From the NCBI GenBank assembly GCA_036497565.1, contig DASXJE010000197.1, forward strand, positions 1 to 34,215: a stretch of 34,215 bases of DNA, read 5' to 3'. The notes under the pieces were generated by a model. It saw only the letters and a program-made list of their open reading frames with translations. It was not told the DNA's origin and made no database searches. The translations under genes were made by a program, and so were the position numbers. The stretch's first letter is position 1, and each line of letters opens with the position of its first letter. This document shows, in pieces, positions 1 to 34,215 of this stretch. The DNA comes from Mycobacteriales bacterium (GTDB lineage Bacteria > Actinomycetota > Actinomycetes > Mycobacteriales > QHCD01).

Positions 1-2274
1 CCGAGAGTCGGCGCCGACCGCGCCCTCAAGCGGGTCACCGAGTCCTACTGGCGCGGGGAGGCGACGACGGCCGACCTGCACGCGACCGCCGCGCGGGTGC
101 GGCGGGAGAACTGGGAAGCACTCCGGTCCGCCGGAATCGACGAAGTGCCGTGCAACGACTTCTCCTTCTACGATCACGTGCTCGACACCGCCGTCCTCGT
201 CGGCGCGATACCGCCTCGTCATGCGGGACCGGCGGACGACGACGAGTCGGCGGTGCGGCGTTACTTCGGGATGGCCCGGGGCACCGACGGCGCTTCCCCG
301 CTGGAGATGACGAAGTGGTTCGACACCAATTACCACTACCTCGTCCCCGAGATCGGACCCGACACCGACTTCGTCCTCGACCCGCGCAAACCCGTGAGCG
401 AGCTGGCCGAGGCGCTCGACCTCGGGCTCGACGCCCGCCCGGTGCTCCTCGGCCCGATCACGTTTCTCCTGCTGTCCAAGCCGGCGCCCGGCGCACCCGA
501 GGGGTTCGCGCCGATCTCCAGGCTGGACGACCTGCTCGACGTCTACGCCGAACTGCTCGCCACCCTGCGCGGCGCCGGCGCCCGCTGGGTCCAGCTGGAC
601 GAACCGGCCCTTGTCCTCGACCAGCCCGAGGAGGTGCTCGCCGCCACCGCGCGGGCCTACGAGCGCCTGGGCGCGGTGAGCCACCGGCCGCAGCTACTGA
701 TCGCGACCTACTTCGACACCGTCGGTGCGGCGCTGCCGGTGCTGCGCAACGCCCCGGTGGAGGGCCTGGCCCTCGACTTCACCGGCCCGGCCAGGAGCAA
801 CCTCGACGCGCTCGCCGCCGGCGGCGGTCTTCCAGGCAAGCGCCTGATCGCCGGCGTCGTCGACGGCCGCAACGTATGGAAGAACGACCTGCAGGCATCC
901 CTGTCGACGCTCGGCAGGCTGCAGGGCTTCGCCGACGTCGTGGTGGCGCCCTCCTGCTCGTTGCTGCACGTGCCGCTCGACCTCGCCCTCGAGCGCCAGC
1001 TTGATCCGCAGATCGCGCGCTGGCTGGCGTTCGCGCGGCAGAAGGTCGACGAGACGGTGACCCTCGCCCGCGGCATGACCGGCGGTCCGGAGGCGATTCG
1101 TTCCGAGCTCGCGGCCAATCGAGCCGACCTCGCGAGCCGGGCATCGGCTCCGATGACCCGCAACGCGGCGGTGCGGGACCGGGTCGCAGGCGTGACGCCG
1201 GCCGACCTGCGGCGTTCTACGGCGTACGCCGCGCGCGCGACCGCCCAGGCCGCCCGGCTGGCCCTCCCGCCCCTGCCGACGACCACCATCGGGTCGTTCC
1301 CGCAGACCAAGGCCCTGCGGGAGGCGCGGGCCGCGCTGCCGACCGGCGCGTTGGCACCGGAGGACTACCGCGCCCGGATCGGAGCGGAGATCAACCGCGT
1401 CGTCGGTATCCAGGAGGCGGCCGGCCTCGACGTTCTCGTGCACGGTGAGCCCGAGCGCAACGACATGGTGCAGTACTTCGCCGAGCGGCTCACCGGATTT
1501 CTCACCACCCGGCACGGTTGGGTGCAGTCCTTCGGTACCCGTTACGTGCGGCCGCCGGTGATCGCCGGCGACGTATCCCGTCCGGGTCCGATGACCGTCG
1601 ACTGGGCGAGCTTTGCCCAGGGCCTCACCGACCGTCCGGTCAAGGGCATGCTCACCGGGCCGGTGACGATGCTCAGCTGGTCCTACGTCCGCGACGATCA
1701 GCCGCTCGGCGACACCGCCCGACAGGTCGCACTCGCGCTGCGGGACGAGGTCGCCGATCTCGAGGCCGCCGGCCTGGCGATCATCCAGGTCGACGAACCT
1801 GCCCTGCGGGAAGGGTTGCCGCTGCGTGCCGCTGCCCGGCCGGACTATCTGCGCTGGGCGACCGAGGCGTTCCGACTGGCCACGAGTGGGGTGCGCGACG
1901 ACACCCAGATCCACACCCACATGTGCTACGCCGAGTTCGGTGACGTCCTCGACGCGATCGTCGCGCTGGACGCCGACGTGATCAGTCTCGAGGCAGCCCG
2001 ATCGGACATGGCGGTCGTCCGGGAACTTGCCGACGCCGACTACCCGGCGGCGGTCGGGCCCGGGGTCTATGACATCCACTCGCCGCGGGTGCCGGACACC
2101 GCCGAAGTGGTGGCGCTGCTGGATCGCGCGCTGGAGCACCTGCCCGCCGAGCGGGTCTGGGTCAACCCGGACTGCGGCCTGAAGACCCGCAGGGAGGACG
2201 AGGTGATCCCGGCCCTGGCCCACATGGTCGAGGCGGCGCGACAGGCCCGCAGCCGGATCGCGGCCGCCGGCTGA
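1..2274 (+). CDS. metE: Cobalamin-independent methionine synthase, 5' end outside window
   Basis: Transfers the methyl group of 5-methyltetrahydropteroyl-polyglutamate to homocysteine to make methionine in the cytoplasm. The reading frame is open from base 1 ([17 protein letters not shown]), so the true start lies upstream. The first GTG at 97 is internal, because the residues before it match the conserved MetE N-terminus. The N-terminal barrel carries [15 protein letters not shown] and the C-terminal catalytic barrel begins near [12 protein letters not shown]. Zinc-site elements are visible: HTHMCYAEF (His and Cys ligands), the Glu in SLEAARSD, and the terminal Cys in [10 protein letters not shown]. 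The catalytic half appears complete and intact. The gene ends convergently with the next gene, 10 bases away. I saw no cobalamin riboswitch, but the promoter region is outside the window. Confidence 0.97.
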
Positions 2275-2291
2275 GGGCGGCCGGTCAGCCG
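2268..2291. terminator. Stem-loop spanning two convergent stop codons
   Basis: Arms CGGCTGA (2268-2274) and TCAGCCG (2285-2291) form a 7-bp perfect stem with a 10-nt GC-rich loop. The stop codons of metE and of the opposite-strand gene lie in the two arms. There is no T-run, as is common for actinomycete gene-end hairpins. A bidirectional terminator role is inferred from position only. Confidence 0.45.
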
Positions 2292-2848
2292 AGGGTGATG
2301 ATCGTCGTACAGGTCAGCGATCCGCTGATCGTCGCGGTGCGACTGTGCGCACCGGTCTCCGGGATGACGACCCCGGAGAAGGTGATCGTCATGCCGGTAC
2401 GCCGGATGGTGGGCGGTTTTGCGACGTGCTGGTCGCTCCAGGCCGCGCCTGCGGACAGCTGAAGCGCGATCCGCGCGTCTGTCGTGCTATCGGTGCTGAC
2501 CGAGAGGGTGTCCGGGATTCCGGCGGACAGGCTGGTGGATCCCCGGGCGAGTACGCCGGTCGGGGAGTTGGGGCTGTGTACGCAGCTGACCGCGCTGAAG
2601 GTGAACTTCTGGTGCAGGCTGCCGGTCGCCAGGGCATGACCGTGGCCGGTCGGGCCGGACTGCGGCGCCCCGACCGGCAGTCCGCCGCCCCCTCCGCCTG
2701 CTGCACCAGACGGCGGCCCTGAGGTCGCTGCGACCGGGCCGGCCGGTGCCGACGTGCCGCTCGGGTGCGACTGCGCCGCGGTGCGGCCGAGTAATGCGAA
2801 GGCAACCACGACCACAAGTCCACAAAGGACGACGACCCGCCGCGACAC
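2285..2848 (-). CDS. Small exported protein of unknown function
   Basis: About 187 residues. The GTG at 2848 is chosen because a near-perfect Shine-Dalgarno (GGAGGTGA) precedes it by about 6 nt. The upstream ATG at 2887 lacks one. The N-terminus is SRR followed by a hydrophobic stretch ([17 protein letters not shown]), so it is a signal peptide or membrane anchor. There is no proper lipobox after the hydrophobic core, since the only early Cys comes too soon. A low-complexity Ser/Pro/Gly linker then precedes a C-terminal beta-rich domain of about 120 residues with two Cys (AVSCVHS and SLTCTT) that could form a disulfide. The layout resembles small actinobacterial cell-envelope proteins such as the LpqH type, but the similarity is only in layout. 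I do not recognise the family. Confidence 0.7.
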
Positions 2849-2991
2849 AGATTTCACCTCCACATGCTGCGCCATCGGCCTCGACATCGGAGCCGATCAT
2901 GTGTCAGCGTTGCACGGCGGGCGCTTCCCGGCTCGCGTGACACGGCGCCGATGACCTCGTCGGGCGCCGTCCGAGTGGGAGCATCACGGCT

Positions 2992-3978
2992 ATGACTGTG
3001 TCGGGGGCAGTTACCGACGCTGTTCGGCGTACCCACGGGCGGGTCGGGTCGGTCGGCGTATTGACCGGGTCGTTGGTCGCCGTACTCGCCCTGCAGCCGG
3101 TGCTCGTCGGGGCCTTCGACGCGCCCGCGGTCCAGGCGTGGGCGACGGTGTTCGTCGCAGTCGTCGTTCAGGCGGTGCCGTTCCTGGTCCTGGGTGTCGT
3201 GATCAGTGCTGTGATCGCCACGTTCGTTCCGGCGACCTTTTTCGAGCGGGCCCTCCCCCGGCGGGCGATTGCGGCCGTGCCGGTCGCCGGGCTCGCCGGC
3301 GCGGCGCTGCCGGGCTGCGAGTGCGCCTCGGTGCCGATCGCCGGCCGGCTGATGTCCCGCGGCGTCGCAGCGCCTGCAGCGCTGGCGTTTCTGCTGTCCG
3401 CGCCGGCGATCAACCCGGTGGTGCGGGTGGCGACCGCGGTCGCCTTCCCCGGCCGTCCGGAGATGGTGCTGGCGCGCTTCGTCGCGTCGTTGGCGGCTGC
3501 GGTGGTCGTGGGCTGGGTGTGGGCGCGCTTCGGCCGCGCCGAGTGGACCCGCGCCGTGAGCCGGCCGGCGCCGGTCGACCGCACACTCGCCGGATTCGCC
3601 GCGGCGTGCCGGCACGACTTCGTCAACGCCGGCGGTTTCCTGGTGATCGGCAGCTTCACGTCGGCCACCTTGAACGTCGTGGTCCCCCGCAGCGTGCTCG
3701 ACATGGTCGGCACGTCCTGGCTCGCGGTGCCGATGCTCGCCGTACTCGCTGTGGTGCTGGCGATCTGCTCCGAGGCGGACGCCTTCATCGCGTCGAGTCT
3801 GACCCAGTTTTCCTTGACCGCACGATTGGCATTCCTTGTAGTCGGGCCGATGGTCGACATCAAACTGATCGCCATGCAGGCCGGACTCTTCGGCCGGGCC
3901 TTCGTCGTCCGCTTCGCACCGCTCGTCTTCGTCGTCGGGATCGCCACCAGCGTCGCGATCGGGGGGTGGTTGCTGTGA
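2992..3978 (+). CDS. DUF318/ArsP_1-type membrane permease
   Basis: A 328-residue polytopic membrane protein with about eight to ten hydrophobic segments. It has the two family signatures: ALPGCECASVPIAGR near residues 106-120, with Cys109 and Cys111, and CSEADAFIASS from Cys259. Members of this family (PF03773, which includes organoarsenical efflux protein ArsP and the YraQ/YcgR proteins) move small or metal-linked solutes, but most substrates are unknown. No ars genes are nearby. The ATG at 2992 has GGGAG about 10 nt upstream. The stop overlaps the start of the next gene (GTGA), so the two are translationally coupled. This pairing with a TIGR03943 protein recurs in Gram-positives, which suggests a two-component membrane system. 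I do not assign a substrate. Confidence 0.88.
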   Translation: MTVSGAVTDAVRRTHGRVGSVGVLTGSLVAVLALQPVLVGAFDAPAVQAWATVFVAVVVQAVPFLVLGVVISAVIATFVPATFFERALPRRAIAAVPVAGLAGAALPGCECASVPIAGRLMSRGVAAPAALAFLLSAPAINPVVRVATAVAFPGRPEMVLARFVASLAAAVVVGWVWARFGRAEWTRAVSRPAPVDRTLAGFAAACRHDFVNAGGFLVIGSFTSATLNVVVPRSVLDMVGTSWLAVPMLAVLAVVLAICSEADAFIASSLTQFSLTARLAFLVVGPMVDIKLIAMQAGLFGRAFVVRFAPLVFVVGIATSVAIGGWLL

Positions 3979-4727
3979 ACCAGGATGCCCAGAGCCTGCT
4001 CGTCGTGCTTGTCGGCGCGGCCGTGACGCGGATCGCGGCGGACGGGAGTTACCAGCTCTACGTCCGCGGCAATCTCCGCCCGTGGCTGCTCATCGCCGGC
4101 ATCGTGCTCATCGTGATCGGCATCGTGTCCCTGCTCCGCAGCGACCTGCGTCGGCGCGGAAACGACGCCGTCGAGCACGCCGACGACGGGGTGGCCGCCG
4201 ACGGTGACGGTCACGGGCACGCGCACACCGGCCAGCGCTGGGTGGCCTGGCTGTTGCTGGCACCGATCCTGGTCATCTTTCTCGTCGCTCCCCCGGCCCT
4301 GGGCGCCTATACCGCAGCGCATCGGGGCGGTGGCGTCGCGAAGCCGGTGGGCGACAGCACCTTCACCGCATTGCCGGCCGGCAGCGCGGTGCCCGACACG
4401 CTGCGGGACTTCTCCGAACGCGCGGTGTGGGACAAGGGCCGCACCCTGACCGGCCGCACGGTCGCGCTCACCGGGTTCGTCACCCCTCGGACCGGCGGCG
4501 GGATCTTCCTGACCCGCATGATGATCACCTGTTGTGCCGCCGACGCGAGCCCGATCGAGGTCATGGTCACCGGCACCATTCCGCGGGTGCGGGCCAACGA
4601 GTGGCTGAAGGTCACCGGACGCTACGCGGGGCTCGATCACCGCGACGACAACGGTTCCGGGCCGCTCGCAGTTCTGCGGGTCGTACGGATCACGCCGGTC
4701 GGCGCCCCGGCCGAGCCCTACGAGTGA
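3975..4727 (+). CDS. TIGR03943-family partner of the DUF318 permease
   Basis: About 250 residues, starting at the GTG that overlaps the permease stop. The frame is open further upstream, but that part is only an antisense-looking readthrough of the permease. Two or three N-terminal hydrophobic segments are split by a His-rich linker (GHGHAH, residues 79-84). A soluble OB-like C-terminal domain follows and contains TCCAADASPIEVMVTG, with the vicinal Cys186-Cys187. Strand patterns such as GRTVALTGFVT and EWLKVTGRYAG support a beta barrel. The His-rich loop and Cys pair would suit a transition metal or a soft-metal compound, but that is inference. B. subtilis has a comparable YcgQ/YcgR pair. The gene probably ends at the inverted repeat at 4757-4814. 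Confidence 0.85.
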   Translation: MNQDAQSLLVVLVGAAVTRIAADGSYQLYVRGNLRPWLLIAGIVLIVIGIVSLLRSDLRRRGNDAVEHADDGVAADGDGHGHAHTGQRWVAWLLLAPILVIFLVAPPALGAYTAAHRGGGVAKPVGDSTFTALPAGSAVPDTLRDFSERAVWDKGRTLTGRTVALTGFVTPRTGGGIFLTRMMITCCAADASPIEVMVTGTIPRVRANEWLKVTGRYAGLDHRDDNGSGPLAVLRVVRITPVGAPAEPYE

Positions 4728-4756
4728 CCGCAACCGCGACCTATCTCCCAGCGCTC

Positions 4757-4814
4757 CCATGATCGTGATCGGATCCGTACGGCGTTTCGCGGCTTTATCC
4801 GATCACGATCATGG
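4757..4814. repeat. 18-bp perfect inverted repeat in a convergent intergenic gap
   Basis: The arms at 4757-4774 and 4797-4814 are exact reverse complements over 18 bases, separated by a 22-nt loop. The element sits between the stop of the TIGR03943 gene and the stop of the opposite-strand HNH-like gene. It could act as a bidirectional terminator. There is no T-run and the stem is only moderately GC-rich, so a dispersed palindromic repeat or a protein-binding site is equally possible. Confidence 0.6.
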
Positions 4815-4845
4815 ACGTGAGGGCGGGAGCGGGTCAGGACTCCGG

Positions 4846-4890
4846 TCGGCGGTCAGCGGGTCGGCGGTCAGCGGGTCGGCGGTCAGCGGG
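4846..4890. repeat. Three tandem copies of a 15-bp unit
   Basis: The unit TCGGCGGTCAGCGGG occurs three times with no mismatch (4846-4860, 4861-4875, 4876-4890). It covers the last few bases of the HNH-like gene and the sequence just after its stop. The unit length is a multiple of three, but each copy brings an in-frame stop on the gene strand, so the repeat does not extend the protein. It probably arose by slippage. Confidence 0.8.
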
Positions 4891-5369
4891 GTGCGTCGGC
4901 CTCGGCCTCGCGGCTGAGTGCGACCGTCAACGCGTCGAGGGTGCCGGCTTGAATCGCGCGGTGCGCAGCCTCGGCGTCGCGCCGGCGACGGTGCGTGGCG
5001 CTCGCCCGGACCACGCCGACCCGGCGGGCGTGACCACGGTCGCCGGAACCGCGCGCAGCGGTGCGGCCGGTGATGGTGCGCGACCGCAGGTGTGCATCGG
5101 CGGTCGCCCGGGTGACCGGTGCGCACATCGATCGGTCGCACCGGTGGACGACCAGATGGTCGTCACCTGGTTCGCCGTGCCAGGCGAACCACGCGAAGCG
5201 GTGCGCGCTCCATGCCCGGTCGTAGGCCCAGAAGTGCCCGTGGCCGTCGCTGCCGGGCGGACCGATCCATAGGTGACAGCCGTCCGGGACGACGACCACC
5301 GACGCGCAGAACCGCCGCCACGTCGTCGGATCGACGTACGGCGGGACGGGTGTCGTGAGCCGGGTCACG
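4883..5369 (-). CDS. Small HNH-endonuclease-like protein
   Basis: About 161 residues from a GTG at 5369, preceded at 5 nt by GGGGA. A TTG further upstream (5404) would add 12 residues and has no clear ribosome site. The sequence CHLWIGPPGSDGHGHFWAYD, then AHRFAW, then VVHRCDRSMC (residues 73-82) follows the layout of small actinobacterial and phage HNH proteins, where a CxxW strand is followed by a His-x-Cys-Asp zinc/HNH core. The C-terminal third is Arg/Ala-rich with a helical RRRRDAEAAHRAIQAG segment. DNA cleavage or binding is inferred from family resemblance. The HNH core is not textbook, because the second Cys is followed by APVTR in place of the usual Asn-Pro-x-His, so activity is uncertain. 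There is no phage context here. Confidence 0.6.
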
Positions 5370-5591
5370 TTCCCCAGGATGGGACAGAAATCCTGATGAC
5401 GCAACGGAACCGATCAGTCACTAGTGGTCACACCGTGGCCAGTCCGTGTTGTCCGTCATGGCGCCCTTCTGCCCCGATATGACGCCGTGGGGTGCAACCC
5501 CGACCTGCCGAACGGCTCTGGATGTCGTAGCGTCTGCGCACGTCGACTGGGCTCAACGCTTTCACCATCTGACGGCGAGGAAGGATTCGCA
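5370..5591. promoter_or_regulatory. Divergent intergenic region upstream of the CUT2 operon
   Basis: About 220 bases between the starts of the HNH-like gene (minus) and the sugar-binding lipoprotein (plus). It contains a short hairpin, GGGGT-GCA-ACCCC (5489-5501). It also has a weak LacI/CcpA-like site, read on the minus strand as TGAAAGCGTTGAGC (5551-5564), 27 nt before the ATG. I see no convincing -35/-10 pair. Sugar control of the operon through a LacI-type regulator is plausible, but no such regulator is in the window. Confidence 0.25.
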
Positions 5592-6698
5592 ATGTCACTG
5601 CATCGGCGGGATTTCCTGCATCTCGCGTGCGGCGGGCTCGCCGGAGGTGCGTTGACGGCCGCCGCCGGGTGCGCCTCCACCGCCCAGGCCAGCGGCGGCC
5701 ACCGCAAGCTGCGCATCGCTCTCGCCAACTCCTACATCGGCAACAGTTGGCGCATCGAGATGGAGAACCAGTGGAAGGCGGCTCTGCAGATGGAGCCGTT
5801 CGCCTCGCAGGTCGAGGGCACGATCTACAACGCCAACAACAACCTCCGCGACCAGTCGCAGGAGATGGCCAACCTGGTGTCGCTGCAGGTCGATGCGATC
5901 GTCATCGACGCGGCGTCACCGACCGCGCTCAACGGGATCATCGAGCAGGCTGCGGCGCACGGCATCCTCGTGATCGCATTCGACAACACGGTGAGCACGA
6001 AGAAGGCCCTGAACGTCAACACCGACCAATTCAAGTTCGGGCAGTTGCTCGCCGAACATCTCGCCGGCCTGCTGCACGGCAAGGGAAACGTCATCATGGG
6101 CACCGGCGTACCGGGGACCACTGTCGACGCCGATCGCAATGCCGGCGCGGAGAAGGTCTGGAAGAAGTACCCCGGGATCAAGGTCGTCAACAAGTTCACC
6201 ACGATGTGGGACTCATCCGTCGCGCAGAAGAATGCCGCGGCGATCCTGCCTTCACTGCCCAAGATCGACGGCATCTGGGCACAGGGCGGAACTGACGGGA
6301 TCCTGAAAGCCTTCCAGGGGGCAGGGAAACCGCTTCCACCGACCTGCGGCGAATCGGAGAACGGCTTCCGCAAGTTCCTGGCCGGCATGCCGGGGTATCC
6401 CAAGGTGAAGGGACTGTCGATCGGCCAGCCGCCGTACCTCTCGGTCGTGTCGCTCGAGGTCGCGCGGCGGATCCTGCGGCACGAGTACCCCCGGCAGGAT
6501 GTCGTTCTGCCCTTCCCGTCAGTGACCGACCAGACGGTGAAGGTCGGCCAGACGGTGTTTCCCGAGGTGGCGGACAGCTTCTTCACCGGCTTCACCGACA
6601 CCTCGGCCCGTCCGGTCTTGCACATGTGCCTGCAGAGCGCACTCAAGGGCACCCCGTGTGCGCACAGCCTCAACGTGAATCTCCCGAAGGAGGCCTGA
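5592..6698 (+). CDS. CUT2-type sugar-binding lipoprotein with Tat signal
   Basis: A 368-residue periplasmic-binding-protein-like (Peripla_BP_4) solute receptor for an ABC importer. The ATG at 5592 opens with a twin-arginine motif (HRRDFLHLA, residues 4-12) and a lipobox-like AAGC with Cys27. It should therefore be exported folded and anchored to the outer face of the membrane. The mature part begins KLRIALANSYIGNSWRIEME and contains the typical QVDAIVIDAASPTALNGII and VIAFDNTVST strands. GEDGEG-like GCGAGGAAGG lies upstream as the ribosome site. It heads a four-gene operon with 2-nt, then -4 and -4 nt spacing. No metabolic gene accompanies the transporter, so the sugar cannot be deduced. Ribose, xylose or another monosaccharide are only class-level guesses. 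Confidence 0.88.
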   Translation: MSLHRRDFLHLACGGLAGGALTAAAGCASTAQASGGHRKLRIALANSYIGNSWRIEMENQWKAALQMEPFASQVEGTIYNANNNLRDQSQEMANLVSLQVDAIVIDAASPTALNGIIEQAAAHGILVIAFDNTVSTKKALNVNTDQFKFGQLLAEHLAGLLHGKGNVIMGTGVPGTTVDADRNAGAEKVWKKYPGIKVVNKFTTMWDSSVAQKNAAAILPSLPKIDGIWAQGGTDGILKAFQGAGKPLPPTCGESENGFRKFLAGMPGYPKVKGLSIGQPPYLSVVSLEVARRILRHEYPRQDVVLPFPSVTDQTVKVGQTVFPEVADSFFTGFTDTSARPVLHMCLQSALKGTPCAHSLNVNLPKEA

Positions 6699-6700
6699 TC

Positions 6701-8230
6701 GTGCCGACACCGCAGGACGGCCGAGGAGGTACGACGATCACGGGCCCGGCGATCGAGGGTCTCGACATCTCGAAGCACTTCGGTGCCGTGGCCGCTCTGC
6801 ACGACGCGACGTTCCAGGCCGACTTCGGCGAGATCCACGCCATCATCGGGGAGAACGGCGCCGGCAAGAGCACGATGATCAAGGCGCTGTGCGGGATGCA
6901 CCAGCCCGACGGCGGGCAGATCCGGATCCGCGGTCAGCAGGAGAGGCTGCGCAGCCCGGACGCCGCCCACGATCACGGGATCGGTGCGGTGTTCCAGGAG
7001 CTGACCCTGCTGCCCTGGATGACAGCGGCGGAAAACCTGCTGATCCGCCGGGAACCGCGGCACTTCGGCATCGTCCGCCGCGGCGAGCTCGTCCCCCGGG
7101 CCGAGGAGCTCCTCGCGCAGTACGACGTGCACAGCATCGACCCCCGCGAAGTGGTCGCGAACCTGTCGCTGGCCCAGCGCCAGATGCTCGAGGTGGTCCG
7201 GACGGTCAGTCGCGAGCCGAGCATCCTCTTCTTCGACGAGCCCACCTCGTCATTGCCCGAGCGGGAGTCGGACTGGCTGTTCCAGTTGCTGCGCCGGCTT
7301 CGCGACGAGGGTGCCTGCATCGTCTTCACCTCCCACCGGTGGCGGGAGATCAGCAGCCTCGCCGACCGGGTCACGATCTTCCGCGGCGGCACCGAGGTCG
7401 AGACTCGGGACAGGTTCGGCGAGGACGAGGCGGTCCGGCTGATGACCGGCCGGAGTGCCGCGGAGCCGGTCGCGGCGCTGGAGCCGTTGGAGCGTCACGA
7501 GCCGGTGCTCGAGGTTCGCGATCTGCAGGGCACCGGCCTGGACGGCGTCTCCTTCGCCGTACACGCCGGCGAGGTGGTGGGCGTCGGCGGCCTAGAGGGC
7601 CAGGGGCAACGCGAGCTGTTCCACGCCCTCTTCGGAGTGCAGCGGGCGCAGGGCGTCATCGAGGTCGAGCGGTCGCCCCGGCGGCTGCGCAGTCCGCGCG
7701 ACGCGATCAAGGCGGGCATCGCGCTCGTGCCGGAGGACCGCAAGGGTGAGGGCCTGCTGCTGCCGATGTCGGTGAAGGAGAATCTCACCCTCAGCGTCCT
7801 CAGCTCCCTGTCGCGGGGCGGTTTCAGCAAGCTCCGCGAAGAGCGTCGGGTCGCCGAAGACCTCATGGGCCGGCTCCGGATCCGCGCTCGCGGCTGGGCC
7901 CAGCCCGTGCGCGGCCTCAGCGGCGGCAACCAGCAGAAGGCACTGATCGGCCGCTGGCTGCTCACCGACTCGCGGGTGCTGTTGCTCTACGACATCACCC
8001 GCGGCGTCGACGTCGCCACCAAGCAGGACCTCTACCGGCTGATGGCCGACCTCGCCGCGCAGGGAAAGGCGATCCTCTACTACTCCTCGGACACCGAGGA
8101 GGTCGCGCACCATTCGCATCGGGTCCTGGTCATGCGCGACGGGCGGATCGTCAGCGAGCTCACCGGACCCGACATCGACCCGGAGGCGATCGTCGGGGCC
8201 GCCGTACGCGAGGAGGCAACGTCGGCATGA
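6701..8230 (+). CDS. RbsA/MglA-type double-domain sugar ABC ATPase
   Basis: A 509-residue ATPase that energises the importer on the cytoplasmic side. The GTG at 6701 follows GAAGGAGGCC and lies 2 nt after the lipoprotein stop. The first nucleotide-binding domain is complete: Walker A GENGAGKST (residues 50-58), signature LSLAQRQ, and Walker B ILFFDEPTS near 175-183. The second domain has the degenerate P-loop usual for this family (GGLEGQGQRE), an intact signature LSGGNQQKA near 406, and a Walker B reading VLLLYDITRGVD near 426, where the usual catalytic Glu-Pro is replaced by Ile-Thr. Loss of one ATPase site is normal in RbsA-type proteins. The second copy here looks especially inactive. The stop overlaps the next start (ATGA). 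Confidence 0.93.
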   Translation: MPTPQDGRGGTTITGPAIEGLDISKHFGAVAALHDATFQADFGEIHAIIGENGAGKSTMIKALCGMHQPDGGQIRIRGQQERLRSPDAAHDHGIGAVFQELTLLPWMTAAENLLIRREPRHFGIVRRGELVPRAEELLAQYDVHSIDPREVVANLSLAQRQMLEVVRTVSREPSILFFDEPTSSLPERESDWLFQLLRRLRDEGACIVFTSHRWREISSLADRVTIFRGGTEVETRDRFGEDEAVRLMTGRSAAEPVAALEPLERHEPVLEVRDLQGTGLDGVSFAVHAGEVVGVGGLEGQGQRELFHALFGVQRAQGVIEVERSPRRLRSPRDAIKAGIALVPEDRKGEGLLLPMSVKENLTLSVLSSLSRGGFSKLREERRVAEDLMGRLRIRARGWAQPVRGLSGGNQQKALIGRWLLTDSRVLLLYDITRGVDVATKQDLYRLMADLAAQGKAILYYSSDTEEVAHHSHRVLVMRDGRIVSELTGPDIDPEAIVGAAVREEATSA

Positions 8231-9228
8231 CCGGAATCCCCGCCATCCAACAGCGGCGACGCCGCAGCCCGGCCGCGCACGGCCTGAGCCAGAACGCTCC
8301 GCTGCTCCTCGGTGTCGGTCTGCTCGTGCTGATGGTCGCGATCTACCTAGGCCTCTACGGCAACCAGATCGGGCGGCTGCCAGGCAACTTCGAGCTGACG
8401 TCCACGGCGGACAACGCGCTGCCGTTGGTCTTCGCCGCGCTCGGGCAGTCACTCGTCATCCTGACCGGCGGGATCGACCTGTCCGTCGGCGGAGTCATGG
8501 ACCTCACCAACAGCGTGTCCGCGCTCGAGATGCACGGCAGTACGGGGCACATGCTGCTCTGGGCCGTGATCATCGTGCTGATCGGTGCGGGTGCCGGACT
8601 CTTCAACGGACTGCTGATCGCCTTCGGTCGGCTGCAGCCGATTCTCGTCACTCTCGGGAGCCTCGCCATCTTCCAGGGCCTCGCGCTCAAGGTGCTGCCG
8701 CAGCCGGGCGGGCAGGTCGCGAGCGGCGTCACATCGACCCTGGCCAATCCGCGCGAGCCCACGGCGTTCGTGGTGATCGCCGTCGGGCTCCTGCTTTGGT
8801 GGCTGTTGCGGCGGTCGTCGCTGGGCATCGGGATCTACGCGATCGGCAACGACCGGCAGGCCGCGCGGGCCAACGGCGTCCCGGTGACCCGCGTCGTACT
8901 CGCCACCTACACGATCTCCGGTGCGTTCGTCGGCTTCGCCGGACTGCTGCTCGCCGCGCAGACCACCGGTGGCGACCCGACCGCCGGCGATGTCTTCACC
9001 CTCATCTCGATCGCCGCGGCAGTGATCGGCGGTGTGAGCCTGACCGGTGGCCGGGGCAGCGCCGCCGGGGCCGTCGTCGGCGCCTTCGTCCTGACCGTCC
9101 TGGTCAACGTGTTGTTCTTCGGCCATGTCGACCCGCTCGAGGAGCCGCTCTACGAAGGGCTCTTCCTGGTCGTCGCCGCGGCGCTCACCGCGTTAGCCGG
9201 GTTGCTACTGAGGAGGCGGTTACGGTGA
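8227..9228 (+). CDS. CUT2 sugar ABC permease (RbsC family), first
   Basis: A 333-residue inner-membrane permease of the BPD_transp_2 family with roughly eight to ten hydrophobic segments. Family marks are LVILTGGIDLSVGG after the second segment, the loop IGNDRQAARANGVPV and the C-terminal IAAAVIGGVSLTGGRGS. It starts at an ATG overlapping the ATPase stop and ends overlapping the next permease, so expression is tightly coupled. It pairs with the following permease as a heterodimeric channel, as in LsrC/LsrD and YtfT/YjfF systems. Confidence 0.92.
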   Translation: MTGIPAIQQRRRRSPAAHGLSQNAPLLLGVGLLVLMVAIYLGLYGNQIGRLPGNFELTSTADNALPLVFAALGQSLVILTGGIDLSVGGVMDLTNSVSALEMHGSTGHMLLWAVIIVLIGAGAGLFNGLLIAFGRLQPILVTLGSLAIFQGLALKVLPQPGGQVASGVTSTLANPREPTAFVVIAVGLLLWWLLRRSSLGIGIYAIGNDRQAARANGVPVTRVVLATYTISGAFVGFAGLLLAAQTTGGDPTAGDVFTLISIAAAVIGGVSLTGGRGSAAGAVVGAFVLTVLVNVLFFGHVDPLEEPLYEGLFLVVAAALTALAGLLLRRRLR

Positions 9229-10229
9229 GCGCGGATGTCGGGAAGGTCGCCGACGGGCGCGGTGTCGCGGTCCTCTGGGACCGGTTCAAGCCCGACCGGC
9301 GCAAGGCGCTGTACGGCTTCATCGCTGCGGCATTGATCTTCGTCATCGGCGACCAGGTGGAGCCCGGCTTCGCCAGCGGCAGCGGCGTCAAGACCGTGCT
9401 GGTGGTGGCGTCGTTCGTCGCGCTGGTCGCGGCCGGTCAGACCTTCGTGATTCTGATCGGCGGCATCGACCTGTCCGTGCCGTGGGTCCTCAACGGCGCC
9501 GCCGTCTTACTCGCAGTCACTGCGGCGGGCTCGAATTCCCGTGCGGCGTGGGCGATCCCGCTCACCCTGGCGATGGGGCTGGTCATCGGCCTGGTCAACG
9601 GGCTCGGCGTCGCCTTCCTCGCCGTGCCCGCGGTGATCATGACGCTCGGCATGAACGGCGTGATGCAGGGCCTCACACTGGGGTTCACCGGCGGATTCAC
9701 CTGCGGGTCGTGCTCGTCGGCGGCCCCGGGTGTCGTGCACACCGCGGTGTTCGGGAGCGTGCTGGGCATCCCGGCGGTGCTGATCATCCTGTTCGGCGTC
9801 GCCGTCGTCGTCACCCTGGTCCTGAGCTATACGACGTTCGGCCGGCAGGTCTACGGCATCGGCAACAACGAGCGCGCGAGCTACCTGTCCGGGGTCAACG
9901 TCAAGATGGTCACCGTCCTGCTTTACGGCCTGTCCGGCCTACTCGCGGCGACGGCGGGGATTCTGCTGATGGGGTACGGCGGCAAGGCCACCCTCGGGAT
10001 GGGCGACCCGTACCTGTTCGAGTCGATCGCGGCCGCGGTCATCGGTGGGGTCTACATCCTCGGCGGACGCGGGCATTACCTCGGCTCACTGGCGGGCGCA
10101 ATCATCCTCACCGCGATCATCAGCCTGGCCCTGGCGAAGAACATGCCCGACTACGGCCGCAGCATCGTCTACGGCGCGGTGATCCTGGTCATCCTGCTCA
10201 TCTACGGCCGCGCCGAACGAGAAACCTAG
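9225..10229 (+). CDS. CUT2 sugar ABC permease (RbsC family), second
   Basis: A 334-residue permease starting at the GTG that overlaps the previous stop (GTGA). The frame is open upstream, but that part is a shadow of the first permease. It carries the same family marks, with FVILIGGIDLSVPWV, then YGIGNNERASYLSGVNV and IAAAVIGGVYILGGRGHYLGS. A loop insertion with two Cys (GGFTCGSCSSAAPG) distinguishes it from the first permease and probably faces outside. It is the last gene of the operon, followed at once by a hairpin at 10228-10245. Confidence 0.92.
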   Translation: MSADVGKVADGRGVAVLWDRFKPDRRKALYGFIAAALIFVIGDQVEPGFASGSGVKTVLVVASFVALVAAGQTFVILIGGIDLSVPWVLNGAAVLLAVTAAGSNSRAAWAIPLTLAMGLVIGLVNGLGVAFLAVPAVIMTLGMNGVMQGLTLGFTGGFTCGSCSSAAPGVVHTAVFGSVLGIPAVLIILFGVAVVVTLVLSYTTFGRQVYGIGNNERASYLSGVNVKMVTVLLYGLSGLLAATAGILLMGYGGKATLGMGDPYLFESIAAAVIGGVYILGGRGHYLGSLAGAIILTAIISLALAKNMPDYGRSIVYGAVILVILLIYGRAERET

Positions 10230-10245
10230 CGGGCCGAAGCCCGCT
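10228..10245. terminator. GC-rich hairpin after the CUT2 operon
   Basis: AGCGGGC, a CGAA tetraloop, then GCCCGCT form a perfect 7-bp stem starting in the stop codon of the last permease gene. The position between two convergent genes supports bidirectional termination. No T-run follows. Confidence 0.55.
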
Positions 10246-10273
10246 GACCACCGCTGACCCCGACGCACTACCG

Positions 10274-12925
10274 CTATTGGATGCGGACGTGGTCGGTGGC
10301 GGTGTTATCACCCGGTGTGCTGTCAGTGGGTGCGACGACGGCGGTGGTGGTCAGCAACTGGCCCGCACGTGCGGCGATGTGCACCTGCAGGGACAGCACG
10401 CTGGTGTGCTTGACCCCGATCGCCGCGGTCTGGGTACACGATCCTGACTGGCCGTGGCCGTTGCACGTCCAGACAGATCCCTTGGTCCATGTCGGTGTGA
10501 GCCCGCCCGGAAAGGCAACCGACACCGTGGTCGTGCCGGCGGTGGCGGCGGTGCCCGTGTTGGTCACGGTGAACCGGTACCCGCCGTTGTGGCCGGCCAC
10601 GAAGGCGCCCGGACGGGCGATGGAGACGGCCAGGTCGGCGCGTGGCGGCGCCGGCCGGATCGTGACCGACAGACCCTTGGTGGCGGTATGCGCCGGGCTG
10701 GCGGCATCAGTCACGTGGACCGTGAAGCTCGACGTTGCCGCCTTGGTCGGGGTCCCGGTGACGGTCCCGTTCGAGTGCAGGGTCAACCCGGCCGGCAGTG
10801 AGCTGCCGCTGGTCAGCGCCCAACTGTAGGGGGCGATCCCGCCGGTGGCCGCGAGCGTCCTGGCGTACTTGGCACCGACCGTTCCCGCCGGCAGCGGACT
10901 GGCCGTGGCGATCGCCAGCGCCTTTGCCGGGGTGACCGCGTTGGAACGGGCCGAAGCCGGTCCGATGCCGACGGAGTTCTTGGCGGTCACCGTGAAGGTG
11001 TATTTGGTGCCGTTGGTCAGTCCGGTCACGGTGATCGGACTGACTGTCCCGGTCGCGGTTCTCCCGCCAGGACTGGCGGTGACGGTGTAGCTGGTGATCG
11101 GCGCCCCACCGTCGTTCACGGGCGGTGTGAACCGCACGATAGCCGTGCCGTCGCCGCCCGTTGCCGATCCGATCGTCGGCGCACCGGCCGGCGCCGGAGC
11201 AGGAGCGACGTGCACGACCAACGTCCGCGTCGCGGGGTTACCGAAGCCGTTGTTCGCCAGCAACGAGACCGTGTATGTCCCGGCGGCGGACGGTGTGCCC
11301 GACAGCGTGCCGTCAGGTGCGATCGCGAGTCCGGGCGGCAGCGTGCCGGCGTTCAGGCTGACCGTCGGTGTGGGCGAGCCGCTGGTGCGGACGACATAGG
11401 AGTACGGGGTGCCGACGGTCGCGGTGGGCGGGTCGCCCACGCCGAACGTGGCCTGCGCGTTGGCAGGTGTGATCGTCAGGTGCACGCGCGAGTATTGGAA
11501 GGGCGCGTAGGCCACGGCGAGGTCGAGGGTGCCGGGTGTCGGCCCGGCGGTGACGCCACCGATGCTGAAGCGGCCGTCCGGACCGGTGACACTTTGCACC
11601 GAGGTGGTGCCATTGTCGAAGGTCGCGGTCGGGCCGTCGGTCAGGAGCAGCGCGACGAAGCTGACGCCGGAGATGCCGTTGCCGTAGTCGTCCACCCAGT
11701 GACCAGTGGCGGTGCCCGGGAACCTCGTACCGGCCGTCGTGCTCGGCGTAATCCCGTCGATCGTCATGTGACCGGTGGCTCCCGGGTTCACGAACACAGA
11801 CATGGCGTACGTCGTCTCGCCGTACGGTCCGAGGGCCGCGAGCCGGAAGTCGTACTCCCCGGCCTTGGTCGTCGTCCCGGACAGCAAGCCGTTGGAGGAG
11901 AGCGTCAGCCAGGTCGGCAATGAGCCACCTACCGCCACGATCTGCGGCGTCGGCCAGCTGGTCGTCGTCAGCTGATACGAGAACGGCTGGCCGGCCGTGG
12001 CTCGCATCGGGGTGGGGTTCACCATTCCCGGTGTGTCGGCGACGCCGTAGTCGATGTTCACGTAGCCGCCATCGGTGTTGTCCCCGGCGGTGTTCGAGGT
12101 GTTCAGCGCGTCCGGGGTCAGGTAGCTGGATCCACCGCCACCGCCGGATGAGCCGCCGCCGCCGCCGCCGTACAGGCCGCCTCCACCGCCGGCGCCGCCG
12201 GTAGTGAGGGTGTCGGTGGAACTGGCGCTGCCACCGTGGCCGCCGAGCTCGAAGGTGCCCGCCGACTCGCCGGTGGCATGGTCGTTGGTGCCGGCGGCTC
12301 CGCCCTGGCTCTGGGTGCCGCCGCGGGCGGCGCCGTACTGCGCTTCGGCGTTGAACACCGAACCGTCGGCTCCGGTCAATCCACCACCGTCCCCGCCAGG
12401 GGACTGCTGATCGAAGGCCGCCGAGCCCGTGCCGCCACCGCCGCCGGCTGCGGCGAAAAGAAGGGTGTTGTCGAGGCTTACCTGGGATGCCCCGCCGCCG
12501 CCGGCGCCCGGGTCATCACCGGAGCCGCCGTCACCACCGCCGCCGGCACCACCGGCGCCGCCGCCGACCACGGAGTTGTAGAAGCCCTGCACGCTTCCGC
12601 CCTGGCCGCCGATGCCGATCGTGTAGGTCTGGCCGGGTGTGACCGTCAGCACGCCGCTGACCTGCCCGCCCTTGCCTCCGTCGGTGGTCTTGCCCTGATA
12701 GGTGGTCTCCGAGCCACCGGAGCCGCCGTCGAGCCGGAAAACGGCGGTGGTGACACCGGCCGGCACTGTCCAGCTCGTCGTACCGGCCACGGGGAACAGA
12801 ATGTGGCCGGCCACGGCGGCGGATGCCGGCGACGCCCCGACCAGCACCAGCCCGCCCACGGCGGCCAGCAGCGCTGCGGAGGCAGCCACTGCAGTGCGCC
12901 AGATTCCGGTCAGCTGAAACGTCAT
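10274..12925 (-). CDS. Large secreted glycine-rich, multi-Ig surface protein
   Basis: An 883-residue exported protein. The ATG at 12925 has GGAGG 7 nt upstream. A Sec signal peptide ends near SPASA (about residue 36). Domains in order are as follows. Residues about 40-295 are a Gly-rich domain beginning FPVAGTTSWTVPAGVTTAVF, with VTPGQTYTIGIGGQGG and long poly-Gly runs, resembling the glycine-rich (PF12810-like) modules also found in ALK/LTK receptors. Next comes a putative-Ig (He_PIG) repeat (about 300-380), a carboxypeptidase-regulatory or Big-like domain (about 385-485), a second He_PIG (about 490-575), a fibronectin type III domain (about 580-665), a third He_PIG (about 670-755) and a DUF11-like domain to the end. 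There is no LPxTG motif or C-terminal membrane anchor, so it is probably secreted or loosely held. An adhesion or matrix role is inferred. The opposite-strand frames here are shadows. Confidence 0.9.
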   Translation of the reverse strand: MTFQLTGIWRTAVAASAALLAAVGGLVLVGASPASAAVAGHILFPVAGTTSWTVPAGVTTAVFRLDGGSGGSETTYQGKTTDGGKGGQVSGVLTVTPGQTYTIGIGGQGGSVQGFYNSVVGGGAGGAGGGGDGGSGDDPGAGGGGASQVSLDNTLLFAAAGGGGGTGSAAFDQQSPGGDGGGLTGADGSVFNAEAQYGAARGGTQSQGGAAGTNDHATGESAGTFELGGHGGSASSTDTLTTGGAGGGGGLYGGGGGGSSGGGGGSSYLTPDALNTSNTAGDNTDGGYVNIDYGVADTPGMVNPTPMRATAGQPFSYQLTTTSWPTPQIVAVGGSLPTWLTLSSNGLLSGTTTKAGEYDFRLAALGPYGETTYAMSVFVNPGATGHMTIDGITPSTTAGTRFPGTATGHWVDDYGNGISGVSFVALLLTDGPTATFDNGTTSVQSVTGPDGRFSIGGVTAGPTPGTLDLAVAYAPFQYSRVHLTITPANAQATFGVGDPPTATVGTPYSYVVRTSGSPTPTVSLNAGTLPPGLAIAPDGTLSGTPSAAGTYTVSLLANNGFGNPATRTLVVHVAPAPAPAGAPTIGSATGGDGTAIVRFTPPVNDGGAPITSYTVTASPGGRTATGTVSPITVTGLTNGTKYTFTVTAKNSVGIGPASARSNAVTPAKALAIATASPLPAGTVGAKYARTLAATGGIAPYSWALTSGSSLPAGLTLHSNGTVTGTPTKAATSSFTVHVTDAASPAHTATKGLSVTIRPAPPRADLAVSIARPGAFVAGHNGGYRFTVTNTGTAATAGTTTVSVAFPGGLTPTWTKGSVWTCNGHGQSGSCTQTAAIGVKHTSVLSLQVHIAARAGQLLTTTAVVAPTDSTPGDNTATDHVRIQ

Positions 12926-13049
12926 CAGGAGTCCTCCGGGTCGGTACGGCGTGAGGTGCGCGGGTCGCGAAATTGCGCTTTCGCGACCATCCCGCGCGGT
13001 GCGGGGCGAAGTGCAGGGTGTGCTGGGGGAAACGCCGGGAGTGTGGTCG

Positions 13050-13499
13050 TCAGGGACGGCGTTCGCCGGCGACGCCAGGGGCGGGGCCGGTGTCGCGGAT
13101 GAGGGTCTCGGCCATGACGCGCCAGGAGCGGTCGGGTCCGCGGCGCGCGATGGAGCTCACGGTGCCGAACACGGCGCTGGGGACTCCGCTCTGGTCGGTG
13201 CCGCGCATGCTCCATCGCCCCGCGAGCAACGCGATCTCGCCGATGATCAGGCTGCGCTGCACCTGTACGTCGTAGGCCAGCTTGGCCTCCACCGCCCCGG
13301 CGAGCACCTGTCGAATTGCATCCAGGCCGATTGCGGGTGCTTCGGTGTCGGTCGCCTGGATGGCGTCCGGTTCGTAGTAGCTGAGCGCGGCGTCCAGGTC
13401 CCCGTCGCCGATGGCGTCGGCAATGAGGTGGCAGAGTTCATCGGGCAGCGCTGCGAGCGCCGGTCGGATGACGTCGCCGCCATCGGTATCACCGGTCAC
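13050..13499 (-). CDS. SnoaL/DUF4440-like (NTF2-fold) protein
   Basis: About 149 residues from a GTG at 13499 (TGDTDGGDVIRPAL). The frame continues to an ATG at 13625, but the extra 42 residues are low-complexity and look untranslated. The core has the NTF2-fold pattern: an N-terminal helix, then GDGDLDAALSYYEPDAIQ, GLDAIRQVLAG, strands VQRSLIIGEIALLAGRWSM, and a final strand GPDRSWRVMAETLIRD. This fits the SnoaL-like/YybH group. Such proteins include polyketide cyclases, small enzymes and plain ligand-binding proteins, so the activity is open. It is divergent from the AfsR-like regulator, with the promoters of both in 13500-13744. Regulation by that protein is plausible but unproven. Confidence 0.7.
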   Translation of the reverse strand: MTGDTDGGDVIRPALAALPDELCHLIADAIGDGDLDAALSYYEPDAIQATDTEAPAIGLDAIRQVLAGAVEAKLAYDVQVQRSLIIGEIALLAGRWSMRGTDQSGVPSAVFGTVSSIARRGPDRSWRVMAETLIRDTGPAPGVAGERRP

Positions 13500-13744
13500 T
13501 GTGCACAGCCACCAGGCCGCGGGTGTGCTGCTGCGGCATTGGGTCGCCTCCGGCGCCGACGGTGGGATGCGTGTCGGCTCAGCTTCGGCTCTGGTGCAGG
13601 GGGAATTGCGGGGGGACAGAGCCATTCAGGCCAGCCGGTCGGGGACGTCGTGCCGTATTCTCGGATAGTTGACGGCTGCGAACCTTTCGTGGCCGGGCGT
13701 GGTCGACCGGAGCGGACGGACCAGCCACGGATGGGGGGCGGGAA

Positions 13745-16700
13745 GTGGCCACGGCTACGGGCTTTCAGGTCACCACCCCGCTCCGGGCGCCGCGCAGCAC
13801 GCTGGTGGGACGAGACGGTGAGATCGCGCTGCTGCTGCAGGCCATGACGTCCTCGCGGCTGGTGACGTTGACGGGATCCGGCGGGGTGGGCAAGACCCGG
13901 CTCGCCCTGGCGACGGCACACACTGACGCCGTCGCCGGCCTGGTGCCGGACGGGGTGGCCGTTGCCGAGCTGGCCGCGGTGTCCGACGCCACGCTCATCG
14001 CTGACACCGTGCGCGTCGCGCTCGGCATATCCGAGGCTCCCGGGCATGCGGCGACCACGGCAATCATCGAGGGTGTCGGCGCTGCGGCGGTGTTGCTGGT
14101 GCTCGACAATTGCGAGCATCTGAGCGCCGCCGCCACCGAACTGGTAGACGATCTGCTCGACGGATGTCCGCACCTTCGGGTGTTGGCCACCAGCCGCGAG
14201 CCGCTCGCCGTCGGTGGTGAGGCGCTCTGGCCGGTGCACCCGTTGCCGGTCCCACCCGCCGGCGCAGTGGCTTCTGAAGTGGTCACGAACAGCGCAGCAG
14301 GTCAGCTCTTCGAGCAGCGCGCCCAGGCGGTGCTGCCGTCGTTCCGGCTCACCGACGCGAACGCGCCCAGCGTCGCTCGGGTGTGCCGCCGAGTCGGGGG
14401 GCTGCCGTTGGCGATTGAGCTCGCGGCCGCCCGAGTGCGGCTGCTGTCGGTCGAGCAGATCGCCGCCGGATTGTCTGACGTTCTGGGGCTGCTCGTCGGT
14501 GGCGCGCGGACCACGCCGGCACGGCAACAAAGCCTGCGGGCCACCATGGACTGGAGCAACGCCCTGCTCAGTGATTCCGAACGGACCGTCTTCAGGCGAC
14601 TCGGCGTTTTCCCGGGCGGCTTCGACCTGCCGGCCGCGCAGGCCATCGCCGCTGGTTCCGACGTCACGGCCGGTGAACTGCTCGAAGTCCTCGCCCGACT
14701 GGTGGACCAGTCGTTACTTACGGCGCTGCCGGCCGGTCAGCAGGTGCGCTACCGACTACTGTCCCCGATCCGCGACTACGCCCGCGAGCAGCTTGCCGCC
14801 GCAGGCGAGCAGGCCACCGTCGCCGCGGCCCATCTGGGCTTCTATGCCGAGATGGTGGAGCGCGCCGAACCGCTACTGTCCGGACCACAACAGACCGACG
14901 AGCTCGACAAGCTCGAACTCGACGGCAACAACCTGCGGTCCGCACTGAGATTCGCCGCCGAATCCGGCAGCCCGCCGGCCGGCCTGCGGATGGCCGCCGG
15001 ACTGGTGCGGCTGTGTGTGGTACGCGGGCACTACCGGGAGGGCCGGCACTGGTTGGACTGGGCCGCGACAGCCGATATGACTGCGCCAGAACCGATGCGC
15101 GCCAAGGCACTGCTCGGAAGCGGTCAACTCGCCTTCCTGTCCTGCGATTATCCGGCTGCGGTGCGACGACTGGAGGCCAGTCTGCAGCTATACCGTCGCC
15201 TCGGTGACCGGCCCGGCATCGCGATGGTGCTGCACGGACTCGGTGGCGTCGCGCGCGAGCGGGGTCGCTACGCCCGCGCAGAGGACTTGTACCGGCAATC
15301 CCTGCAACTGGCCGAAGCCGATGGCGCCCGCGCGCAGATTGCCCAAGCCCGCGGGTATCTCGGATTTCTCGCCTGGCTGCAAGGCGACTGGCCACAGGCG
15401 ATCATCGAAACCGAGGAGGCGCTGCAAGCATTCCGGCAACTCGGCGACGGCGAGGGCACCGTCTGGTCATTGCTGAGCCTCGGCACAGTCGCCCAATACC
15501 GCGATGAACACGCCACAGCGGCCGAGCTGCTCGAGCAGGCCCACCGACTGGCCCAGCGTTTGGGCTACCGCGAGGGCGTCGCCTGGTGTCTGCACGAACT
15601 CGGCCTGCTCGCGCTACGCCGCGGCGACGCAAACGCTGAACCGCTATTACTTGATGCGCTGTCTCGACACCGTGACCTCGGCGACCGGTGGCGTACCGCA
15701 AGCGTGCTGGACGACCTGGCGGCTTGCGTGCAGACCCGCGGCGATCATCGCCGCGCCGTCGCCCTCCTGGCCGCGGCCGCGCAGGTACGCACCGCCATCG
15801 GGACCGAACTGGCGCCCTGCGAGCAGGCCGACCACCGCCGCGTCGAGGCCGACGCCCGAAAACATCTCGCCGAAGAGGAGTTCGCCGCTGCCTGGCTGCA
15901 CGGGCAGGGAGTGACACTCAACGAGCTGATCGCCGTGCCGCCGGTCGCTCCCGCGACGAGCCCGGCCCGGAGCGCAACCGAGCCGGATGGCGTCCGGTCG
16001 ACCTCGACCGTGCGACCGCTGCGGATCAGAGTATTGGGCGCCTGCACCGTGCACCGCGGCGAGCACCTGCTCACTACCGCCGACTGGGGTTACGGCAAAC
16101 CCCGCGAGCTGTTCTTCCTGCTCGCCAGCTCAGCCGCGCTGACCAAATCCACCATCGGCGTCGCGCTCTGGCCCGACCTGGACGGACAGCAACTACGCAA
16201 TGCGTTCCACACCGCTCTGCGCGATCTCCGCCGCGCGGTCGGCGACCCGCACTGGATCCGCTACGCCGGCGGGCGTTACACCCTTGATCGCATCCGCGAG
16301 CACAGCTCGGACATCGAGATCTTCCAAGAAGCTCTCGCCACCGCCGGCCGCGCCCGGCCACCGGAGGCGGCATTGCCTCACCTGCAACGTGCGGTCGCCG
16401 CCTACGGCGGAGAATTCGGTCCCGGCCTGCCCGACACCGAGTGGGTCGAGACCCGGCGCAGCGAGTTCGCCCGTGCCGCGGCACAGGCGCTGTCGGATCT
16501 CGGTCGATTGCTCGCCAACGCCCGCCGCTACGACGAAGCGGCCGAGGTCTACCGCACCGCGGTCACCCGTGATCCCCTCGACGAGGCCGCCCACCGGCAT
16601 CTGATGACGTGCCTGAGCAACCTCGGCGAGATCGGACAGGCGGCCCGGGAGTACGAACAACTCGTCCGACGGCTGCACACCGAGCTTGGCGTCGCTCCGG

Positions 16701-16747
16701 CTCGGGAAACGCGAGATGCCTACGAGCGACTGAAGCTGGCCGACTGA
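13745..16747 (+). CDS. AfsR-like regulator with C-terminal SARP/BTAD module
   Basis: A 1000-residue cytoplasmic signal-transducing regulator. The GTG at 13745 follows GGGGCGGGAA. Residues about 15-330 are a STAND/NB-ARC-type ATPase with Walker A GSGGVGKT (44-51), Walker B VLLVLDNCEH (116-125), VLATSREPL and GGLPLAIELAA. Residues about 370-720 are helical TPR-like repeats, for example GDRPGIAMVLHGLGGVARER and GEGTVWSLLSLGTVAQYRDE. From about 757 comes a winged-helix OmpR-like DNA-binding domain (RIRVLGACTVHRG to YAGGRYTLD), then a BTAD domain to the end (EWVETRRSEFARAAAQAL and YDEAAEVYRTAVTRDPLDEA). In AfsR and SARPs the DNA-binding/BTAD part is N-terminal, so here the order is reversed. It probably activates nearby or distant genes on sensing a ligand and ATP. 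The target genes are unknown. Confidence 0.9.
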   Translation: MATATGFQVTTPLRAPRSTLVGRDGEIALLLQAMTSSRLVTLTGSGGVGKTRLALATAHTDAVAGLVPDGVAVAELAAVSDATLIADTVRVALGISEAPGHAATTAIIEGVGAAAVLLVLDNCEHLSAAATELVDDLLDGCPHLRVLATSREPLAVGGEALWPVHPLPVPPAGAVASEVVTNSAAGQLFEQRAQAVLPSFRLTDANAPSVARVCRRVGGLPLAIELAAARVRLLSVEQIAAGLSDVLGLLVGGARTTPARQQSLRATMDWSNALLSDSERTVFRRLGVFPGGFDLPAAQAIAAGSDVTAGELLEVLARLVDQSLLTALPAGQQVRYRLLSPIRDYAREQLAAAGEQATVAAAHLGFYAEMVERAEPLLSGPQQTDELDKLELDGNNLRSALRFAAESGSPPAGLRMAAGLVRLCVVRGHYREGRHWLDWAATADMTAPEPMRAKALLGSGQLAFLSCDYPAAVRRLEASLQLYRRLGDRPGIAMVLHGLGGVARERGRYARAEDLYRQSLQLAEADGARAQIAQARGYLGFLAWLQGDWPQAIIETEEALQAFRQLGDGEGTVWSLLSLGTVAQYRDEHATAAELLEQAHRLAQRLGYREGVAWCLHELGLLALRRGDANAEPLLLDALSRHRDLGDRWRTASVLDDLAACVQTRGDHRRAVALLAAAAQVRTAIGTELAPCEQADHRRVEADARKHLAEEEFAAAWLHGQGVTLNELIAVPPVAPATSPARSATEPDGVRSTSTVRPLRIRVLGACTVHRGEHLLTTADWGYGKPRELFFLLASSAALTKSTIGVALWPDLDGQQLRNAFHTALRDLRRAVGDPHWIRYAGGRYTLDRIREHSSDIEIFQEALATAGRARPPEAALPHLQRAVAAYGGEFGPGLPDTEWVETRRSEFARAAAQALSDLGRLLANARRYDEAAEVYRTAVTRDPLDEAAHRHLMTCLSNLGEIGQAAREYEQLVRRLHTELGVAPARETRDAYERLKLAD

Positions 16748-16761
16748 TTCTCAGGTGTGAA

Positions 16762-16776
16762 CGCACTACTAGTGCG
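16762..16776. terminator. CACTACTAGTG hairpin containing the stop of the patatin gene
   Basis: CGCACT-ACT-AGTGCG forms a 6-bp stem with a 3-nt loop between two convergent genes. On the minus strand the patatin gene ends CAC TAG TAG inside this hairpin. The same loop and inner stem recur at 33585-33599 and 33636-33650. A bidirectional terminator is the simplest reading. Confidence 0.6.
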
Positions 16777-17764
16777 GGTCTGCGGACCGGTATTTTTGCT
16801 TGAAAGCGTCCCAGTCCCATCCTGGATGGCCCTGCTTCCCGTCGAAGAACCGCTCGGCGGCGGCGCGGCCGTTGTCGAAGAGCATCTGCTGCGTCTTCTC
16901 GTCGAGATCGAACTGGGTCGCCTTGACGCCACCGGTGTCGACGAAGATCGTTCGGTCCAGCACGGACGGGTCATCGATGTGCAGCCGGTCGTAAAAGCCG
17001 GTCATCGTCCCGATCATCGCGCGGGTGAGGCTGATGGTGTCGTGTACGTCGTTGATCACGCCATCCATCGCGCCGGGGCGGGCGGACAGCTTGATGCCGA
17101 AGGTCGGCCAGCGTGGCTCGCGGTCCGCCGGAGCGTCGAAGACGTCGATGGGGAAGTTGGACAACATGCCGCCATCGACGAGCAGGCAGCGTTTGTGCGT
17201 GACGTGGTCGGTCATGCTGACCGGCCGGTAGAAGAACGGGATCGACATCGACGCCCGAACGGCGTCCGCGACCGGCTGCTGATCGGTGACGCAGTCATAG
17301 CGGCCGAAGTCCCACGGCAGCCGCCGTAGCGCTCCCTGACTGACGTCGGAGGTCATCACGACCAGCCGGTAGGCCCGCTCCGGCGGAAGCGGGTGTTCGG
17401 TGTCGTTGTAGGCGAGGTCGCCGAAGGTACGCACGCCGGCGCCGCGCAGCTGGTCCGACACCCAGGAGCGGGCGTAGTTGCCCAGGTAGATGCCCTGCTT
17501 GAGGAGCAGGGAGATGCCCTTGCCGACATGCCCGACCCGGTCGAGAAGGTCGCCGTCCTGGAACTTGTTGTAGTCGAGCTTCTTCATGGCGGCTTCGATG
17601 TCGGACGCGGACATACCGGCGGCGACGAGGGCCCCCACGATCGAGCCCGCGGACGTGCCCGCGACCCGTTTGAACTGATAGCCGCGCTCCTCGAGCACGC
17701 TGACCGCGCCGACCAGGCCGATCCCCTTGACGCCGCCGCCTTCGAGCACGAGGTCCGCAAACAT
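16769..17764 (-). CDS. Patatin-like phospholipase
   Basis: A 331-residue serine acyl hydrolase that would cleave acyl ester bonds in lipids. The ATG at 17764 has GGAGGG 8 nt upstream. A start at 17794 would only add ten unrelated residues. It has the full patatin catalytic set: the oxyanion loop EGGGVKGIG (residues 8-16), nucleophile elbow GTSAG with Ser38, and the catalytic Asp in VDGGMLSNFP (Asp197). There is no signal peptide and no clear membrane segment, so it is cytoplasmic or peripheral. The C-terminal 120 residues (for example TRAMIGTMTGFYDRL) resemble the extended bacterial patatin group. It ends in a hairpin that holds its stop codon. A small membrane-protein gene lies 41 bases upstream on the same strand and may be cotranscribed. 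Confidence 0.92.
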   Translation of the reverse strand: MFADLVLEGGGVKGIGLVGAVSVLEERGYQFKRVAGTSAGSIVGALVAAGMSASDIEAAMKKLDYNKFQDGDLLDRVGHVGKGISLLLKQGIYLGNYARSWVSDQLRGAGVRTFGDLAYNDTEHPLPPERAYRLVVMTSDVSQGALRRLPWDFGRYDCVTDQQPVADAVRASMSIPFFYRPVSMTDHVTHKRCLLVDGGMLSNFPIDVFDAPADREPRWPTFGIKLSARPGAMDGVINDVHDTISLTRAMIGTMTGFYDRLHIDDPSVLDRTIFVDTGGVKATQFDLDEKTQQMLFDNGRAAAERFFDGKQGHPGWDWDAFKQKYRSADPH

Positions 17765-17805
17765 GGTGCACCCTCCAGACCCAGCAAGCCGCACAGCGGC
17801 TGCAC

Positions 17806-18078
17806 TCAGTCGGCGGGCACCTCATCCGGCCGGACACCCTGCAGGACACCGCGCCGCCGAACACGGCCGGGCACCAGCCGATGAGAGGATGACACACGCC
17901 GCCGCCAGCTGCGGGGCGAACGGCGTATCGGCTGCCACCCGATTTCGGGCCCGGTGTGCTCGGCCGGCTTGGCCGGTTCGTCGACCCGCTCCTCCATTCG
18001 GGGCAGTACGACGACCATGGCGATCACCAGCAGCAGGAAGCCCGCTGCGGCCAGTAAGAATGTGGGCACACTGTTCAT
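17806..18078 (-). CDS. Small single-pass membrane protein, unknown
   Basis: A 90-residue frame from an ATG at 18078, with GAGAGGCGG about 12 nt upstream. It opens with one strong transmembrane segment (FLLAAAGFLLLVIAMVVVLPRM, residues 7-28) followed by an acidic then Arg-rich cytoplasmic tail. The first 45 residues look like a real membrane protein. The Arg-rich end could be a mere open frame, so the stop could be misjudged only if a frameshift exists. It lies between a methyltransferase and the patatin gene, both on the same strand. No family is recognised. Confidence 0.45.
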   Translation of the reverse strand: MNSVPTFLLAAAGFLLLVIAMVVVLPRMEERVDEPAKPAEHTGPEIGWQPIRRSPRSWRRRVSSSHRLVPGRVRRRGVLQGVRPDEVPAD

Positions 18079-18165
18079 TTCTGAGGCCGCCTCTCCCCCG
18101 CGCTCCGGCGACTGAATGTCTGTTGTCTCTTGCAGCGAGTCTCCTGGAGAGGCGGACCGCGATCG

Positions 18166-18182
18166 TCACCCAGTGAGGGTGA
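18166..18182. terminator. Hairpin after the methyltransferase gene
   Basis: TCACCC-AGTGA-GGGTGA gives a 6-bp perfect stem with a 5-nt loop just past the stop of the minus-strand methyltransferase gene. There is no T-run. It probably separates this gene from the small membrane protein and patatin genes downstream. Confidence 0.4.
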
Positions 18183-18184
18183 GA

Positions 18185-19339
18185 TCAGTCGGGAGCCGAA
18201 GAGCGCCGGCCGGCGATCATGCCGACCCGCTCGTAATCGGTGTACTGGTGGTCGGCCACCTCGTGCCAGTCGAACACGCGATGGACGGTCCCGCCCGCCT
18301 CCTCGATCCACGCCCGGGCCGAGGCTTCACTGACCGGGTGCATCTCCATGGTCGAGTCGGCTGTGTCGTGGTCCGTCCTCGACCGATCCGCGCGGCGCCC
18401 CCGCGGCCAACGGCTGGAGGTGACCGACACCGGCGCGTCGAGCGGGCCCGAGCCCCGGTCGGCGAACCAGGCCACGCCCTCCTGTACGGCGTCCACCCGC
18501 AGCAGATGACGGCCGTGGCCCCTTGGCGCCGTGACCTCGAGCTCGACCCGAGCGGAGGCGCCCGGCGGGAGGTCGTGCGGCAGCGGAGCACGGGCGTCGT
18601 CGCCGACCATGAGCGCACCATCCGGCCGCAGCCACCGGTTACCTATCGACACCTGGTACCACCCGTTCGTACCCGTAGCCGGCAGCGTCGACGACCCGGT
18701 GTTACGCACCGTCACCTCGATGAGCTGCCGGGTCCCGGCCGGCAGCCGGCGCGGCCACTGCTGCGGGGTCAGCTCGACCCGGAACGCGTCGTCGGGAAGC
18801 GGGCGATCCGCCCCACGCACCGGCTCGGTGACCAGCTGGATCAGGAGCAGGCCGTCGTCTGCGAGCACCCGGAGAAACTCGGCGACGTACCGTCGGACGA
18901 ACCGTGGCTCGATGTGCTGGAGGACATGGGCGGTGTAGACGAAATCGAACCGGCCGGCTGGGAAAAGCGCGAGGTCACCGGTGGCGTTGAGGTGGTAGCG
19001 GACCCGCGGGCCGTGCGCGTTCCAGGACCGCGCAGTGGCCAACATCGAGTCGGCGATGTCCACGCCGTCGACCTCGGCGAAATGCTCGGCAAGCGCCTGC
19101 GTCAGCCGGCCGACGCCGCAGCCGAAGTCGAGCGCACGGTTCGCCGGGGCGGGGACGCCGATTTCCTCCGCCACGGCGCCGACGACCGACGATGCCCGGT
19201 CGATCTCGGACCGCCCACTGGCGAGGAAGTCCTCGCGCCGCCATCGGCCGTACCGCGTTCCCGGCCAGGTCAGAACCGCCCACAGGGGGTCCCGGGTGCC
19301 GAAACGTTCCCAGTGGGCACGAAGGTCAGCCAACTCCAC
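18185..19339 (-). CDS. SAM-dependent methyltransferase with inserted beta domain
   Basis: A 384-residue class I methyltransferase. The GTG at 19339 is the only start that keeps the N-terminal helix. The SAM-binding motif is DFGCGVG (residues 71-77), followed by VDGVDIADSM and the post-motif FDFVYTAHVLQHIEP. After the strand LLLIQLVTE (about residue 175), roughly 150 residues of beta-sandwich sequence follow (IEVTVRNTGSSTLPATG, GNRWLRPDGAL, LPPGASARVELEVTAP and VQEGVAWFADRG). The frame then returns to ARAWIEEAGGTVHRVFDW and YERVGMIAG, which look like the last helix and strands of the methyltransferase fold. Similar sandwich domains occur in bacterial glycan-modifying proteins, so a carbohydrate substrate is suggested. 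No glycan gene cluster is nearby. Confidence 0.82.
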   Translation of the reverse strand: MELADLRAHWERFGTRDPLWAVLTWPGTRYGRWRREDFLASGRSEIDRASSVVGAVAEEIGVPAPANRALDFGCGVGRLTQALAEHFAEVDGVDIADSMLATARSWNAHGPRVRYHLNATGDLALFPAGRFDFVYTAHVLQHIEPRFVRRYVAEFLRVLADDGLLLIQLVTEPVRGADRPLPDDAFRVELTPQQWPRRLPAGTRQLIEVTVRNTGSSTLPATGTNGWYQVSIGNRWLRPDGALMVGDDARAPLPHDLPPGASARVELEVTAPRGHGRHLLRVDAVQEGVAWFADRGSGPLDAPVSVTSSRWPRGRRADRSRTDHDTADSTMEMHPVSEASARAWIEEAGGTVHRVFDWHEVADHQYTDYERVGMIAGRRSSAPD

Positions 19340-19543
19340 CCGGAAACCCTAGGACACCGCGGGATCGGACCAAATCTGTGACCAGTGCCGTACGACGAAT
19401 CAGTCACCACACGGTGACGTGCGCGCTACTCTCGTCCCTGGTTGGGCAGTCAGCCGTGGGTTCATCGTCGTCCGGCGCGACCGGTGCGGGGGACAGGGCG
19501 CAGTCGGGCGTGGCCGTCATGTCAGGCCCGAGGGGGCGTGCCC

Positions 19544-19900
19544 ATGTCCGCGGACAGCTCGGAGTCGATGCTGCAACCTCCGCCTTCTGCGAACCTTGAT
19601 CTCACCGTGAGCGCCGAAGGGATCCATCGCCGGATCGACGTCGCCGGGGAGCTCGACCTGGCGTCGGCGCAGCAGATCGACGAGTGCCTGACCGAGTTGT
19701 CCCACGATGCGTACGGTGCCATCATCACTGTCGATCTGAGCCGTCTGACCTTTCTGGACTGCGCCGGACTCGGCGTCCTGGTCGCCCATCACTACGCCAT
19801 GGCGGCCGCCGGCGGCCAGTTGGTGATCTCCCGGCCCTCGGCGCGCGCCGAACGCCTGATCCTGCTCAACCATCTCGAAGGGGTCTTCGAGATCCACTGA
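19544..19900 (+). CDS. STAS-domain anti-sigma-factor-antagonist-like protein
   Basis: About 118 residues. The ATG at 19544 has CGAGGGGG 8 nt upstream. The frame is open to 19442, but that part lacks a ribosome site. It is a single STAS domain: IDVAGELDLASAQQIDECL, then IITVDLSRLTFLDCAGLGVLV, then QLVISRPSARAERLILLNHL. In SpoIIAA/RsbV-type proteins the loop reads D-S-[ST]-G, with the Ser phosphorylated by a kinase anti-sigma factor. Here it reads D72-C73-A74-G75, so there is no phosphoacceptor. It may be a constitutively binding antagonist, or it may act in another STAS role. No kinase or sigma factor gene is adjacent. Confidence 0.9.
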   Translation: MSADSSESMLQPPPSANLDLTVSAEGIHRRIDVAGELDLASAQQIDECLTELSHDAYGAIITVDLSRLTFLDCAGLGVLVAHHYAMAAAGGQLVISRPSARAERLILLNHLEGVFEIH

Positions 19901-19902
19901 CC

Positions 19903-20634
19903 TCAGCGGCTCGCCCCCGCGGGCTGTCCCGTCTTCTCAGTCGCCGCCTCGGTGCTCTCGGAAACCTCGGTGTCTGTGTCGCCCGCCTCCGGTTCGCGGG
20001 CCGGGCCGACGGCGGCGGCGAGCATGCTGGCGTTGGGCACGTTCAGCGGGCCCTCGTCGGCGTCCAGACGGGTATAGCTCAGGCCCATTCCGGTGACCGT
20101 GCCCTCGAAAAGCCCACCGAGCGGAGCCGACCGGATCCTGATGTGGTCACCGATGGTGAACGGCCGGGCGACGAGCAGCACCAGGCCGGCGAAAATGTTG
20201 CCCAGCGACTGCTGTGCGGCGATCCCGAAGACGACACCGGTCAGTGCACCGCCGAGCAGCAGATGCTGAATCGGCACGTCGAGCAGGTCGAGTGCGAGGA
20301 GCAGCACGATCAGGTAGCAGATGAACGTGACGAGTAACCGGACCATCGACGCCGCCGCCGGTCCGGCGCGGGCGCCGACGACCCGCGAGATCTCCCCGGC
20401 GGTGCTGCGGGTGGCGAGGATCGCCAGCACGAGAAACACCGCCGCGCCGACGATCGCGATGAGCCGGGCCTGCAGGGAGTGGGCATGGACGTTCCCGAAG
20501 GCGGCCGCCGCCGTCATCGCCACGAGCGCGCCGAAACCGCAGGCCGCGGCACGGCGGAAGTCCGCCCGCCGGACCAGGTTCATCGGTCGGGTGGGCACGG
20601 TCGAACGGAGGTCGCTCCAGCGGTATCTGGCCAC
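19903..20634 (-). CDS. Small MscS-type mechanosensitive channel
   Basis: A 243-residue membrane protein. It has about four hydrophobic segments, the last being the pore helix LLLGGALTGVVFGIAAQQSLGN, followed by the signature beta domain GLVLLVARPFTIGDHIRI and a conserved end LNVPNASMLAAAV. It stops soon after the beta domain with an acidic Ser/Thr/Glu tail and lacks the C-terminal alpha/beta vestibule of E. coli MscS. Such short forms are common in actinomycetes. The GTG at 20634 has no obvious Shine-Dalgarno. An ATG at 20583 (MNLVRRADF) is an alternative. It ends 3 bases from the STAS stop, convergently. It opens to release solutes under osmotic down-shock, by family knowledge. Confidence 0.88.
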   Translation of the reverse strand: MARYRWSDLRSTVPTRPMNLVRRADFRRAAACGFGALVAMTAAAAFGNVHAHSLQARLIAIVGAAVFLVLAILATRSTAGEISRVVGARAGPAAASMVRLLVTFICYLIVLLLALDLLDVPIQHLLLGGALTGVVFGIAAQQSLGNIFAGLVLLVARPFTIGDHIRIRSAPLGGLFEGTVTGMGLSYTRLDADEGPLNVPNASMLAAAVGPAREPEAGDTDTEVSESTEAATEKTGQPAGASR

Positions 20635-20646
20635 AAATCAGTTGTA

Positions 20647-21549
20647 CTAGCAGTGACTCGGCCGGCGCATCCGCCCCCTGCGCCCCGCCCCGACCGACCG
20701 GTCACGCACCGCGAGCCCGTACCACCGGATCGCGTTGCCGCCTGCCACGGACTCGATATCGGCCCGGTCGAGGCCGGCGTCGAGGAGCCCGGCCGTAAGG
20801 TCACGCCAAGCATCCGCGTAGCCGCGCCGAAGGAGGACGACGGGCCAGTTGCTGGCGAGGAGCAATCGGTCGGGGCCGAAACAGGTCGCCGCCCAGCGGA
20901 GATACGGGACGAGTTGCGCATTCGACCACGTCGCCCAGGCGGTGAGGACGTCGATCCCGACCGAGACCTTGAGCGCGACGTTCGGTGCCGCGCCGAGGGC
21001 CTGGACGCCGTCCGCCCACGGTTGCCAGCTCCCGGTGTCGACCGGCGGGCGGGCCAGGTGATCGACGACGATGCGGAGCTCGGGCACCGAGCGGGCCACC
21101 GCGACGACGTCACGTACCTGTTCCGGGGTGACCGGAACGACGTCCCAGCACAGGCCGCGCGCAGCGATCTCCCGGAAGAGAGAAGTTGTATCCGGCCTGG
21201 TCAGCCAGTCCGTACGGCCCCGGCCGACGAGACAGCGAACGCCGCGGACCACCTGGTGGCCGTCGAGGCCGGGCAGGACGGTCCGGGCCGCAGCGGGATC
21301 CCGTAGCGGCACCCACGCGACCACCCCCTCGACGAACGGCGCCTGCGCGGCGAAGTCGAGGAGTCGTGCATTTTCCTCCTCCGTGTCGACGGACTGGACG
21401 AGGATGCTGCCGTCGATGCCGGCGGCGGCGAGGTCGGCCGAGAGGTCGTCCGGCATGAAGTCCCGGGCGATGACCTCGTGTTCGTGGCTGCGCCACGCCT
21501 GGTGCTGCCGGCCGTAGCGCCAGAAGTGGTGATGGGCGTCGATGGTCAC
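20647..21549 (-). CDS. Amidohydrolase-2 (COG3618) lactonase-like hydrolase
   Basis: A 300-residue TIM-barrel metal-dependent hydrolase of the group that includes L-fucono/L-rhamnono-lactonases and 2-pyrone-4,6-dicarboxylate hydrolase. The GTG at 21549 lies one base after the crotonase stop, so the two are coupled. It has IDAHHHFW (His6-His8) and VVDHLARPP (His164). At the end of strand 8 it reads LLLASNWPV, so Asn234 stands where the canonical family has Asp (GSDWPV). The Asn form exists in part of the family and may alter metal use or mechanism. It is the last gene of the eight-gene catabolic unit, and a lactone-ring-opening step is the natural guess. The C-terminal 15 residues are Arg-rich and probably unstructured. 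Confidence 0.87.
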   Translation of the reverse strand: MTIDAHHHFWRYGRQHQAWRSHEHEVIARDFMPDDLSADLAAAGIDGSILVQSVDTEEENARLLDFAAQAPFVEGVVAWVPLRDPAAARTVLPGLDGHQVVRGVRCLVGRGRTDWLTRPDTTSLFREIAARGLCWDVVPVTPEQVRDVVAVARSVPELRIVVDHLARPPVDTGSWQPWADGVQALGAAPNVALKVSVGIDVLTAWATWSNAQLVPYLRWAATCFGPDRLLLASNWPVVLLRRGYADAWRDLTAGLLDAGLDRADIESVAGGNAIRWYGLAVRDRSVGAGRRGRMRRPSHC

Positions 21550-21550
21550 G

Positions 21551-22324
21551 TCATCGCCCTTTCCAGACCGCCGGGCGCTTGTCGAGAAACGCCTGCACCC
21601 CCTCGTGGAAGTCCGAGCTGCCGTAGCAGGCCCGGAAGACGTCGTCGAACTCCACCTGACCCGAAGGCGCCGCCAACCGCCGGTCGGCTTCCTTGATCGC
21701 CGCGATGCTCAGCGGCGCACATCGGCAGATGTCCGCGACGATCTCGGACACGCGCGGATCGAGCTCGGTACGGTCCACCACCTCGTGCACGAGTCCGGCG
21801 CGGTGAGCCTCGTCGGCCGAGACCAGCCGGGCCGTCAGCAGCATGCTCAGAGTGGCGGACCGTCCCAGACTGGCGTAGAGACGGCCGATCGTGACCGGCG
21901 GCAGGCAGTTGCCGACGGTCCGCGCGACCGGTGCGCCGAACACTGCGTCCGGGGTTGCGATGACAAGATCGCAGATCGCGACCAGGGCGAGCCCGGCTCC
22001 GACGGCCGGCCCCTCGACGACGGCGACGACGGCGATCCCCAGACCCGCGAGGCGGTCGAGGACCTGTGCGACGCGGTGTTCGTAGCGCACCCCGTCCTCG
22101 CCGTCGCGGAAGTCGGCGAACTGCCCGATATCGGTTCCGGCCGCGAACGCGGCGCCGTCGCCGCGCAGCAGCAGCACCCGCAACTCCGGGTTCCCCGCCA
22201 CCGTGTCGCAGGCGGCTGCCAGCTGGTCATACATCCGCCAGGTGAGCGCATTGCGGGAATCGACGTTCGAGATCGTCAGGTGTGCGAGCGCCCCCTCGAT
22301 CCGCAGCGCAACCTCGTCACTCAC
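21551..22324 (-). CDS. Crotonase-fold protein lacking both hydratase glutamates
   Basis: A 257-residue member of the enoyl-CoA hydratase/isomerase superfamily. The GTG at 22324 overlaps the CoA-transferase stop by 8 nt. The CoA-binding and oxyanion parts are present: GDGAAFAAGTDIGQF and EGPAVGAGLALVAICDLVIA. The two acid-base Glu residues of true hydratases (Glu144 and Glu164 in the rat enzyme) align with Ala113 and Val133 (FGAPVARTVGN). The P-x-ARTxGNCL pattern is one I associate with a widespread actinobacterial subgroup of unknown reaction. It is unlikely to be a simple hydratase and may be an isomerase, lyase or thioester hydrolase acting on the CoA ester made by the preceding gene. Confidence 0.9.
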   Translation of the reverse strand: MSDEVALRIEGALAHLTISNVDSRNALTWRMYDQLAAACDTVAGNPELRVLLLRGDGAAFAAGTDIGQFADFRDGEDGVRYEHRVAQVLDRLAGLGIAVVAVVEGPAVGAGLALVAICDLVIATPDAVFGAPVARTVGNCLPPVTIGRLYASLGRSATLSMLLTARLVSADEAHRAGLVHEVVDRTELDPRVSEIVADICRCAPLSIAAIKEADRRLAAPSGQVEFDDVFRACYGSSDFHEGVQAFLDKRPAVWKGR

Positions 22325-23516
22325 CCGCTGCGCCGCTCGCTTGTGCCGGACCGTCGCCGGGACGGGAAACGCGGAGCTCGCCGAGCACCTCGACGGTGTG
22401 CTCGCCCAGCAGCGGTGGATGCCGCACGATCGTGGCCGGCGTACGGCTGAACTTAACCGGCGACCCGAGCAACCGGATCGTGCCTTCGACCGGATGCTCG
22501 ACCTCCTGGATCATTCCTCGCGCCCGCGCATGCGGGTCGCCGTCGAGGATCTGCCCGTAATCGAGGATCGGGCCGGCGGCGACGCCCGCGGCCAGCAGCC
22601 GGTCGACCCATATCTGGGTGGTGTCCCGACCGAGCGTCTCCTCGAGCGCCTTCCGGAGGTCTGACCGGTGCCGCATCCGCGCCGCGTTCGTCGCGAACCG
22701 CTCGTCGGTGATCAGCTCCTCCGCGTCGATGGCCCGACACAGCCGCTCCCACAGCCGCTGGTTGTTCGCCCCGACGGTCAGATAACCGTCGCTGGTACGG
22801 AAGACCTCGTACGGCGCCGACATCCGGTTTCCCGAGCCGAGCGGTTGGGGGACGCTCCCGGTGGCCCAGTACTCGGTCGACTCCCACACGGACATCGCCA
22901 GGACCGCTTCGTAGAGAGACGTCTCGACGTATTGCCCCTCCCCTGTGCGGGCACGGTGCAGACAAGCGGCCAGAATTCCGTAGGCGCAGAACAGTCCGGC
23001 GCCGAGATCGCCGACAGGAAGGCCGCACTTGACCGGCTCCCCGTCAGGTTCACCGGTCACCGAGATGGCCCCGGCCATGCCCTGTGCGATCAGGTCGTAG
23101 CCGGGCCGCATCGAGTAGGGGCCGCTCTGTCCGAAGCCGGAAATGCTCGCGTAGACCACGGATGGGCTGGCGGCGGCGATCGTCGGGTAATCCACGCCGA
23201 GACGAGCCGAGACTCCGGGCCGGAAGTTCTCGACGACCACGTCGGCCGTCTCCACCAGCCGGTAGAGATCGGCCCGGCCGCTCTCCGTACCCAGATCGAT
23301 GCAGATGCTCCGCTTGTTGCGGTTCAGTGCGAGGAACGCTGCGCTGTCTTCCCCTTTGCTCGGGTATCCCCATGACTTGCGCGTCTGGTCGCCGACCCCG
23401 GGAAGCTCGACCTTGATGACATCGGCCCCCAGGTCGGCGAGCAGCATGGTGCAGAACGGGCCCGCCATGACCTGGGTCAGGTCGACCACACGCATTCCAC
23501 TGAGCGCCCCGGTCAC
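22317..23516 (-). CDS. Class III (CaiB/BaiF, formyl-CoA transferase type) CoA-transferase
   Basis: A 399-residue transferase that moves CoA from a donor thioester to a carboxylic acid. The GTG at 23516 has AGGAGG 7 nt upstream. The longer frame to 23594 lacks a site and overlaps the binding-protein gene. Family marks are VVDLTQVMAGPFCTMLLADLG (start), GADVIKVE, LNRNKRSICIDL, VVENFRPGV and SGFGQSGP. The catalytic Asp is in LPVGDLGAG (Asp170). Length is normal. It suggests that the imported compound, or a breakdown product, is a carboxylic acid activated by transfer from succinyl-CoA or acetyl-CoA. The acceptor cannot be read from sequence. Confidence 0.94.
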   Translation of the reverse strand: MTGALSGMRVVDLTQVMAGPFCTMLLADLGADVIKVELPGVGDQTRKSWGYPSKGEDSAAFLALNRNKRSICIDLGTESGRADLYRLVETADVVVENFRPGVSARLGVDYPTIAAASPSVVYASISGFGQSGPYSMRPGYDLIAQGMAGAISVTGEPDGEPVKCGLPVGDLGAGLFCAYGILAACLHRARTGEGQYVETSLYEAVLAMSVWESTEYWATGSVPQPLGSGNRMSAPYEVFRTSDGYLTVGANNQRLWERLCRAIDAEELITDERFATNAARMRHRSDLRKALEETLGRDTTQIWVDRLLAAGVAAGPILDYGQILDGDPHARARGMIQEVEHPVEGTIRLLGSPVKFSRTPATIVRHPPLLGEHTVEVLGELRVSRPGDGPAQASGAAGE

Positions 23517-23535
23517 CGGCGCCTCCTGTCGTCGA

Positions 23536-24882
23536 TCAGCCCTGTTGGAGGTCAGCGTCCGCCTCCTTGAAGAAGGAATCGACCGCCTGCGCAACCGTCT
23601 TACGCCCGAACGAGATGTCCTGGTAGGCGCGCGTGTAGGCGTCCACGAACACGCTGGTGTAGCCCGACGGGTAGACGATCACCGGAGCCTTGTGGTCGAC
23701 GATCTCGTTGTAAACCTCGAGCTCCTCCTTCTTCTCAGGCGTCGTCTTCGGGTCATTGATCTGCGCGTCGAGCAGCTTGGTGACGGTCACCGCACCGTTG
23801 TCCGAGGAGAACGCATGCGCTCCCTTGGCGTCGTTGGTGAAGAAGTTGATGAAGGACGCCGCGGTCGGCACGTTCTCGCAGTTCGCCGAGATCGACAGAC
23901 CCGAGGTGATCAGAACGTTCCCCAGACCCGACGAACCGAACGGATGGGTCGTGATCGCGAGCTTCCCACCCTTGACTCCGTTGATCGCGTTCTGCGCGTC
24001 CTCGAGGGCGTTGCCGGGAGTCGTCGCACTCATCACCTTGCCCTGGGCCATGAAACTCTGCTCCAGCGGAGTGTCCGTCCCCTGGTCGGCCTGTGCCGCC
24101 GCCGAGATGGTCGCCCCGGACTTGCGGAGCTTCTCCCACATGTTCCAGTACGCGGCGAGCATCGACTTGGAAAAGCCGAGCTTGTCGCCCTTGAAGAGCG
24201 ACGCGCCCTGGCTCTGGGTGTAGGAGATGAAGACGTCGGCGTTGCCGCCGTCCAGATTGCTGGCCGCGACCCCCTTGGGCAGCTTGGCCTTGGCCTGCGT
24301 CAGCCAGTTGGTGTACCAGTCCCAGGTGAAGTTCGTCGGCGGCGTCGGCAACCCGGCCTTGGTGACGATCGTCTTGTTGTACATGATGCCGTCGTACGCT
24401 GCGCCGTACGGGATCATGTAGAGCTTGCCATCGGTCCCTCGACCCGTATCGAGGACGTTCTTCGGGATGCCTGATACGTCGATGGCGCCGGACTTCACCA
24501 TCTTGTCCAGCGGCATCAGCGTGTGCCGCTTGGTGTAGTCGTTGAGCTCCCGGGCCTGCATCTGCGGGACGCACGGCAGGTTCTTCCCGGCCGCCTCCAC
24601 GTTGAGCTTCTCCCAGTAGGCGTCGAAGTCGCTGCTCTGACCGTCGATCTTCACCTTGGGATGGGCCTTCTTGTACAGCGAGATGACGGCGTTGGTCTTC
24701 TCGTTGCGGCTCGCGCCGCCCCACCAGGCGTAGTCGATCGCACCGTGGGCCGCTCCCTTGCCTCCCTGCCCCTGCGTCGATCCGCCCTGCGACGTGCCGT
24801 TGCATCCGGCGACGGTCACGACGGCGACGGTCAGGCCGGCGGTGAGCCCTAACAGGCGCCGCGCGGTTTCTCGTGGTCGCAT
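23536..24882 (-). CDS. CUT1-type (family 1) substrate-binding lipoprotein
   Basis: A 448-residue solute receptor of the SBP_bac_1 family. The ATG at 24882 has AAGGAG 8 nt upstream. A GTG directly before it (24885) is an alternative. The signal peptide ends with a lipobox, VAGC (Cys27), followed by a Gly/Gln/Ser linker. The mature part begins IDYAWWGGASRNEKTNAVIS, with LYMIPYGAAYDGIMYNKTI in the hinge region and YPSGYTSVFVDAYTRAYQDI near the end. The layout is that of oligosaccharide or sugar-derivative binding proteins. It works with the two permeases just upstream. Lying in a unit of acid-activating enzymes, its ligand may be a sugar acid, glycoside or lactone and not a plain sugar. Confidence 0.93.
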   Translation of the reverse strand: MRPRETARRLLGLTAGLTVAVVTVAGCNGTSQGGSTQGQGGKGAAHGAIDYAWWGGASRNEKTNAVISLYKKAHPKVKIDGQSSDFDAYWEKLNVEAAGKNLPCVPQMQARELNDYTKRHTLMPLDKMVKSGAIDVSGIPKNVLDTGRGTDGKLYMIPYGAAYDGIMYNKTIVTKAGLPTPPTNFTWDWYTNWLTQAKAKLPKGVAASNLDGGNADVFISYTQSQGASLFKGDKLGFSKSMLAAYWNMWEKLRKSGATISAAAQADQGTDTPLEQSFMAQGKVMSATTPGNALEDAQNAINGVKGGKLAITTHPFGSSGLGNVLITSGLSISANCENVPTAASFINFFTNDAKGAHAFSSDNGAVTVTKLLDAQINDPKTTPEKKEELEVYNEIVDHKAPVIVYPSGYTSVFVDAYTRAYQDISFGRKTVAQAVDSFFKEADADLQQG

Positions 24883-24900
24883 CACGTTGTCTCCTTCGCG

Positions 24901-25797
24901 CTACTTGAGTCCGGTGGTGGTGATGCCTTGGGTCAACATCCGCTGTGCGGCGAGAAAGAAAGCGACCAGCGGGACGAGCGAGAGCACAGCCATCGCGAAC
25001 AGCGATCCGTAGGACGATCGCCCGGTGGCGTCGATGAACATGTTGAGTCCCAGCGGGACGGTGTAGAGCTGGGTCTTGCTCAGGTAGAGCAACGGGCCGA
25101 GGAAGTCGTTCCACGACGCGATGAAGGTGAACATCGCCGTGGTGCCCATCGCGGGTAGGGACAGCGGCACGATGATGCGGCGGAAGATCTGCCAGTGGTT
25201 GCACCCGTCGACCCGGGCCGAGTCGTCGAGCTCCCTCGGCAGGGCACGGATGAACTGAATGTTGAGGAAGATGAAGAACGCATCCGCGCCGAGAAACTTC
25301 GGCAGCACCAGCGGGATGTAGGTGTTCAGCCAGGACAGCTTGTCGAAGAGGATGTACTGCGGCACGAGAGTCACGTGGTAGGGCAGCAGGATCGTCGCCA
25401 TCAGGACCGCGAACAGCACGCGCTTGAACGGGAAGTCCAGGCGGGCGAAGGCGTACGCCGTGAGCGTGCAGGCGAAGACGTTACCGATGACCGCGAGTAG
25501 GGCCACCACCGCGGAGTTCAGGAAGAACCGGGAGAAGTGCAGCGACGGCGCCGGATTCAGGCCGTGCCGGTAGTTGTCAAGCGTGAACCGGCCGAAGAGT
25601 CCCAGGGTGCTGAGCACCTGGTTGTCCGGCCGGAACGATGCAGCAACGAGCCAGGCGACCGGGTAGAGCAGGAAGCAGATGATGACGATCGTCACGAGGT
25701 GTCTGGCAAGGGCACGTACCAGTCGGCTCTTGGACGGCTGCGTCATCATCTGGATGCCGGTGGTACGGGTGCGCGTCTCCAGCGTCTGCGTGCTCAT
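24901..25797 (-). CDS. CUT1 ABC permease, MalG type
   Basis: A 298-residue inner-membrane permease with six hydrophobic segments. The ATPase-docking EAA loop reads ELDDSARVDGCNHWQIFRRI followed by IVPLSLPA. The ATG at 25797 overlaps the stop of the MalF-type gene (ATGA). The C-terminus ends QRMLTQGITTTGLK, typical of the family. No ATPase gene accompanies the pair, so the transporter probably uses a shared MsiK-type ATPase encoded elsewhere, as many actinomycete CUT1 systems do. Confidence 0.94.
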   Translation of the reverse strand: MSTQTLETRTRTTGIQMMTQPSKSRLVRALARHLVTIVIICFLLYPVAWLVAASFRPDNQVLSTLGLFGRFTLDNYRHGLNPAPSLHFSRFFLNSAVVALLAVIGNVFACTLTAYAFARLDFPFKRVLFAVLMATILLPYHVTLVPQYILFDKLSWLNTYIPLVLPKFLGADAFFIFLNIQFIRALPRELDDSARVDGCNHWQIFRRIIVPLSLPAMGTTAMFTFIASWNDFLGPLLYLSKTQLYTVPLGLNMFIDATGRSSYGSLFAMAVLSLVPLVAFFLAAQRMLTQGITTTGLK

Positions 25798-26756
25798 GCC
25801 TCATCTCCGTAATGCACCCAGAACCGTGCAGTCGAGAAGGCGATCGCGGTGAACACGGCGAGCGCGGCGAGCAGCAGCCACGCCATCGCGGCGGCGTATC
25901 CCATCTGGAATTCGACGAACCCCTTCTGGTACAGGTAGAGCGTGTAGAAGAGCAGCGAGTCCGAGGGACCGCCGCTACCGCCGCTCACCACGTAGGCGCC
26001 CGTGAACGCCTGGAATGCGTGGACCGTGTCGAGCAGGACGTTGAAGAAGATCAGCGGGGTGAGCTGGGGAAGCGTGATATGCCAGAACCGCTGGAACACG
26101 TGGGCGCCGTCGACGGACGCCGCTTCGTAGAGGTTGGCCGGGACCTGGCGGAGGCCGGCCAGAAAGATGATCATGGTGCTGCCGAAGGCCCAGAGGTTCA
26201 GGCCGATGATCGAGTAGAGCGCCGTGCCGGGGTTGCCGACCCAGCTTCCGTGGTGGAGTCCGACGACCTCCAGAGCCCGGTTGACGATGCCGAAGGTGCC
26301 GAAGACCTGCTTCCACAGGATCGCGATCGCGACGCTGCTGCCGATCAGAGACGGCACGTAGAAGAGCGTGCGGTAGATCCCGAGCAGGCGGATACCGCGG
26401 TTGAGGAACAGCGCGAGAAGCAGCGAGACGATCAGCACGAGCGGCACGGACACGAGAACGAACGTGAGCGTCACCCGGACCGACTGCCAGAACCGCGGGT
26501 CGGCTCCGAACATCCGGCGGAAGTTTGCCAGGCCGACCCACTTGGGCGGGCTGAGCAGGTCGTACCGGGTGAACGCGAGGTAGAGCGAGAACAGCATCGG
26601 GCCGAGCGTGATGACGACGAGACCGAGGAGCCACGGTGTAAGGAACGCGTACGCCGTGAGCGCGGATCGCCACTTCCGCTTGCGTCGAGATTTCTCCCGC
26701 GTGGGTGTAGCTCCGCTCGCGTCCTGGCCGGCGACGGTTTCTTCGTAGGTGGTCAT
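25794..26756 (-). CDS. CUT1 ABC permease, MalF type
   Basis: A 320-residue permease with a basic cytoplasmic N-terminus (KSRRKRKWR) and six hydrophobic segments (first AYAFLTPWLLGLVVITLGP). The EAA loop reads NLYEAASVDGAHVFQRFWHI then TLPQLTP. The ATG at 26756 lies 18 bases after the dehydrogenase stop. A weak CCGGGGCC stretch is the only candidate ribosome site, so translation may depend on upstream reading. It forms the channel with the next gene. Confidence 0.94.
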   Translation of the reverse strand: MTTYEETVAGQDASGATPTREKSRRKRKWRSALTAYAFLTPWLLGLVVITLGPMLFSLYLAFTRYDLLSPPKWVGLANFRRMFGADPRFWQSVRVTLTFVLVSVPLVLIVSLLLALFLNRGIRLLGIYRTLFYVPSLIGSSVAIAILWKQVFGTFGIVNRALEVVGLHHGSWVGNPGTALYSIIGLNLWAFGSTMIIFLAGLRQVPANLYEAASVDGAHVFQRFWHITLPQLTPLIFFNVLLDTVHAFQAFTGAYVVSGGSGGPSDSLLFYTLYLYQKGFVEFQMGYAAAMAWLLLAALAVFTAIAFSTARFWVHYGDEA

Positions 26757-26773
26757 GAGGGGCCCCGGTCCCG

Positions 26774-27646
26774 TCAGGCCTGGTCGCGGTCGGCGGTCCG
26801 GGCGGCATGGGCCTCAACCCGCTGGGCGAGCCCCTGCGCGAGGAGGTGCGCGAGCGGTGCGGCGACATCGGCGGCCTCGGCGACGGTGACAACCTCTTGC
26901 AGGTCCTTGCTCCACGGACGCTTGCCGACCGGCACCTGCGATGCGTCGTAAGCGTGCGCCACGTCGTCGAAGAAGCCCCAATGCCGTGCCACCCAGGAGT
27001 CGCCCGTGCTCGTCCGCACGGCCCCCAGTACCTCGGCCGCGCCGACGCCATGAGCCGCAGCGATGTCGAGCGCTTCGTACGCGCCGGCGAGGCTCGCGAA
27101 CATCATGAGCTGGTTGGCGAGCTTGGCCACCGCGCCCGAGCCGGCCGGTCCGACGTGGACGACCGTGCTCGCGACCGCGTCGAGGTAGACCTGCGCGGCG
27201 CCGACCGCCGCGTCGGTTCCGCCCGCCATCAGAGTGAGCGTGCCCTCGCGGGCGCGCTCCGCTCCCCCACTCACCGGTGCGTCGATGAACTCGATCCCGG
27301 CCTCCGCTGCCCGTGCGGCGAGACGCTGGACGGTGCCGGGCAGCACGGTGCTGTGCACCACGACCACCGACCCGGGTTTGAGCGCGTCCAGCACGCCGCG
27401 GCGCTCGAGAGTGTCGGCGACCGCGTCGTCGTCGGGCACGGCAAGGGCCACCAGTTGGCACCGGGCCAGGTCGAGTGCCGTGTCGGCCACGGTGGCGCCG
27501 TTCCCGGCGCACTCATGCATCCGATCGGGAACGACGTCGTGGACGACGACCGGCCATCCCTGGTCGACTAGGTGGCGGGCCATCGGCATCCCGAGATTTC
27601 CCAGCCCGGCGAAGCCGATCTGGATCGAGCCGGTGAGCGGGGGCAT
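26774..27646 (-). CDS. Beta-hydroxyacid dehydrogenase (HIBADH/GarR family)
   Basis: A 290-residue NAD(P)-dependent dehydrogenase of the 3-hydroxyisobutyrate/tartronate-semialdehyde reductase family. The ATG at 27646 is chosen. A GTG at 27652 overlaps the upstream stop (TAGTG) and would add two residues. The Rossmann motif is GFAGLGNLGMPMARHL (residues 11-26), substrate loop DAPVSGG (122-128), and catalytic Lys175 in GAVAKLANQL. All are intact. It oxidises or reduces a small 3-hydroxy acid or semialdehyde, consistent with the carboxylate theme of the cluster. Its place right after the aldolase suggests it acts on an aldolase product or substrate. The cofactor is not determinable with confidence. 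Confidence 0.92.
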   Translation of the reverse strand: MPPLTGSIQIGFAGLGNLGMPMARHLVDQGWPVVVHDVVPDRMHECAGNGATVADTALDLARCQLVALAVPDDDAVADTLERRGVLDALKPGSVVVVHSTVLPGTVQRLAARAAEAGIEFIDAPVSGGAERAREGTLTLMAGGTDAAVGAAQVYLDAVASTVVHVGPAGSGAVAKLANQLMMFASLAGAYEALDIAAAHGVGAAEVLGAVRTSTGDSWVARHWGFFDDVAHAYDASQVPVGKRPWSKDLQEVVTVAEAADVAAPLAHLLAQGLAQRVEAHAARTADRDQA

Positions 27647-27651
27647 CGGCA

Positions 27652-28344
27652 CTACTTGACGGTCTCGTCGAGTGGCCAACCGAGCCGCTCATAGATCTTG
27701 CGCCGACCCACCTTGTCGTTCTCAAGCTCCTGACGGGCGAACTTCGCCACGACCTCGGCGTGCTCGAGCGGCACCACGATCACCCCGTCGCCGTCGGCGA
27801 CGACGATGTCGCCCGGGCGGACCAGCACCCCGCCGATGTTGACCGGGATCTGCGCGGCGTCGAACTCGATGCGGCCCTGCACCATCGCCTGCGCCCGGGT
27901 ACGGCAGAAGATCGGGACCTTCTGCAGGATGCATTCGTCGCGGTCCCGTACGCCGCCGGAGGTCACGATTCCCGCGGCTCCCGCGGCGAACCACCCGAGT
28001 GAGTTGTTGGATCCGATCTCGCCGACCGCGACGTCCGGGGGTGATTCGACGACGACGACCTCACCGGTGGTGAGATGCTCGGCCAGCTTGTACGAGTAGA
28101 GCTCCTTGTACCAATAGTTGTATGCCCATTCCGTGTACTCGTCCGGCGTGATCGCCGGCACGGTCTTCTCGGACAGGCGGTGCCGGATGGTGTGTGCCGG
28201 CCCGCACAACTTCGCGCCCTGGAACATCGGCGCGATGTCCGGCGACACCGTCCCCTTCGCGTGCAGGCCGGCCCAGTCCATGCCGTCCCGTACGTCGGCG
28301 ACCCTGACGCCCTCGAAAAGCTGTGCCACCCCTGCGGTCTCCAC
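27652..28344 (-). CDS. RraA-family aldolase/decarboxylase-like protein
   Basis: A 230-residue member of the RraA fold, which includes 4-hydroxy-4-methyl-2-oxoglutarate and 4-carboxy-4-hydroxy-2-oxoadipate aldolases and oxaloacetate decarboxylases. The GTG at 28344 has GAGGAGG 6 nt upstream. Marks are GEIGSNNSLGWFAAGAAGIV (109-127), SGGVRD with Arg133-Asp134 of the active site, and GDIVVADGDGVIVVP. It is longer than E. coli RraA (161 residues), chiefly through an insert of about 30 residues rich in Tyr and Trp (EYTEWAYNYWYKELYSYK, 69-86). As the first gene of the unit it probably performs the final cleavage to pyruvate plus a second acid, which is inference. A regulator-of-RNase role is unlikely in this context. 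Confidence 0.88.
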   Translation of the reverse strand: METAGVAQLFEGVRVADVRDGMDWAGLHAKGTVSPDIAPMFQGAKLCGPAHTIRHRLSEKTVPAITPDEYTEWAYNYWYKELYSYKLAEHLTTGEVVVVESPPDVAVGEIGSNNSLGWFAAGAAGIVTSGGVRDRDECILQKVPIFCRTRAQAMVQGRIEFDAAQIPVNIGGVLVRPGDIVVADGDGVIVVPLEHAEVVAKFARQELENDKVGRRKIYERLGWPLDETVK

Positions 28345-28554
28345 GCGACCTCCTCGCCGGCCTCGGCCGGCTCCGACGGATAGGGGTCGACCGACTGGTC
28401 ACCCCACCTGATCGGCAGCGACGCGACCCTCGGGTCACCTCGGCTGCCATGTGCGGACTATTGTCTACAACAGACGAAGAGGCCTGGCAAGGGTGGCGGG
28501 AGAACAATGGCGGGACCACCGCCAGGGACCGCACTGCCAGGGACAGGAGAGCCA
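28345..28554. promoter_or_regulatory. Divergent promoter region of the catabolic cluster
   Basis: About 210 bases between the divergent aldolase unit and the regulator gene. It holds the FadR-type palindrome at 28461-28470. I see no unambiguous sigma-70 boxes. An ATG at 28507 offers an alternative, longer start for the regulator. Confidence 0.5.
28461..28470. promoter_or_regulatory. FadR/GntR-type operator palindrome
   Basis: TTGTCTACAA fits the FadR-subfamily consensus of GntR operators (N-Y-GTM-KAC-R-N) with perfect TTGT/ACAA half-sites. A further AGAC at 28472-28475 mirrors the GTCT at 28463-28466. It lies between two divergent transcription units, one of which encodes a GntR/FCD regulator. 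Autoregulation and control of both arms is inferred. Confidence 0.6.
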
Positions 28555-29283
28555 GTGGGCACCAATCAGCCGCGCGCGAAGGGCGAGTACGTCTCCGACG
28601 ACGGCGCGCGGGCGCGACTCAACCCGCCCAGCCTCGTCCAGCTCGCGGCCGAAGAGTTGCGCCGGATGATTCTGTCCGGGGACCTGCAGCCGGGAGAGCG
28701 GCTCATCGAGGAACGGCTCACCGAGCGCCTCGGGATCAGCCGTCCCCCGCTCCGGGAGGCCATGCGGCTGCTCCAGCGCGAGGGGCTGATCCTCACCGAG
28801 CCGCGCCGCGGCGCGACGGTGACCCGGCTGGCCGAATCCGACGTACTCGAGATCCTGACGCTCCGGTCCGCGCTCGAACGGTTGGCTGTCGAGCTAGGCG
28901 TGCCGGTCACCTCGCCGGAACGGCTAGAGCCATGTCGCGCCGCTATCGACGACATGGCGGCCTGTGCGGCCCGGGGCGACCGCGCCGGCCTCGTCGAGCG
29001 GGGCTACGTTTTCCATCACGCGATCATTGCCTTGTCCGGTCACCGTCGCCTGGAGGAGGTCTACCGGTCGCTGCACCAACAGCTGCTGCTCTGTATGGCG
29101 ATGAACTTGCACACCAGGGAGCACTTCTTCGAAGACCTTGCCGAGCACGTCGACCGGCATCGGCACCTGCTCCAGCTGATCGAGGCCGGCGATCCACAGG
29201 TGGTGCTCACCGAGCTGGCGGCGCACGGTGAGCGCTCCTTCACGCACCCGCCCGAGCGTCCCGAGAAGGTGAGGACCAGATGA
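28555..29283 (+). CDS. GntR-family (FadR/FCD) transcriptional regulator
   Basis: About 242 residues from the GTG at 28555 (AGGAGA 4 nt before). An ATG at 28507 is possible. A winged-helix domain comes first: ELRRMILSGDLQPGERLIEE, then LTERLGISRPPLREAMRLLQ (recognition helix) and GLILTEPRRGATVTRL. An all-helical FCD ligand-binding domain follows, with VFHHAIIALSGHRRL, and HVDRHRHLLQLIEAGDP near the end, supplying the His-rich metal/ligand site usual for the family. FCD regulators typically sense organic acids such as lactate, gluconate or their kin. Its stop overlaps the GlcD-like gene (ATGA), so regulator and dehydrogenase are coexpressed. It probably represses the divergent unit until the inducer is bound. 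Confidence 0.94.
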   Translation: MGTNQPRAKGEYVSDDGARARLNPPSLVQLAAEELRRMILSGDLQPGERLIEERLTERLGISRPPLREAMRLLQREGLILTEPRRGATVTRLAESDVLEILTLRSALERLAVELGVPVTSPERLEPCRAAIDDMAACAARGDRAGLVERGYVFHHAIIALSGHRRLEEVYRSLHQQLLLCMAMNLHTREHFFEDLAEHVDRHRHLLQLIEAGDPQVVLTELAAHGERSFTHPPERPEKVRTR

Positions 29284-30656
29284 CGAGCACCAGCGCACCC
29301 GTGGCCGAGCTGCAGAGCGCCCTCCCGGCCGCGAGTCTGGTGACCGACCCCGACCTCATGGAGAGCTACCGGCGGGACAACGCCGACCTCGCCGAGGCGG
29401 GCATGCCCCTCGCGGTCGTTCTCGCCCGGTCCACCGAGGAGGTCTCCGCGGCGCTGCGCTGGGCGACTGCGCACCGGGTCCCGGTGGTGCCGCGCGGCGC
29501 GGGGTCGGGACTCTCCGGCGGCGCCAGCGCCGTCGAGGGCGGCTTGATCCTGTCGCTGACACACATGGACCGCATTCTCGAGATCAACCCGGACGACCAG
29601 TTGGCCGTCGTCGAGCCGGGTGTCATCAACGCCGACGTCGGCCGGGCTGCGGCCGAGCACGGCCTGCGCTACCCGCCCGACCCGTCCAGCTTCGAGATCT
29701 CCACCATCGGGGGAAATCTCGCCACCAACGCCGGTGGCCTTCGCTGCGTGAAGTACGGCGTCACCCGCGACTCCGTGCTCGGGCTGGAGGTCGTGCTGAT
29801 GGACGGGCGGGTGATCCGCACCGGCGGGCGCACGATCAAGAGCGTGGCCGGTTACGACCTGACCCGGCTCTTCGTCGGATCGGAGGGGACGCTCGGCGTC
29901 ATCACCGCGGCGAACCTGCGGCTGCGGCCCCTGATCATCGGGGAGCCGGTGACCTTTGTGGCGTCGTTCAGCTCGCTGGTGGACGCCGGCGACGCGGTGT
30001 CCCGCATCATCCGGGCGGGACTGGCGCCGAGCCTGCTGGAACTGATGGACCACACCAGCATCAACCTGATCGAGGACTACCAGCGGATGGACCTCGACCG
30101 GAGCGCCGCCGCGCTGCTCATCGGCCAGGCCGACTCACCGCAGTCGGCGGCCGAGGCCGAGGCGATGGCCGAGTGCGCGCGCGTCGCGGGTGCCGACCTC
30201 GTCGTGCAGTCCAGCGATGCGGCCGAGGCGGAGTTGCTGCTCGAGGCGCGCCGGCAGCACTACCACGCGGTCACCGCGCAGGGCGCGACGCTGATCGACG
30301 ACGTCGGCGTACCACGCAGCAAGCTGGCGGCGCTGCTCGGCGGGATCGAGCAGGTCGGCAAGGAGTACGGCGTCACCATCGCCACCGTGGGGCACGCCGG
30401 CGACGGCAATGTCCACCCGACGATGGTCTTCCCGCACGGCGACGTCGAGGCGGCGCGGACGGCCGAACGGGCCGCGGAGGAGATCTGCCGGCTCGCCTTG
30501 CGGCTGGGCGGCACGATCACCGGCGAGCACGGCGTCGGATCGCTGAAGCGCACCTGGCTGCACGGTGAGATCGACGACGACACCTACGCCGTACACCGGT
30601 CGATCAAGTCGACGCTCGACCCGCTCGGCCTACTCAACCCCGGCAAGGCCATCTAG
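29280..30656 (+). CDS. GlcD-type FAD-linked 2-hydroxyacid dehydrogenase
   Basis: A 458-residue flavoprotein of the VAO/PCMH superfamily, glycolate/D-lactate dehydrogenase group. The ATG overlaps the regulator stop. The FAD-binding loop is PRGAGSGLSGGA (71-82), with SSFEISTIGGNLATNAGG following. The C-terminal catalytic part has GHAGDGNVHPTM and TGEHGVGSLK. It would oxidise a 2-hydroxy acid to the 2-oxo acid, passing electrons onward. The GlcE and GlcF partners of the glycolate complex are absent, so it acts alone or with partners elsewhere. In this cluster it likely supplies the 2-oxo acid on which an RraA-type aldolase can act. Confidence 0.93.
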   Translation: MTSTSAPVAELQSALPAASLVTDPDLMESYRRDNADLAEAGMPLAVVLARSTEEVSAALRWATAHRVPVVPRGAGSGLSGGASAVEGGLILSLTHMDRILEINPDDQLAVVEPGVINADVGRAAAEHGLRYPPDPSSFEISTIGGNLATNAGGLRCVKYGVTRDSVLGLEVVLMDGRVIRTGGRTIKSVAGYDLTRLFVGSEGTLGVITAANLRLRPLIIGEPVTFVASFSSLVDAGDAVSRIIRAGLAPSLLELMDHTSINLIEDYQRMDLDRSAAALLIGQADSPQSAAEAEAMAECARVAGADLVVQSSDAAEAELLLEARRQHYHAVTAQGATLIDDVGVPRSKLAALLGGIEQVGKEYGVTIATVGHAGDGNVHPTMVFPHGDVEAARTAERAAEEICRLALRLGGTITGEHGVGSLKRTWLHGEIDDDTYAVHRSIKSTLDPLGLLNPGKAI

Positions 30657-30668
30657 CGGCCTTGCCGG
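30640..30668. terminator. Strong 11-bp hairpin after the GlcD-like gene
   Basis: CCGGCAAGGCC (30640-30650), loop ATCTAGC, then GGCCTTGCCGG (30658-30668) form a perfect 11-bp stem. It starts inside the last codons of the plus-strand gene and lies before the stop of the convergent pirin gene. No T-run follows. A bidirectional terminator is likely. Confidence 0.65.
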
Positions 30669-30683
30669 CGAGAGCGAAGTCGA

Positions 30684-31688
30684 TCAGCCGGTGTTCGGGG
30701 CGATGTCGGCGTCGCCGGGACTGCGATGCGGCATGCGCTCGGCCGGGATCTGCCCCATCCGACCGCTCTGGAAGTCCTCGAGCGCCTGGACGATCTCGTC
30801 CTTGGTGTTCATCACGAACGGGCCGTAGTGCACGACCGGCTCCTTGATGGGCCGGCCGCCGAGGACCAGCACCTCGAGGTTGGGCGTGTGGCTGTCCTGG
30901 GACGCGTCGGCGGCCACCGTGATGGCATCGCCGGGGCCGAAGCGGGCGAGCTGACCACTGTGGATCGGTCGACCGTCGGCGCCGACCGTTCCCCGCCCGG
31001 CGAGGACGTAGACCAGCGCGTTGAAGTCCGGCCGCCACGGAAGGGTCAGGCGGGCACCCGGGTTGACCGTCGCGTGCAGCAGGCTGATCGGGGTGTACGT
31101 CGACCCGGGACCGGCATGGCCGGCCACGTCGCCGGCGATGACCCGGATCAGCGCACCGCCGTCGGGCGAGGACAGCAGCGTGGTCTCGCCGCCCCGGATG
31201 TCCTGGTAGCGCGGCGGATTCCACTTGCTGTCGCTGGGCAGGTTGACCCACAGCTGCATCCCGTGGAAGAGCCCACCGGAGATGACGAGCTGCTCCGGCG
31301 GAGCCTCGATGTGCAGGATTCCGGCGCCGGCGGTCATCCACTGGGTGTCGCCGTTGGTGATCAGCCCGCCGCCACCGGTGGAGTCCTGGTGCTGGAAGGT
31401 GCCGTCGATCATGTAGGTGACGGTCTCGAAACCGCGGTGCGGGTGCCACGGCGTGCCCTTGGGCTCGCCCGGCGCGTAGTCGACCTCCCCCATCTGGTCC
31501 ATGTGGACGAACGGGTCGAGGTCGCGCATGCTCACCCCGGCGAACGCCCGGCGTACCGGAAACCCTTCGCCTTCATAGCCGGTCGGTGCCGTGGTGATCG
31601 ACACCACCGGCCGCTCGGTGACGGTCGTGGGGTCGATCACCGGGACACGGGGCAGGGCGAGCACATCGGGCACGGTTACGGCGGGCAT
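30684..31688 (-). CDS. Pirin-family bicupin protein
   Basis: A 334-residue two-cupin protein. The ATG at 31688 has AAGGAG 6 nt upstream. The frame opens at 31709, but those codons contain the ribosome site itself. The pirin metal site is complete: GTPWHPHRGFETVTYMIDG with His82 and His84, and GILHIEAP with His126 and Glu128. Bacterial pirins bind Fe and act as quercetinases or as redox-linked modulators. The function of this one is not fixed by sequence. It is divergent from the SDR-like gene across a MarR-type palindrome, so induction by phenolic or oxidative signals is a reasonable guess. Confidence 0.93.
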   Translation of the reverse strand: MPAVTVPDVLALPRVPVIDPTTVTERPVVSITTAPTGYEGEGFPVRRAFAGVSMRDLDPFVHMDQMGEVDYAPGEPKGTPWHPHRGFETVTYMIDGTFQHQDSTGGGGLITNGDTQWMTAGAGILHIEAPPEQLVISGGLFHGMQLWVNLPSDSKWNPPRYQDIRGGETTLLSSPDGGALIRVIAGDVAGHAGPGSTYTPISLLHATVNPGARLTLPWRPDFNALVYVLAGRGTVGADGRPIHSGQLARFGPGDAITVAADASQDSHTPNLEVLVLGGRPIKEPVVHYGPFVMNTKDEIVQALEDFQSGRMGQIPAERMPHRSPGDADIAPNTG

Positions 31689-31742
31689 CGTGGTCTCCTT
31701 CATCAGCACGGGGGCTGCTGCGCTGTCGTCGATCCAACCTTA

Positions 31743-31756
31743 GTTGCGTGCGCAAC
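31743..31756. promoter_or_regulatory. MarR-type operator palindrome
   Basis: GTTGCG-TG-CGCAAC is a 14-bp near-perfect palindrome 54 bases before the pirin ATG and 51 before the SDR ATG. TTGCnnnnGCAA-like sites are typical of actinobacterial MarR regulators. No marR gene is in the window, so the regulator must be elsewhere. Confidence 0.5.
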
Positions 31757-31807
31757 ATTCCTTCGGCCGCGCACCTGGGACCATCCTTGCTCGGTACGGT
31801 GTCGCGC

Positions 31808-32506
31808 ATGGCTGATCTGACCGGAAGGGTGGCGCTCGTCGCGGGTGGCGCCGGCGCCGTGGGCGAGGGCATCGTGCGGGCGCTGCTCGGCGCGGGCGCA
31901 CAGGTCGTCGTCCCGTCGCGCAACCCCGACCGGCTCGCGGAGCTGCGGACCCGGCTCGGCGAGCCGGCCGGGCTGCACGGCGTGATCGGCGACATCGGCG
32001 CTCCGGGCGGAGCCGACGGCGTCGCCGCGGCGGCCGTCGAACAGGCCGGGCGGCTCGACGCCGCGGTCGCGGCGGTCGGCGGCTGGTGGCAGCAGTCCGA
32101 CCTCGTCGACGTCACTCCGTCGGAGTGGCAACGGGTGTTGGAGAACAACCTCACGACACACTTCCTGCTGCTCCGGGCGGTGCTGCCGCGGCTGCGCGAG
32201 GAGCAGGGATCGTCGTATCAATTCGTGATCGGCGACAGCGCGGATTCGCCGGTGCCGGGCGCGTCGCTATCCACCGTGACCGCTGCCGCCGTACTCGGCC
32301 TGTTCCGGGCCGCAGCGGCGGAAGAACACCAGGTTCGGGTGAACGCCCTCTACCTGGCACCGGTGCTCACCCGTAACCGGCCGACCGGACCGGCCGGGTG
32401 GTTGAGCGCCGAAGAAGTCGGGGCCTACGCCGCCTGGCTTGCCGGCGATTCGGGCGCCGCCGTACGCGGGCAAGTCGTCCGGCCGGATAAGAACGGGCCG
32501 GGCTGA
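31808..32506 (+). CDS. SDR-fold protein without the YxxxK catalytic pair
   Basis: A 232-residue Rossmann-fold protein of the short-chain dehydrogenase superfamily. The ATG at 31808 places the first strand correctly (LTGRVALVAGG). An ATG/GTG frame open to 31748 overlaps the palindrome. The cofactor motif is GGAGAVGEG (13-21), and VPSRNPDRL follows the second strand, where a basic residue would suit NADP(H). The helix-4 NNLTTHFLLLRAVLP is present. Where classical SDRs have YxxxKxAL, this protein reads LSTVTAAAVLGL (about 152-163), so both Tyr and Lys are missing. It may be a non-catalytic nucleotide-sensing protein or may use other residues. It is divergent from pirin. Confidence 0.82.
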   Translation: MADLTGRVALVAGGAGAVGEGIVRALLGAGAQVVVPSRNPDRLAELRTRLGEPAGLHGVIGDIGAPGGADGVAAAAVEQAGRLDAAVAAVGGWWQQSDLVDVTPSEWQRVLENNLTTHFLLLRAVLPRLREEQGSSYQFVIGDSADSPVPGASLSTVTAAAVLGLFRAAAAEEHQVRVNALYLAPVLTRNRPTGPAGWLSAEEVGAYAAWLAGDSGAAVRGQVVRPDKNGPG

Positions 32507-32517
32507 GGACGCACCGG

Positions 32518-32533
32518 CGGCGTCGTTACGCCG
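32518..32533. terminator. Compact hairpin between convergent genes
   Basis: CGGCGT-CGTT-ACGCCG is a 6-bp stem with a tetraloop and overlaps the stop of the minus-strand gene. Flanking arms CACCGGCGG (32512-32520) and CCGCCGGTG (32545-32553) offer an alternative longer stem. The two structures are mutually exclusive. It probably ends both genes. Confidence 0.5.
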
Positions 32534-33500
32534 AAATCCGTCGACCGCCGGTGTCGATCTTGTCGTTGTCGATCAGCCAGGCCACCGCTTCACGGACGGC
32601 CTGCAGTGAGCTGTAGCGCGGCGCGTAACCGAGCATCTGGCGGGCCTTGTCGATGCTGATGCTCGGGCTGTGCGCGATGTGGTCGTAGGTGCCCTGCGCG
32701 TTGGCCCCGTCGAGCGTCGTCTTCCATTCGTCGAACGGCAGGTAGGACAGCTTCGCCTCGTGGCCGAACCAGCCGGAGACCGCCTCGGCGTAGCCGCGCA
32801 GCGTGATCGCCCGCGGCGAGCAGACGTGGAAGCTCTCGCCGACCGCAGCGCTGCGCCGCTCCATCGCGCACTGGAAGGCCTGCGCGACGTCGTCGGCGTG
32901 CACGTGGTGCACGGTCTCCAGGCCGAAGTTGGGCAGGGTGAGCGACTCGCCGCGCGCGAGGACGCCGAAGACCTGCGGATCGAAGTGCCCGGCCGGGTTG
33001 ACCGCCGGCCAGCCCGGTCCGACGATGTGGCCGGCGTGCAGGATCGTCGCCGGCACCCCGCCGGTACGGGACTCGCGTAGCAGGTATTCCTCGATGGCGG
33101 CCTTGTTGACGCCGTAGTCGCCGAACGGCCGGCGCGGCACGTCCTCGGTCACCGGCACCTCGGCGGACGGCCCGTGCACCCAGATCGTGCCGCAGTGCAG
33201 GAGGTGGCCGGTGCGCCCGCGCAGAGCCTCGGCGAGGGCCCGTGCGCTGGCCGGGGTGAAGCACACCAGGTCGATGACGGCGTCGGCGTCCATCGCGGCG
33301 ATCCGGTCACCGAAGGTGCCGGCGGCGTCCTCCGCGTCGCGGTCCACCTGGATGCGGCGGACCTGATCCCATGCACCGTCGGGGTGATACGGCGCCCGGG
33401 TGCCACGGGTCAGGACCGTCACCTCGTGCCCCATGCGTACCAGCCGGGGGGTGAGGTAACTGCCGATATGCCCCGTCCCACCGATCACGACTACCCGCAT
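32526..33500 (-). CDS. NAD-dependent epimerase/dehydratase-like protein
   Basis: A 324-residue extended-SDR protein. It opens MRVVVIGGTGHIGSYLTPRL with GGTGHIG (7-13), and the catalytic pair is Tyr129 and Lys133 in DYGVNK. It also has HCGTIWVHG before the catalytic helix and a C-terminal substrate region (HVHADDVAQAFQCAMERR and ARQMLGYAPRYS). The fold and residues fit nucleotide-sugar epimerases or dehydratases or related reductases, but the substrate is not fixed. The ATG at 33500 is the natural start, with CGGAGGAGG shortly upstream. It ends in the hairpin at 32518-32533. Confidence 0.9.
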   Translation of the reverse strand: MRVVVIGGTGHIGSYLTPRLVRMGHEVTVLTRGTRAPYHPDGAWDQVRRIQVDRDAEDAAGTFGDRIAAMDADAVIDLVCFTPASARALAEALRGRTGHLLHCGTIWVHGPSAEVPVTEDVPRRPFGDYGVNKAAIEEYLLRESRTGGVPATILHAGHIVGPGWPAVNPAGHFDPQVFGVLARGESLTLPNFGLETVHHVHADDVAQAFQCAMERRSAAVGESFHVCSPRAITLRGYAEAVSGWFGHEAKLSYLPFDEWKTTLDGANAQGTYDHIAHSPSISIDKARQMLGYAPRYSSLQAVREAVAWLIDNDKIDTGGRRISA

Positions 33501-33584
33501 GCCGTCCTCCTCCGTCGCCGGATTGAAGCACCCTTTCTATCAAGCCGCCCCGTCCACTGCGATCCACGGGGCGCCTGGACACAA

Positions 33585-33603
33585 CCCACTACTAGTGGGT
33601 TTT
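33585..33603. terminator. CACTACTAGTG hairpin with T-run, copy 1
   Basis: CCCACT-ACT-AGTGGG followed by TTTT is a classic short intrinsic terminator in the plus direction. Flanking AA gives a weaker one in the minus direction. It lies 51 bases from an identical core at 33636. Confidence 0.6.
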
Positions 33604-33629
33604 GGACACCTGGACCGGCGTGTCGCCGT

Positions 33630-33656
33630 ACAAAACCCACTACTAGTGGGTTTTGT
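33630..33656. terminator. CACTACTAGTG hairpin with T-run, copy 2
   Basis: A 13-bp near-perfect inverted repeat centred on 33643 (ACAAAACCCACTA / TAGTGGGTTTTGT). It has the same CCCACT-ACT-AGTGGG core followed by TTTT on both strands. The stop of the minus-strand gene at its edge is TAGTAG within the hairpin. Confidence 0.7.
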
Positions 33657-34215
33657 CCACGGGCGGCGAAGGCTCAGCGCCCCCGTCGCCGATCGCCGCG
33701 TCGATCTCGGCGACCAGGTCGCGCGGCGGTACGTCGACGAGATCGGCCCACCACCGCCGTCCCAGCAGCCAGGCCGCGCCGAACGCGAGCCGCAGGTCCG
33801 CCGGGTCGAGCCGCGCCGACACCTCCGCCAGCGACTGCAGATCCTCCGCCGGCAGATCCTGCTCGGCAAGCCGCGACGGGGTGAGCCAGCGCGCGGTCGC
33901 ACCATGCCGCAGCCGGGCCATCCACAGCAGGTGACGGCGGACGTGCGACAGCGTGTCGTAGGCACGTTCGATCTCGCCGCGCGCCAGCACGTTCCAGCCG
34001 AGCACCCACCAGTTGGCGAACCGGCCGCACACCGTCGCCCGCGCGTCCTCGTCCGACGGCACCGGCGGGTCCACCGGGAGCGCAGCCAGGATCCGGGTCA
34101 GTTCGCCGGTGCGATCGACCAGCACCATCCGCTCGATGTCGGCACCACGCCCCGGCCACTCCGCCACCTCCGCGACGGCTCCGCCCGGACGGAAGTGGAA
34201 CTCCCCGCGCAGCAG
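33643..34215 (-). CDS. Unrecognised protein, possible nucleotidyltransferase C-terminus, 5' end outside window
   Basis: The frame is open to the window edge, reading LLRGEFHFRPGGAVAEVAEW before the first GTG (34167), so the gene starts beyond base 34215 and only about 190 residues are visible. They are mostly helical: FANWWVLGWNVLARGEIERA, then YDTLSHVRRHLLWMARLRHG, then WLTPSRLAEQDLP, with a Pro-rich end. The pattern GEFHF followed by VLVDRTGELTRIL is reminiscent of C-terminal parts of nucleotidyltransferase-like proteins (aminoglycoside-adenylyltransferase type), but this is a weak impression. It ends CAC TAG TAG inside the copy 2 hairpin. Confidence 0.6.
   Translation of the reverse strand: MLRGEFHFRPGGAVAEVAEWPGRGADIERMVLVDRTGELTRILAALPVDPPVPSDEDARATVCGRFANWWVLGWNVLARGEIERAYDTLSHVRRHLLWMARLRHGATARWLTPSRLAEQDLPAEDLQSLAEVSARLDPADLRLAFGAAWLLGRRWWADLVDVPPRDLVAEIDAAIGDGGAEPSPPVDKTH

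Follow-up and report, generated by a model that had tools for sequence, protein, structure and literature searches.

A block of nine genes in contig DASXJE010000197.1 of a Mycobacteriales bacterium (GCA_036497565.1; 4.8-Mb genome), eight on the minus strand and a divergent gntR, is conserved as a unit in other genomes. The window that we analysed is the whole 34,215 nt of this DNA. Given this conservation and the single occurrence in the genome of a candidate operator-like site that ties the two arms together, the nine genes are predicted to form one dedicated local regulon, whose probable task is the uptake and breakdown of a sugar-like acid. On the best reading of its content, an acid of the uronate or aldonate type is taken up and cleaved by way of keto-acid lysis and a step at the CoA-thioester level, where we infer both the substrate and the order of the steps. 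The gene set is no surprise in itself and is a good test case for a new breakdown route.

Gene layout and conservation

All ten ORFs that the initial annotation had placed at 20647-30656 in two divergent arms were recovered in position, and Pfam and NCBIfam profile matches assign them to the families described there (Table 1). The minus arm (20647-28344) holds, counted from gntR, rraA, hibadh, permF, permG, sbp, coaT, ech and the COG3618 gene, while the regulator and a GlcD-like oxidase make up the plus arm; the pirin gene beyond GlcD is convergent. Taken as ORFs in ascending coordinates, the minus-arm genes are spaced by 1, -8, -59, 15, -4, 17 and -28 nt. Both large overlaps vanish with better start codons, since the CoA-transferase ORF opens at TTG 23594 with a probable start at GTG 23516 behind AGGAGG, and the dehydrogenase ORF at TTG 27679 with a probable start at ATG 27646, leaving gaps of 19 and 5 nt; with these two revisions the gaps or overlaps of 1-20 nt reported earlier hold.

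Table 1. Features of the cluster and the matches that identify them (revised starts used for coaT and hibadh).
Feature	Position	Strand	Evidence
COG3618/Amidohydro_2 amidohydrolase-superfamily protein, 300 aa	20647..21549	-	PF04909 133 bits; PDB 4dlf 1e-19
Crotonase-fold protein (ech), 257 aa, PRK06144 type	21551..22324	-	PF00378; NF004796 285 bits, cut-off 272
Class III (CaiB/BaiF) CoA-transferase (coaT)	22317..23516	-	PF02515 443 bits
CUT1 solute-binding lipoprotein (sbp), YesO-like	23536..24885	-	PF01547; PDB YesO 5z6b 8e-32
CUT1 permease, MalG/UgpE type	24901..25797	-	PF00528; NCBIfam MalG/GlcU/UgpE-like, below cut-offs
CUT1 permease, UgpA/MalF type	25794..26756	-	PF00528; NCBIfam UgpA/GlcT-like, below cut-offs
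Beta-hydroxyacid dehydrogenase (hibadh)	26774..27646	-	PF03446 142 bits; PDB 2i9p 1e-36
RraA-like protein, clade named RraA1 in this analysis	27652..28344	-	PF03737; 91-sequence clade alignment
Operator-like palindrome	28458..28473	.	13-mer identical in same spacer of four other genomes
GntR/FCD regulator (gntR)	28507..29283	+	PF00392 + PF07729
GlcD-like FAD-linked 2-hydroxyacid oxidase	29280..30656	+	PF02913/PF01565; TIGR00387 417 of 568 bits

The nine genes are collinear, as gntR<>rraA-hibadh-permF-permG-sbp-coaT-ech-COG3618, in Phytoactinopolyspora halotolerans, Streptomyces triticirhizae and S. hoynatensis, with protein identities of 47-70%. Microbacteriaceae retain eight of the nine, and near-complete but rearranged sets occur in Microvirga and Devosia. 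A collinear block in three genomes, together with a 13-nt site common to five, is more than a chance arrangement. GlcD, which overlaps gntR by 4 nt in this genome, was found beside the cluster at none of the loci L011-L019 and was rejected as a conserved member; it is a local addition, so the "ten genes, one pathway" of the initial annotation should read nine. The co-conservation put forward for all ten genes stands for the nine, with GlcD outside the conserved set.

Parts of the set are also found separately. In Bacillota the importer and RraA1 occur but the CoA-transferase/crotonase pair does not, and in other Actinomycetota and Burkholderiales the pair occurs alone, by TctA/TctC-type transporters (the TctA type was read by eye from the sequence) or by a tartrate-dehydrogenase-like gene. 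The pair, which lives apart from the importer too, could serve another acid, a point against a single pathway. Both distributions would suit two modules that are neighbours only, with RraA1, the dehydrogenase and the importer handling a sugar acid and the CoA-transferase and crotonase an unrelated hydroxy-dicarboxylic acid. This is nevertheless unlikely, as the order and close spacing are exact in the three other genomes, and the Microvirga genes, although rearranged, are still together.

In Bacillales and Microbacteriaceae, an Fe-ADH and an aldehyde dehydrogenase are added to the set, which would fit the release of an aldehyde by a lyase; the aldehyde dehydrogenase near the Bacillales RraA1 has its best score, below cut-off, with alpha-ketoglutaric semialdehyde dehydrogenase. 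Clostridial versions carry an extra beta-keto acid cleavage enzyme and a thiolase or 3-hydroxyacyl-CoA dehydrogenase. An enzyme of this cleavage type is used in 2-deoxyribonate oxidation. The clostridial RraA1 sets have a cleavage enzyme and thiolase similar to those of that oxidation and of phloroglucinol degradation in Clostridium scatologenes (PMC10470551), whereas the window has no such cleavage enzyme. An inositol or phloroglucinol origin, suggested by the clostridial enzyme, was rejected, as it could not be linked to the window.

Regulator and operator-like site

Each of the five genomes that retain this gntR (this one and loci L011, L012, L013 and L014) has the 13-base sequence TTGTAGACAATAG in the spacer that separates gntR from rraA, and here the sequence is included in a palindrome that reads CTGTTGTAGACAATAG on the minus strand. 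When the spacers were shuffled (300 shuffles), the longest k-mer that they had in common was 6, against the 13 observed. The GntR orthologues, 62-71% identical, are divergent from rraA in the four other genomes, and the regulator is predicted to be a probable local repressor. A wider regulon was rejected, since the exact site is single in the 4.8-Mb genome and the one-mismatch matches are near chance: four were found genome-wide, including this very site as read on the opposite strand, and the controls gave two forward and one reverse. The single uptake-and-catabolism regulon of the initial annotation, with its CUT1 importer and acid-activating enzymes, is supported by the co-conservation of its genes and by the shared operator-like site. 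Through this site and its collinear relatives, the regulon is open to direct testing in the cultured S. hoynatensis and Phytoactinopolyspora halotolerans.

Importer, RraA1 and the proposed route

The importer is of the CUT1 type, with a lipoprotein binding protein and two MalF/MalG-type permeases. The closest solved binding protein, by both sequence and fold, is Bacillus subtilis YesO, which binds rhamnogalacturonan pieces; identity is about 25%, and our model (pLDDT 86) matches YesO 4r6k with Z 44.4 and rmsd 2.4 over 392 aligned residues. In contrast to the YesO system, no rhamnogalacturonan lyase or unsaturated-uronyl hydrolase is present among the annotated genes of the window. The cluster has no ATPase subunit, and MsiK/UgpC-like ATPase genes (best identity 62%) lie elsewhere in the genome.

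The RraA1 clade comprises 91 sequences and spans phyla, and in all 91 of them S112, R133, D134 and E137 are unchanged, giving an invariant S-x20-R-D-x2-E; R-V-x-D-V-R-D-G-M-D-W and Q-x-M-x-Q-x-R are specific to the clade. The model (pLDDT 92.6) has the RraA fold, with Z 15-25 against RraA-family entries and Z 24-25 against 3k4i, 5x15 and 3noj; the structure libraries point to fold families only, and matches to the swivelling domains of DHAD and PEP enzymes (Z < 9) are read as shared architecture. The D-x20-R-D of LigK-type aldolases is absent, Ser112 standing at the Asp position throughout the clade. Mazurkewich (2014) reportedly described a second RraA-like lyase motif, G-x20-R-D-x2-E/D. Against it, R133-D134-x2-E137 agrees in 91/91 but position 112 is Ser, not Gly; two motifs do exist for RraA-like metal-dependent C-C lyases (PMC5065237). 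With R-D-x2-E invariant, action as a C-C lyase is still plausible, and for this reason the missing D-x20-R-D was rejected as a loss of lyase function; the residues are compatible with a metal-dependent C-C lyase, and RraA1 is a likely candidate for one. For neither RraA1 nor the crotonase did we find a close homologue that has been characterised, which counts against the route proposed below. Within the fetched stretches (flanks of up to 10 kb), an importer of the same CUT1 type occurs in 32-34 of the 77 RraA1 loci and the dehydrogenase in 24.

The nine-gene collinearity, the shared site, the YesO-like binding protein, the invariant RraA1 residues and the importer in RraA1 loci all argue for a sugar-acid regulon, as do the near-complete sets, the enzymes added in the Bacillales, Microbacteriaceae and clostridial versions, the dehydrogenase in RraA1 loci, the ATPases encoded elsewhere and the action of an RraA-family enzyme, FlDet, on a carbohydrate acid. 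We tentatively propose that a single dedicated regulon scavenges a small carboxylated carbohydrate of the uronate, aldonate or lactone type, inferring substrate, reactions and step order alike; the gene set, its conservation, the shared operator-like site, the relatives of the importer and the active-site residues are observed directly. Repression by the GntR/FCD protein, acting at one operator in the divergent spacer, would be lifted by an inducer, and the binding protein and permeases would take up the compound with an ATPase whose gene lies elsewhere. The protein of amidohydrolase fold and the dehydrogenase would turn it into an oxo acid, and RraA1 would then break a C-C bond of this acid in a metal-dependent lyase reaction, either a retro-aldol cleavage or a decarboxylation. 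The class III transferase would load the carboxylic acid fragment as a CoA thioester, the crotonase would alter the thioester, and the CoA would be handed on to the substrate that follows. In this strain, GlcD may serve to oxidise a fragment that is a 2-hydroxy acid, for instance glycolate.

As the initial annotation had stated, no described pathway with this gene combination was found in the open-access literature; its single ten-gene pathway is retained as a nine-gene regulon with an acid-type substrate, without GlcD and without the LigI/LigJ/LigK logic discussed below. If true, the proposed route would explain what a large RraA-like clade does whose members at present carry no other label than RNase regulator or aldolase relative. 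It would also connect CoA chemistry with an importer of the sugar type and account for a crotonase subgroup without hydratase residues. A broader version appears rather doubtful to us: that the RraA1 clade is an undescribed metal-dependent sugar-acid lyase, accompanied by one and the same kind of CUT1 importer across Actinomycetota, Bacillota and Pseudomonadota, the actinobacterial product becoming a CoA thioester for a crotonase without hydratase residues, in a cross-phylum carbohydrate route absent from current pathway maps.

Other enzymes and known systems

The dehydrogenase belongs to the 3-hydroxyisobutyrate dehydrogenase/tartronate semialdehyde reductase family, and its catalytic-site Lys aligns with that of 2i9p. 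The CoA-transferase is a class III enzyme, with the Gly-Tyr-Asp aspartate conserved and GYD aligned in 9br7, 10uh and 4ed9; its nearest solved relative is succinate-HMG CoA-transferase 9br7 (2e-86). The crotonase lacks both catalytic glutamates (GGGxEL and xPE), with Ala113 and Val133 in their places and A, V, N and I, V at these positions across 12 aligned proteins, and is thereby predicted to be no ordinary hydratase. The CaiB/CaiD and Frc/Oxc cycles likewise join a class III transferase to a thioester-acting enzyme, but without this peculiarity of the crotonase, and the transferase here is closer to the succinate-HMG, glutarate and mesaconate types than to those for carnitine or formyl-CoA. 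In a CaiB/CaiD-like cycling, transferase and crotonase would bring about the epimerisation or dehydration of a hydroxy acid after its import, with CoA recycled between substrate and product. The same pairing and the small dicarboxylic acids (HMG, glutarate, oxalate) used by the nearest transferases would fit; however, the absent glutamates and a score of 133 of 413 bits, far below cut-off, with the carnitine-specific transferase model make it quite unlikely.

FlDet of the Flavobacterium FlRed/FlDet/FlDeg route is an RraA-family 2-keto-3-deoxy-D-glucarate dehydratase/decarboxylase, 26% identical to RraAS2 (PMC8563752). Compared by its description only, it is like RraA1 in family, and an aldehyde dehydrogenase follows it as in the related Bacillales sets, but no CUT1 importer or CoA enzymes are described with it. 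An oxidative uronate route of this kind, with oxidation to a 2-keto-3-deoxy-aldarate followed by its RraA-family dehydration/decarboxylation to alpha-ketoglutaric semialdehyde, would agree with the YesO-type binding protein and with the best, below-cut-off score of the Bacillales aldehyde dehydrogenase. It is very unlikely here, since the window set has neither such an aldehyde dehydrogenase nor a uronate reductase, and the CoA-transferase and crotonase are left unexplained. The ascorbate route, known by its WD40-type, PdxA and gluconolactonase genes, was rejected, as none of these is among the annotated genes.

The COG3618 protein is of the same superfamily as L-fucono-1,5-lactonase 4dlf, its nearest solved relative, and has the HxH motif in common with it, but reads S-N-W-P where 4dlf and the PDC-hydrolase 2ffi have S-D-W-P, with Asn234 at the catalytic-Asp position (end of beta-strand 8) in 11/11 aligned proteins; it scores 142.6 bits with the L-fucono-1,5-lactonase equivalog, whose cut-off is 400. 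A role as a plain lactonase is doubtful because Asn replaces the metal-site Asp. The LigK/GalC-type HMG/CHA aldolase of protocatechuate 4,5-cleavage (P. putida F1, 3noj) resembles RraA1 in fold and in the Arg and metal-binding Asp of R-D, but has the Asp of D-x20-R-D where RraA1 has its invariant Ser, with R-D-x2-E instead. The parallel that the initial annotation drew with LigI/LigJ/LigK, taken as an aromatic-type route behind a sugar-type importer with ring opening of a pyrone or lactone by the COG3618 enzyme and release of pyruvate from a 4-hydroxy-2-oxo acid by RraA, has on its side the same superfamilies and the match of the RraA model to 3noj (Z 24.0, rmsd 2.1, 191 residues), yet it is the least likely of these readings and fails on the COG3618 Asn, on the RraA motif and on the absence of a LigJ-type 4-oxalomesaconate hydratase, this type and any ring-cleavage gene being missing among the cluster's annotated genes; the importer, moreover, is nearest to YesO. 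Entry 6uvz, annotated merely as Amidohydrolase 2, likewise has SNWP.

The gene set and its conservation

All ten ORFs of the gene set were located and assigned to families through Pfam and NCBIfam matches, which bear out the names that the ten genes had received in the initial annotation. Two of the annotated ORF starts, those of the class III CoA-transferase (coaT) and of the beta-hydroxyacid dehydrogenase (hibadh), are probably placed too far upstream, and a better candidate is listed for each in the table below, together with the two flanking genes, which both look unrelated to the set.

Location of features in the window and in other loci
Feature	Location	Strand	Remark
530-aa ORF	3168-4760	-	
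CUT2-type sugar importer	5424-10229	+	adjacent system
883-aa protein	10274-12925	-	
1000-aa ORF	13745-16747	+	
421-aa ORF	18116-19381	+	
MscS-like gene	19903-20634		flank before gene set
coaT start, GTG	23516		better candidate; resulting gap 19 nt
hibadh start, ATG	27646		better candidate; resulting gap 5 nt
Pirin gene	30684-31709		convergent, flank after gene set
LinB-like C-terminal domain	33643-34167	-	close to contig end
Second RraA1 system	G000 contig C42:1-11477		locus L119, own genome
Clostridial RraA1 set	L064:10808-15902		also L067, L082
G6PD-RraA1-PCC row	L024:8385-11145		also L022, L023, L046, L048

With the RraA protein as query, 84,980 genomes were scanned and 77 loci kept. The order gntR<>rraA-hibadh-permF-permG-sbp-coaT-ech-COG3618 of the window is identical, at 47-70% identity, in Phytoactinopolyspora halotolerans (locus L011), Streptomyces triticirhizae (L012) and S. 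hoynatensis (L013). Nine of the ten genes of the initial annotation are collinear in these three loci; the tenth, the GlcD-like flavoprotein gene, was found near none of the loci L011-L019. In Saccharopolyspora soli (L014), gntR, rraA, hibadh, the permeases, sbp and COG3618 are present and ech is absent, and there is a distant CoA-transferase and, farther along, an acyl-CoA-dehydrogenase-like ORF. The Amnibacterium and Microbacterium loci (L016-L018) lack this gntR but keep the eight genes, which have an Fe-ADH and an aldehyde dehydrogenase on their upstream side and two Gfo/Idh/MocA genes on their downstream side. Microvirga ossetica (L088) carries every one of the eight types in a different order, together with an ATPase, and Devosia subaequoris (L077) carries most of them. 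The RraA itself is rare: among 299 genomes of the order it was found in the own genome only, and 395 genomes of the class yielded one further genome, probably the same as that of L011.

An operator-like site in the divergent spacer

The divergent gntR/rraA spacer of the window carries TTGTAGACAATAG, and this 13-mer recurs in the corresponding spacer of L011-L014, enclosed in three of these four by the palindrome CTATTGTAGACAATAG. The five spacers share no k-mer longer than this one, and the maximum in 300 shuffles was 6. The 13-mer has a single exact occurrence in the own genome and, among the fetched loci, is confined to these divergent spacers. This distribution would tie the GntR regulator to the operon and argues against a wider regulon.

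Putative RraA1 chemistry and pathway

In 91 aligned RraA proteins, R14, D17, R19, D20, D23, S112, R133, D134, D136, E137, Q156 and D210 are invariant, and the predicted structure of the window RraA adopts the RraA fold. HMG/CHA aldolase uses Arg-123 to stabilise the pyruvate enolate and Asp-124 as a metal ligand (PMC5065237). The R-D-x2-E portion of the second lyase motif is present in the RraA clade. The position of Ser112 is occupied by Asp in HMG/CHA aldolase, so that the clade departs from the LigK motif and the parallel to LigK drawn in the initial annotation is not supported.

The strand-8 Asp of COG3618 is replaced by Asn234 in 11 of 11 aligned proteins, and both glutamates of the crotonase-fold protein are substituted, its clade sharing the motif FG-x-P-[IV]-x-R-T-x-GN. 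The CoA-transferase, whose nearest solved relative is succinate-HMG transferase, conserves Gly-Tyr-Asp, and the dehydrogenase belongs to the HIBADH family with its Lys conserved. The predicted model of the binding protein comes closest to YesO and 4ovj (Z 42-44), the next rows having Z 38.

The CUT1 importer lies near RraA1 (the clade that includes the window RraA) in 32-34 of the 77 loci and the dehydrogenase in 24. Bacillales sets additionally contain RpiB, another RraA, Ldh2, an Fe-ADH and an aldehyde dehydrogenase; in Clostridia a beta-keto acid cleavage enzyme is added, in one form with a thiolase and a DUF1537 kinase and in the other with MaoC and 3HCDH. This recurrence, together with the differing additions, points to import and RraA1 chemistry as the common core, with later steps that differ from lineage to lineage. 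The CoA-transferase/crotonase pair is also found without the RraA1/importer core, beside TctA/TctC-type transporters or a tartrate-dehydrogenase-like gene, neighbours which suggest a hydroxy-carboxylic acid substrate. From these neighbours and the RraA1 context, we infer that a sugar acid would be imported and oxidised, that RraA1 would perform a C-C lysis, and that the acid would be processed in CoA-linked form. The gene set is a real, conserved and uncharacterised catabolic regulon. It brings known families together in a new way rather than representing a new kind of system, and it is of moderate interest for its operator-like site, for the RraA1 clade and for the unusual residues in several active sites.

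Related loci and other genes of the window

The own genome holds a second RraA1 system, similar to the Bacillales form, with GntR, Ldh2, a second RraA of the RraA2 type, a binding protein (32% identity), RraA1 (41-42%) and both permeases (49-56%). Clostridial RraA1 sets combine a TIM-barrel protein, a beta-keto acid cleavage enzyme, a thiolase, a DUF1537 kinase and an SDR. PCC-domain proteins are adjacent to RraA1 in many loci, and Caldicoprobacter and relatives have the gene row G6PD-RraA1-PCC.

Elsewhere in the window, neither the 530-aa nor the 421-aa ORF had a Pfam match. The CUT2-type importer consists of Peripla_BP_4, an ABC ATPase and two BPD_transp_2 permeases. The 883-aa protein is likely a surface protein; its domains are glycine-rich ALK/LTK-type, fn3 and He_PIG Ig-like. 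The 1000-aa ORF matches AAA and TPR and has a BTAD domain that lies, unusually, at the C-terminal end, and the LinB-like domain is of the lincosamide nucleotidyltransferase-like type.
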